Shown: positions 1 through 64,000 of the stretch, one piece after another
Layout: each line of letters opens with the position of its first letter
How positions within the stretch are numbered: the first letter of the stretch is position 1
Assembly (NCBI GenBank): GCA_903882965.1
Contig: CAIRZD010000130.1
Span: 1-64,000 of the forward strand
Source of the DNA: an uncultured Bacteroidota bacterium
Lineage (GTDB): Bacteria; Bacteroidota; Bacteroidia; Chitinophagales; Chitinophagaceae
Length of the DNA stretch: 64,000 nucleotides
Direction of reading: 5' to 3'
Translations under genes and position numbers: made by a program
The notes under the pieces: model-generated
The model's database searches: none
What the model saw: only the letters and a program-made list of their open reading frames with translations
Told to the model about the DNA's origin: nothing

Positions 1-990
1 GCAGCGCAGAGCCCTGTAATGACGCCAACGGCAACAACAACATATTCACTCACACTGAGCGCGAGTGGTAGCGGCTGTAGCCCATCAACAGTATACACAA
101 CCACGGTAACAGTAAATACAGCCCCTACCTCAACCGGCGCCACCAACAGTGGCCCTATATGTAATGGTGGAACTGTAACGTTAAATGATAACTCCGGCAA
201 TGCAACAGCGTGGTCATGGACCGGTTCCGACGGATCAACCTCAGCCGCGCAGAGCCCAGTAATGACGCCAACGGCAACCACTACTTACTCATTAACATTG
301 AGTGCAAGTGGTAGCGGCTGTAGCCCGTCAACAGTATACACAACCACGGTAACAGTAAATACAGCCCCAACGTCAACCGGCGCCACCAACAGCGGCCCGA
401 TATGTAATGGCGGAAGTGTAACCCTAAATGATAACTCCAGCAATGCAACAGCGTGGTCATGGACCGGCTCCGACGGATCAACCTCAGCCGCGCAGAGCCC
501 TGTAATGACACCGACAGCAACAACCACCTACTCACTCACACTGAGCGCGAGTGGTAGCGGCTGTAGCCCATCAACAATATATACCACAACTGTAACAGTA
601 AACACAGCACCAACTTCAACCGGCGCCACCAACAGCGGCCCGATATGTAATGGCGGAAGTGTAACATTAAATGATAACTCGAGCAATGCAACAGCATGGT
701 CATGGACCGGTTCAGACGGATCAACGTCGGCAGCACAGAGCCCTGTGATGACGCCAACGGCAACCACCACTTACTCACTTACACTGGGCGCAAGTGGCAG
801 CGGCTGTAACCCATCAACAGTTTACACCACCACGGTAACAGTAAATACAGCCCCTACCTCAACCGGTGCAACCAACAGCGGGCCGATATGCAATGGCAGC
901 ACGGTAACATTATATGATAACTCCAGCAATGCAAATGTCTGGTCATGGACCGGTTCTGATGGATTTACTTCAACTCTCCAGAGTCCATCT
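1..990 (+). repeat. Tandem 243-bp coding repeats (81 aa), about four copies
   Basis: Copies begin at 19, 262, 505 and 748, exactly 243 bp apart; base 1-18 is the tail of a further copy. Each encodes MTPTATTTYSLTLSASG... through GSDGSTSAAQSPV. They are nearly identical at DNA level, with mostly synonymous differences, and the last copy decays after about 950. The array continues to the left of the window, so total copy number is unknown. Confidence 0.95.
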
Positions 991-3900
991 CCATCACCAA
1001 CGGTTACTACGACATATTCATTGACCGTTGGGAATACGGGCAGTGGGTGTATTCAACCCGCAGTATATGTTACTGTTGTTACTGTTAACCCAGCTCCAGC
1101 AACGGTAGTCGCAAGCGGTACTGGTACTTATTGTGGTAGTACAACGATAACAGGATCTAATGGCGGTGACGGTACTATTTACTTCCAGGGTACCACATCT
1201 GGTGGCACCTCTACTGCAACTGCTGCAACAGCTCAGGTTGTAAGTTCATCAGGAACCTATTATTTTAGGGCTCTTTCAACAAGCGGTTGCTGGGGGCCAC
1301 AAGGTAGTGTGGCGGTAACGATCAACCCATTACCTGCACCTATAGCAGGAACAACCAATGTGTGTGTAAATGCCACAACCAGCTTAACTGACGCTACATC
1401 CGGTGGTGTATGGGCTATCAGTAACCCACTTATTGCTACAGTTGGTTCAGGATCCGGTACTGTAACCGGTGTTTCAGCCGGAATTGCGACAGTCACTTAT
1501 ACACTTATTAGTACAGGCTGTAATGCTACTGCCACAATCCTTAGCAGCCCGATAGCAGCGCCTATCAGCGGTACAACTATTGTATGTACAGGTAGTACAA
1601 CTGCTTTAACCGACAATACAAGTGGTGGTAACTGGACCAGCAGTGATGCAACAATTGCCAGTGTAAGTTTATACACAGGTATTGTTACAGGTGTCGCATC
1701 CGGTACTGTAACCATTACCTATGGGCTTGCTTCAGGTTGTTTACAAACAACTGCTGTCACTGTTAATGCAACATCGGCAGCTATAACGGGCGTTTCAAGT
1801 GTTTGTAACGGATCTACAACCACATTAACGGATGCTTCCGGAACAGGTATCTGGACTTCCGGTAACTTAGCCGTGGCAACCATCGGCTCTTCGTCGGGCA
1901 TTGTTACAGCGATTGCTCCGGGTTCTGCAACTATTTCTTATGCAATAGCTTCAGGCTGTATATTGACCCGTACGGTAAGTGTTAATGCTTTACCTGCTGC
2001 TGTTACGGTAAGTGGTAGTGGAACCTACTGTGCCACTACTACTATAACCGCTGCAAATGGCGGAGATGGTACTATTTATTATCAGGGCACTACTTCCGGG
2101 GGTACATCTACGGCTACGCCATCAACAGCTCAGGTAATAACTTCATCCGGAACTTATTATTTCAGGGCGTTATCCGCATCAGGGTGCTGGGGCGCAGAAG
2201 GCAGCACAACAGTAACGATCAACCCATTACCGGGAGCTATTAGCGGAACTGGGACTGTTTGCGCAGGCTCATCAACAAGCCTCAGCGATATTACGGCCGG
2301 AGGCACATGGAGCAGCAGCAATGCAAATGCAACAGTAGACGGATCTGGTAATGTTACCGGCGTGTACGCTGGTACTGCAGCGATTACTTATACAATACCT
2401 ACCGGCTGTATCTCTGCAACCATTGTTACGGTTAATGCGATATCAAATATTTCAGGCGCAACTGCTGTTTGTGCCGGAGCTGCTACTAATCTAAGTGACC
2501 TGGTTACAGGTGGCACATGGACCAGCAGTAATTCCACTGTTGCTGGCATCGGTTCGGCTTCAGGGTCGGTTTCCGGTTTAACACAGGGCACATCAATCAT
2601 TACCTATACAGCTCCTACTGGCTGTACTACTACTACTACAATAACAGTAAATCCATTACCACTGGCAATTACCGGCACCGGTTATGTTTGTCTCGGATCT
2701 GCAACATCATTAACTGATGCAACAGCAAGCGGGATATGGAGTAGCAGCAATGGAGCTATTGCCACCATAGGTTCTTCCTCTGGTATTGTTACAGCTGCCG
2801 GTTCGGGAACTGCTACAATTACATATTTACTGCCAACAGGTTGTAAAATAACATCTGTTGTAACGGTTAACCCATTACCCGGTGCTATCGCAGGTACAGC
2901 TAATGTATGTGTCGGTTTAACAACATCATTAAGTGACGCATCTGGCGGCGGTACCTGGAGCTCCAGTGATGGCACACTTGCCACCATAGGATCTACCGGT
3001 ATTGTAACCGGTATTGCGGCTGGTACACCCGTAATTACTTATACACTTGCCACAGGGTGCATCACAACTACAATAATTACTGTTAATCCATTAACGGGTA
3101 TAACAGGCTCAAGCCCTGTATGTGTTGGGTCAACACTGAATTTAAACGAGACCACTGCAGGTGGTGCATGGAGCAGCAGTAGCGGCGCTATAGCAACCGT
3201 CGGTTCATCTACAGGTATCGTTACAGGTGTTGCTTCTGGAACAGCTACAATCACTTATTTACTGCCTACAGGTTGTAAATCCACATCTGTTGTAACGGTC
3301 AATCCTTTACCGGTTGCAATTTCCGGCACAGCTTCAGTATGCGTTGGGTTACCCACATCATTAAGTGATGCTACCGGCAGCGGCACCTGGAGCTCTAGTG
3401 ATGGCACACTTGCCACAATAGGCTCTACAGGCATTGTAACCGGAGTAGCTGCCGGTACACCGGTTATTACATACACACTTGGCACAGGTTGCCTGAGAAC
3501 AGTTACAGTTACCGTCAATCCACTGTCTGCTATTACAGGTGCTGGTCAGGTATGTATCGGTTCAACAGTGACCTTAAATGACGCTACCACAGCGGGTACA
3601 TGGAGCAGCAGCAATGGCACTGTCGCTTCGGTAGGGGCATCTACAGGCATTGTTTCAGGTGTAACCTCCGGCACTACTACGATCACATATCTGTTAGCTA
3701 CAGGTTGTAAGTCTACATCTGTGCTCACCGTCAATCCATTACCCGCAGCTATCACAGGCACCGGGAATGTATGTGTCGGGTCTACATTAACCGTTAGCGA
3801 TGCAACCGCCGGCGGCAGCTGGAGCACAAGCGATGTTACCCTCGCTACGATCGGTTCAAATGGTGTTGTAACTGGTGTTGGTTCAGGTATAGTTACCATA

Positions 3901-6900
3901 ACTTACACACTTGGCACTGGTTGTATCAATACCGCATTCGTAACGGTTAACCCTGTTCCATCTGCGATTACCGGAACAACAACGGTATGTGCAGGTTCTG
4001 TAACAGCTTTAAACAATACCGCCACCGGCGGAACCTGGAGCAGCAGCAGTACTGCAACCGCTACTGTTGATGGGTCAGGAAATGTAACCGGTGTTGCAGG
4101 TGGCACCACAGTTATCAGCTACATAATGGCTGCCGGTTGCTATGCTACTACTACAGTAACAGTAAGTACAATACTTCCAATTACAGGTACATTGAGTGCA
4201 TGCATCGGTTCCACTACATCTTTAAATGATGGCACAGGTGGCGGCACATGGAGCAGCAGCAATCCTTCTGTCGGTTCCATTAGTACTGGTGGGATCGTTA
4301 CCGGCATTATCAACGGGTCAACAACTGTATCTTATACATTATCATCCGGTTGTATCCGCACAGCAGTGATCGCAATTAATTCATCACCGGCAGCTATCTC
4401 AGGCCCATCCCCTGCAGTAGTTTGTGTTGGGGCTACAATAACCCTCAGCGATGCCGTAACGGGAGGCACCTGGCACAGCAGTAATGCATCTGTAGCAACG
4501 ATTGGATCTGTTTCAGGCTTGGTAACCGGCCAGCAGGCGGGTACAATTACAGTTGTCTATACAGCTGGTGCGGGCTGCACAGTTTCTAGTGTGGTGACTG
4601 TCAATGCTAATCCGTTACCAATTCAGGGTGCCACTTCAGAATGCTTAGGTACAACTGTATCATTAAGTGATGGTACCTCCGGAGGTACATGGAGTAGCAG
4701 TAACAGTAATGCTTCTATCGACGGATCTGGAAATATCACAGGCGTAACCGTGGGAACCAGTACAACTAGTTATACACTTACTACAGGGTGCTATATTACA
4801 TACCCAAATACAGTATTAAAGAATCCTTCTGCCATCTTTGGTACAGCTTCAGTATGTGTTGGAGCAACAACACAACTTAGCGACTCCACAGCTGTAGCAG
4901 TAAACTGGACAAGCAGTAACGGCTCAATAGCTACTGTGGTAAATTCAGGTGTCGTAACCGGGGTATCTGCCGGTGTCGCAACAATAACTTATAAAATACA
5001 GGCAGGTAGTTGTATCGCAACACAATCTGTAACTGTTAATGCACTGCCGGCTGCTATTTCGGGTAATACACCTGTTTGTGCTGGGTCAACATTAACTTTA
5101 ACCGACGCCGCAGGTAGTGGTACATGGACCAGCAGTAATACTGCTGTCGCAACCGTTGGATCCGGCAGTGGAACAGTAACTGGTATTGTCGGTGGTACTG
5201 CTGTTATATCTTACACTGCATCCGGTGGATGTAGCATAACTGCAACCGTAACTGTTAATCCTATACTTTCTATTTCAGGCATCGGTTATGTATGCTCCGG
5301 TTCATCAGTAACATTAAGTGATGCTACATCAGGCGGCACATGGAGTAGCAGCAATACGGGTGTAGCAACTGTAGGCACATCCGGTGTTGTAACAGGTGTT
5401 GGTGCAGGAGGTACTGTTACTATTACTTATAAGATCACAAGTACAGGTTGTATTGCTACATCAATAATGACTGTAAATGCCGTATCTGCCGCTATCTCAG
5501 GTACGTCATCTGTCTGCACTAATTATACAACAGCACTTACTGATGCCACACCGGGTGGTACCTGGAGCAGCAGTAACGGATCCGTTGCCACTGTAGGGAC
5601 GTCCGGGATTGTTACCGCAAATACGCTATATGTTGCAGGCACAACTACTATTACCTATGCTATAGGTGGCTGCGTCTCTACAAAGGTTGTAACGGTAAAT
5701 ATTACACCATTGCCGGTTCAGGGAGCAACATCAGAATGTATGGGCGCAACTGTATCGTTAAGCGATGCCAATACCGGTGGCACATGGAGCACAAGTAATT
5801 CGAATGCATCTATAAATGGGTCAGGAAATATTACAGCATTAGCTGTGGGTACAAGTACAGTTACTTATACACTTCCTACAGGCTGCTATATTACATATCC
5901 AAATACGATACATCCAAACCCATCGCCAATATTTGGTACCGCTACAGTATGTGCCGGTTCCTTAACAGAGTTGAGTGATTCAACTGCTACTACGGTAAGC
6001 TGGACAAGCAGTAACACTGCTGTCGCTACTGCTGTCAATTCTGGTTGGATAACCGGTGTCTCTGCAGGAACTGCAACGATCACTTATAAAATACTGATAG
6101 GTAATTGTATCACTACCCAGGTTGTAACGGTTAACCCACAACCGGTTGCCATCGCTGGCAATACACCAATTTGTCAGGGTAATACAATAACCTTGAGTGA
6201 TGCTACATCAAGTGGCACATGGAGCAGCACAAATACATTGGTTGCAACAATTGGCTCCACTGGTATTGTAACGAGCGCTGCCGGCGGTACTTCTCTGATA
6301 TCATATACAATAGGTGACGGCTGTGCAAACACCACTATTGTAACTGTCAATTCGATAGCAGCCATTTCAGGCAACACGCCTATATGTACAGGTCAGTCAA
6401 TTACTTTGAGTGATGCAGCAACAGGCGGGTCCTGGAGTTGCAGCAATCTTGCTGTTGGCACCATTGATCCGGTTGCAGGAGTTGTTACACCGGTAAGCAC
6501 CGGCACTGCAACGATTACTTATTTAATGCCTACAGGTTGTAGTGCCACAACGGTCATCACTGTTAATCCTGTCATCTCAGGTGTTACTATTACAGGTTCG
6601 CCTGTTGTATGCTCGGGTGCAACTACAACACTCACTGATGCCACTGCCGGTGGTTCATGGAGTAGTAGTGATGTTACTATTGGTACAGTTGATCCGGCAT
6701 CGGGCATTGTTACCGGTGTTGCGGCAGGAACAGTAAATATTTCTTATTCCATTGGCGTAGGTTGTGTCGCTGCTAATGTGGTGACCATCATCGCATCCCC
6801 TGCCAGCCTTTCTGGTACTAATCTTATTTGCGCTGGTTTAACAACAAGCCTTAGTGATGTAGTGCCTGATGGCACATGGAGCAGCAGTAACGCAGCTATT

Positions 6901-9900
6901 GCTTATGTAAGTGTCTATACCGGATTGGTAACCGGCATAGCTGGTGGTACGGCCAGCATATCTTATACAACACCGAATGGTTGCTTCAATACAGTTGTAG
7001 TAACAGTTAATCCGTTAGTTTCCACTATATCCGGAACTACAACAATATGTATAGGCGGAAACACAAACTTAACTGATGCGTCTTCCGGTGGTACCTGGAG
7101 CAGCAGTGATAATACAATAGCCACTGTTGGGTCCACTGGTATTGTTACCGGGGTAGCAGGCGGCTACGCATCAATTACATATACATTGAGTACAGGCTGT
7201 TCCAATGCCTTCAATGTAGTTGTCAATCCTTATGCCGGTATTATCACAGGCCCGGTAAGTGTAGATGTTGATTCCGTTATCACGCTTGCTGATGCAATAG
7301 GTGGCGGTATATGGACCAGCAGTAATGCTAATGCATCCGTTGATGGCTCCGGTGATGTATCGGGTATCACAGGTGGCACAGCTACTATTTCTTATTCTGT
7401 TACCAATGTTTGCGGTACAGCAGTTGCAACAACAATTCTCACAATTAATGTCGGGCCTGCACAGGTTATAGTATCCGGTGGCGGCTCATATTGTGGTAGT
7501 ACTACCATAACCGCTTCCAACGGTAGTGATGGTACTATCTATTATCAGGGCACTAACCCCGTTGGCACTTCTACACTCACACCATCTGCCTCGCAGGTAA
7601 TTTCATCCTCCGGAACTTATTATTTCAGGGCACAGTCATCTGCCGGAGCTTGGGGAGTTGCAGGAAGTGCTATAGTAACTATTAATCCGGTACCGGCTGC
7701 TATCACAGGTTCACCTGTTGTATGTATTGGGTTATCTACTGCCTTAACTGATGCAACAGCTGGCGGCACCTGGAGCAGCAGTAATGCTAATGCAACAATT
7801 GATGGCTCAGGCAATGTTACCGGCGCCAGCGCAGGCACAACCAATATTACTTATACCTTACCTGCGGGCTGTACTTCAATAACTACAGCTACAGTTAACC
7901 CATTACCATCAGCTATTACCGGTTCTGCAACTGTCTGCTCTGGCCTTACGGCTGTATTAAGCAGTGCTACAAGTGGTGGTACATGGAGTTCTGTATCAAC
8001 CGGTATCGGCACTATCGATCCGTCTTCAGGTACGTTCACTGCTATAGCATCCGGCACAACAACTGTATCTTATATATTACCTACAGGTTGTTATGCAACA
8101 ACTACCGAAACAGTCAACCCACTACCGGCCAACATCACTGGTACAGCAACAGTGTGTAAAGGGCTCACAACAAGTTTAACTGATGCTACATCAGGTGGTA
8201 CATGGACAAGCAGCGATATAACCACTGCCACCGTCGGTTCTACAGGTGTTGTAACAGGTATTGCCGCAAACACTGCTAATATTACTTACACATTACCAAC
8301 AGGATGTATAGCAACAAATACAGTGACCGTTAATGTATTGCCATCAGCGATCACCGGCACTACCAACGTATGCGCTGGTGCTACAACCGGCTTAAGCAAC
8401 AGTACCAGCGGTGGTACATGGAGTTCCGGTTCAACAGGTGTTGGGACAATTGATCCCTCATCAGGCATTGCTACAGGTATATCAGCAGGTACTACTGCCA
8501 TTACCTATACATTGTCTACCGGTTGTATCGCTACTGCCAATATTACAGTCAATGCTTTACCCACATCAGTTTCGACAGGTGGAAGCGGCACATTCTGTGG
8601 CAGTACTACTATAACCGCTTCTAACGGGGGCTCAGGAACGATCTACTTCCAGGGTACTACATCAGGCGGCACTGCTACCACAACTCCTGCTACCTCACAG
8701 GTTGTAAGTACATCCGGTACTTACTATTTCAGGGCGCTGTCATCATCTGGTTGTTGGGGTGCTCAAGGTAGCGTATCAGTTACCATTAACCCTACGCCTT
8801 CAGCCATCACTGGTGCAGCAACCGTATGTTCCGGCACTACAACTGCTTTAACTGATGCTACATCAGGTGGTACCTGGAGCAGCAGTAACGCTAATGCAAC
8901 AGTAGACGGCTCAGGAAATGTTTCCGGTATTACAGCAGGTACAGCAACAATTACATACACACTACCTACAGGATGTGTGACCACATTCCCAATTACAGTC
9001 TATGGTTCCCCATCAGCTATCAATGGTTCACTTAATGTCTGCCTCGGTTCTACTACCAGCTTAAGCAGCAGCACGGCCGGTGGCACATGGGCTTCCGCTT
9101 CTACCGGCATCGCAACGATCGGTTCTATATCAGGTACGACTACTGCAGTATCAGTTGGGTCTGCAGGTATTACTTACACATTATCTACCGGATGTACCGC
9201 TACCGCTAATATCACAGTCAATGCTTTACCGGCAACTGTTATTGCAAGCGGAGGCGGCTCATTCTGCGGCAGTACAACCGTTACTGCTGCTAATGGCGGA
9301 TCCGGTACCATTTATTTCCAGGGTACAACATCCGGCGGTACTTCTACTGCGATACCATCTGCATCACAATTGATAACCACATCTGGTACCTATTACTTCA
9401 GGGCGCAGTCATCATCCGGTTGCTGGGGCACAGAAGGCAGTGTAATAGTTACGATCAATCCATTGCCGGCTGCGATCAACGGCCCTGCAACTGTATGTCT
9501 GGGTTCATCGATTACATTAACTGATGCCACTGCAAGCGGCACATGGTCAAGTAGTAATGGTTCGGTTGCATCTATAGGATCGGCCAGCGGCATTATCACC
9601 ACTGGTTCTGCAGGTACTACCACTATTGCTTATACACTCGGCACAGGTTGTTCTGCTTCTGCTGTGATCACTGTCAATTCATTGCCTGCCTCTGTCAGTG
9701 GTACAACGGCTATATGCCTCGGCACAACAACTGTGTTGACAGATGCTACCTCGGGTGGCACATGGAGCAGCAGCAATATCTATGTTGCAAGTGTGGGTTC
9801 AGCTGGGTTAGTAACCGGCCTCGTATCAGGAAACGCAAATATTACTTATACCGATGTTAATGGTTGTGGCGCGGTTTCTATTATAACAGTAAATCCATTA

Positions 9901-12900
9901 CCATCTGCGATAACAGGCACAACCGCAATATGTATGGGTGCTGCTAACAGCCTTTCTGATGCCACAACCGGTGGCACCTGGGCAAGCAGCACAACAGGTG
10001 TTGCTACTATAGATGGAAGTGGCAATGTTACCACCGTATCAGCCGGTACTTCCAATATAACATATACGCTGCCTACAGGATGTATTGCAACAACAACTAT
10101 TACTGTTAATCCTATATCTGCAATCCTCAATGCATCTGGGGTATGTCTTGGTAATACCATTACTTTAAGCGACGCTACTTCCGGCGGGTCTTGGAGCAGC
10201 AGTAACACTTCAATTGCTGGTATTGGTACATCAGGCATTCTTACAGGCCTGTCAACAGGAACAACTACGATCACTTATACCATGCCTTCCGGTTGCACAG
10301 CTACAACTACCATAACTGTTAATCCGGCGCCTTCGGCCATTACGGGCAATACAATTGTTTGTGTCGGCTTTACATCTGCATTAACTGATGCCGGTGGCGG
10401 TACCTGGACCTCTTCCAACACTTCAATTGCTACTGTTGGATCTGCTTCAGCAGTTGTTACAGGTGTCGGAGCAGGAACTGCCGGTATCACTTATTCGCTC
10501 GCTACAGGTTGCACCGCAACCGTTATCGTAACGGTTACTTCGGTGCCGGGCTCTATCAACGGTGCTACCTCGGTATGTGCAGGTTCGGCTATAACATTAA
10601 CTGATGCAGTTTCCGGAGGCTCATGGAGCAGCAGTAACACTGCTAATGCTTCTGTAGGTTCACTTACCGGTATCGTAACAGGAGTTGGTGGTGGCGTAGC
10701 TACGATCACTTATACAATGGCAGCTGGTTGTTATGTCACATCAGGAATAACTGTAAACGCCATACAACCTATCTTAGGTACACTTAGTGCATGTATTGGG
10801 TCTACAACCAGGTTATCTGATGGTTCTTCTGGCGGTACATGGAGCAGCAGCAACCCTTCTATTGGATCTGTAGGTTCCTCAACTGGCATTGTCGCCGGCA
10901 TTTCGTCTGGTTCGGTTACCATATCTTACACTATACCATCAGGCTGTGTACGTACCGTTTCAGTACAAATTAATGGGTTGCCATCAGCTATCTCAGGTCC
11001 ATCACCAACCGCTGTTTGTATAGGTGGTACAATAACCCTCAGCGATGCCACAACCGGTGGTACCTGGAACAGTAGTAATACATCCGTAGCAACGATAGGA
11101 TCTTCTTCGGGTGTAGTATCCGGCCTGCAGGCAGGTACTATTACAGTCGTCTATACCGCTGGTGCAGGTTGCACGGTTTCTAATGTGGTCACCGTTAATC
11201 CTAATCCATTACCAATCCAGGGCTCCGCTTCAGAATGCTTAGGTACAACCGTATCATTAAGTGATGCCAACTCCGGTGGTACATGGAGCAGCAGCAACAG
11301 CAATGCTTCGATCGACGGGTCTGGAAATATCACAGGCCTTATCGTGGGAACAAGCACAACCACTTATACACTCCCTACAGGCTGTTATATCACATACCCG
11401 AATACGGTCAACAAAAATCCGTCGGCTATATTTGGTACGTTCTCGGTATGTGTGGGCTCAGCAACTCAGTTGAGCGATTCCACAGCTACTTCTGTCAGCT
11501 GGACGAGCAGCAATACTTTAGTTGCTTCGGTTGTTAACTCAGGTACAGTAACCGGGATCGGTGCAGGTACCGCTATCATTACCTATAAGATACTGACCGG
11601 TAGTTGTATAACCACACAAACGGTTACAGTTAATGCGCTTCCGGCAGCAATTACAGGAAACACGCCTGTATGCGCTGGGTCAACAATAACATTAACAGAT
11701 GTCGCAGGTGCTGGTACTTGGACCAGCAGTAATGCAGCAATCGCATCTGTTGGTACTGGATTAGGTGTTGTAACAGGCGTTGCCGGTGGTACCGCTGTTA
11801 TTAGTTATAAACCAAGCGGCGGCTGTACCGTAAATACTACGGTAACGGTCAACCCGATATTTGCTATCTCCGGTGGTACAAATGCCTGTGTCGGAAGTAC
11901 CACTTCACTGTCAGATGCCACAACAGGTGGAACTTGGGCAAGTTCTAACACAAGTATTGCTACCGTAGCATCCACTGGTATTGTCACAGGTGTAAGCGCA
12001 GGATCGGCTACTATTACTTATACACTTGCCACAGGCTGTACACGAACAACAAGTGTAAATATTGGATCAATAGCTCCGATCACAGGCACACTTTCAGTTT
12101 GTACTAATTACACCACAGCACTGACCGACGTTACTTCAGGCGGCACATGGAGTAGTACTAATGCTTCAATAGCATCAGTAAACGCATCGGGTCTTGTAAC
12201 TGCCAATACGCTTTATAATGCAGGCACCGCTACTATATCATATGCAATAGGTACTTGTGCCGCAACTAAGGTGGTTACAGTAAATAGTACGCCGCAACCT
12301 ATTCATGGCGCTACTTCTGAATGTATGGGTACTACCGTCTCATTAAGCGATGCTATAGCAGGTGGCACATGGAGCAGCAGCAATGCTAATGCCTCGATTG
12401 ATGGTTCCGGAAATATTACTGGTGTTGCCGTTGGAACCAGCACAACAAGCTATACAGTGTCTACTGGTTGTTACATCACTTACCCCAATACAGTTCTTGC
12501 TGATCCTACACCTATCCTCGGTACATTCACTGTATGTACAGGATCATTCACCCTGTTAACGGATGCTACTTCAAACGCAACGTCCTGGACGAGCAGCAAT
12601 ACTTTAGTTGCTACAGCTGCCAATTCAGGCGCCGTAACCGGAGTTGCCGCAGGTACTGCAATAATTACATACACCATACATTCCGGTTGTTCTATCACAC
12701 AAACAGTTACTGTTAATCCTACACCGGGTGCCGGCACAATTTCCGGCACTATGACAGTAGCTGTTGGCGCAAATGTTACCCTTACAGATGCTGTCACAGG
12801 TGGCACATGGACTTCCAGCAATATCCCCGTAGCAGTTATTGGTTCTGCTTCCGGTACAGTAACAGGTAATAACCCGGGCAACGCAACTATCTCTTACCAT

Positions 12901-13746
12901 GTCACTAATACATATGGTTGCGGTGCTTACGCCACTAGCCTCTTCACTGTAACAGCTACTGCGCCACATAGTATTGCCGCAAACGATGTTACAATATGCA
13001 TCGGGTCCAGCACCACACTCAATGATGTTGCTTCCGGTGGCACATGGAGCAGCGGCAATGATAATATCGCTATAGTCGATGCTAATGGCATGGTAACCGG
13101 TTTATCTGCTGGCAATGCTGCAATAAGCTATACGCTTGTCAGCGGCTTCGGAACTTCAATTACTACTATACCTGTTGTTGTTGTACCGCTGCCTGGCGCT
13201 GTCACCATCGCTGCAAATCCTGGTACGGTCATCAGTAAGGGCGAATCGCTTATATTATCAGCAACAGCAGAAAATGCCGGCCCTGCCCCCGTATTCCAAT
13301 GGCTCATAAACAATGTGCCCGTATCTGGCGCTACTTCGTCTGTGTTTGTAAACAACAGCTTATCTGATAATGATTCTGTTACTTGCAATGTCATTAGCTC
13401 TGGCGCTTGCAGCGGGTACACAGTGTCTGCAACAGTTGGTATATCTGTAGGTAGTTTAGGTGTTCACAGCAACCTTGCTACTGTCAGTGATGTCAGGATA
13501 TTGCCAAACCCTAATAAAGGTGCATTTACACTTAAGGGCACATTAGGTATTACTACTGACGAAGAGGTTACGGTTGAAGTAACAGACATACTCGGCCAGG
13601 TTGTGTACAGGAACAAGGCTACCGCTCAAAATGGCGTGGTAAATGAGAATATATCGCTCAGCTCAATGTTAGCAAACGGTATGTACATCCTCAACTTGCG
13701 CAGCGATACAATTAATAAAGTATTCCATTTTGTGATCGAGAAATAG
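1..13746 (+). CDS. Giant Ig-like (BIG2-type) repeat protein with T9SS sorting domain, 5' partial
   Basis: The reading frame is open from base 1 (AAQSPVM matches the internal repeat), so the ATG at 19 given in the ORF track is not the real start and the N-terminus lies outside the window. At least 4581 residues are visible. In order: about five PKD-like units of 81 aa (to about nt 1090); about 50 Ig-like modules of 65-75 aa with the pattern ITG..VC.G...L.DAT.GGTWSSSN..VATVGS..G.VTG...GT..ITYT...GC....VTVNPLP; five interspersed modules containing GTYYFRA; one PKD-like unit; and a C-terminal type A sorting domain (about 13489-13743; ILPNPNKGAF, then LGQVVY, ending HFVIEK). Most Ig-like modules carry two Cys (VC and GC). 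By family knowledge such proteins cross the outer membrane by T9SS and act as surface or released adhesins; the ligand is unknown. The codon pattern is intact with no frameshift seen. Confidence 0.93.
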   Translation, partial: AAQSPVMTPTATTTYSLTLSASGSGCSPSTVYTTTVTVNTAPTSTGATNSGPICNGGTVTLNDNSGNATAWSWTGSDGSTSAAQSPVMTPTATTTYSLTLSASGSGCSPSTVYTTTVTVNTAPTSTGATNSGPICNGGSVTLNDNSSNATAWSWTGSDGSTSAAQSPVMTPTATTTYSLTLSASGSGCSPSTIYTTTVTVNTAPTSTGATNSGPICNGGSVTLNDNSSNATAWSWTGSDGSTSAAQSPVMTPTATTTYSLTLGASGSGCNPSTVYTTTVTVNTAPTSTGATNSGPICNGSTVTLYDNSSNANVWSWTGSDGFTSTLQSPSPSPTVTTTYSLTVGNTGSGCIQPAVYVTVVTVNPAPATVVASGTGTYCGSTTITGSNGGDGTIYFQGTTSGGTSTATAATAQVVSSSGTYYFRALSTSGCWGPQGSVAVTINPLPAPIAGTTNVCVNATTSLTDATSGGVWAISNPLIATVGSGSGTVTGVSAGIATVTYTLISTGCNATATILSSPIAAPISGTTIVCTGSTTALTDNTSGGNWTSSDATIASVSLYTGIVTGVASGTVTITYGLASGCLQTTAVTVNATSAAITGVSSVCNGSTTTLTDASGTGIWTSGNLAVATIGSSSGIVTAIAPGSATISYAIASGCILTRTVSVNALPAAVTVSGSGTYCATTTITAANGGDGTIYYQGTTSGGTSTATPSTAQVITSSGTYYFRALSASGCWGAEGSTTVTINPLPGAISGTGTVCAGSSTSLSDITAGGTWSSSNANATVDGSGNVTGVYAGTAAITYTIPTGCISATIVTVNAISNISGATAVCAGAATNLSDLVTGGTWTSSNSTVAGIGSASGSVSGLTQGTSIITYTAPTGCTTTTTITVNPLPLAITGTGYVCLGSATSLTDATASGIWSSSNGAIATIGSSSGIVTAAGSGTATITYLLPTGCKITSVVTVNPLPGAIAGTANVCVGLTTSLSDASGGGTWSSSDGTLATIGSTGIVTGIAAGTPVITYTLATGCITTTIITVNPLTGITGSSPVCVGSTLNLNETTAGGAWSSSSGAIATVGSSTGIVTGVASGTATITYLLPTGCKSTSVVTVNPLPVAISGTASVCVGLPTSLSDATGSGTWSSSDGTLATIGSTGIVTGVAAGTPVITYTLGTGCLRTVTVTVNPLSAITGAGQVCIGSTVTLNDATTAGTWSSSNGTVASVGASTGIVSGVTSGTTTITYLLATGCKSTSVLTVNPLPAAITGTGNVCVGSTLTVSDATAGGSWSTSDVTLATIGSNGVVTGVGSGIVTITYTLGTGCINTAFVTVNPVPSAITGTTTVCAGSVTALNNTATGGTWSSSSTATATVDGSGNVTGVAGGTTVISYIMAAGCYATTTVTVSTILPITGTLSACIGSTTSLNDGTGGGTWSSSNPSVGSISTGGIVTGIINGSTTVSYTLSSGCIRTAVIAINSSPAAISGPSPAVVCVGATITLSDAVTGGTWHSSNASVATIGSVSGLVTGQQAGTITVVYTAGAGCTVSSVVTVNANPLPIQGATSECLGTTVSLSDGTSGGTWSSSNSNASIDGSGNITGVTVGTSTTSYTLTTGCYITYPNTVLKNPSAIFGTASVCVGATTQLSDSTAVAVNWTSSNGSIATVVNSGVVTGVSAGVATITYKIQAGSCIATQSVTVNALPAAISGNTPVCAGSTLTLTDAAGSGTWTSSNTAVATVGSGSGTVTGIVGGTAVISYTASGGCSITATVTVNPILSISGIGYVCSGSSVTLSDATSGGTWSSSNTGVATVGTSGVVTGVGAGGTVTITYKITSTGCIATSIMTVNAVSAAISGTSSVCTNYTTALTDATPGGTWSSSNGSVATVGTSGIVTANTLYVAGTTTITYAIGGCVSTKVVTVNITPLPVQGATSECMGATVSLSDANTGGTWSTSNSNASINGSGNITALAVGTSTVTYTLPTGCYITYPNTIHPNPSPIFGTATVCAGSLTELSDSTATTVSWTSSNTAVATAVNSGWITGVSAGTATITYKILIGNCITTQVVTVNPQPVAIAGNTPICQGNTITLSDATSSGTWSSTNTLVATIGSTGIVTSAAGGTSLISYTIGDGCANTTIVTVNSIAAISGNTPICTGQSITLSDAATGGSWSCSNLAVGTIDPVAGVVTPVSTGTATITYLMPTGCSATTVITVNPVISGVTITGSPVVCSGATTTLTDATAGGSWSSSDVTIGTVDPASGIVTGVAAGTVNISYSIGVGCVAANVVTIIASPASLSGTNLICAGLTTSLSDVVPDGTWSSSNAAIAYVSVYTGLVTGIAGGTASISYTTPNGCFNTVVVTVNPLVSTISGTTTICIGGNTNLTDASSGGTWSSSDNTIATVGSTGIVTGVAGGYASITYTLSTGCSNAFNVVVNPYAGIITGPVSVDVDSVITLADAIGGGIWTSSNANASVDGSGDVSGITGGTATISYSVTNVCGTAVATTILTINVGPAQVIVSGGGSYCGSTTITASNGSDGTIYYQGTNPVGTSTLTPSASQVISSSGTYYFRAQSSAGAWGVAGSAIVTINPVPAAITGSPVVCIGLSTALTDATAGGTWSSSNANATIDGSGNVTGASAGTTNITYTLPAGCTSITTATVNPLPSAITGSATVCSGLTAVLSSATSGGTWSSVSTGIGTIDPSSGTFTAIASGTTTVSYILPTGCYATTTETVNPLPANITGTATVCKGLTTSLTDATSGGTWTSSDITTATVGSTGVVTGIAANTANITYTLPTGCIATNTVTVNVLPSAITGTTNVCAGATTGLSNSTSGGTWSSGSTGVGTIDPSSGIATGISAGTTAITYTLSTGCIATANITVNALPTSVSTGGSGTFCGSTTITASNGGSGTIYFQGTTSGGTATTTPATSQVVSTSGTYYFRALSSSGCWGAQGSVSVTINPTPSAITGAATVCSGTTTALTDATSGGTWSSSNANATVDGSGNVSGITAGTATITYTLPTGCVTTFPITVYGSPSAINGSLNVCLGSTTSLSSSTAGGTWASASTGIATIGSISGTTTAVSVGSAGITYTLSTGCTATANITVNALPATVIASGGGSFCGSTTVTAANGGSGTIYFQGTTSGGTSTAIPSASQLITTSGTYYFRAQSSSGCWGTEGSVIVTINPLPAAINGPATVCLGSSITLTDATASGTWSSSNGSVASIGSASGIITTGSAGTTTIAYTLGTGCSASAVITVNSLPASVSGTTAICLGTTTVLTDATSGGTWSSSNIYVASVGSAGLVTGLVSGNANITYTDVNGCGAVSIITVNPLPSAITGTTAICMGAANSLSDATTGGTWASSTTGVATIDGSGNVTTVSAGTSNITYTLPTGCIATTTITVNPISAILNASGVCLGNTITLSDATSGGSWSSSNTSIAGIGTSGILTGLSTGTTTITYTMPSGCTATTTITVNPAPSAITGNTIVCVGFTSALTDAGGGTWTSSNTSIATVGSASAVVTGVGAGTAGITYSLATGCTATVIVTVTSVPGSINGATSVCAGSAITLTDAVSGGSWSSSNTANASVGSLTGIVTGVGGGVATITYTMAAGCYVTSGITVNAIQPILGTLSACIGSTTRLSDGSSGGTWSSSNPSIGSVGSSTGIVAGISSGSVTISYTIPSGCVRTVSVQINGLPSAISGPSPTAVCIGGTITLSDATTGGTWNSSNTSVATIGSSSGVVSGLQAGTITVVYTAGAGCTVSNVVTVNPNPLPIQGSASECLGTTVSLSDANSGGTWSSSNSNASIDGSGNITGLIVGTSTTTYTLPTGCYITYPNTVNKNPSAIFGTFSVCVGSATQLSDSTATSVSWTSSNTLVASVVNSGTVTGIGAGTAIITYKILTGSCITTQTVTVNALPAAITGNTPVCAGSTITLTDVAGAGTWTSSNAAIASVGTGLGVVTGVAGGTAVISYKPSGGCTVNTTVTVNPIFAISGGTNACVGSTTSLSDATTGGTWASSNTSIATVASTGIVTGVSAGSATITYTLATGCTRTTSVNIGSIAPITGTLSVCTNYTTALTDVTSGGTWSSTNASIASVNASGLVTANTLYNAGTATISYAIGTCAATKVVTVNSTPQPIHGATSECMGTTVSLSDAIAGGTWSSSNANASIDGSGNITGVAVGTSTTSYTVSTGCYITYPNTVLADPTPILGTFTVCTGSFTLLTDATSNATSWTSSNTLVATAANSGAVTGVAAGTAIITYTIHSGCSITQTVTVNPTPGAGTISGTMTVAVGANVTLTDAVTGGTWTSSNIPVAVIGSASGTVTGNNPGNATISYHVTNTYGCGAYATSLFTVTATAPHSIAANDVTICIGSSTTLNDVASGGTWSSGNDNIAIVDANGMVTGLSAGNAAISYTLVSGFGTSITTIPVVVVPLPGAVTIAANPGTVISKGESLILSATAENAGPAPVFQWLINNVPVSGATSSVFVNNSLSDNDSVTCNVISSGACSGYTVSATVGISVGSLGVHSNLATVSDVRILPNPNKGAFTLKGTLGITTDEEVTVEVTDILGQVVYRNKATAQNGVVNENISLSSMLANGMYILNLRSDTINKVFHFVIEK
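1104..9460 (+). repeat. Five dispersed GTYYFRA modules inside the giant Ig-like protein
   Basis: A module of about 75 aa occurs near 1104-1328, 2006-2224, 7468-7686, 8569-8790 and 9238-9460. Its signature is YCGSTTIT..NGG.GTIYFQGTTSGGT, then SGTYYFRA.S..GCWG..GS..VTINP. It differs from the Ig-like modules and always replaces one or sits between them. The third copy has AWG in place of CWG and so lacks one Cys. A distant relative (YCAGTSGATIGLNGS) sits in the 28864-31002 protein. Confidence 0.85.
4000..6140 (+). repeat. Segmental duplication, copy A (about 10-11 Ig-like modules)
   Basis: This stretch and 10590-12725 carry the same modules in the same order. The landmarks GTLSACIGSTT, ISGPSP, QG..SECLGTTVSLSD, CYITYPNT, FGT..VCVG, VCTNYTTALTD and VTANTLY recur at a constant offset. 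The offset is 6591-6594 bp up to about 5400 and 6585 bp after a 9-bp (3-aa) indel in one module. Within the copy the SEC...CYITYPNT...FGT pair itself occurs twice. Confidence 0.9.
10590..12725 (+). repeat. Segmental duplication, copy B
   Basis: This is the colinear partner of copy A at 4000-6140. Protein similarity is high throughout but the DNA has diverged at many third positions, so the duplication is old relative to the 243-bp array at the left edge. Confidence 0.9.
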
Positions 13747-13766
13747 ATCATAATATAAGTGCAATG

Positions 13767-13801
13767 AAAAAGCGAGGCTCCTAAGAAGGCCTCGCTTTTT
13801 T
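13767..13801. terminator. Bidirectional intrinsic terminator
   Basis: AAAAAGCGAGGC and GCCTCGCTTTTT form a 12-bp stem with a 10-nt loop between the convergent giant gene and ppx. It carries T-runs on both strands, so it can serve both. Confidence 0.9.
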
Positions 13802-13845
13802 AATTGATACAATTATGGGTTTCGGGAGTGTTAGCTCAGCTCTAA

Positions 13846-14736
13846 CTATACAGACTCCTTCTTTTTTTCATTATAGAGAATTTTTATCAGGCCGTCGGCA
13901 AGGCCTATTTTGGGCACATAGATCTCATCAGCAAGCGCCCAGCGCATTATAGAGATGTAGATTTGCAATGCAGGTACAATTACGTCCGCCCTGTCTTCCC
14001 TGAACTGGTATAGATGTTTGCGTTCGTCAAGAGAGGTATAGCTCAGTTCTTTATAATAATCTTTCAGCAGGTCAAGCGTAAGTGGCCTTCCTTCTTTCCG
14101 TTTAGACATCGAGAATATCTTGTTGATATTTCCCCCGGTGCCTATAGCTTCCAGTGGCTGGTAATCCCGCGCGTATGTTTTTATGTACCATTTCATATGC
14201 TCCCACTGCTCATCGGCAACTTTGTTGTGCAGCAATCTTATAGTGCCTATGTTAAATGATTCTTTAAAAATAGTATGGTTTTGGGAGTAGAGTGTTATCT
14301 CCGTACTCCCGCCGCCTACATCTATATACAGGTAAGATTTGTTATCGCTGAGCTTTTCCGCAATATGGGTTTCATAAATGATGTTGGCTTCTTCCTGCCC
14401 GGTAATGATATCTATTTTCATCCCCGTTTCGGAGTAGATTTCCTCCAGTATTTTCTTGCCATTGGTTGCATCGCGCATAGCTGAGGTCGCGCAGGCTTTA
14501 AATGCTTCCACGTTATAGATGTTCATTAAAAGCTTGTAGGCCTTTATTGTTTCTATAAGTTTTTTCTTCTTTTCATCAGATACGGTTCCCTTATCAAACA
14601 CATCAAAACCCAGGCGTAGCGGTATACGTAACAACGTTAGCTTTGTAAAATCTACTGTGCCATCTACATAAACTGAGGTTTCACATATCAAAAGCCGCGC
14701 AGCATTAGACCCAATATCAATAGCGGCAAGTATCAC
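13846..14736 (-). CDS. ppx: Ppx/GppA family phosphatase (exopolyphosphatase)
   Basis: This 296-aa protein has the ASKHA-fold signatures of the Ppx/GppA family: the phosphate-1 motif AIDIGSNAARLL at the N-terminus and the phosphate-2 motif YIDVGGGSTEI near residue 140. The family hydrolyses terminal phosphates of polyphosphate or (p)ppGpp pentaphosphate in the cytoplasm. It matches the short two-domain form, without the C-terminal HD-like domain of E. coli Ppx. The start is GTG and overlaps the ppk1 stop by 4 bp (GTGA), so the pair is probably translationally coupled. Coupling to ppk1 favours a polyphosphate substrate, but GppA activity cannot be excluded. Confidence 0.9.
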   Translation of the reverse strand: MILAAIDIGSNAARLLICETSVYVDGTVDFTKLTLLRIPLRLGFDVFDKGTVSDEKKKKLIETIKAYKLLMNIYNVEAFKACATSAMRDATNGKKILEEIYSETGMKIDIITGQEEANIIYETHIAEKLSDNKSYLYIDVGGGSTEITLYSQNHTIFKESFNIGTIRLLHNKVADEQWEHMKWYIKTYARDYQPLEAIGTGGNINKIFSMSKRKEGRPLTLDLLKDYYKELSYTSLDERKHLYQFREDRADVIVPALQIYISIMRWALADEIYVPKIGLADGLIKILYNEKKKESV

Positions 14737-16811
14737 TTTTTGTACGTTTTATTTTGTAAATATTTATAAATAGCTTCTTGCGAACGAACTTTGGGTACAT
14801 GCTCATCTCTGTGCACATACTGGTTGCTTTGTTCATTATCTAATATACGACCTTTAACATTCTCCGCAAGCTGGATATTTAAAATATCTATTAATTCCTG
14901 TTGTATTTCTTTGTTATATATTGGGCAGGCGGCCTCAATCCTGTGGTCCAGGTTGCGCACCATCCAGTCTGCCGACGATATAAATACTTTAGGGTCTTTC
15001 TCATTCCCAAACACAAAAACCCGTGCGTGCTCCAGGTAATCATCAATGATACTGATCGCTTTAAAGGTGCCTTTAAAGGATTTTTGTTCTGTATATGCGC
15101 AGCAAATACCGCGTATCACCATTTGTATATCCACCCCCGCTTTGGCCGCCGCATATAGTTTTTCTATCAGCACATTATCTACAAGGCTATTTAGCTTTAT
15201 GATTACTGATCCTGGCTTTTTCTTTTTTGCCAGCCTTATTTCTTTATCTATTAATGCCAGCATCGACTTCCGCATTGTCAGCGGCGATATAGGCAATGTC
15301 TTACAGTTCCTTAGGTAACTGGCCTTTTTAATAGGGTTTTCGAGGTAATCAAATATACGGTTCACATCAGCCAGGATAGTTCTGTTGGTCGTTAGCAGGC
15401 AGTGGTCGCCATAATAGCGTGCTGTGTTCTCATTAAGATTGCCGGTAGATATAAATCCGTATGTTCGGGTATGGTTAAATTCTCTCTTTTTTATTACACA
15501 TATCTTGGCATGCACTTTCATATTATGCAGCCCCAGTACCACTTTTACACCTTCTTCTTCCAGTTGCGCTTTCCACCTCATGTTTGCTTCTTCATCAAAT
15601 CGGGCACGTAGTTCCAGCACTACTGTTACCTCTTTGCCGTTTCGCACAGCATTGATAAGGGCATTGATTATTTTTGAGTTCTTGGCTACTCTGTAACATG
15701 TGATTCGTATACTGTGCACAAACGGATCGATCGCTGCTTCTCGCAGCAGGTCTATTATAGAATCAAACGAATGATAGGGTAGGTGCAGCATTACATCCCT
15801 TTTCTCTATTACATCCATAATTCGGCACGGTTGCTTCAGCAACGGGTGCACAAACGGGTCATGGCGGGGTGGGGTATCCTGGAATATTGATGCAGGGAAA
15901 TCAATAAAATCTTTAAAGTTGTGTATCCGCCCACCCGGTATAAGGTTATCTTTTTTACTAAGGCCCAGTCGTTTTGTAAGGTAATTTAATAGTAAGTGGT
16001 CAATATGCCGGTCAAATACGAAACGCGTAGTGCGCCCGTGTTTTCGGTTTTTTAATCCCTTCTCCAGCTCTGCTATAAGATTTGTATTTACATCATTATC
16101 TATTTCCAGTTCCGCATCCTTCGTCACCTTAATAATGTAACCCATAAACCGGTTAAACCCGAATGGTGCAAACAGGCTTGGCAGGTTCTGCCGTATTATA
16201 TCTTCAAGCAGTATCACATCGGTCTCTCCCTTTTCAGATGGCATTATCACAAACCTGGGCAATACCTTTGTAGGTATCTCTATCAGTGCGTACCGTTGAA
16301 TCATAGAAGCTTTGGTGCTCCCCAATACACACGCAAGGTAGATCGACTTGTCGCGCAACAGCGGGATGTGCGGTATCGTCTCTATCATCAACGGTATGAT
16401 CTGCGTCCGCACCTTATCTTCAAAAAACTTCGATACAAATTCCTTTTGCTCTTTCGAAAGCTGCTTTTCATTCTTTATGTATATCCGTTTCTTTTCCAGC
16501 TCAGTGATGATGTTTGAGTAGGTCTCGTCAAATTCTTCCTGCTGCGTTATTACCGTCTGTTGTATCTTTTTTAGTATCTTGTCCGGGTTGGCTTCCAGGT
16601 GCATTTTGGCCGCCTTGCCCAGTAGCACCATTTTATTCAGCGCAGCTACACGTACCCTGAAAAACTCATCTAGGTTATTAGAAAATATCCCCAGAAAGCG
16701 AAGCCGGTCATGAATATGATTCTTCGGGTCATTTGCCTCCTGTAATACACGCCCGTTAAAAGCCAGCCAACTAATATCCCGTACTATGGTTTGTTTTGTT
16801 GTTTTCAGCAT
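14733..16811 (-). CDS. ppk1: Polyphosphate kinase 1
   Basis: At 692 aa this is full length for PPK1, which reversibly transfers the gamma-phosphate of ATP to polyphosphate. The N-terminal part has DISWLAFNGRVLQEA and NNLDEFFRVR, typical of the family's N and head domains. The C-terminal phospholipase-D-like halves carry MKVHAKICVI (the His equivalent to the autophosphorylated E. coli His435), STGNLNENTARYYGDH, and NLDHRIEAACP (equivalent to His592). It is the first gene of a two-gene operon with ppx. An AT-rich leader lies upstream. Confidence 0.95.
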   Translation of the reverse strand: MLKTTKQTIVRDISWLAFNGRVLQEANDPKNHIHDRLRFLGIFSNNLDEFFRVRVAALNKMVLLGKAAKMHLEANPDKILKKIQQTVITQQEEFDETYSNIITELEKKRIYIKNEKQLSKEQKEFVSKFFEDKVRTQIIPLMIETIPHIPLLRDKSIYLACVLGSTKASMIQRYALIEIPTKVLPRFVIMPSEKGETDVILLEDIIRQNLPSLFAPFGFNRFMGYIIKVTKDAELEIDNDVNTNLIAELEKGLKNRKHGRTTRFVFDRHIDHLLLNYLTKRLGLSKKDNLIPGGRIHNFKDFIDFPASIFQDTPPRHDPFVHPLLKQPCRIMDVIEKRDVMLHLPYHSFDSIIDLLREAAIDPFVHSIRITCYRVAKNSKIINALINAVRNGKEVTVVLELRARFDEEANMRWKAQLEEEGVKVVLGLHNMKVHAKICVIKKREFNHTRTYGFISTGNLNENTARYYGDHCLLTTNRTILADVNRIFDYLENPIKKASYLRNCKTLPISPLTMRKSMLALIDKEIRLAKKKKPGSVIIKLNSLVDNVLIEKLYAAAKAGVDIQMVIRGICCAYTEQKSFKGTFKAISIIDDYLEHARVFVFGNEKDPKVFISSADWMVRNLDHRIEAACPIYNKEIQQELIDILNIQLAENVKGRILDNEQSNQYVHRDEHVPKVRSQEAIYKYLQNKTYKK

Positions 16812-17293
16812 GGTAAATCCTGAAATTATATTTAATTACAATTGTTAATAACGACTAAAAATACTTTCAAAATCAATGGGATTATAATAATTCTCAAAAC
16901 TTAACATTGACGATTTAAACTAAATTGCTGAGCGTATAACCTCATCCTCCTATATCGCCGCTGTAGCATTGCAACTGTTCAAATATAGATTACTCCTGGG
17001 CAATAGCCATATCCCACCCAATGCTATCTCAATACGCGCGTTCTGGCAAAGAATCAAACCTGCACTGCCTTGCGATAACCGGATTTTGAGCCGCCGGCCA
17101 AATCGCTGCAAACGCAATAAAATCAACACTTTCAATGCCGTTAAAACGATAATCAGGGTATGCCTTTAAACCGAAAACAGTGGTGGCAGGAGAAACTTTC
17201 CATTTTCCTCGCTTCCATTTTATTGTTAGACAAGATCTTTGGTTATTTTTAATTATTAAATTTGGTTTGTACTAATCATTTAATAAAATAAGC
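16812..17293. other. Intergenic region, no gene found
   Basis: This 482-bp gap lies between divergent ppk1 and the DHFR-like gene. The ends are AT-rich, while 16960-17180 is more GC-rich and holds short overlapping ORFs of about 60 aa on both strands with no recognisable motif. It should contain promoters for both flanking genes. A possible -7 box lies at 17257-17264. Confidence 0.5.
17257..17264 (+). promoter_or_regulatory. Possible Bacteroidota -7 box (TAAATTTG)
   Basis: TAAATTTG matches the TAnnTTTG -7 consensus 30 nt before the ATG of the DHFR-like gene. A TTTG lies 15 nt upstream, shorter than the usual spacing of about 19, so the -33 part is weak. Confidence 0.35.
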
Positions 17294-17941
17294 ATGCAAA
17301 AACTAAGAGTCGACAATTTTTCAATTTCTATAGATGGATTTGGCGCTGGGCCTCATCAGACTTTAAATGATCCGCTTGGTAAAAATGGAATGGGTCTGCA
17401 TCAATGGTTTTTTCCAACAGATGCATTCCAACAAATGGTCGGCGGCCAACCCGGAGAAAAGGGCGTAGATAACGACTTTGCAACAAGAGGTTTAGAACAG
17501 GTAGGTGCTTGCATTATGGGCAGGAACATGTTCGGGCCCATAAGAGACAATTGGCCGGATGATAAATGGAAAGGATGGTGGGGCGAAAATCCCCCCTATC
17601 ATTGTCCCGTCTTTGTTTTGACACATCATGCAAGAGAGTCAGTTACGATGGAAGGAGGCACAACTTTTCACTTCGTAACTGAGGGAATCCATGCAGCCCT
17701 TCGCCGAGCCAAGGAAGCCGCCAACGTCATGGATATTCGATTGTGTGGAGGAGTAAGTACGATCCGGCAATATTTAAAGGAAGCTTTAGTTGATCAATTG
17801 CACATCGCCATAACTCCCGTCATACTCGGAACAGGAGAGCATCTTTTTAATGGCATCGACCTTGTCAAACTTGGATATAAATGCATACAAACCACTACTT
17901 CCGGCAAGGTGATGCATATCATCATTGCAAAAGATAAATAA
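17294..17941 (+). CDS. Dihydrofolate reductase family protein (RibD C-terminal domain-like)
   Basis: This 215-aa single-domain protein resembles the RibD C-terminal/DHFR-like fold. It has an N-terminal strand ending in SIDGFGAGP, a middle part with GRNMFGP, PVFVLTHH and FVTEGIHAAL, then LCGGVSTIRQYLKEALVDQLHIAITPVILGTGEHLF, the hallmark of this NADPH-dependent reductase group. Members are usually of unknown substrate and are not the housekeeping FolA. It stands alone; its 3' neighbour is convergent. The ATG at 17294 is the only reasonable start. Confidence 0.85.
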   Translation: MQKLRVDNFSISIDGFGAGPHQTLNDPLGKNGMGLHQWFFPTDAFQQMVGGQPGEKGVDNDFATRGLEQVGACIMGRNMFGPIRDNWPDDKWKGWWGENPPYHCPVFVLTHHARESVTMEGGTTFHFVTEGIHAALRRAKEAANVMDIRLCGGVSTIRQYLKEALVDQLHIAITPVILGTGEHLFNGIDLVKLGYKCIQTTTSGKVMHIIIAKDK

Positions 17942-18033
17942 ACTGTTTTTCCCCCTGACAAAGCGATTATGCTCATCAGAAATAGTAAAGAAGTAAATGC
18001 CGGATACAAAATCGCTTACTTCAAAAATATAAA

Positions 18034-18057
18034 TCCCTGTAACCGAAGTTACAGGGA
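18034..18057 (-). terminator. Stem-loop after the small exported protein
   Basis: TCCCTGTAAC and GTTACAGGGA form a perfect 10-bp stem with a CGAA loop, followed on the minus strand by an A/T-rich tract (ATTTATATTTTT). It is placed to end the minus-strand 61-aa gene and could also act on the convergent reductase gene. Confidence 0.7.
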
Positions 18058-18093
18058 CTATTTTAACACGTTACAATTATTGTATGCTGAAAT

Positions 18094-18279
18094 TTATTTG
18101 CCTGCTTTCTTTTGCACAACAGGCTTAGCTGTTTTAGCATTCTGTTTTGCAGTTGGGGCGGCTTTTGCAGCAACAGTAGTTGTTTTTTTGGTTTTAGGAG
18201 CAGTTTGTTTTTCCTGTGCATTTGCTGTAATTGCTAATGTAGATAGTGCAACCGCAAGCATTAAAATTTGCTTTTTCAT
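18094..18279 (-). CDS. Small exported Lys/Ala/Thr-rich protein
   Basis: The 61-aa product starts with a clear Sec signal peptide (MKKQILMLAVALSTLAITANAQ). The remaining roughly 39 residues are almost only Lys, Ala, Thr, Pro, Gln and Val, without Cys or aromatics, so it is likely disordered and strongly basic. Similar short basic exported proteins are common in Bacteroidota and have no assigned role. A stem-loop follows. The signal peptide and the flanking terminator are the main reasons to call it real. Confidence 0.7.
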   Translation of the reverse strand: MKKQILMLAVALSTLAITANAQEKQTAPKTKKTTTVAAKAAPTAKQNAKTAKPVVQKKAGK

Positions 18280-19002
18280 TTGGTAAACGCTTGTTTTTTA
18301 GAGCGTTATATTTCCTAGTCCAAATTACGTTCCAATCATTGTTAAAGAAATTATAAACCGTTTTATTCATATTATTTCGGCATAAACAATATATGCCCCG
18401 GAGGGGCTATCTGTTTGTAGAAATCATCAGAAAGCATGACTCGCATGCCGTCGGTATGCATCCCTGCTTTTTATGCGTTTTTAAATCCAATTGGTATCGC
18501 ATAGCATTTACACCACTTTCATTAAATCAATATCAACACTAATTCATCACTATTTTTGCTATTAATATTTGCGCTCTCCCCCCCAACAACGTAATCAACC
18601 TCGTTTACTCATTTTTAAAACCAATGAAAGTAGCCATGGCAAATGATTTCATAAAAGGTGTATACACTTCCCGGCATATATCCCACCCTTGTATGAAATT
18701 TACACCATGATACTTTTATCTCAAAAACATTTACTCGAAAATGGCATTCTGTTATCAGGCAATTATAGCATCCCGTGTATACACAAATTGCAGCCATTCA
18801 CACACAATTCATCCAATGTCCCACAACGCCCTATAATTGCAACAAGACTGCGACATTTTCGTGATATTATCTGCAATAAAGCATTGATTATAAATAAATT
18901 AATAAAAAACCCACCAATAAGTGTGATATTTCTCATGAATGCATTCGTGCTTCTTTCACGTTACACCTAACAATAGTATATTGCATAGTAGCTATAAAAA
19001 TC
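18280..19002. other. Intergenic region of 723 bp with one short palindromic element
   Basis: The region is AT-rich and carries no convincing gene. The ORF at 18689-18970 has no family-like composition, and its antisense partner is no better. A palindromic repeat-like element sits at 18391-18470. The region separates divergent units, so promoters for both are expected. Confidence 0.5.
18391..18470. repeat. Short palindromic interspersed-repeat-like element
   Basis: It contains ATGCCCCGGAGGGGCTAT, then CTGTTTGTAGAAA, then GCATGCCGTCGGTATGC, two small hairpins joined by a TTTGTAGAAA linker. The arrangement resembles short non-coding repeats I recall from Sphingobacteriales-type genomes, usually reading GCCCCGTAGGGGC and TGTTTGTAGAAA. 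Only one copy is seen in this window, so its repeat nature is inferred from memory. Confidence 0.45.
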
Positions 19003-20115
19003 TTGGGATTGCACACAAAAAAAGTAAATAAGCATTTATTTGAAGACGATAAAAAACATGCAGCGCAGGCCATCAGGGATGCGCAGTTTATAGCATTTGC
19101 TCCATATGTATTTCAGGCGTCGGTCATATTACGGGACGCAGGTATCCTAAAATATATAGAAGAATCCCGGCTCGAAGGCCGCAGTATACAGGAAGTCGCA
19201 GACACGGTGAAGTTACCTTACTACGGTACCCGGGTACTCATGGAAGCTGCACTCGGAATAGGCCTTTTATATAGAAAGGACACAAGGTTCTTCCTTGCCA
19301 AGACCGGTCATGTTTTTATTAACCACCCCATGGCCCGCATCAATACAGATTTTATGCGCGATGTCTGTTACGATGGTGCCGCTGATCTTGCGGCCTCTAT
19401 AGCAGATGGTAAACCAAGGGGGCTGAAGCACTTGGGTGGCGGTGAAACTATATACGAAGGGTTATCAAGCATGGCAGAACCCGCAAAGAGTAGTTGGTTT
19501 GCCTTTGATCATTATTATTCAGATCTGGCCTTCCCGGAAGTATTGCCTTTCGTATTCGGGCATACACCGGTTAGAATTCTGGATATTGGGGCTAATACGG
19601 GTAAATGGGCAATAGCATGTATGGCCTACGATAAAAATGTAACGCTAGGCCTGCTGGACCTCGAAGGGCAGCTTAACGAAGCCAAAATAAATATTGAGAC
19701 GGCTGGTTATAGTGATAGAGTAACATACCATGCGCATGACATCCTCGATAATAAAACTGCGTTGCCTGCAGGCTATGATCTGATATTTATGAGCCAGTTT
19801 TTAAATTGCTTTACAGATAAACAGATTATCGCGATTTTAAAAAAATGCCACGATGTGTTGCCTGATGAAGGCCGCATCATTATCAATGAAACGTTTTGGA
19901 ATTGCCAGCAATACGAAGCAGGTGCTTTCAGCTTGCAGATGGCTTCTTTATATTTTACTACAATGGCTAATGGCAACAGCCAGATGTATGATAGCGAGGT
20001 GTATTTAAAAGTTATAGATGAAACGGGGTTTGAGGTGGTAAGCCAGCACGATCATATTGGGCTTAGCCATTCTATACTGGAGCTTAAAAAGAAAAAATTT
20101 AGTGATGGTAATTAA
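19003..20115 (+). CDS. SAM-dependent methyltransferase, O-methyltransferase type with N-terminal winged helix
   Basis: The protein has 370 aa. Residues about 25-110 look like the dimerisation/winged-helix domain of plant-type O-methyltransferases (a helical stretch with ILRDAGILKYI and QEVADTVKLPYYGTRVLMEAALGIGLL). Residues about 180-350 carry the Rossmann SAM site (VRILDIGANTGKWAIA, then LGLLDLEGQ and LIFMSQFLNCF). It probably methylates a small molecule. No ATG exists near the N-terminus, so the TTG at 19003 is the best start. Its stop overlaps the ketosynthase-like gene by 11 bp, so the two are co-translated. The combination suggests polyketide/aryl-polyene-type metabolism. Confidence 0.8.
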   Translation: MGLHTKKVNKHLFEDDKKHAAQAIRDAQFIAFAPYVFQASVILRDAGILKYIEESRLEGRSIQEVADTVKLPYYGTRVLMEAALGIGLLYRKDTRFFLAKTGHVFINHPMARINTDFMRDVCYDGAADLAASIADGKPRGLKHLGGGETIYEGLSSMAEPAKSSWFAFDHYYSDLAFPEVLPFVFGHTPVRILDIGANTGKWAIACMAYDKNVTLGLLDLEGQLNEAKINIETAGYSDRVTYHAHDILDNKTALPAGYDLIFMSQFLNCFTDKQIIAILKKCHDVLPDEGRIIINETFWNCQQYEAGAFSLQMASLYFTTMANGNSQMYDSEVYLKVIDETGFEVVSQHDHIGLSHSILELKKKKFSDGN

Positions 20116-20713
20116 TCAGTGGGTAGTAATTAATAATGCACAGATCAGTAGTAATGTAGCTACTGGATTGCAAGGTATACTGCCCGGGCAGGAAATACTT
20201 TCGCCGGAAATAGTTTATACTGCAATGCAGAGCAGCTACCCAAAATTTTATAAGATGGATAAACTGTGTAAGTGGGCGTGGGTCGCAGCAGAATATTTGT
20301 TCGGAGAGAATAAGGGGCTTTATAAAGATATTGATAAGAACCGTATTGGCGTGTGTCTTACCACATCGCATGGTTGCCTGGATGTAGATAAGCGCTACCT
20401 TGATGGTATAGCGCTGCCAAGCCCGGCGTTGTTTGTCTATACATTGCCTAATATAATGCTTGGAGAGCTATGCATACGGCATGGATTTAAGGGGGAGCAA
20501 CAATGTATGGTCAGTGAAAAATTTGATGCTGAAGAATTATTTTTCACAGTAAAAGGCTTATTGGAGCGGGGTATGGAAGCTTGTCTTTGTGGCTGGGTAG
20601 ATGTGTTTGGTGAGCAATATGATATATGCCTGTTTTGGGTAACAAAAAAAGGTAAAGGGTATAATTTCACAGCGGATATGATGCAAGGGTTATACGCAGG
20701 TAAAGGTAGCTGA
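20105..20713 (+). CDS. Beta-ketoacyl-synthase-like protein, active-site Cys absent (chain-length-factor-like)
   Basis: The 202-aa product begins at ATG 20105, not the upstream 20057 start of the track, and overlaps the methyltransferase stop by 11 bp. It resembles the N-terminal half of ketosynthases (Ketoacyl-synt_2-like): RIGVCLTTSHGCLDVDKRYL, then PNIMLGELCIRHGFKGEQ and LLERGMEACLCGWVDV, which align with the N..aG.lairhG..Gp...A....i..G..d.alvGg.dv core. At the position of the catalytic Cys (TACSSS in active enzymes) it reads SEKFDAEEL, so condensation activity is unlikely. In flexirubin/aryl-polyene clusters, small Cys-less ketosynthase partners act as chain-length factors. Here no full ketosynthase, acyl carrier or dehydratase is adjacent. 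Confidence 0.7.
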   Translation: MVINQWVVINNAQISSNVATGLQGILPGQEILSPEIVYTAMQSSYPKFYKMDKLCKWAWVAAEYLFGENKGLYKDIDKNRIGVCLTTSHGCLDVDKRYLDGIALPSPALFVYTLPNIMLGELCIRHGFKGEQQCMVSEKFDAEELFFTVKGLLERGMEACLCGWVDVFGEQYDICLFWVTKKGKGYNFTADMMQGLYAGKGS

Positions 20714-20726
20714 GTAAAACAGTAAA

Positions 20727-21110
20727 ATGGAACAAGTAAGACTTGATAAATACTTGTGGGCAATACGGATATTTAAAACACGTACACAGGCAGCCACGGC
20801 AATAGATGGTGGAAAAGTGAAGTGGAACGGAGCCTCTGTAAAACCTGCGCGAACCGTAAATATAGGGGATGTATATTATATAAAGACCCCGGCCCGTAAC
20901 TGGCTGATAGAAGTGACAGGACTATTACATAACAGGCTTGGGTATGCGGATGCATTGCGGCATTATAAAGACCTAACGCCTGAAGAAGAAAAACAACAAA
21001 AACCGCATGAGGGCACTAGCTTTAATACAGGAAAGCGGCAAAGTAAAACAGGTCACCCCACTAAAAAACAGCGGCGTGACCTGGAAGATTTTTTAGAATC
21101 AGATCAATAA
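20727..21110 (+). CDS. hslR: S4-domain RNA-binding protein, Hsp15/HslR-like
   Basis: The 127-aa protein opens with an S4 RNA-binding domain (VRLDKYLWAIRIFKTRTQAATAIDGGKVKWNG, then VKPARTVNIGDVYYI), typical of Hsp15, which in E. coli binds 50S subunits carrying nascent chains after heat shock. The tail is Lys/Glu/Gln-rich and basic, as in the family. It follows the ketosynthase-like gene by 13 bp on the same strand, so co-transcription is likely even though the functions differ. Its 3' end overlaps the convergent lipoprotein gene by 7 bp. Confidence 0.88.
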   Translation: MEQVRLDKYLWAIRIFKTRTQAATAIDGGKVKWNGASVKPARTVNIGDVYYIKTPARNWLIEVTGLLHNRLGYADALRHYKDLTPEEEKQQKPHEGTSFNTGKRQSKTGHPTKKQRRDLEDFLESDQ

Positions 21111-22366
21111 ACTCCTGTATAGTTGCCGGATATTGTCAATACCCAGTTTATACCACCATCAGTACTTTGGTATATACCCAAATTGGTAGCCAGATAAATG
21201 TATTGTTGTACATTACCGTTCTTGTAAATATTTTGTTTGAATGCAATGTTACGAACTATGAGATTCTTACCTAAACCGCTATTGTTTTGTTGCCATGTTC
21301 CGGTATTCGCATTCAGGATATATAGTCCTTGAGCATACGTACCTATGAGGCAAACTTGCTCAAAGGGTGCAGAAATACAAAGTAATGGTGTATTGCTAGG
21401 GAGGCCGGAGTATTTTTTCCAGTTGGCACCAAAATCATCACTATACCAAGCTCCGTATTCTCCTTTTTGGTCGATGGCAATAAGTCTGTTGTTTAAATGC
21501 CCGAGGGTAAAAAAGCTGGTATCTTTAGTGAGGCTACTACCACCAACACCATAGGTTGGGGGTAGTGGGATGCCTGTTCCGGCTAAGCCTTGCCAGATTG
21601 ATGTTACATTATCAGGGTTTGAAGTTGCTTCGCGCCAGTTATTGCCAATATTACCTGTTTTAGCTGTTTTGTAGAAATTTCTTACATACCGTATTTTGTG
21701 GGCTAGTGTAGTAGCGGTGATCACTCCGGCAGGTTCATAAGCCAGACCGCAAACGTATCCATTGGCAAGTTGGGTAAGTGAGGTCATTCTAACGGGTAGA
21801 ATGCCAATTGTGGGTGGTTGTCCAATAGCGTTGGTATCATATGATGCCTCCAGGTTCCAGGTAGCTATATCGCCATTATTATCGCTAAATGCAAGCCCCA
21901 AATAGTTGTTAGGGCTTTTAGATATACTGGTGGTGTAAACACGATTGCCCCATGTTGGAAGATTTATAAGCATTGATTGGTTAAAATCAATAGATAACCC
22001 ATTAACTGCAACACTACCTGTGCCATTATTATCGAAGATGCTAATGGAGGCCAATGAGTCATAGGTAAGATTAAAATTCTGGCCGTTATTGTTACTGACG
22101 TATAGGTTATTTTTAGCCCATAAGATATTGTCTCCGGATGTGATAAGAGAGCGAGATGGTTTGCCATCAGGAGGGAATACAACTGGTTTAACAGTTTTCC
22201 CGTCGTTGGTAACAAATAGGGTGCCGGAAGTATCAAAGAAATATAGACTATATGGTGTTTCAATAACCGTATTGTTATTAATTCCGTTTACTTTCTTACA
22301 GCTATATATCCCGGCCACTAAGACAGTAAGTAGTCCTAATGTATAGTAAAGGGATGATTTTCTCAT
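21104..22366 (-). CDS. Lipoprotein with BNR/sortilin-like beta-propeller character
   Basis: This 420-aa protein has a signal peptide ending in a lipobox (VAGIYSCKK), so it is probably an outer-membrane or periplasmic lipoprotein. The mature part contains several Asp/Asn-Gly-rich blades such as VSNNNGQNFNLTY, SDDFGANWKKYSGLP and STDGGINWVLT. These are Asp-box (S.DGG..W) motifs of the BNR/photosystem-II-stability/sialidase-like propellers. Such repeats indicate a fold, not a function; catalytic sialidase residues are not evident. It converges with hslR and is followed upstream by another minus-strand lipoprotein. Confidence 0.7.
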   Translation of the reverse strand: MRKSSLYYTLGLLTVLVAGIYSCKKVNGINNNTVIETPYSLYFFDTSGTLFVTNDGKTVKPVVFPPDGKPSRSLITSGDNILWAKNNLYVSNNNGQNFNLTYDSLASISIFDNNGTGSVAVNGLSIDFNQSMLINLPTWGNRVYTTSISKSPNNYLGLAFSDNNGDIATWNLEASYDTNAIGQPPTIGILPVRMTSLTQLANGYVCGLAYEPAGVITATTLAHKIRYVRNFYKTAKTGNIGNNWREATSNPDNVTSIWQGLAGTGIPLPPTYGVGGSSLTKDTSFFTLGHLNNRLIAIDQKGEYGAWYSDDFGANWKKYSGLPSNTPLLCISAPFEQVCLIGTYAQGLYILNANTGTWQQNNSGLGKNLIVRNIAFKQNIYKNGNVQQYIYLATNLGIYQSTDGGINWVLTISGNYTGVY

Positions 22367-22490
22367 AATTTTTTTTTGCTAAGTTTAAAAAAAAATACTA
22401 ATAAACAAAGAATAAGTAGTTTATTCTTATCCTAAGACATATTACGGCATCAAATCGTTGGTGGAGTAGTCTGTCATTTAGATATATAAA

Positions 22491-24155
22491 TTAATGTTGT
22501 GCTATTTTTTCTGCGTCATTTATTTTCATACCGTAATCCATCAGTTCTATAAGGCTATTCTCATCTGTATTTGTGAAATTAATATCGAGGTGATATGAAA
22601 AGGCATTATTAAGAAATTCGCCACCATTTAATGAAATATTACTGAGTAGTTTTTTACTTTCCATGATCATTGCAGAATCGTGTGCAGAGTGAGTAATTCC
22701 GGCATCTATGTTCTTAAATACTTCCTGAACATCGAGGTACATGGCAAATGGGTGGCCTGAAATTGCCGTAGCAGCGGGTTCCGGCATTTTCTGATTTTTA
22801 AAATTGCCTTGCAAGAAACCAGTAGTGTAAGGATATTTATTGGATACGATCAGATACTGATTATTTACCATTGCATAGACGGTGTCTTTATCATCTAAGG
22901 GAATTATATAGGCATCGCCCGACTGCTGTAGCCCATTTTCCTTAGCAAGAGCAATTAGTTTTTGAAAATTTTCTTTTTTATTGATCTTCATTACATAACT
23001 CATACTGAGTTTTGGTTTTTGATTTTGGTGTATTACTGCCTGCCCCATAAAGCTATCAACTTCTGTTTCTGTGTGCAGGCTAAAATCATTCATTACAAAA
23101 CTCATATCGCCGGTAAATGCATCTAAGACATTGTCTATGTTCATGTTTTGTGTAGCTAATGCTGTATTTGCCAATCCAAGTACGCCCATTTTTTCAAGCA
23201 ATAATTTAAACCCTTTGGGAGATATATGCATAGCAAAAAGCAAATCCATATTTTGGTTTGGAAGGCGGTCGAGCATCTCTTTATCGGCACTTACAGAGCC
23301 TAATTCAGTGCCTATTTCCTTCATTTCATCGGGAAGGTAATAGTGCATATCGCCTGAGATCTTTCCTTTTTTAAAGTCGAAACCGGAAGTAAAGGCTGCA
23401 TCTTTCCATAGGGCACCGGATAGTGAAACGCCACTGCCGGAAACATTACTGCCATACTGGTCCATAAGTTGTCCGTAGTTAAGCCAGAAGGTGATATCGT
23501 GGCCTTCTGATTCGAGGACAGAAAAGTGGGGGTTAGTAATTATTGAATTATCTTTTGCTACGTTGAAAGCATTATCCATTTCGGCTGAGAGGCCGGCAAC
23601 ATCCTCCATAGGTTTATCAATAATCCCCGAGCTACTTCTATCCAATTGGCTATAATCTGTAGGTATTGACAGGACGTTAATGATCACTAACAGCTTATTG
23701 TTCCAACCTACAAACATATCCCTGCCAAGGCTTGTTTCTTTATGGTCACCGTGTTGTTTTATTATTGCCTGTGGAAACACTTGTTTGACGTATGTTTCCC
23801 ATAGGCCGGCATCAGAAAGGGGCACCAAGCCTGTGATGATGTTGCCTCCTTTGAATCGAGTGTCTGGTTTTACATAAACATAAAGGGTATTTGAAAGGTC
23901 GATGCCGGCCTTTTCGATACCATTCATAGCATCCTTAGTACTTTTTTCGGGAATGCGTTTTTGCATTTCCTGAAATAGCTTGCTGCCTGTTATCATATTC
24001 CAGGCAATTTTTTTGCCTAGTGATTTAAGGTTAATGCCTGCTACCGCTACAGCATCTTTAGGTATATAGCGCGCATGATCCGGTATTTTGCTGCAAGCAC
24101 TAAACAGTGCTGCAGCAAGCAAAGCAAATAAGGTAATGCGCGGGAAATGCTGCAT
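22491..24155 (-). CDS. DUF4836 family lipoprotein
   Basis: The 554-aa protein begins with a lipoprotein signal (LLAAALFSACSKIP). The mature protein opens with ARYIPKDAVAVAGINLKSLGKKI and later has GDMSFVMNDF and YLVVSNKYPYT-like segments; this is the pattern of DUF4836, a Bacteroidota envelope family related in layout to DUF3352-type proteins. No enzymatic motif is visible. It is 17 bp downstream of the DUF3127 gene in the same orientation and may be co-transcribed with it. The function is not known. Confidence 0.8.
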   Translation of the reverse strand: MQHFPRITLFALLAAALFSACSKIPDHARYIPKDAVAVAGINLKSLGKKIAWNMITGSKLFQEMQKRIPEKSTKDAMNGIEKAGIDLSNTLYVYVKPDTRFKGGNIITGLVPLSDAGLWETYVKQVFPQAIIKQHGDHKETSLGRDMFVGWNNKLLVIINVLSIPTDYSQLDRSSSGIIDKPMEDVAGLSAEMDNAFNVAKDNSIITNPHFSVLESEGHDITFWLNYGQLMDQYGSNVSGSGVSLSGALWKDAAFTSGFDFKKGKISGDMHYYLPDEMKEIGTELGSVSADKEMLDRLPNQNMDLLFAMHISPKGFKLLLEKMGVLGLANTALATQNMNIDNVLDAFTGDMSFVMNDFSLHTETEVDSFMGQAVIHQNQKPKLSMSYVMKINKKENFQKLIALAKENGLQQSGDAYIIPLDDKDTVYAMVNNQYLIVSNKYPYTTGFLQGNFKNQKMPEPAATAISGHPFAMYLDVQEVFKNIDAGITHSAHDSAMIMESKKLLSNISLNGGEFLNNAFSYHLDINFTNTDENSLIELMDYGMKINDAEKIAQH

Positions 24156-24172
24156 ATGACTACTCTAATTTA

Positions 24173-24610
24173 TTAAAACGGTAAGTCGTCAATTGTTTCG
24201 GGTGATGGATTGAAATTTGGTGCAGCATTATAATTGTTCCCACCGGCCTGATTGCCACTGTTATTGTTATATGCAGGAGCTGCCTGATTACTGTTGCTGG
24301 TATTTGTAGCCCCGGTAGCACTTTCTACTCTCCATGCATCGAGGTTGGTGATATACTTGGTTAGCCCGTCTTTCTTATCAACGTAAGAATTGCCTTTTAT
24401 GTTGAAGCTTACTTTTACGATGTCTCCTTCTTTAAAGCGGTCTATGATATCTGTTTTGGTTTGCACCAATTGCAGTTTTGCGAAGTTGGTGTAAATGTTA
24501 CCATTGATCTCTTCAGCTAATTCAATCACAAATTCGCGCTTCTTAAATTTTTCGCTTACTTGCTGTGCATCATACTTTACAAGTAGTTTTCCGGTTACTT
24601 CTAAACTCAT
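24173..24610 (-). CDS. DUF3127 protein, single-strand-binding-like with acidic tail
   Basis: The 145-aa protein has an N-terminal OB-fold-like domain of the DUF3127 family (LEVTGKLLVKYDAQQVS, then KREFVIELAE and DIVKVSFNIKGNSY). A linker of Asn, Gly, Ala and Gln follows (about residues 95-135), and the protein ends in DDLPF. That layout copies bacterial SSB, whose tail (DDDIPF type) recruits repair and replication proteins. The role in DNA metabolism is inferred from fold and tail. A perfect -7 box lies 33 nt upstream of the ATG and the tRNA-His terminator lies just beyond. Confidence 0.82.
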   Translation of the reverse strand: MSLEVTGKLLVKYDAQQVSEKFKKREFVIELAEEINGNIYTNFAKLQLVQTKTDIIDRFKEGDIVKVSFNIKGNSYVDKKDGLTKYITNLDAWRVESATGATNTSNSNQAAPAYNNNSGNQAGGNNYNAAPNFNPSPETIDDLPF

Positions 24611-24642
24611 TTTAGTAAAATTTAATTATAAAACAATAAAAA

Positions 24643-24650
24643 CAAAGATA
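24643..24650 (-). promoter_or_regulatory. Bacteroidota -7 box (TATCTTTG) for the DUF3127 gene
   Basis: On the minus strand TATCTTTG fits TAnnTTTG exactly, 33 nt ahead of the start codon. The -33 TTTG is not evident at the expected distance, so only the -7 element is supported. Confidence 0.45.
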
Positions 24651-24673
24651 AGGATACTTGCGATGAAGATAAT

Positions 24674-24710
24674 AAAAAAAGTGTCCCGAATATTCGGGAC
24701 ACTTTTTTTT
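24674..24710. terminator. Strong bidirectional terminator after tRNA-His
   Basis: GTGTCCCGAATATTCGGGACAC is a perfect 22-nt palindrome flanked by A7 and T8. It ends the minus-strand tRNA-His transcript and isolates it from the DUF3127 gene. Confidence 0.92.
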
Positions 24711-24719
24711 GATGAATTT

Positions 24720-24797
24720 TGGGGAGACTGATGGGGTTCGAACCCACGACCCTCAGAACCACAATCTGATGCTCTAACCAGCTGAGCTACAACCTCC
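24720..24797 (-). tRNA. tRNA-His (GTG)
   Basis: On the minus strand the cloverleaf runs GGAGGTTGTAGCTC..., with anticodon loop TTGTGGT giving GTG, T-arm GGGTTCGAACCCC-like, and a 3' CAGTCTC followed by C73 and an encoded CCA. The extra G-1 opposite C73 is the tRNA-His identity element. All stems pair, with two G-U wobbles in the acceptor. Confidence 0.95.
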
Positions 24798-24978
24798 GTG
24801 TTAAAAACGGACGGCAAAGGTAATATTTTTTTTGTTAACCTCACACTTCATTCCTGTTTTTAATATGGATACATTATAATCGGATGCAGGCAGGCTATAT
24901 GTCAAATACATATCAGCCTGAAAGAAATAGCTGAATTATCATTTTTGGTGTAATGAAAAAAACCTATTATTGCCGTGT

Positions 24979-25872
24979 ATGAGGGCCTTATTTCTCACAT
25001 TAGTCATTATCCATTGTACCCAATTCAATGTAATTGGGCAAACAAAGCCGATCACGCTCACAGGTAAGCTTGTTATGGCAACCGGGGAGGTATTTCCGTA
25101 TAAAGTAGTGCTTACAGATTCAGGTGATGTGGTAAAAGGGTACTCTATTACATACAAAGAGCCCGATGACACCAAAGCTACAATACGCGGGATACTAGAC
25201 CGGCATATGCGCACGCTGAACTTTAAAGAAAAGGAGATCGTTTATTCGCATAATGTAAGTACAAAAGCATTTATGTGCCTGGTAAATGCCAGCCTGGAAA
25301 ACGTGCATGAGGCGGGAGGTAGTGTGCTGAAAGGCTCTATTACGAGCCGGGAAAAAGACAATACTGCCTGCACTGAGGGTGAGATCATTTTTGATAATGA
25401 CAAGGAGTTACAAAATTTGTTTGCCTATCATGAGCATTTCGATACGGTTATTTCCATGAAAAAAAGAGTACGGGAACCAGAGACAGTGAACGCAACACCA
25501 GAACAGAGAGTACAAGAGCCATTAGTAACCGATAAGGTTACTGCCGGTATGGAAAAATTGTATGAATGGCATTCAGACACAATTATTATAGATATATGGG
25601 ACGGGGGTAATGTAGATGGCGACCGGGTAACTTTGAATTTTAATGGTAAAACGTATCTTTCCAATTATACCTTGGTAAAAGAAAAAAAGCAGTTGCATAT
25701 TCCGATAACCGGGACTGATATTAAAACAATTACCATTTTTGCTGAAAATGAGGGATCTGAGCCACCCAACACTGCCAGCATTACCCTCACGGACGGAATT
25801 CTAAAATATAATATACTCGCATATAATAAAAAGGGTGATGCCGCATTAATCAGGGTAAAGAAAGTAGATTAG
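24979..25872 (+). CDS. Exported protein of unknown function
   Basis: The ORF track starts at a TTG (24970), but ATG 24979 gives a clean signal peptide (MRALFLTLVIIHC...VIGQ) and a 297-aa protein. Residues about 22-165 form a beta-rich domain (LTGKLVMATGEVFPYKVVLTDSGD). After a linker, residues about 190-297 hold DTIIIDIWDGGNVDGDRVTLNFNG and FAENEGSEPPNTA. That second part resembles a small beta-sandwich domain seen at the C-terminus of other secreted Bacteroidota proteins, but I cannot assign a family. It is a monocistronic unit by spacing. Confidence 0.65.
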   Translation: MRALFLTLVIIHCTQFNVIGQTKPITLTGKLVMATGEVFPYKVVLTDSGDVVKGYSITYKEPDDTKATIRGILDRHMRTLNFKEKEIVYSHNVSTKAFMCLVNASLENVHEAGGSVLKGSITSREKDNTACTEGEIIFDNDKELQNLFAYHEHFDTVISMKKRVREPETVNATPEQRVQEPLVTDKVTAGMEKLYEWHSDTIIIDIWDGGNVDGDRVTLNFNGKTYLSNYTLVKEKKQLHIPITGTDIKTITIFAENEGSEPPNTASITLTDGILKYNILAYNKKGDAALIRVKKVD

Positions 25873-25917
25873 GGAATAGCAGGTTAAATGGTTAAAATAT
25901 TAAAAAAAAAGAGTGTA

Positions 25918-26181
25918 TCAACTTTTCTTCTTTTCAATAACATCGCTTACGGCCAGTACTAGTTGATATGGAAGAGTGCTATCTTCTTCATTTACAATGT
26001 CATATCTCCCCAACGGCGACCAGGCCATGTAGAAGCGGGGATATCCTTTAATATTAACTTCATAGTACATACCGTCTTTACGTAATTGCGATATGATGAC
26101 GGCAAGCATTGTTTTTTTATCAAAAACTATTTGCTTTGAGAAGCTGTTAGACACGCAGCAAAGTACGGTAAAATGTAGCAT
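25918..26181 (-). CDS. Small conserved-looking protein of unknown function
   Basis: The TTG start of the track (26214) is replaced here by ATG 26181, giving 87 aa; an internal ATG at MLAVIISQL would give 63 aa and is also possible. The C-terminal 60 residues look like a real fold (KDGMYYEVNIKGYPRFYMAW, then GRYDIVNEED and PYQLVLAVSDVIEKKK). There is no signal peptide or known domain. It lies convergent to the preceding exported protein and divergent from the XRE regulator. Confidence 0.5.
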   Translation of the reverse strand: MLHFTVLCCVSNSFSKQIVFDKKTMLAVIISQLRKDGMYYEVNIKGYPRFYMAWSPLGRYDIVNEEDSTLPYQLVLAVSDVIEKKKS

Positions 26182-26262
26182 ATCGGAGTAGAAATGACAT
26201 TTTATCAAAATCAAATTTTAAGAATTACCAACGTTTTTTAGTTTTAATCCGTCTTATTAGTT

Positions 26263-26274
26263 AGTATCGATACT
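26263..26274. promoter_or_regulatory. Perfect palindrome AGTATCGATACT, possible operator
   Basis: This 12-bp perfect inverted repeat lies in the divergent gap 61 bp before the ATG of the XRE regulator. XRE-type regulators commonly bind such palindromes and control themselves. No second copy was noticed in the gap. Confidence 0.3.
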
Positions 26275-26334
26275 TATATTATTTAGTAATTCATCACCCA
26301 AAATTGGTTTCATAAGTCACTAAAAAACTCTAAA

Positions 26335-26649
26335 ATGAACATCGGAATAGCTATTAAGTCAATACGGAAGAAACTTTCTATCACACAATATGAACTGGCG
26401 GAAAAGTGCGAGTTATCACAAACGTCATTATCACAAATAGAAACCGGCGTAAAACGCCCAAGCCAAAGGACCATTTCAAAAGTATGCGCAGTATTAGACA
26501 TACCAGAATCTATTATATATATTGTGGCAATGCAGGAAGATGATGTACCACCAAGCAAAAAAGATGTATATGAATTGGTATACCCTTCCATAAAAAGCCT
26601 CGCCCTGCAAATGGTAAGTTCTGAGCATATGGCTTTAGTTGTGGCATAA
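26335..26649 (+). CDS. XRE-family helix-turn-helix regulator
   Basis: The 104-aa protein has a Cro/C1-type HTH in residues about 4-60: IRKKLSITQYELAEKCELSQTSLSQIETGVKRPSQRTISKVCAVLDI. The remaining 40 residues (PPSKKDVYELVYPSIKSLALQMV) form a short helical tail without a ligand domain. It is probably a cytoplasmic DNA-binding protein. The target is unknown; a palindrome upstream could be its own operator. It is divergent from the small minus-strand gene and followed by an exported protein 108 bp on. Confidence 0.88.
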   Translation: MNIGIAIKSIRKKLSITQYELAEKCELSQTSLSQIETGVKRPSQRTISKVCAVLDIPESIIYIVAMQEDDVPPSKKDVYELVYPSIKSLALQMVSSEHMALVVA

Positions 26650-26757
26650 TGATAATGCGTACCTTGCATTATTAAGTACCTTAAAGCAATTCTTCTTTCA
26701 TAGATGCGTATTTAATTGTTTTGTATTACTATTGTAATGAATAGTAATACAAAACCT

Positions 26758-28410
26758 ATGAATAATATTCGCTACTATCCCGCTCTCTTATTATGCTTTT
26801 ATTTTTCACTTGGGTATGCCCAGGGAAAAAAATATGATGTAAGTGCTCCAATAGATCTGCGTGAAACGGGAGTAAATAAAGTGCTTTGCATGAAAAATGG
26901 CAATACTATACTTTTTCATTTTGAACTTGAACCCGCAAAGTCTGTTATTGTAAAAATTTTTGATAGCACACACAAGGAAATAGCGAGCAAGAAGCAACTC
27001 TTCAGGTTATTTGATGTAAGAAAAATTAACGAGGCAGTATTCAAAGGGCTGTTTGAGATTAATGGAGAAGCCGTTTTATTTATCCAGCAGGAACATCTTA
27101 GTAATACAGGCTTGATTAGGTTACGTTTCAATGCTACAGATGGAAGCGTAATTGAAGAAGAGCAGGCGGGGAAGTCGCCTAGTATGACGAAGCGCACAAG
27201 ATTTGATGTAATGAAAAATAAGGATGAGGACAGTTATGCAATCCTTTTCTGTACAGATTCAAGAGAGTTTCTGGAGTGCAAAGTTTATGTAGCGTATTAT
27301 AATAACAGGCACGAGGGAATAAGAGAAGTGCCGATAGAAGTGGACCGGAAAAAGTATGATTATCTTGATGTTGTAGGTGCTGAGTGGCAATCCAGTGGCA
27401 TCAATATTACTCTCAGTCTTTTTAAACTTATAGAAAATGGTACAGCTGGCGATTTATCTTCGGCGCCAATTTATGACCATCATTTAGCTATGTATTATAT
27501 TCCTAAGGGAAGCTCAACGGCCTACTCTGCTGCAGCCCATTTATCAACCGAAACCTATCCTTTGTATACCAATTACACGTATAATCCATTTGCGAAATCA
27601 CTGAACATATTGCTTTTAAGCTATAGGGCTGTTAATTACAAATATGGGTATACATGGCTTCCGGCAGCGATAATACAGCATCTTTTGTTTAAAATAGATG
27701 AAAGTAGCATGACCGCCGATTCTAAATGGATAAAGAACAAGTCGGCAAATGACTTCTTAAAGCAAGAGCGGGATTCAGGTGCATATTATGAAGGGTTGCC
27801 CATAAATATGTTTACGATGGAAACAGGGCTTTCTACAGTCATTTCCGAATCCTATTCGAGGTATCCGGAAATTGAAACAAGGGTGAGGATTAACAGATTT
27901 ACTTACTTTGGCGATATTGGGATCACACAGTATGATGATGATGGTAACGAAATATGGGGCACTGTATTGCCCATGCGGCAAACGCTGAAAAGCTACAATC
28001 ATTATTATGATCCGTATGAATTATCAAAAAAAGGGCAATCGCAGGAATTCTTCGGGGACTTGCCGGATGCGGTAAATGAACGACAACTCGTCTCCATAAA
28101 TTCTTATTATCACGATAAAAATTTCTACATCATATTTAACGACAATAAAAAGAACTTCAATAACAGTCTGGCGCGTCCCGGGGATACTGTATGCAATTTC
28201 AACTTTACAAATACCTGCTATTATAAAATGGACAGGAAAAAGGAAGTCACAAAGCATTACCTGTTTGGTGAACCGGAAGCTAATGAATATAAATGCAGTT
28301 TTATAGAAGGCGCTGATTTTGACGAAAAGAGAGGAACATATGCATCATTGGTGCAGTATAAAAAGGGAGATGAAACTTCGCTATGCATGGCGTGGGGCAA
28401 ATTAGATTAA
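26758..28410 (+). CDS. Exported protein of unknown function
   Basis: The start is taken at ATG 26758 because it begins a standard signal peptide (RYYPALLLCFYFSLGYAQ); ATG 26737 and the TTG at 26716 are alternatives that add a hydrophilic leader. The 550-aa mature protein is Tyr/Asn-rich and beta-rich (GNTILFHFELEPAKSVIVKIF, DEDSYAILFCTDSREFLE, NFYIIFNDNKKNFNNS), with a layout like a propeller of loose repeats. There is no lipobox, TPR or T9SS tail. I do not recognise the family. Confidence 0.65.
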   Translation: MNNIRYYPALLLCFYFSLGYAQGKKYDVSAPIDLRETGVNKVLCMKNGNTILFHFELEPAKSVIVKIFDSTHKEIASKKQLFRLFDVRKINEAVFKGLFEINGEAVLFIQQEHLSNTGLIRLRFNATDGSVIEEEQAGKSPSMTKRTRFDVMKNKDEDSYAILFCTDSREFLECKVYVAYYNNRHEGIREVPIEVDRKKYDYLDVVGAEWQSSGINITLSLFKLIENGTAGDLSSAPIYDHHLAMYYIPKGSSTAYSAAAHLSTETYPLYTNYTYNPFAKSLNILLLSYRAVNYKYGYTWLPAAIIQHLLFKIDESSMTADSKWIKNKSANDFLKQERDSGAYYEGLPINMFTMETGLSTVISESYSRYPEIETRVRINRFTYFGDIGITQYDDDGNEIWGTVLPMRQTLKSYNHYYDPYELSKKGQSQEFFGDLPDAVNERQLVSINSYYHDKNFYIIFNDNKKNFNNSLARPGDTVCNFNFTNTCYYKMDRKKEVTKHYLFGEPEANEYKCSFIEGADFDEKRGTYASLVQYKKGDETSLCMAWGKLD

Positions 28411-28438
28411 CCTAATTCCCTGATATGGTTTCCTTCCT

Positions 28439-28726
28439 CTATTTGATGGCGATACCAATTATGCCGCTTATGTTGCGGGCAAGTGTTATTATTTTCTCTG
28501 CAAAACCCATGTTATGAGCAATGCTTGGAGGTATAGCCGCAGGGTTATTTGCTTCCGGTGTTTGAGGTGAAGTAATATTGCTCATGACCGTTATAGGGTT
28601 GCTGCTTTTTACTTTGTTGTTTACATCATCCCAATTAAAAGCGAGCATCAATACTACATAAAGAAGCATTGACCACAACATAGATTTTGCAATAAATACA
28701 AACCGCTTTTTGAATACGGGTTTCAT
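28439..28726 (-). CDS. Small membrane protein of unknown function
   Basis: The 95-aa product has a basic N-terminus followed by one transmembrane helix (SMLWSMLLYVVLMLAF, residues about 15-30). A polar Pro/Asn/Ser linker follows, then an amphipathic or hydrophobic C-terminal stretch (KIITLARNISGIIGIAIK). The ATG at 28726 and basic start fit an inner-membrane protein. It is convergent with the preceding gene (28 bp gap) and has no recognisable family. Confidence 0.55.
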   Translation of the reverse strand: MKPVFKKRFVFIAKSMLWSMLLYVVLMLAFNWDDVNNKVKSSNPITVMSNITSPQTPEANNPAAIPPSIAHNMGFAEKIITLARNISGIIGIAIK

Positions 28727-28849
28727 ATGCAGTGTTTTTATAAGTATGTAAAGTTAAGGGAGGATCAGCATACATTCAAAAAAATATTTAGATGGGGTTG
28801 TTGATTGGTCAGGCGTAGTTTTAACATTATACACAAACGATTAATCCCG

Positions 28850-28857
28850 TAAATTTG
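28850..28857 (+). promoter_or_regulatory. -7 box (TAAATTTG) adjoining a start codon
   Basis: TAAATTTGC matches TAnnTTTG and ends 6 nt before ATG 28864, which would make the mRNA leaderless or nearly so. No -33 TTTG is visible at the ideal distance. Confidence 0.4.
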
Positions 28858-28863
28858 CTTTAT

Positions 28864-31002
28864 ATGAGAGGTTTCACGAAACAGTATTGCAATATTATCT
28901 TATGCGCTTTGTTTCTACTTGGTTGTTGGGATAATGTAAATGCAGCTATCCCCCCATGTTCCGGACCACCTGTGGTTGCTGCTATTAATGGAACAGACAG
29001 TTTGTGTATTGGGTATTCAGTTACATTATCAGATAATACTTCGGGTGGCATATGGTCAAGCAGCAATACAGGTATTGCGGTAGTAAACACTAGTGGCGTT
29101 GTGACAGGGATGGCAACAGGTGTTGATACTGTGAAATATTCAGTAACTAATAGTTGCGGCACTACCACCGTAACGAAAATTATCCAGGTTGTATCCTTAT
29201 CCCTTGCAGGTATATCCGGTCCTGACACGGTATGTGAAGCTTCGTCAATAACTTTAAATAATACTACTTCAGGTGGCAACTGGAGCAGTAGTAACAGTAT
29301 CGTGGCCGTTGTGGATTCAACGAGCGGAATTATTACCGGGGTATCCGGCGGCGTTGTTATCATAAGCTACACACTACCATCCGGCTGTTTTGTTACCAAA
29401 TGGATTGTTGTAAACCCCATATCGCAGATCACAGGGAGTGCAGCAATTTGTGTTGGTGTCACGGGCCTTTTCAGTGACCTTTCAACAGGTGGCACCTGGA
29501 ACAGCAGCAATACTACTGTAGCGACTATTAATGAAAGTACAGGCTCATCGCAGGCCATTGCACCCGGTGAAACAATGATAACCTACACTATCCCTAATGG
29601 TTGCAGCAGAAGGGTATTGCTTACCGTTAATCCCCTGCCTCCAAATTATTATGTATTTGGTGGTGGTGATTATTGTGCAGGTACATCAGGGGCGACAATA
29701 GGGCTTAATGGCTCTGATACAGGTATCAATTATTCATTGTATGACGGCACGGCGTTTGTTGATTCTCTTCATGGTACCGGCAGTTCACTTTTCTACGGCC
29801 CGTATACGGCAGCGGGAACGTACCAGATATATGGTGTAAATATTGCTACAGGATGTAGTAACCGTATGTCGGGTATTGCAACTATTGGTGTAATACCGGA
29901 TAATGTACCTTCTGTAAGTATTACCACCGGTGTTGGCGACACTGTATGTGTGTTGGCAAACACTACTTTTACAGCATTACCTGTAGACGCGGGCGCATCT
30001 CCTTATTACCAGTGGTACGTGAACAGTGCCAGCATGGGCACCGGTGTTACATACAGCTACGTACCTGCTAACGGAGATGTGGTTTCGGTTGTTATTTTCA
30101 GTGATGCAGTTTGCGCGATTCCCAGTACTGCAACCAGTGCCATGACCATGACGACGATACCGAGAGTTTCGCCATCGATAAGCCTTTCTGTAACCCCCGC
30201 AGATACTGTGTGTGAATATGTACCGGCAACTATCATTCCTGCACCGGTTTATGGTGGGCCCACGCCTACATACAGGTGGATAAAGAATGGCTACACTGCA
30301 GCTATTGGACCCGTATATACTTATGTGCCTGCCAATGGGGATAATATACTGTGCTCTATGTATAGCAGTTATGAATGCCTCATTACAGATTCGGTTTACA
30401 GCACCAATAATATTAACATGACCGTTGTACCGTTGCTGATACCCACTGTAACTGTTACTGCACATCCGGGCGATACCATAACACAAGGTAATAGTGATAC
30501 ACTTGTGGCAAAGGTCGTGAATGGCGGAACGTCGCTGGCTTATCAGTGGGAAATAAACGGTATAGCTGTTCCCGGTGCCACAAACGATACATTTACCAGT
30601 AGTAATTTTTCCGGCATTGATACCGTGGCCTGCGTAGTGACTAGCACCAGTTTTTGCGGAGGAGAACCGGCAATTGCTTATATAGTGATCAGGGATACAG
30701 ATACTGTGAGCCATTTGGGAATTGAAATGTTTTCGTCTTCCGGGGAAGAAGTTAGAATAGTGCCTAATCCTAACAAAGGAGTATTTACCATTAACGATAC
30801 ATTTATTTCTGTTGCCAACGAAGCTACTGTGGAGATAGCAGATGTATTAGGGCAAATGGTTTATAGGCGAGTTATTCCACTGCAAAAAGGAAAATTGAAT
30901 GCGCAGATAGATATGGATGAGCAGTTGGTAAATGGGGTTTATCTGATTCGTATCACAGCTAATGGAGCTGGTGTGTTTAGCAGGGTTACATTGACCAGGT
31001 AA
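28864..31002 (+). CDS. Ig-like/PKD-like repeat protein with T9SS sorting domain
   Basis: From ATG 28864 the protein has 712 aa (the track used TTG 28855). It starts with a signal peptide (NIILCALFLLGCWDNVNA). Three BIG2-type Ig modules follow (GGIWSSSN, GGNWSSSN, GGTWNSSN), then a module with DYCAGTSGATIGLNGS related to the GTYYFRA module of the left giant. Next come three PKD-like units (YYQWYVNSA, TYRWIKNGY, AYQWEINGI). The C-terminus is a type A sorting domain (IVPNPNKGVF, then VLGQMVY and a final RVTLTR). It is a cell-surface or released adhesin-like protein by family. A strong terminator follows. Confidence 0.9.
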   Translation: MRGFTKQYCNIILCALFLLGCWDNVNAAIPPCSGPPVVAAINGTDSLCIGYSVTLSDNTSGGIWSSSNTGIAVVNTSGVVTGMATGVDTVKYSVTNSCGTTTVTKIIQVVSLSLAGISGPDTVCEASSITLNNTTSGGNWSSSNSIVAVVDSTSGIITGVSGGVVIISYTLPSGCFVTKWIVVNPISQITGSAAICVGVTGLFSDLSTGGTWNSSNTTVATINESTGSSQAIAPGETMITYTIPNGCSRRVLLTVNPLPPNYYVFGGGDYCAGTSGATIGLNGSDTGINYSLYDGTAFVDSLHGTGSSLFYGPYTAAGTYQIYGVNIATGCSNRMSGIATIGVIPDNVPSVSITTGVGDTVCVLANTTFTALPVDAGASPYYQWYVNSASMGTGVTYSYVPANGDVVSVVIFSDAVCAIPSTATSAMTMTTIPRVSPSISLSVTPADTVCEYVPATIIPAPVYGGPTPTYRWIKNGYTAAIGPVYTYVPANGDNILCSMYSSYECLITDSVYSTNNINMTVVPLLIPTVTVTAHPGDTITQGNSDTLVAKVVNGGTSLAYQWEINGIAVPGATNDTFTSSNFSGIDTVACVVTSTSFCGGEPAIAYIVIRDTDTVSHLGIEMFSSSGEEVRIVPNPNKGVFTINDTFISVANEATVEIADVLGQMVYRRVIPLQKGKLNAQIDMDEQLVNGVYLIRITANGAGVFSRVTLTR

Positions 31003-31021
31003 AGGCAATTGCTATTAGAAT

Positions 31022-31054
31022 AAAAAAGCCCCGACTATTACATCGGGGCTTTTT
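31022..31054. terminator. Bidirectional terminator
   Basis: AAAAAGCCCCGA and TCGGGGCTTTTT pair across an 8-nt loop between the convergent T9SS gene and groL. Confidence 0.92.
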
Positions 31055-31075
31055 GTATCTATTGAACTTTTTATT

Positions 31076-33081
<2,006 letters not shown>

Positions 33082-33122
33082 AGTTATTAATTTTTAATTT
33101 TTACTAATTAGTGTTTGGTTTT

Positions 33123-33141
33123 CACTCGTAACTGAGGAGTG
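33123..33141. promoter_or_regulatory. CIRCE-like inverted repeat upstream of groS
   Basis: CACTC-N9-GAGTG is found with the exact 9-nt spacer of the CIRCE operator (TTAGCACTC-N9-GAGTGCTAA) bound by HrcA. The outer bases match only in part (TTTTCACTC and GAGTGCATT). Position, 40 bp before the groS start, is right for a heat-shock operator. Confidence 0.45.
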
Positions 33142-33154
33142 CATTTTCTATGCC

Positions 33155-33175
33155 ATTTGCAGGCGGGTTGCAAAT
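33155..33175. promoter_or_regulatory. Perfect 7-bp inverted repeat in the groS upstream region
   Basis: ATTTGCA-N7-TGCAAAT is a perfect inverted repeat just upstream of the CIRCE-like site. It may be a second operator; there is no further evidence. Confidence 0.3.
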
Positions 33176-33185
33176 CTCGCTATTT

Positions 33186-33201
33186 TGGCAGAAAAATTGC
33201 T
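33186..33201 (+). promoter_or_regulatory. Sigma-54-type -24/-12 promoter candidate
   Basis: TGGCAGAAAAATTGCT matches TGGCACGNNNNTTGCW at 14 of 16 positions, with the required GG-N10-GC spacing. It points right, towards the peroxiredoxin gene 140 bp away. It is a chance-prone match in AT-rich DNA, so confidence is limited. Confidence 0.35.
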
Positions 33202-33342
33202 ATTTTTTCTATTATTAGGTGTATATTTTGGCAGAAAGTCTTTATTGTCTAAAATAATTATATATCCCATTTTGACAGTAGCATTGCTTACTTTACTTTT
33301 ACCAGAACAATCTTCAATTATAATAATAAAATCAATAATATT

Positions 33343-33816
33343 ATGCCAATACAAGTAGGGCAAAAAGCTCCGGATTTCACACTCCGTGATAATGAGAAAA
33401 ATAAGGTAACTCTGAGTGAGCAAAAAGGTAAGAATGTATTACTACTATTCTACCCCTTAGCTTTTACAAGCACCTGCACCAAAGAATTATGTGCTATGCG
33501 TGATAATATAGCAACATATAATAATCTTAATGCACAGGTCTACGGGATATCAGTTGACTCTCTTTTTACGCAGGATAAATTTAAAAAAGAGCAGAACCTG
33601 AATTTCCCTTTACTCAGTGATTTTAATAAAGTAGCTTCACGGGCTTATGACAGCATTTATGAGCATTGGTTCAATGACATGGAAGGTGTATCAAAGCGCT
33701 CGGCTTTTGTGATAGATAAGGAAGGCATAGTGCGTTATGCGGAAGTTTTAGAGAATGCGTCAGAAATACCCAATTTCGATGCGATACAGCAATGTTTAAA
33801 GGAAATAAATCATTAA
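33343..33816 (+). CDS. Peroxiredoxin (AhpC/TSA family)
   Basis: The 157-aa protein has the thioredoxin-fold peroxiredoxin pattern: VGQKAPDFTLRD at the N-terminus, LLFYPLAFTSTCTKELCAM with the peroxidatic Cys at about residue 45 and a second Cys at about 50, and a later Arg in SKRSAFVIDKEG. The spacing of the two Cys by five residues is that of the atypical 2-Cys BCP/PrxQ or AhpE-like groups. It reduces hydroperoxides in the cytoplasm. It is divergent from groS and shares its upstream region, so stress control of both is plausible. Confidence 0.9.
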   Translation: MPIQVGQKAPDFTLRDNEKNKVTLSEQKGKNVLLLFYPLAFTSTCTKELCAMRDNIATYNNLNAQVYGISVDSLFTQDKFKKEQNLNFPLLSDFNKVASRAYDSIYEHWFNDMEGVSKRSAFVIDKEGIVRYAEVLENASEIPNFDAIQQCLKEINH

Positions 33817-33849
33817 TTTGCATTTAAATAAATCATAAAAAACAAACTC

Positions 33850-34848
33850 ATGAAGAAAATCTACTTACTGTTATTTGCCCTGGTAGCAGGGTGCACTGCT
33901 TTTGCACAGTCTAATGCAGGTATGGAAACATGGCGTAGCGGCAATTCTGGTACCGGTCCGATTGTTGCGATACATGCTCCCGACCAATGGTTTGGTTTTG
34001 ATTCCCTTGTGATTGCCGAAGAAGAGGGGCTTTTACCATTATTTTTTGCAGGTTATATGCCTACTAATTTACATGCCCAGCTTTTTCAGGAAACCAGTAT
34101 TGTACATTCCGGTACTTCTTCAGCTAAGATAGTTACACTTAAGCAGGATACAATTGGCATGTTTGCCGGAATACTTTCAAACGCAAAGGCAAACTTAAAT
34201 ACAACTGAGTTAATAGCTACCATGAACCTGGGGCAGTCATTAACATTAACCGGAGGCACACCCGTAACCGGAAGGATAGCTTCTGTAAGTGCCTGGGTTA
34301 GGTATACTCCAGGTAAAGATAGTACAGGTGCCACCGGAATAGATAGCGGCACATTTGTGGTAACGGTGTATAGCCAGGTATCGGGGGTAGATTCTGCTGT
34401 AGGCACTGTTACTATGAAAATAGGACCTACTGCAACATGGAGGCAGGTTACTGCACCTGTTGTTTATGCAGACTCAGTTGATGGTGCTGATACGGTACGC
34501 ATCCAATTTGCAAGTAGTGGACAGATCGGCGCGTTGGATAGCAGCACACTTTATGTAGATGATGTTAGTATGACCTACCTGCCAAACGCTGTTAAAAATG
34601 TGAATTTGCAAAATGATGTAAAAGTATACCCTAACCCAGCATCAGGAATATTGTACGTAGAAGGTGCTGATAATGCAGGAGCAAACTTCCGTTTATATGC
34701 AATGAATGGCCAGCTTGTCGCTAACAAAACATTGACCAGCAAGGATGCAATAGATATTTCAAACCTGTCTGATGGCGTGTATTTCTACACTATCTCTGAT
34801 GTAAATGGTAACACCACGCAGAGAGGAAAAGTAAGTGTGTTGAAATAA
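33850..34848 (+). CDS. T9SS-sorted protein with carbohydrate-binding-like beta-sandwich
   Basis: The 332-aa protein has a signal peptide (MKKIYLLLFALVAGCTAFAQ), a single beta-rich domain (residues about 20-250) opening with NAGMETWRSG and holding TSSAKIVTLKQD, RIASVSAWVRYTPG and DSSTLYVDDVSMTY, and then a type A sorting domain (VKVYPNPASGILYV, ending QRGKVSVLK). The middle part resembles the PCMD/carbohydrate-binding-like sandwiches often found in this position. It is exported through T9SS by inference. It lies 33 bp after the peroxiredoxin gene and is followed by a strong terminator. Confidence 0.82.
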   Translation: MKKIYLLLFALVAGCTAFAQSNAGMETWRSGNSGTGPIVAIHAPDQWFGFDSLVIAEEEGLLPLFFAGYMPTNLHAQLFQETSIVHSGTSSAKIVTLKQDTIGMFAGILSNAKANLNTTELIATMNLGQSLTLTGGTPVTGRIASVSAWVRYTPGKDSTGATGIDSGTFVVTVYSQVSGVDSAVGTVTMKIGPTATWRQVTAPVVYADSVDGADTVRIQFASSGQIGALDSSTLYVDDVSMTYLPNAVKNVNLQNDVKVYPNPASGILYVEGADNAGANFRLYAMNGQLVANKTLTSKDAIDISNLSDGVYFYTISDVNGNTTQRGKVSVLK

Positions 34849-34872
34849 GTAACTAATTCAGTATTTTATAAT

Positions 34873-34908
34873 AAAGAAATAGGGCACCTTTTGGTGCCCT
34901 ATTTCTTT
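34873..34908. terminator. Bidirectional terminator with 16-bp stem
   Basis: AAAGAAATAGGGCACC and GGTGCCCTATTTCTTT pair perfectly over a TTTT loop, between convergent genes. Confidence 0.93.
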
Positions 34909-34929
34909 TAGTATCGCAAGCAAGAGAGA

Positions 34930-35673
34930 TTATACAACTTCGAACGCTGCATGATAGAAATTATTTTGTGCGGAGATAAGTTTCAGGTTTACATAAAAAC
35001 ATTCTGTAAAATACCTGAACGCCATGAATTCATGGCCGTATACATTGAACTCATCAAACATTATGATGTCCCCTTTCTCGAGGTAAGGATATAACTGGCT
35101 AAGTGCAAAAAGTGTAGCACTGAATAGGTCGGCATCCATGTGTATCAATTTTTGTTTGCCCTTTAAAGAAGATCCATATTCCTGCAAAAAATCATTGAGT
35201 GTATCCTGAAAAATACCTTTAATAAACATTCCCCGGTTATCATTTATTTCCGGTATGGCGGCACTCATATCACCCTTTGTAAAAACCCCCCAGCTTTCCG
35301 GCAGGCCTTCAAAAGTATCAAAGCCATAAAAACGGGATTCAGGGTTACGGCAGGTATTCATCCACCACTTAAACGAACCGCCGGATGCAACTCCGAATTC
35401 AAGATAGGAAACAGGTATTTCATTTAATTTATAATGTGCTGCAATGGCATCGAAGCTCTTAAGTCGGTCGTCATAGTTCCTTACCGGCCGGTAAAAATCA
35501 TTTGTGAGCAGCTTTTCACTTTTGTGTTTATGCACCCATGAAGTAAGCAGGTTGAAATTATAAATGAAGCCAAACACCCTGTTGAAAGGCTGCAATAACT
35601 GCAATAAGCGTGATGCAAGCAGGAAGTCTTTTACAAACTTTAGTAGTTTTAATTTATCGGCTTTATTGGACAT
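34930..35673 (-). CDS. TylF/MycF-family SAM-dependent methyltransferase
   Basis: The 247-aa protein has the macrocin-O-methyltransferase-like core. The SAM motif is VSYLEFGVASGGSFKWWM, then FYGFDTFEGLPE with the acidic residue that binds the ribose. Next come KLIHMDADLFSATLFAL and DIIMFDEFNVYGHE, metal-ligand Asp positions of this Mg-dependent group. Family members methylate sugars or small molecules, often in surface-glycan or antibiotic pathways. No glycan genes adjoin it, so the substrate is open. It runs in the same direction as the LOG-family gene 65 bp upstream. Confidence 0.85.
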   Translation of the reverse strand: MSNKADKLKLLKFVKDFLLASRLLQLLQPFNRVFGFIYNFNLLTSWVHKHKSEKLLTNDFYRPVRNYDDRLKSFDAIAAHYKLNEIPVSYLEFGVASGGSFKWWMNTCRNPESRFYGFDTFEGLPESWGVFTKGDMSAAIPEINDNRGMFIKGIFQDTLNDFLQEYGSSLKGKQKLIHMDADLFSATLFALSQLYPYLEKGDIIMFDEFNVYGHEFMAFRYFTECFYVNLKLISAQNNFYHAAFEVV

Positions 35674-35738
35674 TGTGATCCCGGAACGTTAATAAAAGGT
35701 AGCAATATAAAGAGGATTATCGTAAAAATGCAAAAACC

Positions 35739-36320
35739 TTATGTAGTTTGCTTAGTGACTACCTGTGGTGCGGCTGTGGGGTCGTAGGCTTCCATTTGTG
35801 TAAGCAGGTCATCTATAGATCCATTTATAAGCAATGTAGCGTTTACAAATTCATTCAGGAAGCCTTCTGTGACCATATTGTCAGTTAAAGCTTTAAGGGC
35901 ATCGTAATATCCATTTACGTTGAGCAGGCCAACGGGCTTACTGTGTAGGCCAAGTTGGCTCCAGGTAAGCATTTCAAATAACTCTTCCATAGTACCCCAT
36001 CCGCCGGGTAGAGTAATGATGCCATCGCTAAGCTCATGCATTTTTAGTTTGCGCTCATGCATGGTATCTACTATTATGAGCCTGGTCAACTGTTCGTGGG
36101 CTACTTCTGTCGTTTTCAAAAACTCAGGTATAACACCCACTATTTCCCCGTTATTTTCCAGAGCGCCATCGGCAAGAGCACCCATCAGCCCTACTTTAGC
36201 CCCGCCGTATATAATGCGGATGCCACGCGCTGCAAGCAAGGCGCCAAGATTATATGCAGCCTCGCGGTAGCATTCATTATACCCCTCTGATGATCCGCAA
36301 AAAACAACAATACTTTTCAT
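35739..36320 (-). CDS. LOG-family nucleoside 5'-monophosphate phosphoribohydrolase (TIGR00730)
   Basis: The 193-aa protein has the family fold with SIVVFCGSSEGYNECY at the N-terminus, IIYGGAKVGLMGALADGAL and the signature PGGWGTMEELFE. These enzymes split N6-modified or plain AMP-type nucleotides into base and ribose 5-phosphate; in many bacteria they act on purine or pyrimidine nucleotides and not on cytokinins. The length is usual. The terminator of the upstream DUF2795 gene lies between the two, so it likely has its own promoter. Confidence 0.9.
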   Translation of the reverse strand: MKSIVVFCGSSEGYNECYREAAYNLGALLAARGIRIIYGGAKVGLMGALADGALENNGEIVGVIPEFLKTTEVAHEQLTRLIIVDTMHERKLKMHELSDGIITLPGGWGTMEELFEMLTWSQLGLHSKPVGLLNVNGYYDALKALTDNMVTEGFLNEFVNATLLINGSIDDLLTQMEAYDPTAAPQVVTKQTT

Positions 36321-36399
36321 TACGGGTTAAATTTATTGTTCCCAAATGTAAATGGATAAAAGGACATAGTATCAGGGAACAGGATTAAATAATAAAAAA

Positions 36400-36419
36400 A
36401 TCCCGCCATAAAGCGGGAT
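36400..36419 (-). terminator. Terminator of the DUF2795 gene
   Basis: ATCCCGC-N6-GCGGGAT is followed on the minus strand by a T-run (TTTTTTTATT). It lies 20 bp after the stop codon. Confidence 0.88.
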
Positions 36420-36439
36420 GTAATTATTTTCGAAACAGG

Positions 36440-36661
36440 TCAATACTCATCTTCATTAAAGAAGAAATCTTCCTGAGTGGGATAATCGGGCCAGATGTCT
36501 TCTATGCCTTCGTATATCTCACCTTCGTCATCAAGTTCCTGCAGGTTCTCCACTACTTCTAGCGGTGCTCCGGAGCGGATGGCATAATCTATAAGCTCAT
36601 CTTTTGTTGCAGGCCAGGGGGCGTCTTCGAGATGTGATGCTAATTCAAGTGTCCAAAACAT
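36440..36661 (-). CDS. DUF2795 family small acidic protein
   Basis: The 73-aa protein reads FWTLELASHLEDAPWPATKDELIDYAIRSGAP, the DUF2795 core found next to many Bacteroidota housekeeping genes. The C-terminal half is highly acidic with Tyr and Trp (DIWPDYPTQEDFFFNEDEY). No enzymatic motif is visible; the family role is unknown. A clear terminator follows. Confidence 0.85.
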   Translation of the reverse strand: MFWTLELASHLEDAPWPATKDELIDYAIRSGAPLEVVENLQELDDEGEIYEGIEDIWPDYPTQEDFFFNEDEY

Positions 36662-36843
36662 ATTATAAATAGATTATTTTTATTCTGATTCCCGCAAATG
36701 TAAGGGAAAATTCAAAATTTAAAAGCCAAATTCTAAAACTTCCAAAACTTAATTAAAAATTGATATTCCATAGTTGTTAATTATATCATACTTCGATTAT
36801 TCAAAAGTCAAATTCAAAAGTTAAATAACTACCTTTATCCACT

Positions 36844-37512
36844 ATGCTTTCCGTTAAGAACCTATTCAAAAAGTATACCAATTTTATGGTAGTTAACGAT
36901 GTGTCATTGCATGTAGATAAAGGTGAAATTATATCTATAATAGGCTCTTCAGGAGCAGGCAAAAGCACTTTGCTGCATCTTATAGGTGCATTAGACAAGC
37001 CTGATAGTGGCAGTGTGCTCATAGCAGGTACTGATATTTTACAACTGCCTTCTAAAAAACAGGCTAAATTTCGTAATAGCCATATTGGTTTTGTATTCCA
37101 GTTCCATCATTTGTTGCCGGAATTCAGTGCAGTAGAGAATGTTTCGGTGCCGTTATGGATAAAAGGGAGCAGTAAAAAAGAAGCGATGCAGCAAGCTGAA
37201 GAAATGCTGAATATAGTAGGCCTTGGCAACAGGCTGGAAAATAAGCCTTCAGAATTATCAGGCGGTGAGCAGCAGCGGGTAGCTATTGCCCGGGCATTGA
37301 TAACAAGACCATCAATAATAATGGCAGATGAGCCAACCGGTAACCTCGACACAGCAAATGCGCAATCAGTACATAAATTATTCCTGCAATTACGTGATCA
37401 GTTTGGGCAAACATTTATCATGATCACCCATAATGATGCACTGGCAAAAATGACAGACAGGACGCTGACTATGCAGGATGGCAAAATAGTTAGCGAGAAA
37501 AAGAATTATTGA
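36844..37512 (+). CDS. lolD: ABC transporter ATP-binding protein, LolD/MacB type
   Basis: This 222-aa ATPase has all motifs: Walker A GSSGAGKST (about residues 34-42), Q-loop in FVFQFHHLLPEFSAVENV, signature LSGGEQQRVAIARAL, Walker B IIMADEPTGNLD and H-loop MITHND. The LLPEFSAVENV and TGNLD forms belong to the LolD/FtsE/MacB group, which drives lipoprotein release or envelope transport. No permease gene adjoins it, so the partner must be elsewhere. The gene symbol is a best guess from length and motifs. A TACCTTTA box lies 6 nt upstream of the ATG. Confidence 0.85.
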   Translation: MLSVKNLFKKYTNFMVVNDVSLHVDKGEIISIIGSSGAGKSTLLHLIGALDKPDSGSVLIAGTDILQLPSKKQAKFRNSHIGFVFQFHHLLPEFSAVENVSVPLWIKGSSKKEAMQQAEEMLNIVGLGNRLENKPSELSGGEQQRVAIARALITRPSIIMADEPTGNLDTANAQSVHKLFLQLRDQFGQTFIMITHNDALAKMTDRTLTMQDGKIVSEKKNY

Positions 37513-37604
37513 TATTTTATCCTGAGCAATAATTATATATCATTTCCAGATATTTTTTTCAACGCACGAATGTGTATGATTATGGACATCCACCCAAAAA
37601 TTTG

Positions 37605-37612
37605 TACGTTTG
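37605..37612 (+). promoter_or_regulatory. -7 box (TACGTTTG) four bases before the purL start
   Basis: TACGTTTGC matches TAnnTTTG exactly and is followed by ACC and ATG. If used, the purL transcript would be leaderless or nearly so. A -33 TTTG is not evident. Confidence 0.45.
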
Positions 37613-37616
37613 CACC

Positions 37617-39818
37617 ATGATTGCCACACTCGAACAAGCTACCAAACTCGGCCTTCGCGAAGAAGAATTTGAAAAAATAAAAGAAATACTGGGACGCACC
37701 CCCAATTTTACTGAAGTAGCCATGTACTCCGTAATGTGGAGTGAGCACTGCAGCTACAAAAACTCCATAACATGGCTGAAAACCCTGCCACGTGATGGCG
37801 CAAGGTTACTCGTAAAAGCAGGTGAAGAAAATGCAGGGCTTGTAGATATTGGCGATGGCTGGGGTTGTGTGTTCAAGATAGAGAGCCATAACCATCCGTC
37901 AGCAATAGAACCCTTTCAGGGTGCAGCTACCGGTGTGGGTGGTATTCACCGTGATATTTTTACAATGGGTGCACGCCCTATTGCATCACTTAACTCTTTG
38001 CGTTTCGGTAAAGTAGATAACCCTAAAACAAAGTGGCTGATAAAGGGAGTAGTGAAGGGAATAGGTCACTACGGTAATTGCTTTGGTGTACCTACTGTGG
38101 CAGGAGAAGTATATTATGAAAGTTGCTACCAGACCAATCCGTTGGTAAATGCGATGAGTGTGGGTGTAGTTAGAGTGGGGCAAACAGTGTCTGCAACTTC
38201 GCACGGCGCGGGTAATCCGGTCTTTATAGTTGGTGCATCTACAGGTAAGGATGGCATAGGTGGTGCATCATTTGCATCTGCCGATATCAGCGAGAACAGT
38301 GCAGAGTCTTTGCCCTCTGTACAGGTAGGGGATCCGTTTGAAGAAAAAAAATTACTCGAAGCTTGTCTGGAGATGATACCTACCGGTGCGCTGATAGGCA
38401 TGCAGGATATGGGTGCAGCAGGTATCACCTGCAGCACCAGTGAAATGAGTGCAAAGGGTGAACACGGAATGATCATTCACCTGGATAAAGTACCCACGCG
38501 CCAGAAGGAAATGAAACCATGGGAAATGCTGCTGAGCGAAAGCCAGGAACGCATGCTCATTGTAGTGAAAAAAGGCAGGGAAGCTGAAGTGCAAAAAATA
38601 TTTGATAAATGGGATATACACTGCGTGCAAATAGGAGAGGTAACAAAAGACCTCAATCTTAAATATTACATGAATGGTGAACTAGTTGCAGATGTACCGG
38701 CTGAAAGCCTGGTGCTTGGCGGTGGCGCACCTATTTATGAGCGTGAATATTCAGAGCCACGTTATTTTGCAGAGATCAGGAAATTTAATGCAGACAGCAT
38801 TGCAATACCGGGAGATCTTAAAGAAGCGGCTTACCAGCTAATACAACTACCTAATATAGCATCTAAGCGCTGGATATATGAGCAATATGACAGCATGGTA
38901 ATGACCGGCAACACACATACAAATGAAGCAAGTGATGCTGCGGTAATACGAGTGCACGGAACAGAAAAAGCACTGGCGGTAACTACCGACTGTAACAGCC
39001 GTTATGTATTTGCTGATCCTTACAAGGGTGCAATGATAGCCGTGAGCGAGGCGGCACGTAACATAGTATGTAGTGGCGGCCTGCCCGTAGCGATCACCAA
39101 TTGCCTGAACTTTGGTAACCCATATAATCCGGAAGTATATTACCAGTTTGTGAATGCCATCAAGGGAATGGGCGAGGCTTGCCTTAAATTTGATACACCG
39201 GTTACCGGGGGGAATGTTAGTTTTTACAATCAAAGTGAAGACGGGCCGGTATATCCTACCCCCACAATTGGTATGGTGGGGGTGCTGGATAGTATACACC
39301 AAAAAATGTCCTTAGGATTTAAACATCCGGGAGATACTATATACCTGCTTGGGGTAAATAGAAACGACATCAATTGTTCTGAATATCTGCATCATATATG
39401 TGGTGTAACGCACAGCCCTGCACCACACTTCGACCTGGAAGAAGAATACCAGTTGCAGCAAACTGTGATGCGGTTGATAAGTGAAAAGCTTATTAAATCT
39501 GCACATGATATTTCTGAGGGAGGGCTCTTTGCTTGCCTGCTGGAAAGCGGTATGGCGAATGGACTTGGGTTCAGTATACATACAGACAAAGAAATACGTA
39601 AGGATGCAACACTTTTTGGTGAAGCACAAAGCAGGGTGGTGGTAAGCGTAAATCCAGACGTCCATGCTCTTTTTGAAGCGGAACTGAAAGGCCTTCCGTT
39701 TACAAAAATCGGGGTAGTAAATGCGAATAAAGAAATCTGCATAGATGACGATAGCTGGGGCTACATAAGTGACTGGAAAGAGGCTTATGATATGGCGCTG
39801 GAGAAGCTTTTGCAATAA
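37617..39818 (+). CDS. purL: Phosphoribosylformylglycinamidine synthase subunit PurL
   Basis: ATG 37617 (MIATLEQATKLGL) is preferred over the track's GTG 37572, giving 733 aa, the size of the small three-subunit-type PurL. Motifs include MWSEHCSYKNSI, KIESHNHPSAIEPFQGAATGVGG and the second ATP-grasp-like half with SEGGLFACLLESGM and FGEAQSRVVV. It makes FGAM from FGAR with ATP and ammonia supplied by PurQ/PurS, step four of purine synthesis. It is the only purine gene here, converging with folB (15-bp gap). Confidence 0.96.
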   Translation: MIATLEQATKLGLREEEFEKIKEILGRTPNFTEVAMYSVMWSEHCSYKNSITWLKTLPRDGARLLVKAGEENAGLVDIGDGWGCVFKIESHNHPSAIEPFQGAATGVGGIHRDIFTMGARPIASLNSLRFGKVDNPKTKWLIKGVVKGIGHYGNCFGVPTVAGEVYYESCYQTNPLVNAMSVGVVRVGQTVSATSHGAGNPVFIVGASTGKDGIGGASFASADISENSAESLPSVQVGDPFEEKKLLEACLEMIPTGALIGMQDMGAAGITCSTSEMSAKGEHGMIIHLDKVPTRQKEMKPWEMLLSESQERMLIVVKKGREAEVQKIFDKWDIHCVQIGEVTKDLNLKYYMNGELVADVPAESLVLGGGAPIYEREYSEPRYFAEIRKFNADSIAIPGDLKEAAYQLIQLPNIASKRWIYEQYDSMVMTGNTHTNEASDAAVIRVHGTEKALAVTTDCNSRYVFADPYKGAMIAVSEAARNIVCSGGLPVAITNCLNFGNPYNPEVYYQFVNAIKGMGEACLKFDTPVTGGNVSFYNQSEDGPVYPTPTIGMVGVLDSIHQKMSLGFKHPGDTIYLLGVNRNDINCSEYLHHICGVTHSPAPHFDLEEEYQLQQTVMRLISEKLIKSAHDISEGGLFACLLESGMANGLGFSIHTDKEIRKDATLFGEAQSRVVVSVNPDVHALFEAELKGLPFTKIGVVNANKEICIDDDSWGYISDWKEAYDMALEKLLQ

Positions 39819-39833
39819 ACTGTTTGCTGCGAG

Positions 39834-40166
39834 TTATTGTTCATAACAAACTTGTGCATAAGCTACGTCGCCCGGCATTGGGGGGTGTAATTTTCTGACA
39901 GCTACTTTTATTTTTTGGGCTATTGGGAAATTACCTTTTAGTGCGGTGTGTATATTATACGCGAAGGTTTCGAGAAGCTGGCCGGGTTGCTGAAAAATAT
40001 CTGATACAGTTTGGCGGATAAGAGTATAATCCGCGAAGGGCCAGGGCAGGGTATCAGGGAGCCAAATATCAATATCAATTTCGAATGTATTACCAAGAAT
40101 ATGCTCTTCCGGGTAAAGACCGTGAGGAGCATTTATTTTTATTCCATGTAGAGAAACTGTGAGCAT
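39834..40166 (-). CDS. folB: Dihydroneopterin aldolase
   Basis: The 110-aa protein has the FolB fold motifs LHGIKINAPHGLYPEE (substrate-binding region), NTFEIDIDIWLP, ADYTLIRQTVSDIF, LLETFAYNIHTAL and the closing KLHPPMPGDVAYAQVCYE. It converts dihydroneopterin to hydroxymethyl-dihydropterin in folate synthesis. The length is usual for the family. It is a single gene, convergent with purL. Confidence 0.9.
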   Translation of the reverse strand: MLTVSLHGIKINAPHGLYPEEHILGNTFEIDIDIWLPDTLPWPFADYTLIRQTVSDIFQQPGQLLETFAYNIHTALKGNFPIAQKIKVAVRKLHPPMPGDVAYAQVCYEQ

Positions 40167-40215
40167 TTTATAAATTCAAAAGTAAATATTTAAAAGCAGG
40201 GGATGTAGATACTTA

Positions 40216-41742
40216 TTAAAACCTGTTGGAAATAGCGTAGGGAAATACGGGTACTCCATAACGGTTATTATACATCACCAGGGTATTCAGGTTATATACG
40301 GTATACCATCCATCGCGGCCGGAACAATTGCCCAGTACGTGGTGAGGTGGAGGGCCACTGGGGTTTGAGTTGGTACTGCATATGTATATAAGGCCATCCT
40401 GCTCATCGACACAAACATCATGCGGCTGGTAGAAATCGCCATATAAAGTGGTAACAACGTGCAGTGTATTATAATCAATAATAGTAACGCAGCCCTTAGC
40501 ACCGGAGGGAGTGTGTGCATTAGAATCCTGCATACACACTACAAAGAGGTAGCCTTTAGATCTTGATATTGCCATTTCCTGTGGGAATGCGCCGACAGGT
40601 ATTGCTTTGATCAGGGTATCCTTATAGGCGTCCATTACACGGACCTCATTAGAGTTTTGACAGGAAACAAAATATTTTGAGTAGTCGGGGGACATCTGTA
40701 TCTGGTGTGGATCCGGTGAGGTAGCGCTTTTAGCGGCTATAGGCGGATTGCCATCAAGGCTTATGTATTTGTATGTAAACTCCGGGGCGAAGGAAAACTT
40801 ATTAATTACATTACCATATTCGAGGGTTGCAAAAAAAGTATCAAAAGTTGCATTGCTTGCTATGCCATGCGGATAAGCAAATTCTGATGTACCTGCGGTA
40901 TGCGCATCTGCAGATAAATTATTGTTTATGAGCAATGAATTAGTATTGATGGTAACTTCATAACCAGTAGCTAAGAAGCCGCTTACCATCAAGGCTGTAT
41001 CTTGCGGAGACAGGTTAATGATGCTCCATCCGCCGGTACCATATACACCTGCTACGGCACTGGTGAGGTTTGCGGCACCAATTACGGTATCTGCACGTGT
41101 ATCTATTTTTTGCAACAAATTGTTGTCGAGAAAAGAAACGTAGGCATACATACCATCGCCGGAAACCGTAACATCATGAAGGTATTCGTTTCCCGGGTAA
41201 GTGCCGACTTTTATATACCGCATGATGACGTGGCTCTGGGCATCGATAACGGCAATGAGGTTGCAGCCAGATATGGTAAGGTAAATTTTTTGCCTGGTAT
41301 CTGGGTTAGTGGCAAAGGGGATGTTGCCGTTCCTATCGGGGGCGCCGGCTGCTACCCAGCGCTTTAGCGTCATGTATTGACTGAGTGTGAGTGGGGTGGT
41401 GAGATGCCCTGCGTCGTTTGCCAGAATATCTGAAGAATCATATGCATTGCAGTAATAAAGGAGTGGGCTCAGCTGTGTGTTATAAGCAACGACAACAGCA
41501 CCACTGACACTACCCTGGAGCATATGCTGCCATGTATCAAGCAGGAGGCCGCCGGCATTGGTATAGCTGGCCTGGTTATGACAGCCGGAATTGGTGCACT
41601 TAGCGAGAAATATATTACCAATGGAATCAGGGAAACCGCCATTTGGAGCTACTACTAATGACTGGGGTTTATGCACGCAGGATGTGGTGCATACCACAGC
41701 TGTGAATATAGCGAATACAGTAAGTATAAGAAGCCTGCGCAT
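40216..41742 (-). CDS. Lipoprotein with haem-type motif and YncE-like beta-propeller
   Basis: The 508-aa protein has a lipobox (AVVCTTSCVHK). Residues about 45-135 contain CTNSGCH, a CxxxxCH haem-binding-like motif, followed by LTLSQYMTLKRWVAAGAP, the typical helix of short cytochrome-c-like domains in Bacteroidota. Residues about 150-500 carry repeats of YVSFLDNNLLQKIDTRAD, NSNEVRVMDAYKDTLIKAIPVGAFPQEMAIS and CVTIIDYNTLHVVTTLYGDFYQPHDVCVDE, the YncE/WD-like propeller. It is presumably a periplasmic or surface redox or scaffold protein; whether haem is bound cannot be told from sequence. It lies 49 bp upstream of folB on the same strand. Confidence 0.75.
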   Translation of the reverse strand: MRRLLILTVFAIFTAVVCTTSCVHKPQSLVVAPNGGFPDSIGNIFLAKCTNSGCHNQASYTNAGGLLLDTWQHMLQGSVSGAVVVAYNTQLSPLLYYCNAYDSSDILANDAGHLTTPLTLSQYMTLKRWVAAGAPDRNGNIPFATNPDTRQKIYLTISGCNLIAVIDAQSHVIMRYIKVGTYPGNEYLHDVTVSGDGMYAYVSFLDNNLLQKIDTRADTVIGAANLTSAVAGVYGTGGWSIINLSPQDTALMVSGFLATGYEVTINTNSLLINNNLSADAHTAGTSEFAYPHGIASNATFDTFFATLEYGNVINKFSFAPEFTYKYISLDGNPPIAAKSATSPDPHQIQMSPDYSKYFVSCQNSNEVRVMDAYKDTLIKAIPVGAFPQEMAISRSKGYLFVVCMQDSNAHTPSGAKGCVTIIDYNTLHVVTTLYGDFYQPHDVCVDEQDGLIYICSTNSNPSGPPPHHVLGNCSGRDGWYTVYNLNTLVMYNNRYGVPVFPYAISNRF

Positions 41743-41878
41743 AAGTTTATAGACGTATTAAAGAATAAAGTTAAGATAAATACTCGTAAGCGGTAATTGC
41801 AGCGGTATCATTTCCGGTGTTTTTAAATGTCTCAAAATGCCCCGTTTTTATCACATTTTATCACGGGTGGGGGATGGA

Positions 41879-41932
41879 CCTCTCCCAGACTCTCCCCTTC
41901 GGCATGCTCAGGGCAGGCTGAAGGAGAGGTGG
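41879..41932. repeat. CTCTCC/GGAGAGG palindromic repeat, copy 1
   Basis: CCTCTCCCAGACTCTCCCCTTCGGCATGCTCAGGGCAGGCTGAAGGAGAGG folds with CCTCTCC paired to GGAGAGG. It shares CTCTCCCC.TTCG.CA.GCTCAGGGCAGGCTG with copy 2, in the same orientation. Confidence 0.75.
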
Positions 41933-42055
41933 TGTAATGATCGCTATTATAGTGTGGATAATTTTTCATGTGTTTCTTTTTTAAAAATCTGGTGTCGATT
42001 TATTTAGGATATTAAAATGTTTATTTGATAATTTGTAGTTGTGTAAATGTATAAA

Positions 42056-42113
42056 CCTCTCCCCAGCCCTCTCCCCCTTCGACAGGCTCAGGGCAGGCTG
42101 GAGAGGGTGAGGT
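42056..42113. repeat. CTCTCC/GGAGAGG palindromic repeat, copy 2
   Basis: CCTCTCCCCAGCC pairs with GGCTGGAGAGG, with the shared core CCTTCGACAGGCTCAGGGCAGGCTGG. Sequences with CCTTCGACAGGCTCAGGG are known to me as dispersed non-coding repeats in many bacterial genomes. Confidence 0.75.
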
Positions 42114-42315
42114 CGAATGAGCGTTTTGGATATGCAATTGTTTGCTTTGCATTTTTACTGTTTTATGAATAAAGTTAGTTAGTTAGAATGTATGCGGCGG
42201 GAAAGTGTATACACCTTTCTTTCTGCGTGTTAATGGCAGGCGATAAATGCCAAACTGTTTGATCCGCGTTGCATGGCGTCAGTTGGGAATCAAGGGTTGG
42301 GTAGTCTCTTTGATT

Positions 42316-42852
42316 TTAATTCACTCTTGTAAGAATAAATGTAGTAGAGTCTGTTTCATAACCGGAGCAATATGCCGGGCAATCAGTTTCTATAACATAC
42401 CCTGTAATGACATCGGTGGTGAAGCTGAATATACCGATCCTAACATTTCCCAACCCTAGTGCTGCACCAGAATTGCTGTATAGCATTTGCTGCTCATCGA
42501 GGGCAAACCTGCTTCCGCCAATCACGCCTACAAATTGCATGGGGAAAGTAAGAGGAGGATCGCCCAATCCACAGTTACTGCCTATTATCGTTTGCGCGGA
42601 AGAAGACACCATTGTTTCTGTTATGTTTACAGAACTGTCGCCCAGTTCGCTTATCACCCAATTCACTTTCATATTAAATGAACTGTAACGACTATAAGCG
42701 CCACATCCGTCGCTGCAATAATAAAATGTTACAGCATTTGGGGTTGTCCAGTTTCCTGCCAGTTTCCTGGCGGGAGTAAGTGCGGGAGAAGAACTTTTAG
42801 CGCAACCGAAAAATAGAAAAACAATAAAAAGATATAAAATGAATGGTTTCAT
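42316..42852 (-). CDS. Small lipoprotein of unknown function
   Basis: The 178-aa protein has a short signal with a lipobox (FLFFGCAKSSS). The mature part is a compact beta-rich domain opening with LAGNWTTPNAVTFYYCSDGCGAY and closing TDSTTFILTRVN. This is the lipocalin-like layout (GxW near the N-terminus, beta-strand ending in LTR) common in Bacteroidota lipoproteins. It has six Cys in the mature part besides the lipidated one, so disulfides are possible. No partner gene is adjacent. Confidence 0.7.
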   Translation of the reverse strand: MKPFILYLFIVFLFFGCAKSSSPALTPARKLAGNWTTPNAVTFYYCSDGCGAYSRYSSFNMKVNWVISELGDSSVNITETMVSSSAQTIIGSNCGLGDPPLTFPMQFVGVIGGSRFALDEQQMLYSNSGAALGLGNVRIGIFSFTTDVITGYVIETDCPAYCSGYETDSTTFILTRVN

Positions 42853-43194
42853 TACAGATGTTATAAGTGAAAATAACTATAATATATAAAGGTAGTATTT
42901 ATTAATTGTTTGTATGCATGTTATCCACTAATTCTGGTTTTCAACTTGCTTTGTTGTCAGGATGAGAGGTTTTGCCTGAGTATATAAAGATCGTATTTAT
43001 TATACCGGATATCAAGCATCGGCTGTTTATGAGTAAAATAAATATTTATCTTGAGCCCTAACATTTTGAGACGAGGGGACGCCTACTATATATGGCAAGA
43101 TCCCCGGAAGGGGAAATACCTTATATTTTGATAGTTATATTTAAGAAATTTTATTAATTTACATGCCTTGCGGCTGTAATAAAATATACCCCTA
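42853..43194. other. Intergenic region upstream of the 3388-aa gene
   Basis: The 342-bp divergent gap is AT-rich. It holds an imperfect 22-nt direct repeat TATATAAAG...GTATTTATTA (42883-42904 and 42981-43002, 19 of 22 identical) and a small CCCC-GGAA-GGGG hairpin at 43102-43113. These may be regulatory. No gene is seen. Confidence 0.5.
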
Positions 43195-46100
43195 ATGAAA
43201 CATTTTAACTATTCCCGTTGTAATTCAGCGACTATGAAAAATTCCGGCAGTACACGCAGGGATTTAATTGTAAGCGCTTTATTTTTTTGTACGCTGCTGC
43301 TATGTGGTAATGCTATAGCACAGCCTGTTATTGGCTCATTAAGTACAAATATTGGTGTGCCGGGTAGTAGTATTAACATTAGTGGTTCGAATTTTAATAC
43401 GAACCCCGTAAATAATATTGTTTACTTCGGAGCAACGAAAGCTACTGTAAATACTGCAAGCGCTACATCGCTAGGTGTAACGGTGCCTGTGGGAGCGACT
43501 TATGCGCCGGTTACTGTAAATAATACGGCAACGCACCTGATGGGGTATTCGGATTATTCGTTTTTGCCGAGATATAATAATAGCGGGTATTTGCCGGGGG
43601 CAATAAATTTCGATTCGAATGTAAGTTTTACAGACGCAGGTTCTAATACTCCTGTACAAGTAGTGATCGCAGATATAGATGGGGATGGTACACCCGACCT
43701 TGTAGTAATGAATAATATTGGTTTTTCGGTATACCGGAATACGAGCACAAGTGGCTCCATTACAAGTGGTTCCTTTGCTACTGCGGTTGACTTTACCGTG
43801 ACCGGGAACGTAGCACAATATGGAGAACCGCAATTAGCTGTGGGCGATATAGACGGGGATGGGAAACAGGATGTATGCATTTGCAATGGCAGTGATACTA
43901 TTTATGTAATGCGCAATACTTCCTCGATCGGAACTGTTAATTTTACATCTCCGGTATTCTTTTTGGGAAATTCATATTATTGGGGCACTGATTATTTTGC
44001 CAGTATAGCAATCATAGATATTGACGGGGATGGGAAAGCAGATATAGTTTGCGGAGATGGTATGGGCATAGCTGTATTCCGGAATATGGGTACTGCTGGA
44101 ACAATAACTTCAAGTTCGCTGGCAACGTCGATAGTTTTTGAGGGAGCCGGTTACTCGGGAATAGCTATCGGGGATTTGGATGGGGATGGTAAGCCGGATG
44201 TGGTAGGCACTATAGGCTCGACAGCGGGAGATAATCTTACAGTATACAAAAATACCAGTTCTCCAGGGGTTATTAACTTTGCAACTTCGGTGGGCTTTGC
44301 TACAGGTAATTATCCGGCAAATGTGCTTATCAGTGATATTGACGGAGATGGCAAGCCTGACCTTGCGTTCCTTAACCAGGGAGATGGCACTCTTGGTCTT
44401 ATGCGTAACACTGCTACGACAGGTACTATTGATGCAAGCTCTTTTGCGGCACAAGTCGTTTTTGCAGCAGGCTATAGCCCGTGGGGTTTAGCTTCAGGAG
44501 ATTTTGATGGTGATGGTAAACCAGACATCGCTGTGTCTAGCCCTTATACTTTGCTCGCCACCTTTGGCCAGACCGTACAGATATTTCATAACATAGCCAG
44601 TGCAGGAACAATAGACACTAATTCGCTTAATGGCAATGAAAATGTTGTAGCAGGGAACCCGATAGTGAGTATAGCAGTGGGTGATATAGACGGGGACAGT
44701 AAGGCTGACATTGTTACGGTGAACCAGGCTGATAATAGTATTTCGGTATTAAGGAATGCTCCTTTATATCCTTCACCTACTATTACGTCAGTAAGTCCGG
44801 ACATTAATTCACCGGGAACCTCTGTAACCATAACGGGCACTAACTTTAATACTACTGCGGCGAATGATATTGTTTATTTCGGGGCTACGAGGGCTACTGT
44901 GAACACGGCAAGCGCTACATCGCTGACTGTGACAGTGCCGATTGGGGCTACTTATGCACCGGTGACTGTAAATAATACGGCAACGAACCTGATGGGGTAT
45001 TCGGAACATGCATTTTTGCCGGATTATAATAACAGTGCATATGTACCGGGTACGGTAAATTTTGATCCTGAAGTGGGTTTTACAGACGCAGCCAATTCTA
45101 ATATAAGCCAGGTAGTAATTGCAGATATAGACGGAGATGGGAAGCCTGATCTTATAGTAGCAGGCGCGACTATTTCTATTTACCGGAATATCAGTACAAG
45201 CGGCTCTATAACTGCCGGTTCTTTTGCAGCTCCAATAGATATCAGTGTAACCGGTAATAACTTGTTTGTAGCTACAGGGGATATAGATGGTGATGGGAAA
45301 CCGGACATGGTTGTCAGTGGTCTGTATAGTGATTCTATTTACGTATTCCGCAATACCTCTACCAGCGGTTCTGTAAATTTTGCACCGTATGTGGCATTTA
45401 CAGAGAATACATCTTATACGCCTCAGGGCCCTATTAATATAGCCATTGGTGATATAGATGGGGATGGTAAAGCGGATATAATTACCGGTACCTATGGGGC
45501 CCAATATTTTGCAGTATTCAGGAATACTGCTACAGCCGGGACAATAGATGCCAGCTCGCTGGCCACTGCCGTAGATTTTCCAGCAGCCATTACAGGTAGT
45601 GGAGGTAATAGTTTTGTAGCTATAGGGGACCTGGATGGAGACGGGAAGCCAGATGTGGTAATCACGAACGACTATATAGATGTGTGGGTAATGCATAATA
45701 CCAGCACAGCTGGCTCACCCAGCTTTGCAGCAGGTGTGGACTTTACAGCGGGCAATGGTACAACATTTATAGCCATCAGCGATATAGATGGGGATGGAAA
45801 AGCAGACCTTGCAATTTCTAATACAAATGATGGTACCGTTTCTATTTTGCGTAATACAGCCACTGCGGGTACTATTAATGCCAGTTCTTTCGCTGCACAG
45901 GTAGTTTTTGCTGTCGGCTATGATCCATACAGTATTGTTTGGGGTGATTTTGACGGTGATGGAAAACCAGACCTAGCTGTGAGCAGCGGCTTATACACTG
46001 CGACCCCCCTATTTACCTATGTATTCCGGAATACATCTACACCAGGTGTCATAAACAGCAGTTCACTCACCGGCAAGATGTATGCCGGAGCAGCAAGCAC

Positions 46101-49100
46101 TATTTCCAGTGTAGTTGCGGGCGATATAGATGGAGATGGCAAGACAGATATAATTACAGCAAACTTCAGTAGTAATACTATTTCGGTATTAAGGAATGAT
46201 CCTTTATTACCAGTGATCACATCTGTGAACCCGACGATAGCTGCTGCGGGCGCTACAGTGACCATAAGCGGTGCGAATTTTAATACTACAAGTGCAAATG
46301 ATATTGTTTATTTCGGGGCTACTCGGGCATCGGTAACTTCAGCGAGCGCTACATCACTGAGTGTAACAGTGCCTGTGGGCGCAACGTATGCACCAGTATC
46401 AGTTACTAATACCTTGAACGGGCTGGCCGCATTTTCAACAAATGCGTTTTTGCCCAATTATAATAACAGTGCGTACCTGCCTGGATTGGTAAATTTTGAT
46501 CCACATGTGGACTTCACAGATCCGGGGGGCGTTTACCCGGGGAAGACAGTAATTGCAGATATAGACGGAGATGGGAAACCTGATATGATAACAGTAGGGG
46601 GCTTCGGTATTTCGGTGTACCTAAATACAAGCACAAGCGGCACTATCACGAGCGGTTCTTTCGGAACTGCTGCTGATTTTACGGTACCCGGTGGTTGGGG
46701 CTCTACACTAGGAGCAGGAGATATAGATGGAGATGGCAAGCCGGATTTAGTGGTTGCAGGTAATGGTAACATTGTGTTATTCCGCAATACTTCTACGACC
46801 GGGTCTGTGAGCCTTGCATCTCCTGTAACCATCGCCGCAGATTTTATGGATAATAATCCTTATGCTATCGCTATCGCGGACCTTAATGGAGACGGGAAAC
46901 CTGATGTGATTGTTTCGGATGCATATTACGGTAATATTGCGGTATACCTGAATACGGCAACAGTAGGCACGATAGACGTCAACTCGCTGACAACAGGGGC
47001 TGGGGTGGAGTCTGCAGGTTTAGATTTCCCAATTCCGGGAGGGGGAGGGTATTTGCATGGTCTCGCTGTCGGCGACCTAGATGGAGACGGTATACCTGAT
47101 GTTGCAGTGGCAGATATCAATAATAATGTGGTTTGGGTATTCCGTAATACTTTTTTGAGCGGAGCTGTGGGTTTTGCGGCGCCTGTGAGCTTTGCTACAG
47201 GCAATGGGGTTAATGATGTACTTATCGCTGATATAGATGGTGACGGGAAACCAGACCTGGCTGCCGTGAACTTATCTGATAATAGTATTTCTCTCTTACG
47301 CAATACATCAACGGTTGGGGCGCCTTCATTTGCAAGCCAGGTAGTTTTTGCTACCGGGAATCAACCATACACAATAGCTTCAGGTGATTTTGACGGAGAT
47401 GGAAAACCAGACCTTGCTGTGGAGAACTATAGTGATAATACCATTTCTGTATTCCGCAATACAGCTACGGCAGGAAATATTAATACAGGGTCGTTAGCGA
47501 CAAGCAGTGTGTTTGCAACAGGTAATGGCCCCCAGTATATAGCAGCGGGTGATATGGACGGGGATGGCAAGACGGATATAGTAGTTGCCAATACCAATGA
47601 CGGAAGTATTTCAGTATTGAGGAATTATCCTTTATATCCGCACCCGACTATAACGTCAGTAAGTCCATTGATTGACTCGCCGGGAACTTCTGTAACCATA
47701 ACCGGTACTAATTTTAATACAACTGCGACGAATGATATTGTTTATTTCGGGGCTACGAGGGCTACTGTGAACACGGCAAGCGCTACATCGCTGACTGTGA
47801 CAGTGCCGATTGGGGCTACTTATGCACCGGTGATGGTGGATAATACACTGCATGGGCTGATGGCATTATCGCCGAAAGCGTTTTTGCCGAATTATGATAA
47901 CAATGCTTATGCGCAAGGAGTAATAAATTTTGATCCGAAGGTGACTTTTACAGATCCGGGAGGTGTAGGCGGCGGGCAAATGCTTATCGCAGATATAGAT
48001 GGAGATGGCAAGCCTGATATGATAACAAGCACTGGGGCATCTATTTCCGTTTACCGGAATATAAGTGCAAGTGGCTCTATTACGAGCGGGTCTTTTGCAA
48101 CGGCGGTAGATTTTGTTGTTCCGAGTGCAATTGGGGGAGCGCTGACATTTGGCTATGGCGCAATCGCAGCAGGTGATATTGATGGGGATGGTAAACCTGA
48201 TTTAGTCTTTGCCGGAAATGATGCTTCAAATAATTTTTACATTTTTGCATTCCGGAATACATCCACCAGCGGATCCATCAGCTTTGCATCACCAGGAGTG
48301 ATCCCTTATATCAGCTCTGATGAAGAGCCTACAAGTATTGCTATCGCAGACATAGATGGGGATGGGAAAGCGGATGTTGTTACCGCAAATTTTTATGGAA
48401 ATGTTTCTGTATTTTTAAATTCTGCCACGGTTGGAATTATTAATTCCAGTTCGTTTGCAGCCCCTATAGATTTTGGAAATTGGGGGACAGCAAGCGGGCA
48501 AAAACTTGCGGTAGGCGATCTTGACGGAGATGGGAAACCAGACCTAGCATATACAGATTATTTTAATAATGTGTCTGTGCAGCTTAATACATCCACTATA
48601 GGGGTGGCCGGCTTTGCAGCCCCGGTAAGTTTTGCCGCGGGAAATGCACCTTACGGTATAGTGATCGCGGATATAGATGGGGATGGCAAACCAGACCTTG
48701 CAGTAACGAATGTGACTGATAATACGATTTCGCTTTTTCGGAATACGGCTACTGTAGGTAGTATAGATGGCAGTTCGTTTGCGAGCCAGGTAGTTTTTAC
48801 TACCGGTATGGGACCATTCGATGTAGCCTCAGGCGATTTTGACGGCGATGGGAAACCAGACCTGGCAGTGGTGAACATTAACGGGTATGATAATTCAGTT
48901 TCTATATTCCGCAATACAGCAACTACAGGTTCTATTAATACCGGATCTCTGGCGGCAGGTGTGACTTTTGCCACCGGTAGCGCGCCAGCGTATATGGCTG
49001 TAGGTGATATAGATGGAGATCGTAAGGCGGATGTGGTAATTGCAAATATCGGGGATGGTAATATATCGGTATTAAGGAATGATCCTTTTTATGCGAGTCC

Positions 49101-52100
49101 TACTATAACATCAGTGAGTCCGTTGATTGACTCACCGGGAACTTCTGTAACGATAACGGGTACTAATTTTAATACTGTAGCGGCGAGTGATATTGTTTAT
49201 TTCGGAGCTACGAGGGCAACGGTAAATGCGGCAAGCGCAACATCGCTGAGTGTAACTGTGCCTGTAGGAGCGACTTATGCACCGGTGACTGTGGATAATA
49301 TGCTGCATGGGCTGATGGCATTTTCACCGAAAGCATTTTTACCTGATTATAATAACAGTGCATATCTGCCCGGGATTGTAAATTTTGACCCACAAGTGGT
49401 TTTTACTGATCTCTCCAGTTATAATGCAAGCCAGGTGGTTATCGCAGATATAGACGGTGATGGTAAACCAGACATGGTAGTTGCAGGCAGTACATCTATT
49501 TCTATTTATCTAAATACAAGTACAAGTGGATCCATTACCAGTGGATCTTTTGCATCACCGGTGGATTTTGCCATACCATCAGCCGGTGGTAGTAATTATT
49601 TTTCTATAATTGGGATAGGCGATATTGATGGTGATGGTAAGCCAGACCTGGTTGTGGCAGGGGCGAGGGGGTATAGTTTTGATGGATCAGGAGTGCAGAG
49701 CGATAGTATTTCAGTATTTCGCAACACTTCGACCGGCGGGTCTGTAAGTTTCGGATCGCCTGTGTCATTTGCACAAGGGCCAAATGATTTCCCGACAGCT
49801 ATAACTGTTATGGATATAGATGGAGATGGGAAAGCAGATGTAATAACAACAAATAATGACGGCAACGTTGTAGTATTCCGGAATACAGCTGCCATTGGTA
49901 GCATCACTATATACTCGCTGAATTTGCCGGTGGATCTTTCTACTGCGGGCGGTGCCCTGGCAGGTTTGGCTGTGGGCGACCTTGATGGGGATGGTAAGCC
50001 AGATATAGCAGCTGACGATAACAATAATAATGTTGTCTGGGTATTACGCAATACCAGTATTTTGGGCAGTATAGGATTTGCAACACCAGTGAGTTTTCCT
50101 ACCGGCATAGAGCCGTATGGTATTGTGATCGGAGATATAGACGGGGATGGTAAGCCAGACTTGGCGATCGCTAACTCGAATGACAATACGATTTCACTTT
50201 TGCGTAATACATCTGTAGTTGGTACTATTGATGGAAGTTCTTTTGCGGGGCAGGTGGTTTTTGTTGCAGGCATTAATCCGTGGAGTATAGCTTCAGGTGA
50301 TTTTGACGGTGATGGAAAACCGGATCTGGCTGTTATCAATCTTGTTTCATCAACTGTTTCCGTTTTCCGTAATACAGCTACGGCCGGCAACATTAATTCA
50401 AGTTCACTTGCAGCAAAGGTGGATTATGCAACAGGTAGCGAGGGACAGGGTGTAGCCGCAGGTGATATAGATGGGGACGGTAAAGCCGATATAATAACAG
50501 CCAATACGAGCGCTGGCACTGTATCGGTATTGCGGAATGATCCATTAATGGCAACCAGCATTACCATTACAGGTAATACTCCATTATGCGTTAGCTCAAC
50601 AATAACACTGAATGGAACACCGGCTGGTGGAACATGGAGCAGTGGTAATGCGGCTGTGGCCACTGTGGGTGGCTCTACAGGAGTTGTGACAAGCGTAAGC
50701 GCAGGGACAAGTCTAATATCTTATACAACTTCAGGTGGAGCGACAACGACAATAGTGACCGTTAATGCTATACCAACGGCCGCACCCGCCAGTAATGGAC
50801 CTATTTGTAGCGGAGGGAATGTGATGATTGTCGCAAATGCTACAGGCGCTACTAATTTCTCCTGGAGCGGGCCGAATTTATCATCAACCACAATTGCGAA
50901 TCCTATTGCTACACCTACTGCTACGGCCACTTACTCTTTGACGGTGAGCAATGCAGGTTGCAGTTTATCAACGACAACGTTAGTTATTGTAAACCCTGCC
51001 CCAACAGCAGCCCCAACAAATAACTCACCGATATGCAGCGGAGGGACAGTGATGCTTGCCGCACATCCTTCGGGAGGCGTTACAAATTATTCGTGGAGTG
51101 GGCCTAATTTGTCTTCAGGAAGCGTACAAAATCCTACAGCAACTCCTACCGTCACTGTTGCAACATATTCTTTGACAGTAAGCAGCAGCCTTGCCTCAGG
51201 CTGCAGCCCATCGACGGTATATACAACTACAGTTGTTGTTAATCCATTACCTAGTGCGGGAAGTATAAGTGGGCCGTCATCTGTGTCAACAAGGCACAGC
51301 ATTACTTTGACTGATGCTGTTGCAGGAGGTATATGGACATCATCGAATGCAGGAGTTGCTGCTGTGAATAGTGCAGGTATTGTAACAGGAGTTGCTGCAG
51401 GTAGCGCCGTTATTACTTATGCAGTAACTAATAGTTGTGGTACTGCTTATGCGACAACTACAATTACTGTGACTACAGGTGTAATCAGTTGTACTACGGC
51501 AAGTAACATATCGACCTTTGCCGGTGACCATGTGAATGGTTATAATGGTGATGGCGGTATGGCGACTGCTGCTGAAACAGGGAGCTCTTATGGCGTGGCT
51601 GCAGACGGTGTGGGCAATGTTTATATAACAGACTATTTTAACAATGTAGTACGCAAAGTAGACCCATCAGGTGTGATCTCTACTATCGCGGGTACAGGTG
51701 CTGCAGGGTACAACGGCGATGGTATTGCGGCAACTTCGGCGCAACTGAACGGGCCGATGGGTATAACGCTGGATGGTGCAGGAAATATTTACATCGCTGA
51801 TAAATACAATGAGCGTATCCGTATGATCAATACAGCAGGTGTGATCACAACTATAGCGGGAAATGGTTTTCATGGTGGCTGGGCCGGGCATGGATATGGT
51901 AGTGGCGGACCAGCCGATTCGGCGAGCCTGGATTATCCTGTATCTGTTGCAGTGGATTGCAGCGGCAACATGTATATAGCAGACCAGGGCAGTGAAACGG
52001 TGCGTAGAATAAATGCATCCGGTATAATCAATTTCTTTGCAGGAACAGGTGCAGGTGGGTATAATGGTGATGGGATAGCTGCTGCTACAGCACAACTCAA

Positions 52101-53361
52101 TAACCCAAGTGGTGTGGCGGCAGATTGTGCCGGTAATGTATACATAGCAGACGCATGGAATAACCGAGTGCGTAAAGTTGATGCATCAGGGATCATTACT
52201 ACTATTGCCGGTAATGGCGTTGCAGGATATGGTGGCGACGGCAGCCCGGGCGGCTCTGCGGAATTATGGATACCAACCGGTGTGACGCTTGATGCATGTG
52301 GTGACCTTTATATCTGCGACTGGCAAAATAATGTGGTAAGATTCTTGAGTACAGATGGTTATATTTCCACTTTTGCAGGTAATAATATTAGCGGCTATGA
52401 TGGTGATGGTGGTGCTGCAAATGCTGCCGAGCTATATCTGCCAAGCAGCCTTGCAATAGACGGACTTGGAAATGTATATATAGCTGATTATGGGAATTAT
52501 GTGATACGAGCTATAGGTAATGCGCTGCCTGCCGAAAGGAAATTTATAAATGGTACTACGCAGGATATGACGGTTTGTGAAAATGAAACAGCCATCCCGA
52601 TAAATAGCCTGATGGCGATACCTGATGCCGCGAGCGGTAATACAGAAACCTGGGTAGTAAGTATAAACCCGGCACATGGTACGCTTAGCGGATTTAATGC
52701 GACCGCTACATCAACGATAGGTATAACTACCCCAATGGGATTGATCTATACTCCTGAAGCCGGGTATGCGGGTATGGATGCATTTACCATTATGGTGAAG
52801 GATGGGACAACTGCGGCATCTACGACTGTGAATGTGAAAGTGGATTCTATGCCAAACCCGGGTATCATAATCGGAAGTTCAAATATTATTATTGGCAAGA
52901 ACATCGCCCTTGTTAATGCCAGCGGCGACAAAAACGGGGTATGGAGCAGCAGTGATAACTTGATAGCTACGGTAGATGCATCGGGTAATGTAACCGGAGT
53001 GGGTAGTGGGATTGCAACTATCTCATATACAGTGGCCAACAATTGCGGATCAAAGAGCGCTACAACAGGGATAGAGATAAACGATGTATCGGCGCACCAA
53101 GGGAATGTATTATTAGTGCCAAATCCGAATAACGGAACGTTTACTATCAGGGGCCCCATAGGGGCAACCGTAAATGAAGTGGTGACGCTTGAAGTAACGG
53201 ATATGCTTGGCCAGACTATTTATAAAGCCGAGGTTGTGGCAAAGAACGGCAGCATTAATGAGACTATATCGATGAGCAATACCCTGGCTAATGGCATGTA
53301 TATGGTGAATATGCACAGCGAAACAGTTAGCAAGGTGTTCCACTTTGTGATTGAGAGATAG
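43195..53361 (+). CDS. 3388-aa multi-propeller T9SS protein (IPT + FG-GAP/VCBS x5, Ig-like, NHL)
   Basis: A signal peptide (LFFCTLLLCGNAIAQ) follows a basic leader; ATG 43234 (MKNSGS) is an alternative start. Next come five modules of about 480 aa starting near 43324, 44776, 46210, 47641 and 49096. Each has an IPT/TIG domain (ITSVSP...PGTSVTITGTNF) and then exactly seven FG-GAP/VCBS blades with the DxDGDGKPDL calcium-binding loop, 35 in all, predicting five seven-bladed propellers. From about 50552 there are BIG2- and PKD-like modules. Nucleotides 51505-52520 encode six NHL repeats (GYNGDG..A..AQL...GVA.D..GNVYIAD), predicting a six-bladed propeller. A cadherin-like domain (YTPEAGYAGMDAFTI), one Ig-like module and a T9SS type A tail (VPNPNNGTF, ending HFVIER) close it. 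The ligand is unknown. Confidence 0.92.
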   Translation: MKHFNYSRCNSATMKNSGSTRRDLIVSALFFCTLLLCGNAIAQPVIGSLSTNIGVPGSSINISGSNFNTNPVNNIVYFGATKATVNTASATSLGVTVPVGATYAPVTVNNTATHLMGYSDYSFLPRYNNSGYLPGAINFDSNVSFTDAGSNTPVQVVIADIDGDGTPDLVVMNNIGFSVYRNTSTSGSITSGSFATAVDFTVTGNVAQYGEPQLAVGDIDGDGKQDVCICNGSDTIYVMRNTSSIGTVNFTSPVFFLGNSYYWGTDYFASIAIIDIDGDGKADIVCGDGMGIAVFRNMGTAGTITSSSLATSIVFEGAGYSGIAIGDLDGDGKPDVVGTIGSTAGDNLTVYKNTSSPGVINFATSVGFATGNYPANVLISDIDGDGKPDLAFLNQGDGTLGLMRNTATTGTIDASSFAAQVVFAAGYSPWGLASGDFDGDGKPDIAVSSPYTLLATFGQTVQIFHNIASAGTIDTNSLNGNENVVAGNPIVSIAVGDIDGDSKADIVTVNQADNSISVLRNAPLYPSPTITSVSPDINSPGTSVTITGTNFNTTAANDIVYFGATRATVNTASATSLTVTVPIGATYAPVTVNNTATNLMGYSEHAFLPDYNNSAYVPGTVNFDPEVGFTDAANSNISQVVIADIDGDGKPDLIVAGATISIYRNISTSGSITAGSFAAPIDISVTGNNLFVATGDIDGDGKPDMVVSGLYSDSIYVFRNTSTSGSVNFAPYVAFTENTSYTPQGPINIAIGDIDGDGKADIITGTYGAQYFAVFRNTATAGTIDASSLATAVDFPAAITGSGGNSFVAIGDLDGDGKPDVVITNDYIDVWVMHNTSTAGSPSFAAGVDFTAGNGTTFIAISDIDGDGKADLAISNTNDGTVSILRNTATAGTINASSFAAQVVFAVGYDPYSIVWGDFDGDGKPDLAVSSGLYTATPLFTYVFRNTSTPGVINSSSLTGKMYAGAASTISSVVAGDIDGDGKTDIITANFSSNTISVLRNDPLLPVITSVNPTIAAAGATVTISGANFNTTSANDIVYFGATRASVTSASATSLSVTVPVGATYAPVSVTNTLNGLAAFSTNAFLPNYNNSAYLPGLVNFDPHVDFTDPGGVYPGKTVIADIDGDGKPDMITVGGFGISVYLNTSTSGTITSGSFGTAADFTVPGGWGSTLGAGDIDGDGKPDLVVAGNGNIVLFRNTSTTGSVSLASPVTIAADFMDNNPYAIAIADLNGDGKPDVIVSDAYYGNIAVYLNTATVGTIDVNSLTTGAGVESAGLDFPIPGGGGYLHGLAVGDLDGDGIPDVAVADINNNVVWVFRNTFLSGAVGFAAPVSFATGNGVNDVLIADIDGDGKPDLAAVNLSDNSISLLRNTSTVGAPSFASQVVFATGNQPYTIASGDFDGDGKPDLAVENYSDNTISVFRNTATAGNINTGSLATSSVFATGNGPQYIAAGDMDGDGKTDIVVANTNDGSISVLRNYPLYPHPTITSVSPLIDSPGTSVTITGTNFNTTATNDIVYFGATRATVNTASATSLTVTVPIGATYAPVMVDNTLHGLMALSPKAFLPNYDNNAYAQGVINFDPKVTFTDPGGVGGGQMLIADIDGDGKPDMITSTGASISVYRNISASGSITSGSFATAVDFVVPSAIGGALTFGYGAIAAGDIDGDGKPDLVFAGNDASNNFYIFAFRNTSTSGSISFASPGVIPYISSDEEPTSIAIADIDGDGKADVVTANFYGNVSVFLNSATVGIINSSSFAAPIDFGNWGTASGQKLAVGDLDGDGKPDLAYTDYFNNVSVQLNTSTIGVAGFAAPVSFAAGNAPYGIVIADIDGDGKPDLAVTNVTDNTISLFRNTATVGSIDGSSFASQVVFTTGMGPFDVASGDFDGDGKPDLAVVNINGYDNSVSIFRNTATTGSINTGSLAAGVTFATGSAPAYMAVGDIDGDRKADVVIANIGDGNISVLRNDPFYASPTITSVSPLIDSPGTSVTITGTNFNTVAASDIVYFGATRATVNAASATSLSVTVPVGATYAPVTVDNMLHGLMAFSPKAFLPDYNNSAYLPGIVNFDPQVVFTDLSSYNASQVVIADIDGDGKPDMVVAGSTSISIYLNTSTSGSITSGSFASPVDFAIPSAGGSNYFSIIGIGDIDGDGKPDLVVAGARGYSFDGSGVQSDSISVFRNTSTGGSVSFGSPVSFAQGPNDFPTAITVMDIDGDGKADVITTNNDGNVVVFRNTAAIGSITIYSLNLPVDLSTAGGALAGLAVGDLDGDGKPDIAADDNNNNVVWVLRNTSILGSIGFATPVSFPTGIEPYGIVIGDIDGDGKPDLAIANSNDNTISLLRNTSVVGTIDGSSFAGQVVFVAGINPWSIASGDFDGDGKPDLAVINLVSSTVSVFRNTATAGNINSSSLAAKVDYATGSEGQGVAAGDIDGDGKADIITANTSAGTVSVLRNDPLMATSITITGNTPLCVSSTITLNGTPAGGTWSSGNAAVATVGGSTGVVTSVSAGTSLISYTTSGGATTTIVTVNAIPTAAPASNGPICSGGNVMIVANATGATNFSWSGPNLSSTTIANPIATPTATATYSLTVSNAGCSLSTTTLVIVNPAPTAAPTNNSPICSGGTVMLAAHPSGGVTNYSWSGPNLSSGSVQNPTATPTVTVATYSLTVSSSLASGCSPSTVYTTTVVVNPLPSAGSISGPSSVSTRHSITLTDAVAGGIWTSSNAGVAAVNSAGIVTGVAAGSAVITYAVTNSCGTAYATTTITVTTGVISCTTASNISTFAGDHVNGYNGDGGMATAAETGSSYGVAADGVGNVYITDYFNNVVRKVDPSGVISTIAGTGAAGYNGDGIAATSAQLNGPMGITLDGAGNIYIADKYNERIRMINTAGVITTIAGNGFHGGWAGHGYGSGGPADSASLDYPVSVAVDCSGNMYIADQGSETVRRINASGIINFFAGTGAGGYNGDGIAAATAQLNNPSGVAADCAGNVYIADAWNNRVRKVDASGIITTIAGNGVAGYGGDGSPGGSAELWIPTGVTLDACGDLYICDWQNNVVRFLSTDGYISTFAGNNISGYDGDGGAANAAELYLPSSLAIDGLGNVYIADYGNYVIRAIGNALPAERKFINGTTQDMTVCENETAIPINSLMAIPDAASGNTETWVVSINPAHGTLSGFNATATSTIGITTPMGLIYTPEAGYAGMDAFTIMVKDGTTAASTTVNVKVDSMPNPGIIIGSSNIIIGKNIALVNASGDKNGVWSSSDNLIATVDASGNVTGVGSGIATISYTVANNCGSKSATTGIEINDVSAHQGNVLLVPNPNNGTFTIRGPIGATVNEVVTLEVTDMLGQTIYKAEVVAKNGSINETISMSNTLANGMYMVNMHSETVSKVFHFVIER
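43324..50551 (+). repeat. Five tandem IPT + seven-blade modules (period about 1.43-1.46 kb)
   Basis: Module starts are spaced 1452, 1434, 1431, 1455 and 1456 bp (to the end of the fifth). DNA similarity is highest in the IPT part. Modules 2 and 4 share a 103-bp perfectly identical stretch (44863-44965 and 47731-47833) that module 3 lacks. GATATAGATGGGGATGG-type loops recur 35 times. Confidence 0.9.
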
Positions 53362-53376
53362 ATTAAAAATTAATAA

Positions 53377-53425
53377 CTGCCCGCTTATCTGATCGTGAAA
53401 GATCAGACGAGCGGGTAGTTTTTTT
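53377..53425 (+). terminator. Terminator of the 3388-aa gene
   Basis: CTGCCCGCTTATCTGATC pairs (with G-U wobbles) with GATCAGACGAGCGGGTAG over a short loop, followed by T7. Confidence 0.9.
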
Positions 53426-53470
53426 ATTGTTGAACCAGCGAGGAAACTATATTATCTTGCAGGTTTGACC

Positions 53471-54859
53471 ATGAGGTATTTTATTTCAATACTTTTTTTG
53501 TTGTTGGTTTATTCCGGGGCTTATGGCCAGGATAGCGGCAGCAATATTGATACCTCACAAAGCAGGATAAGTAAAATAATCATTACGGGCAATGCGGTGA
53601 CGCGGGGGGCTGTGATACTGAGAGAGATAAGTATACATGAGGGGGACGTGATAGCGGGGGATTCGATAGCTTTCATCACGGAGCAGAACAGGTTGCGGCT
53701 TTTTAACCTGCAATTATTTAATGAGGTGGACCAGCATACGGAACGGATTGGAGATGAGATCACCTGGTATATACATGTAAAGGAGCGCTGGCCCGTGATA
53801 CCAACGCTTATAGTACAGTTTGCCGACCGTAATTTTAATACATGGTGGGTAACAGAAAATCATGATGTGCGCAGAATATCGGCGGGGCTGACACTTACGG
53901 ATAAAAACTTCAGGGGTAATCTTGAAACGCTTGCGGTGACTGCAGAGGATGGGTATACACAGAAACTAGGCATTGGTTATATGCGGCCATATGTTAATAA
54001 TGGCCAGACCAGGGGATTGGGTTTTAACCTGAGCTATGCACAGAGCAGGCAAACGTATTATGCAACTGACTCTGATAAACTGGTATATGCGGGTACTTAT
54101 GGAGGGCCGGTGATGTTGCGGCAATTTGAAGGCGGGCTGAGCTATGTATATCGCCCTGCATATGCATCGAAGCATATATTCCAGGTGAGTTATAAGAATT
54201 ATTGGGTGAGTGATACGATACTGAAACTTAATGCGGATTATTTTGCGAATGGCAAAAAGGAAGCAAAGTTTGTGGAGTTTTATTATCGTTACGAATATAA
54301 TGGAGTGGACAACTGGAACTACTCACTCAAAGGGCTAAAGTTAGTGATGCAAGGCGTGGTGCGGAGTGGACTGGAGGGGTTGAATTTCCAGAGCTATGCA
54401 AATGTGGAGGCCGGGATATTCAGGAATCCTTTTCGCGGGTGGTATGTGTCTGCGATCTTTCGCGGGCGGTTGATATACCCGGAAGATCAGCCATACTATT
54501 TCAGAGGAGGGCTTGGGACGCAGACGGATTATGTAAGGGGCTATGAGTATTATGTGACCGATGGCTATAATTATGGCGTGTTAAGACTGGACCTGAAGCG
54601 GGAAATTTTTAACAAGACCTATTCTTTACCAGTGAAATATTTTACGGCGCTACCGCTGCGTATTTATCCTAAGATATTTGCTGATGCAGGTTATATTGAT
54701 AACCCAATGCCGGGAAACAGCTTTTTGAGTAACCGGCTGGAATATAGTATAGGCGCAGGGATTGATGTGGTAACGTTTTATGATATGAAGATCAGGTTTG
54801 AGTTTGCTTATAATCGTTTGGGACAAAATGGGTTATATTTACATTTTAATAGTGAATAG
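53471..54859 (+). CDS. BamA/TamA-family outer-membrane protein with one POTRA-like domain
   Basis: ATG 53471 begins a signal peptide (FISILFLLLVYSGAYGQ); the track's TTG lies two codons upstream. Residues about 30-110 form a POTRA-like domain (ISKIIITGNAVTRGAVILREISIHEGD, then RLFNLQLFNEVD). The rest is a beta-barrel of the Omp85/bacterial surface antigen type (RGLGFNLSYAQSRQ, RGGLGTQTDYVRGYEYYV, ending in LYLHFNSE). At 462 aa it is shorter than BamA, with one POTRA, as in the TamA/patatin-linked small forms. It may insert or secrete proteins at the outer membrane. It follows the 3388-aa gene after a strong terminator. Confidence 0.82.
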   Translation: MRYFISILFLLLVYSGAYGQDSGSNIDTSQSRISKIIITGNAVTRGAVILREISIHEGDVIAGDSIAFITEQNRLRLFNLQLFNEVDQHTERIGDEITWYIHVKERWPVIPTLIVQFADRNFNTWWVTENHDVRRISAGLTLTDKNFRGNLETLAVTAEDGYTQKLGIGYMRPYVNNGQTRGLGFNLSYAQSRQTYYATDSDKLVYAGTYGGPVMLRQFEGGLSYVYRPAYASKHIFQVSYKNYWVSDTILKLNADYFANGKKEAKFVEFYYRYEYNGVDNWNYSLKGLKLVMQGVVRSGLEGLNFQSYANVEAGIFRNPFRGWYVSAIFRGRLIYPEDQPYYFRGGLGTQTDYVRGYEYYVTDGYNYGVLRLDLKREIFNKTYSLPVKYFTALPLRIYPKIFADAGYIDNPMPGNSFLSNRLEYSIGAGIDVVTFYDMKIRFEFAYNRLGQNGLYLHFNSE

Positions 54860-54877
54860 GTAGAGGGTCTAAAGCCT

Positions 54878-54967
54878 AAAGTAGATAGTCTAAAGTTTAA
54901 AATCAAGACATTCGCTTTATTTTTTGATCTGTGTTATAACGGCTTTCTACTTTAGACTATGTACTTT
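54878..54967. repeat. Inverted repeat of TCTAAAG-type heptads upstream of nadK
   Basis: AAAGTAGATAGTCTAAAGT (54878-54896) and ACTTTAGACTATGTACTTT (54949-54967) are complementary at 18 of 19 positions, with a 52-nt spacer; further CTAAAG/CTTTAG motifs flank them. It can form a long hairpin in the RNA 18 nt before nadK. Confidence 0.7.
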
Positions 54968-54984
54968 AGACTTAGAACTCTTTT

Positions 54985-55863
54985 ATGTTAGTAGCGTTAT
55001 ATAACAGAACATTTGGAGAGCAGGATGTACCCCTGTTGCTCAATATATTGAAAATGCTGGAGCAGCATAAGTTGCAACTGGTATTTTACAAAGGATTTTA
55101 TGAGCGGTTGCAGCCACATGTTTCATTTGAAGTTGCGCCACGTTTATTTACGAGTAAGAAAGACCTGCCGCCGCATACAGATATGCTGTTTAGCCTTGGG
55201 GGAGATGGGACTATGCTTGATGCTGTGTGCTTTGTGGGCAATTCCAATATTCCTTTAATTGGTGTGAACCTGGGCAGGTTAGGTTTCCTGGCGGCTATAC
55301 CGGAAGAAGAAGTAGGAGAAGCTATCTTGTCGCTGGTGAGGGGGTCATATACTTTGGAGAAAAGAACATTACTGCATCTTGATTCGAGTGTGCCTTTATT
55401 TAACGGAGCTCCGTTTGCGCTGAATGAGTTTACGATACACCGGCAGGATACATCGTCGATGATAAAGATACATACTTACCTTAACGGCGAGTTTCTGAAC
55501 ACTTACTGGGCAGACGGGTTGATCGTGGCTACACCAACGGGTTCGACGGGTTATTCATTAAGTTGCGGCGGCCCTGTAGTTTTTCCGCAAACATCAAGTT
55601 TTGTAATAACACCGGTGGCACCGCACAATCTGAATACGAGGCCGATCGTGGTGCCGGATGATAATGTGATATCGTTTGAAATAGAGGGACGTACCGAACA
55701 GTTTTTATGCACACTCGACGCACGCACTGAAACGATAAAAAGTAATGTGCAGCTGGCGGTGAAGCGGGAAAGCTTTATGGTATCACTTGTGCGGCCGGAT
55801 GAGCATAATTTTTTGAACACGATCCGGCAGAAATTGTATTGGGGGATCGATAAGCGAAACTAA
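54985..55863 (+). CDS. nadK: NAD kinase
   Basis: The 292-aa protein has the NAD kinase signatures GGDGTMLDAV (about residues 72-81), NLGRLGFLAAI, ADGLIVATPTGSTGYSLSCGGPVV and TPVAPHNLNTRPIVV. It phosphorylates NAD to NADP in the cytoplasm, an essential step. The length is usual. An inverted-repeat spacer separates it from the BamA-like gene upstream. Confidence 0.95.
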   Translation: MLVALYNRTFGEQDVPLLLNILKMLEQHKLQLVFYKGFYERLQPHVSFEVAPRLFTSKKDLPPHTDMLFSLGGDGTMLDAVCFVGNSNIPLIGVNLGRLGFLAAIPEEEVGEAILSLVRGSYTLEKRTLLHLDSSVPLFNGAPFALNEFTIHRQDTSSMIKIHTYLNGEFLNTYWADGLIVATPTGSTGYSLSCGGPVVFPQTSSFVITPVAPHNLNTRPIVVPDDNVISFEIEGRTEQFLCTLDARTETIKSNVQLAVKRESFMVSLVRPDEHNFLNTIRQKLYWGIDKRN

Positions 55864-56201
55864 TATCGGGTAGAGAGTTAAAAGTAAACCCCCAAAAGAC
55901 TTTTGACAAGTATTATCCTTGATTTGAGACGATGGCAGGGCTTTTTCGGATAAAGTAGGGATTATTTTATATTTGCCTAACATATAAAAGTAGTTTGTTT
56001 GAATGTGTATCCTTTTTAATAAAAAAAGGGTACGAATTTTGTTATTCAGCAAAGTATTCTTATTTTTCCGATGAATAAATATTGTTTTTCATAAACCGGG
56101 CAGCGCAATTTTATTGATTGTGCCAACGGGTTGTATTAACTGGAAAAATATTTTTCGCAATTTATTGAAGAATTGTTCACCCTTTTTATTATAAGAATGC
56201 G
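55864..56201. other. Intergenic region
   Basis: This 338-bp AT-rich gap has no gene. It contains an A/T hairpin (TATCCTTTTT and AAAAAGGGTA near 56009-56033), possibly a weak terminator for nadK, and should hold the promoter of the next gene. Confidence 0.5.
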
Positions 56202-57962
56202 ATGAAGAAATTTTATTTTTTATCCCTATTGTGCTGCTTGAGTTTTGTAACATTTGCACAAAGTACAGTAACGATATATGCTACCGGCCTTACAGGGTCA
56301 TACACAACCGGAACTGCAAGTAGTTTTGGGACACGGACAGACGGTAACATTGTAACATCTGGAACTACCTTCAGAGGGTATGCTGTTTTTGACCTCAGCT
56401 CTATTCCTGTGGGAGCAACGATAACGGGTGTTGTTATTGGCTTCAATGTAAGCGGTTATGGTGGTGGTGGTGCGCCATCGGGTTGGAATACTTATGGCTA
56501 TGCAAGCGATCTTTCTACGGTGACCACTGCGGCTACGCTTTTTGCAGATATGGTAGCAGGGACTTCACTTACCACAGCTACTTACGGAACGGCTACCGGT
56601 AACCAGACACTTGCGTCGACAGGGGCATCAACTACTTTTATACAGACCAACTCAGGCAGTAAAGTTTCTATTTGCTGGACCGGCGGGGGAAGTAAAAATT
56701 ATACTATAACCGGGGAAACAGGCACAGCTACAACAACCGGTACCAATGCCCCTTATTTGCAAATCAGTTATACCTGCGCCGGGGTAAGCGGAGTAAGCGC
56801 GTCGGCAACACCAAACCCGATATGTGTTGGTTCGTTATTATCGCTAACCGGTGTTGCGACGGGTGCAACAAGTTATTCATGGTCGGGCCCGGGCCCATAT
56901 ACATCTGCAACACAGAGTCCAACATTTGCTACTACTGCTTCTTCGGGAGGGGTATACACTTTTACTGCGTATAACTCGACCGGTTGCGGTACGCAGGCTA
57001 CGACAGCGGCAGTGACATTAAATGCAACGCCAGTAGCTACGGTTACGACAACCTCTTCTGTGGTGTTTTGTGCGGGACAAAATGTAGTACTTACCGGCAC
57101 CACAGGAGCCGGGTATACTTACCAATGGGATCAATCAGGTGGAATAATCGGGGGGGCAACAAACCAGACATATACGGCATCAAATAGCGGTGGTTATACC
57201 GTTGATATAACAGATCCTTCAACCGGTTGTTCAAGCACATCTACTCCAGTTGTTGTGAATGCTATCCCTGATGCACCACCGCTAACACCTGCGGGTAGTG
57301 CAGGGCTATGTACCGGAAGTGATTTGACGCTGGCAATAAATTTGAGCGGAGTAACTACCGGTATGACTTATCAATGGGCCAGAGGCGGTATACCGATTGC
57401 AGGGGCTAACAGCAGTAATTATACAACAGCTACCGGAGGGAATTATTATTGTATACTTACGCTTCCAACTTGTGTCGATACTACACAAACGACTATAGTA
57501 AATGTCTTATCGTTGCCTACACCAACAGTTAGTTTTAACGGGGCGATATTATCAACATCTTCTGTGTATTCAGGTTACCAGTGGTTTTTGAATTTAGTAG
57601 CAATACCCGGTGCTACTACTTCTACTTATTTCCCCACATCAATAGGCAGTTATCGTGTGAGGGTAACGGATACAAATGGATGTACTAACTACTCGGCTCC
57701 GGACGGGGTAAATTTTTTAGGTGTGGCACAGATAAATGCTGCGGCCATAAAAATATATCCTAACCCGGCTACCCAAATGGTGCATATAACATCTGCTGAA
57801 CCAGTAAGTGCAGTAATATCAAGTGTTGAAGGGAAACAATTGATCAACAGGTCAGCAGCTATTGATATTGATGTGAATGAATTGCCGAGCGGATTATATA
57901 TCATTATGCTATACAATGAAGCAGGTGACCGTGTGTATATTGATAAATTAATTAAAGAATAA
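56202..57962 (+). CDS. PKD-like/Ig-like exported protein with T9SS sorting domain
   Basis: The 586-aa protein has a signal peptide (FYFLSLLCCLSFVTFAQ). Residues about 20-190 form a distinct N-terminal beta-domain (RGYAVFDLSSIPVGATITGVVIGF, then GSKVSICWTGGGSKNYTITGETG, resembling DNRLRE/sialate-binding-like secreted domains). PKD-like units follow (SYSWSGPGPYTSATQSP, YTYQWDQSGGIIGGA, MTYQWARGGIPIAGANS), then YQWFLNLVAIPGATTSTY and a type A tail (IKIYPNPATQMVHI, ending KLIKE). The tail is of the same subgroup as in the 59621-62167 protein. A long hairpin follows the stop. Confidence 0.88.
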   Translation: MKKFYFLSLLCCLSFVTFAQSTVTIYATGLTGSYTTGTASSFGTRTDGNIVTSGTTFRGYAVFDLSSIPVGATITGVVIGFNVSGYGGGGAPSGWNTYGYASDLSTVTTAATLFADMVAGTSLTTATYGTATGNQTLASTGASTTFIQTNSGSKVSICWTGGGSKNYTITGETGTATTTGTNAPYLQISYTCAGVSGVSASATPNPICVGSLLSLTGVATGATSYSWSGPGPYTSATQSPTFATTASSGGVYTFTAYNSTGCGTQATTAAVTLNATPVATVTTTSSVVFCAGQNVVLTGTTGAGYTYQWDQSGGIIGGATNQTYTASNSGGYTVDITDPSTGCSSTSTPVVVNAIPDAPPLTPAGSAGLCTGSDLTLAINLSGVTTGMTYQWARGGIPIAGANSSNYTTATGGNYYCILTLPTCVDTTQTTIVNVLSLPTPTVSFNGAILSTSSVYSGYQWFLNLVAIPGATTSTYFPTSIGSYRVRVTDTNGCTNYSAPDGVNFLGVAQINAAAIKIYPNPATQMVHITSAEPVSAVISSVEGKQLINRSAAIDIDVNELPSGLYIIMLYNEAGDRVYIDKLIKE

Positions 57963-57967
57963 ATGGC

Positions 57968-58004
57968 CTTCAATAAGCAACTACAATGTAGTTGCCTATT
58001 GAAG
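57968..58004. terminator. Long hairpin after the T9SS gene
   Basis: CTTCAATAAGCAACTAC and GTAGTTGCCTATTGAAG pair over AAT, giving a 17-bp stem with at most one mismatch. It is followed by ATAAAAATT, so it resembles a terminator with a weak U-run. Confidence 0.75.
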
Positions 58005-58215
58005 ATAAAAATTACTTCTGCCGCCATTTTTCAGTCATGGTTTGGGCTGTATCATTCATTAATTGCCACACTTTTTTTACATAGCGAGGGTATTATTCAA
58101 ATCCGCTAATAATAGTAACTGAGTCATTTTCATAATGCTTGTTATTGGATATAAAGGTTTGCTAAACCTTTATACATCCTAATGTAATTAGTATGCTTTT
58201 TATTATTTTTGAATT

Positions 58216-59418
58216 ATGCTAAAGCGTTTATTGATCATTTTGCTTGCGATTGGGGGCTATATGTCTGTTTGTGCGCAGGTTAGTGATACAACAGCAGTAC
58301 AAAATAAAAGCCATTTACGTATAAGCTTACTTACCTGTAGCCTCGGAGAAGAGGTATGGGAAACATTCGGGCATAGCTGCATCCGAATTATAGACAGTAC
58401 TAAAAGCGGACGGGAAAGAGATGTAGTATATAATTATGGATTTTTAGAATCTTCTGAAGATAATACTGTGATGCATCAATTCCTGACCAGCCGTGTACTG
58501 GTTTTTTTGGCGACTAATACCTACGCTGAATTTAATTATCAGTATGGGAATGAGGGAAGAGAAGTAGATGAGCAAGTTTTTTTATTGGATGACACGGAAA
58601 AGCAGGCTATAGTTTCTTTTTTGAAAAATAATGCTCGCAAAGAAAACAGGTATTATGAATATGATGCCGGTTATGACAATTGTTCTACCCGTATCCTGGG
58701 CATATTTGTAAAAACATTTGGTAATCGTTTTGTGCCCGGGCAAGTGATACCAAAAGGTTCCCGCCTGACATACCGGGATCTGACAAGCCGGTATGGCCCA
58801 CAGAAAATACAAGGAAAATATTGGTTTGCACTTGGGATGAAAATTTTTTTCGGTATCAGTTCTGACCGGAAACCGAGTAACACAGAGGCTATGTACCTTT
58901 CTGAATTTTTAAGTGATGGTATGGCAGGGGCAACTCTTGATGGCAAAAAGCTATGCGATAATAAAGCAACTATATTAGAAAACAAGATAACCTGGCCCGA
59001 AACAACTGATGAACCTTTTATTGTTTTCTTAATTATCGCCATTATTACTATCGTAGGTTTTTTTGTAAAGAGATTGCGTATTTTGAGCAATGTAGTGAGT
59101 GTTTTGGTTTTATTTTCATCCGGCATATTAGGCTGTTACCTGCTGTATATCGGGGTTATGGATTGTGAGCCGGGATGGAAAAATAATTTCAATATTTTAT
59201 GGGCTTTACCCACTAATCTTATTATTCCTTTTTTGGGGCCCAGAGTCAAGGCAAAGTATGCTATCGTAGGTATGTCTTTTATAGGTGTATCGCTTATACT
59301 GGATGTATTTAGAGTGCAGGAACTTCCTTTGCTTGAAATAGCACCATTGCTGCTGACATTGCTATTTATCTTTGGTCAAATGTATCAAAAAAGTACCTTG
59401 AAAATCAAATCTTCCTAA
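58216..59418 (+). CDS. DUF4105/Lnb-like integral membrane protein
   Basis: The 400-aa protein has a signal peptide (LLIILLAIGGYMSVCAQ). Residues about 25-260 are the DUF4105 domain: LGEEVWETFGHSCIRI with the His/Ser/Cys cluster near 52-55, YGFLES, and YDAGYDNCSTRI near 154 with the conserved Cys. The C-terminal third has about five transmembrane helices (FLIIAIITIVGFFV and so on). This architecture is that of Lnb, reported as the lipoprotein N-acyltransferase of Bacteroides; assignment here rests on domain layout and these His/Cys motifs. It would complete lipoprotein maturation in the periplasm. Confidence 0.75.
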   Translation: MLKRLLIILLAIGGYMSVCAQVSDTTAVQNKSHLRISLLTCSLGEEVWETFGHSCIRIIDSTKSGRERDVVYNYGFLESSEDNTVMHQFLTSRVLVFLATNTYAEFNYQYGNEGREVDEQVFLLDDTEKQAIVSFLKNNARKENRYYEYDAGYDNCSTRILGIFVKTFGNRFVPGQVIPKGSRLTYRDLTSRYGPQKIQGKYWFALGMKIFFGISSDRKPSNTEAMYLSEFLSDGMAGATLDGKKLCDNKATILENKITWPETTDEPFIVFLIIAIITIVGFFVKRLRILSNVVSVLVLFSSGILGCYLLYIGVMDCEPGWKNNFNILWALPTNLIIPFLGPRVKAKYAIVGMSFIGVSLILDVFRVQELPLLEIAPLLLTLLFIFGQMYQKSTLKIKSS

Positions 59419-59534
59419 TAATTACAAAACAGTTCCAATGTCGGTGTATTTATAACTTTCAGTTAATCTTTTTATTATTCTGAAAACCGGTCAATTGCAA
59501 TACCTACAAGGGGTTAAAATATTTTGATAAATAA

Positions 59535-59566
59535 GTTGTGTATTTCCTCATTTTTTTATATCTTTA
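59535..59566 (+). promoter_or_regulatory. Candidate promoter of the 848-aa gene
   Basis: TTG at 59536-59538, a 20-nt spacer and TATCTTTA (59559-59566) fit the Bacteroidota -33/-7 pattern at 7 of 8 -7 positions, with a 54-nt leader before the ATG at 59621. Confidence 0.35.
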
Positions 59567-59620
59567 GCATTACTTGTAACAATATTTTTTATTAATATAA
59601 TTAATCCTAAAACGAGACAA

Positions 59621-62167
59621 ATGAGCAATTTTACTTCATCCAGCTCTGTACCCTCTAAATATGCATATGCAAGAGTATGTAGGGTAGTAAGCCTAATTTA
59701 TTCGGCTCTTGCAGGCAAAAAACAAATACGGTTTGTAATGGCCGGCTTGTTGTTTTTATTGGTAAGCAGTATGGGCAATAAAGCATTTGCATTTGGAACA
59801 ACATATTATTACCCAACCTCTGTTACTGCAGGCGGCGGCGGTACTTATTGCGTAGGTAGCACCGCAACAGGATTGACTGGTACAATTAACGATGGAAGTT
59901 CCACTGCTACAGGGGGGACAAGTTCTACCGTTACATGGACATGGTATTACAACACTACGGGAGCTACCGGCACCACTGCGGGTGCGACATCCGTTTTAAC
60001 CGGGGGGCCTTATACCGCAGGTAGTGGAAGTACATCCGCTCCGCTTCCATCGGCAAATATTTCTACTGCTACTCCAGGTACTTATTATTACTTCCTTTGT
60101 GTGAACTATGCGGGGGGTACTTATGGTAGTGGATCTTTGTTTTCGAACTTAATTACTGTAACCGTTAATTCCACGCTGCCAATTACGGGCACTACAACGA
60201 TTTGCCAGGGTTCTACTACTACGTTAGGTGACGCTACTCCGGGAGGGACGTGGAGCAGCACCGTACCCGGCGTGGCGACGGTTACTAGCGGTGGTGGTTT
60301 AGTCACGGGTATTTCCGGTGGGTTGACGAGTATCGTTTACAGTGCCGGTTGTGGCGCTCCGGCAACTATCACTGTATCAGTAACTGCAATTCCATCGGCT
60401 ATTACCGGTCCAGGTGCTGTCTGTATAGGAAACACGATCACGTTGTCAGATAGCCCATTCGGTGCGTGGGGGAGTTCAAATACCTCAGTTGCTACTGTTG
60501 CTCCTACCACAGGTGTAGTATCGGGGTTAACAAGTGGTACAACCAATATAACCTACAGCAATGGCTGTGGCACACCCGCGTCAACGATAATTACTGTTAA
60601 TCCACTACCACCAAGTATTACCGGACCAGATAGTTTGTGCCCAGGTGGTGCTACTATCACGTTAAATGATGCAACGACAGGTGGTACATGGTCTAGTTCG
60701 ATGCCTACTGTTGCTGCCGCAGGCCTTGTTACCGGAGTAATAACCAGTGGCCTATCAGGTACTACAACGATCACTTATACATCGCCGTTAACCTGCATTA
60801 CGACTAAAGTGGTAACAGTAGAACCATTACCCGCACCAATAGGAGGGATACTCCATGAGTGTGCAGGTACGCAGGTTACTTTGACAAATACTACTATTGG
60901 TGGGACATGGGTAAGCAGTACCCCTCCGGTAGCCAGCATTGATACTAATAGCGGGCTTGTGACCGGCGTATCGGGTGGAACAACTGTGATCACTTATATT
61001 ACTGCCTGTGGTTCTATCACAGCCATAGATACATCAATTGCCGCTCCTGATCCGATAGTAGGGAATGGCAGCGTATGTCTTGGCAGCGCTACTACTTTTG
61101 CAGATATACCAACAGGCGGTACCTGGACTAGCAGTACACCAGGAACAGCATCAGTACTTTCGGGATCAGGTGTGATAACTGGAGTAACTGTGGGAACGGC
61201 AACTATTACTTATACTATTCCTCCGGGATGCTCTGCGATAAAATCGGTAAATGTAGTGGCATTACCCCCGGCAATAAGTGGTGTTAAACACACTTGCATT
61301 GGTATGACAACCACTTTAAATGATGCATTTACAGGCGGGACATGGAGTAGTTTACAAACTTACGTAGCCAGCGTAAATGATGCAAGCGGTATTGTAACCG
61401 GAGTAACGGCAGATACTGCTAATATTGTTTATACTGATGCCGCAGGCTGTAAGACCAGCACAACTGTGACCGTAAACCCATCACCGGATTCAATAGTCAC
61501 CGGGTTTATTGCTAACTGCAGCTCAACGATGGATACTATGTATGATGCTACTCCAGGAGGCGCATGGAGTAGCGGTGCCACTGCGGTTGCGACGATAAGT
61601 GCTGCAGGTGTTGTTACAACACTTACAGGGGGAACAGCAATTATCACTTATAAATTACCTACCGGCTGTTTGGTAAGTAAATCATTTAGTGTGCATCCGC
61701 TTCCTTCACCAATTGTAACCTGGGATTGGGCTACGAATACATTTTTCACGAATAATATTTATGTAACCTACCAATGGTATGATTCTATCCAAGGACAAAT
61801 TAACGGAGCAAATGCTTTCCAGACAGCGGCTTTATATAATGGATATTACTGGGTAGTAGTAACAGATACCAATGGATGCACGGCTGCGTCAGGGCATGTT
61901 CATTACAATACAAATATGACCGGAGTGCCGACAGTCAATAGTGGTACAGTTTTGCGTATTTATCCTAATCCGGCGAATGGGGTTGTTTATATAGAATCGG
62001 GGATACGGGTACGTGCTGTGATTAGGGGAATAGATGGGAAAACGGAGCTGGAGGAAGTAGATGCCAAGCAGCTTGATATAAGCAGGTTGGCAAACGGGAT
62101 ATATTTCATTTCGCTGTATGCAGATAGCGGGCAGCGATTGATTGTGGAGAAGCTTATAAAACAATAG
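59621..62167 (+). CDS. Ig-like repeat protein with T9SS sorting domain
   Basis: The 848-aa protein has an unusual start: the hydrophobic signal (FVMAGLLFLLVSSMGNKAFA) begins only at about residue 38 after a polar/basic leader. ATG 59738, immediately before AGLLFLL, would give a shorter form but lacks the basic region. After a first beta-domain (VTWTWYYNTTGATGTT) come seven or eight BIG2-type modules (GGTWSSTVPG, GGTWSSSMPT, GGTWVSSTPP, GGTWTSSTPG, GGTWSSLQTY, GGAWSSGATA). A PKD-like unit (YVTYQWYDSIQGQING) and a type A tail (LRIYPNPANGVVYIE, ending KLIKQ) close it. It is followed by a perfect 18-bp hairpin. Confidence 0.9.
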   Translation: MSNFTSSSSVPSKYAYARVCRVVSLIYSALAGKKQIRFVMAGLLFLLVSSMGNKAFAFGTTYYYPTSVTAGGGGTYCVGSTATGLTGTINDGSSTATGGTSSTVTWTWYYNTTGATGTTAGATSVLTGGPYTAGSGSTSAPLPSANISTATPGTYYYFLCVNYAGGTYGSGSLFSNLITVTVNSTLPITGTTTICQGSTTTLGDATPGGTWSSTVPGVATVTSGGGLVTGISGGLTSIVYSAGCGAPATITVSVTAIPSAITGPGAVCIGNTITLSDSPFGAWGSSNTSVATVAPTTGVVSGLTSGTTNITYSNGCGTPASTIITVNPLPPSITGPDSLCPGGATITLNDATTGGTWSSSMPTVAAAGLVTGVITSGLSGTTTITYTSPLTCITTKVVTVEPLPAPIGGILHECAGTQVTLTNTTIGGTWVSSTPPVASIDTNSGLVTGVSGGTTVITYITACGSITAIDTSIAAPDPIVGNGSVCLGSATTFADIPTGGTWTSSTPGTASVLSGSGVITGVTVGTATITYTIPPGCSAIKSVNVVALPPAISGVKHTCIGMTTTLNDAFTGGTWSSLQTYVASVNDASGIVTGVTADTANIVYTDAAGCKTSTTVTVNPSPDSIVTGFIANCSSTMDTMYDATPGGAWSSGATAVATISAAGVVTTLTGGTAIITYKLPTGCLVSKSFSVHPLPSPIVTWDWATNTFFTNNIYVTYQWYDSIQGQINGANAFQTAALYNGYYWVVVTDTNGCTAASGHVHYNTNMTGVPTVNSGTVLRIYPNPANGVVYIESGIRVRAVIRGIDGKTELEEVDAKQLDISRLANGIYFISLYADSGQRLIVEKLIKQ

Positions 62168-62177
62168 TATATAAAAG

Positions 62178-62215
62178 CACTAGCTTGAATTCTGAGATCA
62201 GAATTCAAGCTAGTG
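62178..62215. terminator. Perfect 18-bp hairpin after the 848-aa gene
   Basis: CACTAGCTTGAATTCTGA and TCAGAATTCAAGCTAGTG pair perfectly around a 2-nt GA centre (so a few inner pairs open as the loop), followed by TTGGATTTTG. It is probably a terminator, although the U-run is imperfect. Confidence 0.8.
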
Positions 62216-62262
62216 TTGGATTTTGTTAAAAGGGTACAAATTAATTTAGTTATTTAGCATTT

Positions 62263-64000
62263 ATGAAGAAAATATATTTACTGATTATTTTTTGTTGTTT
62301 GAGTATTTCCGGTTTCTCAGTTTGTGTTACCCCTCCTACGGCTATCACCGGGCCTACTTCTGTATGTGCCGGTAATTCAATAAACTTAACAGATGGTGTC
62401 GCGGGTGGTGTATGGTCCAGTACTAATGGTAGCGGCACCGGCACTGTAGGATCTACATCAGGTATTGTGAATGGTATTTCTGCAGGTACTATTACTATTT
62501 CGTATACAACCGCCGGATGCACTCCTGCAACTTATGTTGTTACGGTTAATGCTTATCCGAGCGCAATCACCGGGCCCGCCACAACAGTATGTGTTGGCGG
62601 CACATTATCATTAACTGATGTTACGACAGGAGGAATTTGGGGTAGTACTTTTACCACAACTGCGACGGTTGACCCGACCGGAGTTGTTACCGGGAATGGT
62701 GCCGGACCAGTAACAATATCATATAATGTGGCGGGATGTGCGGTGACTTATCCAGTGACAGTTAACCCCATACCCATGGCCGTTACGGGGCCTAGTTCGG
62801 TATGCATCGGTCATACTATTTTGTTATCCGATATTTCGCCCGGTGGTACATGGAGTAGCAGTACCCCTGCCGTAGCAAGCGTAGGATCAAACACAGGCAT
62901 TGTGACCGGAGTAGCCTCCGGTGCAACTTATATTACTTACACGTATACTGCTACCGGTTGTTATGCAGCAGCAGTTTTGGAAAATGTAAATACTAATCCG
63001 GCAGCGATATCGGGAGCAACATCTGTGTGCCAGGGTGATTCAACAATATTAAGCGATATTAGTGGCGGCGGCACGTGGAGTTCTTCAAATCCACCAATTG
63101 CATCCATTGGTTCATCAACCGGTGTTGTGACGGGGGGGAGCTTGCTAGGGACTACGACTATTACATATACGTACATTACAACCGGCTGTTTTGTAACCCA
63201 GACGATGAGCGTAAATGCAAACCCTGCTGTTATTACCGGGTCGGGTTTAGTATGTGTTGGGGGTACTATTACATTGTCAGATCTAACGCCTGGAGGTACC
63301 TGGAGCAGTGCTGAATTCTGGGTAGCGTCTGTTGGGTCCACAGGTGTTGTTACCGGCCTTACCGGCGGTGCGACCAGCACGATATCTTATACCATAGCAA
63401 ATGGCTGCTTCACTACTTATATCGATAGTGTAATAACACCACCATCAATGATAACAGGCGATACCACTTTATGTGTAGGTTACGCCACCACATTCTTAGA
63501 TTCTATAAGTGGTGGGACATGGAGCAGCAGTGCGCCGGGAAGTGCGTATTTTGCCTCCCCTTCATCGGGTGTTATTACTGCAACAGCTCCCGGGGTTGTT
63601 ACTGTAACTTATAGTGTGACGATGTGTCCATCTGTTTCGCATAACGTAACAGTAAATCCTGTACCTGCAACTATTACCGGTGCAAGCAGTTTGTGTGATA
63701 GTGTGCATTCTTATTTATATGATCTTACTCCCGGTGGTTTATGGACCAGTAGTGATTCAACGCATGCCAGAGTAGTTTCGTATCCCGATACAGGTGTTGC
63801 CGTAGGGGTATCACTTGGCACAGCAGTTATCAGCTATACCCTGCCAACCGGATGTTTTGTTGTATTACCGGTAACGGTTAATCCGCTGGCGCCGCCAATT
63901 GCCGGTACGGATACTATTTGTTCTACCGGCTCTACGTGGCTTACTGATATAGTAGGTGGTGGTACATGGACCAGTAGTAATATGGCCGTGGCAACGATAA
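62263..64000 (+). CDS. Ig-like repeat protein, 3' partial (absent from the ORF track)
   Basis: ATG 62263 opens MKKIYLLIIFCCLSISGFSV, a normal signal peptide, and the frame stays open to the last base (579 complete codons plus one base). The mature part consists of eight or nine BIG2-type modules of about 65 aa, each with the VC.G...L.D...GG.WSS core and a C near the end (GGVWSSTNGS, GGTWSSSTPA, GGTWSSSNPP, GGTWSSAEFW, GGTWSSSAPG, GGLWTSSDST, GGTWTSSNMA). A T9SS tail is expected beyond the window. The track missed it because no stop codon lies inside the window. Confidence 0.92.
   Translation, partial: MKKIYLLIIFCCLSISGFSVCVTPPTAITGPTSVCAGNSINLTDGVAGGVWSSTNGSGTGTVGSTSGIVNGISAGTITISYTTAGCTPATYVVTVNAYPSAITGPATTVCVGGTLSLTDVTTGGIWGSTFTTTATVDPTGVVTGNGAGPVTISYNVAGCAVTYPVTVNPIPMAVTGPSSVCIGHTILLSDISPGGTWSSSTPAVASVGSNTGIVTGVASGATYITYTYTATGCYAAAVLENVNTNPAAISGATSVCQGDSTILSDISGGGTWSSSNPPIASIGSSTGVVTGGSLLGTTTITYTYITTGCFVTQTMSVNANPAVITGSGLVCVGGTITLSDLTPGGTWSSAEFWVASVGSTGVVTGLTGGATSTISYTIANGCFTTYIDSVITPPSMITGDTTLCVGYATTFLDSISGGTWSSSAPGSAYFASPSSGVITATAPGVVTVTYSVTMCPSVSHNVTVNPVPATITGASSLCDSVHSYLYDLTPGGLWTSSDSTHARVVSYPDTGVAVGVSLGTAVISYTLPTGCFVVLPVTVNPLAPPIAGTDTICSTGSTWLTDIVGGGTWTSSNMAVATI

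Follow-up and report, generated by a model that had tools for sequence, protein, structure and literature searches.

The flexirubin gene cluster of Chitinophaga pinensis runs from flxA to flxY, and the text of its description lists FlxC, FlxI, FlxL, FlxN and FlxO as putative ketosynthases, while the feeding experiments given there traced a methyl group to methionine with the loss of one ring deuterium (PMC3992019). A second point of reference is ApeC, a half-size chain-length factor that has just one thiolase fold and is part of the aryl-polyene ApeO:ApeC complex (PMC8358021; PDB 6QSP and 7F28). Here, a pair of overlapping genes in the window (the whole 64,000-nucleotide stretch analysed, from an uncultured member of Chitinophagaceae) was compared with these systems. 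It is highly probable that this pair, flxJ'-flxL, belongs to the pathway for flexirubin (an orange aryl-polyene ester pigment) and was relocated; the genes of this pathway are dispersed over the chromosome in a Flavipsychrobacter/Taibaiella-like branch of the family. FlxL would be chain-length-factor-like, and flxK displaced.

Re-reading of the sequence confirmed both open reading frames of the original prediction together with their coordinates and 11-bp overlap (Table 1). When all reference flx proteins were compared with the window, only flxJ' and flxL were matched and no other flx gene was found there, in agreement with the remark that no polyketide cluster is visible around them. Both are real genes, as they are conserved in dozens of genomes and are under purifying selection: the frames are open in all six genomes with the pair, and dN/dS between sister genomes with measurable dS was 0.05-0.10 for flxJ' and 0.12-0.19 for flxL (synonymous sites are saturated in comparisons with the window sequence itself, and these values come from sister-sister pairs). 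The start codon of flxJ is TTG or GTG at the same position in most relatives. The overlap, in turn, is specific to the source genome and not conserved: in its five sisters the two genes are spaced by +18, +6, +90, +1, and +370 bp. The two products had been proposed to be made together; translational coupling is indeed possible in the source genome, but the overlap is absent even from its closest relatives.

Table 1. Features of the window and contigs of the source genome carrying flexirubin genes
Feature	Position	Strand	Description
ppx-ppk	13846..16811	-	polyphosphate genes; left flank conserved in L050 and L053; not pathway
TAGTATATTGCA	18974..18985	+	conserved element of 12 bases, just upstream of flxJ'
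flxJ'	19003..20115	+	SAM-dependent methyltransferase of the FlxJ family; native copy (clade 1); 370 aa from a TTG start
Stop-start overlap of flxJ' and flxL	20105..20115	+	11 bp
flxL	20105..20713	+	ketosynthase-like protein, half-size and Cys-less; 202 aa from an ATG start
hslR	20727..21110	+	Hsp15-like, S4-domain; conserved right flank; not pathway
Contig C194			flxK-flxJ-flxB-flxA and divergent flxC-flxD-flxE-flxP-flxQ-flxR
Contig C275			flxF-flxI
Contig C437			flxM and divergent flxN-flxO
Contig C415			flxY
Contig C118			darB and possible darA

The hslR neighbour is also present in loci L050, L053, and L063, and further off in L054, L061, and L065. Elsewhere in the window, two giant open reading frames likely encode secreted or surface proteins, one of 4575 aa (19-13746) with many Ig-like (Big_2) repeats and the other of 3388 aa (43195-53361) with FG-GAP/TIG repeats. 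Among 240 loci, exact copies of the element TAGTATATTGCA were confined to the sequence just before flxJ in the window and in L050, L051, L052, and L054 (further matches were repeat samples of such places), while a match with one mismatch is in itself nothing unusual in 64 kb; the element may be a candidate promoter or operator of flxJ'-flxL.

The first product had been called a methyltransferase, which is borne out by a full-length match to the NCBIfam model NF053543 (FlxJ_fam_MTase; positions 3-352 of 352, E = 2.1e-129, 431 bits). Since this score lies below the equivalog cut-off of 560, the protein is filed as a FlxJ-family homologue and not as a certified equivalog; the cut-off is reached in none of 249 family genomes, including those with complete flexirubin clusters (557 in G030). 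The closest solved structure is the SAM-dependent methyltransferase 3dp7, clearly homologous over the entire length (E = 6.8e-91), whereas SibL, which acts in another pathway, is only a distant relative (E = 1e-21). In the FlxJ' of all six genomes, Asp268 of the SQFLDCF motif is replaced by Asn (other FlxJ have Asp in 72 of 73 and Ala in the remaining one) and V226E and S307G are likewise present, while the window copy additionally carries W147G and D300N, both at sites that are nearly invariant. The FlxJ of L074 (7544-8659), which has Ala in this motif, sits on a very long branch. Altogether, changes in one or more of the six FlxJ' affect 8 of 79 otherwise invariant columns, compared with 3 for the second FlxJ of these genomes. 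FlxJ' is a retained native copy that, because of the Asp to Asn change in an otherwise invariant motif, may be redundant, diverging or altered in role.

The second product had been described as half a ketosynthase without the catalytic Cys, having SEKFDAEEL at the place of the catalytic motif, and alignment with FabF agrees, as KG..SEKFDAEE stands against KG..TACATATN with Lys139 at the position of the Cys. A family profile built from 40 FlxL homologues matched FabF at E = 1.4e-5; against the chain-length factors for ishigamide and actinorhodin the E-values were 0.005 and 0.025, respectively. The window FlxL alone gave only weak matches to FabF and PF00109 (E = 0.047 for PF00109), and PF00109 was matched weakly by 13 of the 40 homologues; Pfam by itself cannot identify FlxL. 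A predicted structure unlike ketosynthases had been named as grounds for abandoning the assignment, but the AlphaFold model (pLDDT 86.8, pTM 0.85) has a ketosynthase-like fold, with Foldseek probabilities of 1.00 against PDB ketosynthases and chain-length factors at TM-scores of only 0.44-0.59. The like-sized targets were the ApeC chains of 6QSP (6qsp_B) and 7F28 (7f28_A/C). ApeC and FlxL are both half-size, single-thiolase-fold relatives of ketosynthases in an aryl-polyene pathway, although no sequence relation between them was detectable in profile comparison. FlxL spans the N-terminal ketosynthase half only; as an active beta-ketoacyl synthase has the Cys and a C-terminal half with two His, a protein with Lys at the Cys position and no C-terminal half is therefore not one. 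A chain-length factor (KS-beta) is a Cys-less ketosynthase relative that pairs with a ketosynthase as a heterodimer; of this definition, alignment and predicted structure cover the Cys-less fold. Among the homologues, the blocks YPKFxKMDxLCKWAW and SPALFVYTLPNIMLGEICIRHGFKGEQ are strongly conserved, and FlxL from each of the six genomes retains 28 of 28 invariant positions. The window copy is the only FlxL found in the source genome, so that the window supplies this protein.

Where relatives carry a complete cluster, its genes are arranged as A, B, C, D, E, F, .., H, I, J, K, L, M, N, O, P, Q, and the small protein takes the place of L. In Flavihumibacter and other Chitinophagaceae flxL comes after flxJ-flxK and is followed by genes for an acyl carrier protein (ACP) and for two ketosynthases, the second of them Cys-less. 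This order corresponds to flxA-flxY as given in the text on C. pinensis, and flx letters were mapped to genes from that text, NCBIfam names and gene order (PMC3992019). In complete clusters the homologues occupy one position, between flxI/J/K and flxM/N/O. This position, the size of about 200 aa and the missing Cys agree with FlxL of C. pinensis, listed as a putative beta-ketoacyl synthase (PMC3992019). On position and sequence, the small protein is a homologue of the flexirubin-cluster FlxL and, together with the FlxJ model match, this upholds the link to aryl-polyene/flexirubin clusters made in the original prediction. Compared with the clustered gene of C. pinensis (PMC3992019), the flxL of the window is not part of a cluster but stands next to ppk and hslR, and flxK is gone from between flxJ and flxL. 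Homologues always found inside complete polyketide clusters had been named as a refutation of the original prediction; they often are, but not always. Over the 249 family genomes, FlxL and FlxJ occurred together in 65 (about 21 expected if independent), FlxL only in 11, FlxJ only in 3, and neither in 170, a count that leaves out four weak ketosynthase matches. Within the genus of the window, FlxL, FlxJ, and FlxC are all present in one relative and all absent from two others with near-complete genomes. FlxL-like genes were also seen on large plasmids of two other Bacteroidota, Aureispira (NZ_AP026868.1) and Persicobacter (NZ_AP025298.1). A plasmid or mobile origin of the pair was considered and rejected, the only plasmid matches being two that are distant and non-mobilizable, and so was a defence system, with no match for FlxL and only a weak, partial PADLOC match for the methyltransferase.

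The source genome (a 508-contig assembly, 95% complete) has much of the flexirubin gene set on other contigs, according to a search that covered the set apart from FlxG, FlxH, FlxS and the exporter genes. FlxA (854.6 bits, cut-off 700), FlxY (642.5 bits, cut-off 520), and DarB (570.3 bits, cut-off 550) all pass their curated cut-offs, and these three together mark the flexirubin pathway as present, with its genes spread over six contigs instead of lying in a single contiguous cluster. The possibility that C194 is a contaminant contig was rejected, and it is assigned to the source genome because five sister genomes have a FlxC with 88-94% identity to the one it carries. The flx dispersal is not an assembly artefact, as flx genes also lie far apart in a one-contig genome (G172; flxC at 0.19 Mb, flxJKLNO at 0.35 Mb, other ketosynthase genes at 1.2 and 2.3 Mb). 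No published account of dispersed flexirubin genes in Chitinophagaceae was found in the open-access literature. In the source genome no canonical flxN-flxO was seen, only the divergent set, whose ACP, ketosynthase and Cys-less ketosynthase genes lie at 5141-7835 of L013 (C437) with 44-47% identity to canonical FlxN; such a divergent set also accompanies flexirubin clusters, as a second set, in L136, L138, and L142. The possible DarA is a 308-aa protein beside DarB (L015 on C118, 1057-1983) without an NCBIfam match at 1e-5.

With much of the pathway in the same genome, and with the presence and absence of FlxL and FlxJ following the pathway, the pair is not the orphan fragment that it had been suspected to be, and on present evidence the same two observations turn against the other suggestion, a two-gene system with another purpose. 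In its sharpest form, FlxJ' and FlxL would have left the pigment pathway for a new role, such as methylating another acyl-ACP-bound substrate. The changes at positions 268, 226, and 307 in all six genomes would fit this, as would the excess of altered invariant columns over the second FlxJ despite purifying selection; FlxL, however, is without such changes and is the sole copy in a genome in which the pathway is otherwise present, and we regard a departure from the pathway as very unlikely. A further variant, in which the clade, having gained a second flxJ-flxK, re-purposed FlxJ' (D268N, V226E, S307G) together with FlxL, either for a differently methylated aryl polyene or with FlxJ' as a non-catalytic partner of FlxL, is unlikely. 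The pathway itself is known; what is unusual is its dispersed arrangement, with a history of transfer and loss.

That history can be read from gene order and phylogeny. Many relatives have flxJ-K-L-N-O blocks, and in the loci that share the right flank of the window (L054, L061, L063, L065) hslR comes after flxJ-K-L, either immediately or behind an insertion. In relatives, members of the FlxJ family (NF053543) adjoin flxL via flxK; flxK is absent and flxJ adjoins flxL directly in six genomes (the source genome and L050-L053 and L055), and no flxK remnant was found between flxJ' and flxL. Among 17 genomes, a second FlxJ was present in exactly those six, all with the flxK-less pair, and where resolved its gene lies beside flxK, flxA, and flxB. 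In the FlxJ tree the window copy falls in clade 1 (36 members, this lineage) and the second FlxJ in clade 2 (canonical clusters), both with full support, and the FlxK tree agrees in placing FlxK in the canonical clade 2. The window copy differs from the FlxJ of the flexirubin cluster in its deep native clade, its D268N change, and the presence of a second genomic copy. Because of the FlxJ and FlxK trees and the synteny, a canonical flxJ-flxK block was most likely gained and the native flxK lost: in an ancestor, a second flxJ-flxK of the canonical type would have arrived together with flxA-flxB, and the native flxK would then have disappeared from between flxJ and flxL, an order of gain and loss that we infer. 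Two further loci, L076 and L081, have adjoining flxJ-flxL without flxK and a single FlxJ, pointing to independent loss, so that flxK left this position at least twice.

Such a history could also leave the pair as a decaying remnant, on its way to loss after the acquired block took over, as flxK is already lost, a second FlxJ exists, and the window FlxJ' carries W147G and D300N. Decay is nevertheless most unlikely, given open frames in six of six genomes, sister dN/dS values of 0.05-0.19, the conserved upstream element, and the lack of a second FlxL. Under the preferred reading, a relocated part of the flexirubin pathway, FlxL would still be needed because the genome has no second copy.

In this pathway, FlxJ-type enzymes would methylate the aryl ring of flexirubin with the methyl group that comes from methionine, a role suggested by the published feeding data and by the family. 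FlxL is most likely a chain-length-factor-like subunit of an aryl-polyene ketosynthase, i.e., a non-catalytic half-ketosynthase that would assist a full-length partner in polyene elongation on the acyl carrier protein. This partner is probably FlxI, the best candidate, because its best solved match is ApeO and flxI adjoins flxL in loci without flxJ-K. FlxN, however, outscores FlxI in comparison with ApeO, and the flexirubin protein that resembles ApeC in sequence is FlxO rather than FlxL. FlxN:FlxO may consequently be the true counterpart of ApeO:ApeC, with FlxL an additional subunit. That FlxL serves another ketosynthase (FlxN type), or acts as a scaffold or an additional subunit instead of as the partner of FlxI, is somewhat less likely than not; this alternative concerns the mechanism of FlxL only and is compatible with everything else proposed for the pair. 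The position of flxN-flxO after flxL in many loci speaks for it, along with the likenesses to ApeO and ApeC just given, while a Cys-less FlxO already stands beside flxN, and the sub-clade of the window kept FlxL and FlxI but apparently not canonical flxN-flxO.

Cluster-based genome mining would miss or misname a scattered flexirubin set such as this one, with a sole-copy part beside ppk. The clade amounts to a natural experiment in which flxK was displaced by a transferred copy and its neighbour flxL was not, and it opens to experiment the question of which ketosynthase is served by the half-size FlxL in flexirubin assembly.

Follow-up and report, generated by a model that had tools for sequence, protein, structure and literature searches.

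An uninterrupted open reading frame (ORF) of 3388 aa, opening with an ATG and lying at positions 43195-53361 (+) of the window (i.e., the whole 64,000-nucleotide stretch of DNA analysed here), raises the question of how so long a protein was built and what it could do for the cell that makes it. The answer depends on the order of its domains, on whether its repeats close into complete beta-propellers, on the unit by which these repeats multiplied and on the company that such proteins keep in other Bacteroidota.

Domain layout, calcium-type loops and predicted folds

Most of the protein (aa 46-2450) consists of five modules, each containing one of the five TIG stretches recognised by Pfam (PF01833, E=4e-38) and seven matches to a blade profile, while FG-GAP_3 (PF13517) reaches 627 bits with 30 stretches over the ORF. 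The NHL repeats lie at aa 2782-3122 (Pfam TEN_NHL, E=2e-35) and are flanked on both sides by Ig-like stretches, which were absent from the initial annotation; the first of these (aa 2453-2771) contains a single Big_2 match above the cut-off together with weaker Ig matches in Pfam. The C-terminal tail scores 36 bits with Por_Secre_tail (PF18962, cut-off 27) and 28.8 bits with the T9SS type A tail of NCBIfam (TIGR04183, curated cut-off 23). Judged by eye, the N-terminus resembles a typical Sec signal peptide, and M14 is an equally plausible start. The features are as follows:

43195..53361, + strand: giant ORF with a putative signal peptide, five repeats of IPT plus a seven-blade VCBS/FG-GAP propeller, an Ig-like part, a six-blade NHL domain, a second Ig-like part and a C-terminal sorting domain
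43195..43320, + strand: putative N-terminal signal peptide (RR..LIVSALFFCTLLLCGNAIA|QP), judged by eye
43330..44781, + strand: module 1, IPT/TIG and seven-loop propeller, aa 46-529 (blades by homology to modules 2-3)
44782..46215, + strand: module 2, IPT/TIG and seven-blade propeller, aa 530-1007 (loops and model, mean pLDDT 91)
46216..47649, + strand: module 3, IPT/TIG and seven-blade propeller, aa 1008-1485 (loops and model)
47650..49104, + strand: module 4, IPT/TIG and seven-loop propeller, aa 1486-1970 (Pfam, loops and blade comparison)
49105..50544, + strand: module 5, IPT/TIG and seven-loop propeller, aa 1971-2450 (Pfam, loops and blade comparison)
50551..51507, + strand: Ig-like stretch joining module 5 to the NHL domain, aa 2453-2771 (Pfam)
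51508..52560, + strand: NHL domain, six repeats, closed and six-bladed in the model (Pfam, model and Foldseek)
52564..53049, + strand: Ig-like domains (Big_9, Big_2) between the NHL domain and the tail, aa 3124-3285 (Pfam)
53119..53352, + strand: T9SS type A C-terminal sorting domain (PF18962, TIGR04183 and model)
53376..53426, + strand: likely intrinsic terminator, a long hairpin and T run just past the stop codon (-30.7 kcal/mol, z -8.05)

The gene after the terminator encodes a POTRA-containing protein and is followed by a gene for NAD kinase; none of the genes neighbouring the ORF indicates a specific function.

A scan of the protein for D-x-[DN]-G-D returned 35 loops falling into five groups of seven, with a spacing of 51-65 aa inside a group, of 145-147 aa over a module boundary and a regular distance of 478-485 aa from module to module. 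A chance origin of these loops was rejected, as 500 shuffles of the protein gave a mean of 0.4 loops and a maximum of 3. The initial annotation had described exactly seven DxDGDG(K/I/T)xD loops in each module. The count of seven holds, but the literal pattern is matched by 32 of the 35 loops (6, 7, 6, 6 and 7 in modules 1 to 5). Since the three remaining loops, DIDGDSKAD (aa 497), DLNGDGKPD (aa 1229) and DIDGDRKAD (aa 1938), keep D at positions 1, 5 and 9 and D or N at position 3, as do all others (35/35 at each of the four positions), they do not alter this count. The loops are regarded as putative calcium sites, acidic residues at these positions being a necessary but not a sufficient feature.

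Modules 2 and 3 were predicted together with AlphaFold2, the input being 65 aligned two-module segments (mean pLDDT 91, pTM 0.81). In both modules of the model, the strands of an IPT/TIG beta-sandwich precede the propeller and are followed by one isolated strand (98-101 / 576-579) and by seven A-B hairpins, the DxDxDG-type loops falling between consecutive strands, namely A and B of each blade. The early strand would then supply the last strand of blade 7. Read from the order of strands assigned by DSSP, modules 2 and 3 are thus predicted to be closed seven-bladed propellers, and modules 1, 4 and 5 are probably seven-bladed as well, by homology. Foldseek, run on the model of modules 2 and 3, retrieved proteins with two propellers, such as DDB1, at poor TM-scores (about 0.2-0.35), which say only that the model reads as paired propellers.

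The NHL domain was modelled with six four-stranded blades (pLDDT about 95), the sixth of which is completed by the N-terminal strand 17-22, supporting a closed six-bladed propeller. Its Foldseek matches include a bacterial teneurin-like protein (9ifo, 43% identity), PknD, NHLRC2 and the designed Pizza propellers. The proposal of the initial annotation that the protein is made of whole propellers agrees with these models, in which modules 2 and 3 exhibit neither an open or solenoid fold nor unequal numbers of blades, and its count of six NHL repeats is reproduced by both Pfam and the closed model. Seven strands were modelled in the C-terminal sorting domain with moderate confidence, and the Ig-like stretch ahead of it shows no reliable fold in the model (pLDDT under 50).

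Growth of the module array

Each of the 35 blades was compared with the other 34, and for 34 of them the best match was the same-numbered blade of another module, with a mean identity of 0.54 between cognate blades and of 0.37 between non-cognate ones. A tree built from 64 propellers groups the five modules in a single clade (SH-aLRT 99), in which modules 3 and 4 pair and are then joined by module 5, while module 1 groups with module 2. Both results bear out the earlier suggestion that whole propellers, and not single blades, were the unit of duplication, and they refine it, supporting an array that would have grown by duplication of the IPT and propeller together rather than of the propeller alone.

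The age of these events can be approached in two ways. Codon identity at shared residues is only about 45-63% between modules, a level too low for recent duplications. A smaller tree, extended with L178, a protein from the same genus, places two L178 modules near those of the window, the arrangement within the group being weakly supported; with L178 included, the case for a strictly monophyletic set of five modules becomes weaker, though support for this change is not strong, and its two nearby modules imply that part of the duplication may be older than the split between the two proteins. The modules differ by 33-41% in DNA and are not identical repeats, making an assembly artefact or a collapsed repeat unlikely.

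Divergence is unevenly distributed along the module. At the amino acid level, the propeller parts are 52-62% identical among the five modules and the IPT parts 61-83%, which is consistent with a stronger constraint on the IPT or with some homogenisation. Among the blades, conservation is lower in 2-4 than in 1, 5 and 6. Larger units may be involved in related proteins. Two of these, from metagenome-assembled genomes (MAGs), contain eight modules in the order A-B-C-A-B-C-A-D (L059) and five in the order A-B-C-A-D (L063), with a DNA identity of 72-82% between cognate modules and of about 49-59% between others. These orders suggest the gain or loss of blocks of three propellers.

The genome that encodes the window protein also encodes a paralogue of 1061 aa (G000:C392), which corresponds to the Ig-NHL-Ig-sorting domain half (57% identity over 914 aa) and lacks the five IPT-propeller modules. 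As this half also occurs on its own, the window protein resembles a mosaic, in which two circulating parts would have been fused.

Export and possible roles

Export through the T9SS, as proposed in the initial annotation, is likely because the same genome encodes the translocon protein SprA (2094 bits) and at least 150 sorting tails, and the type A tail of the protein itself lies above the curated cut-off. Elsewhere in the window, positions 19-13746 (+) encode a T9SS cargo of 4575 aa with at least 12 Big_2 Ig-like domains, and four more proteins with T9SS sorting tails are encoded in the 64 kb (28855-31002, 33850-34848, 56202-57962 and 59621-62167).

The protein is probably a surface-anchored, calcium-stabilised multivalent binding protein delivered as a T9SS type A cargo. 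It would be exported by Sec and would then cross the outer membrane through the T9SS, after which the sorting tail would be lost and the protein either attached to the cell surface or set free. The string of propellers, presumably stiff, loaded with calcium and located at the surface, would act as an adhesin or a glycan-binding scaffold, in which the repeated modules, multiplied by duplication of whole IPT-propeller units, would extend its reach and raise its avidity, and a second binding head could be formed by the NHL domain, closer to the anchor. VCBS propellers are typically linked with the recognition of carbohydrates or with protein interactions (PMC8023676, PMC9218822), and the sequence-profile matches of the modules include CRTAC1, the PVL lectin and integrin alpha; together, these family associations and relatives favour a binding role. 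In the same kind of comparison, the NHL part matches the NHL domain of teneurins.

A possible but unlikely alternative, which ranks second after multivalent binding, is that the five modules are a pure spacer or stalk giving length and stiffness, with binding left to the NHL or Ig-like part. The regular spacing of the modules, the variation of their number from 1 to 9 among related proteins and the gain or loss of whole blocks that sets apart the close relatives L059 and L063 would all suit a stalk. However, the greater divergence of the propeller than of the IPT parts and the lower conservation of blades 2-4 than of blades 1, 5 and 6 are easier to reconcile with binding surfaces that have diversified than with inert spacers. 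A role as a gliding-motility adhesin similar to SprB or RemA, carried along the surface by the T9SS motor, appears improbable. The T9SS is present in the genome and other Bacteroidota are reported to use giant surface adhesins for gliding (PMC8986121), but SprB repeats were not found by Pfam in the 3388-aa protein. Moreover, the sorting tail of SprB is of type B, unlike the type A tail found here. It is most improbable that the protein is a secreted enzyme or a toxin-like protein using propellers as targeting parts: the matches that could point to such a function (FusH esterase and the Tc middle region in Pfam and NCBIfam, lyases in the PDB) all fall on the propeller repeats and are accounted for by shared VCBS blades, and no catalytic domain was detected by Pfam and NCBIfam in the whole 3388 aa. 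The FusH esterase equivalog was rejected with a score of 195.7 against a cut-off of 999. A multivalent binding protein remains the preferred reading.

Propeller strings in other Bacteroidota and in prior work

The initial annotation considered the series of domains unusual, which is not sustained by a survey of related genomes. Among 200 genomes of the same family, 170 contain matches to a window module and 127 to the NHL domain. IPT-propeller strings of one to nine modules are common in Bacteroidota, the long ones including L063 with five, L059 with eight and L061 with nine, and at least three other proteins (L178, L112 and L130) share three IPT-propeller modules followed by an NHL domain, leading us to reject the uniqueness of the architecture, which is ordinary for this phylum. 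Exactly seven blades were counted in 194 of 213 blade runs (111 distinct ORFs) and a multiple of seven in 65 of 73 complete ORFs, in a sample that leans towards the type of the window protein, the blade profile having been built from its own blades and the loci picked by similarity to one of its modules. This near-constant number suggests selection on closed domains.

VCBS and NHL propellers are combined in other ways in L166, L169 and L161; L166 (G215, contig 44) is a frame of 9621 aa with two seven-blade VCBS propellers and a six-repeat NHL domain. In a genome of the same genus (G099, contig 16), L055 and L056 belong to an open frame of 9551 aa with about 66 NHL repeats, arranged in groups of six and one of twelve, which would correspond to about eleven six-bladed propellers.

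It is tempting to regard the secreted propeller strings of Bacteroidota as a length-variable surface system, in which close relatives differ by the acquisition or loss of entire calcium-loaded propellers or of three-propeller blocks, the better conserved IPT acting as recombination-friendly joints, and in which reach and ligand range are tuned; we hold this broader idea to be doubtful. Our search of the literature on VCBS/FG-GAP and on NHL proteins with the T9SS, incomplete in its coverage, returned no description of the architecture.

Integrin-type seven-bladed propellers, some of them in tandem pairs, were described in bacteria by Chouhan et al. (2011, PMC3192720). In the available text of that article, the propellers consist, as here, of seven FG-GAP/Cage repeats with calcium loops, sets of 14 repeats form tandem seven-bladed propellers and Bacteroidetes are among the hosts. 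The copy number is two, versus five in the window protein, that text makes no mention of IPT spacers, an NHL domain or a T9SS tail, and a cytoplasmic role was assumed. The VCBS superfamily of beta-propellers, which includes lectin and integrin relatives, was characterised by Pereira and Lupas (2021/2022; PMC8023676, PMC9218822), and the loop that connects strands A and B in this superfamily, DxDxDG, is the one found in the window modules. The later study stressed the amplification of single blades (PMC9218822), whereas the more recent unit in the window protein appears to be the whole IPT and propeller, which makes it a clear case of protein growth by whole folded propellers. The NHL propeller is shared with teneurins and bacterial teneurin-like proteins (9ifo, 9pt5), and other parts of teneurins were not found in the window protein.

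The closest comparisons are with the three-module proteins. L178 (4201 aa) ends, like the window protein, with a T9SS tail confirmed by Pfam; L112 (MAG of Bacteroidetes SZAS-82) and L130 (Mucilaginibacter kameinonensis) have cognate modules that pair in the tree with a support of 98-100, and in L130 just three NHL repeats score above the cut-off applied. With five modules versus three in each of these relatives, the window protein represents an already known type of bacterial propeller string in a longer form.
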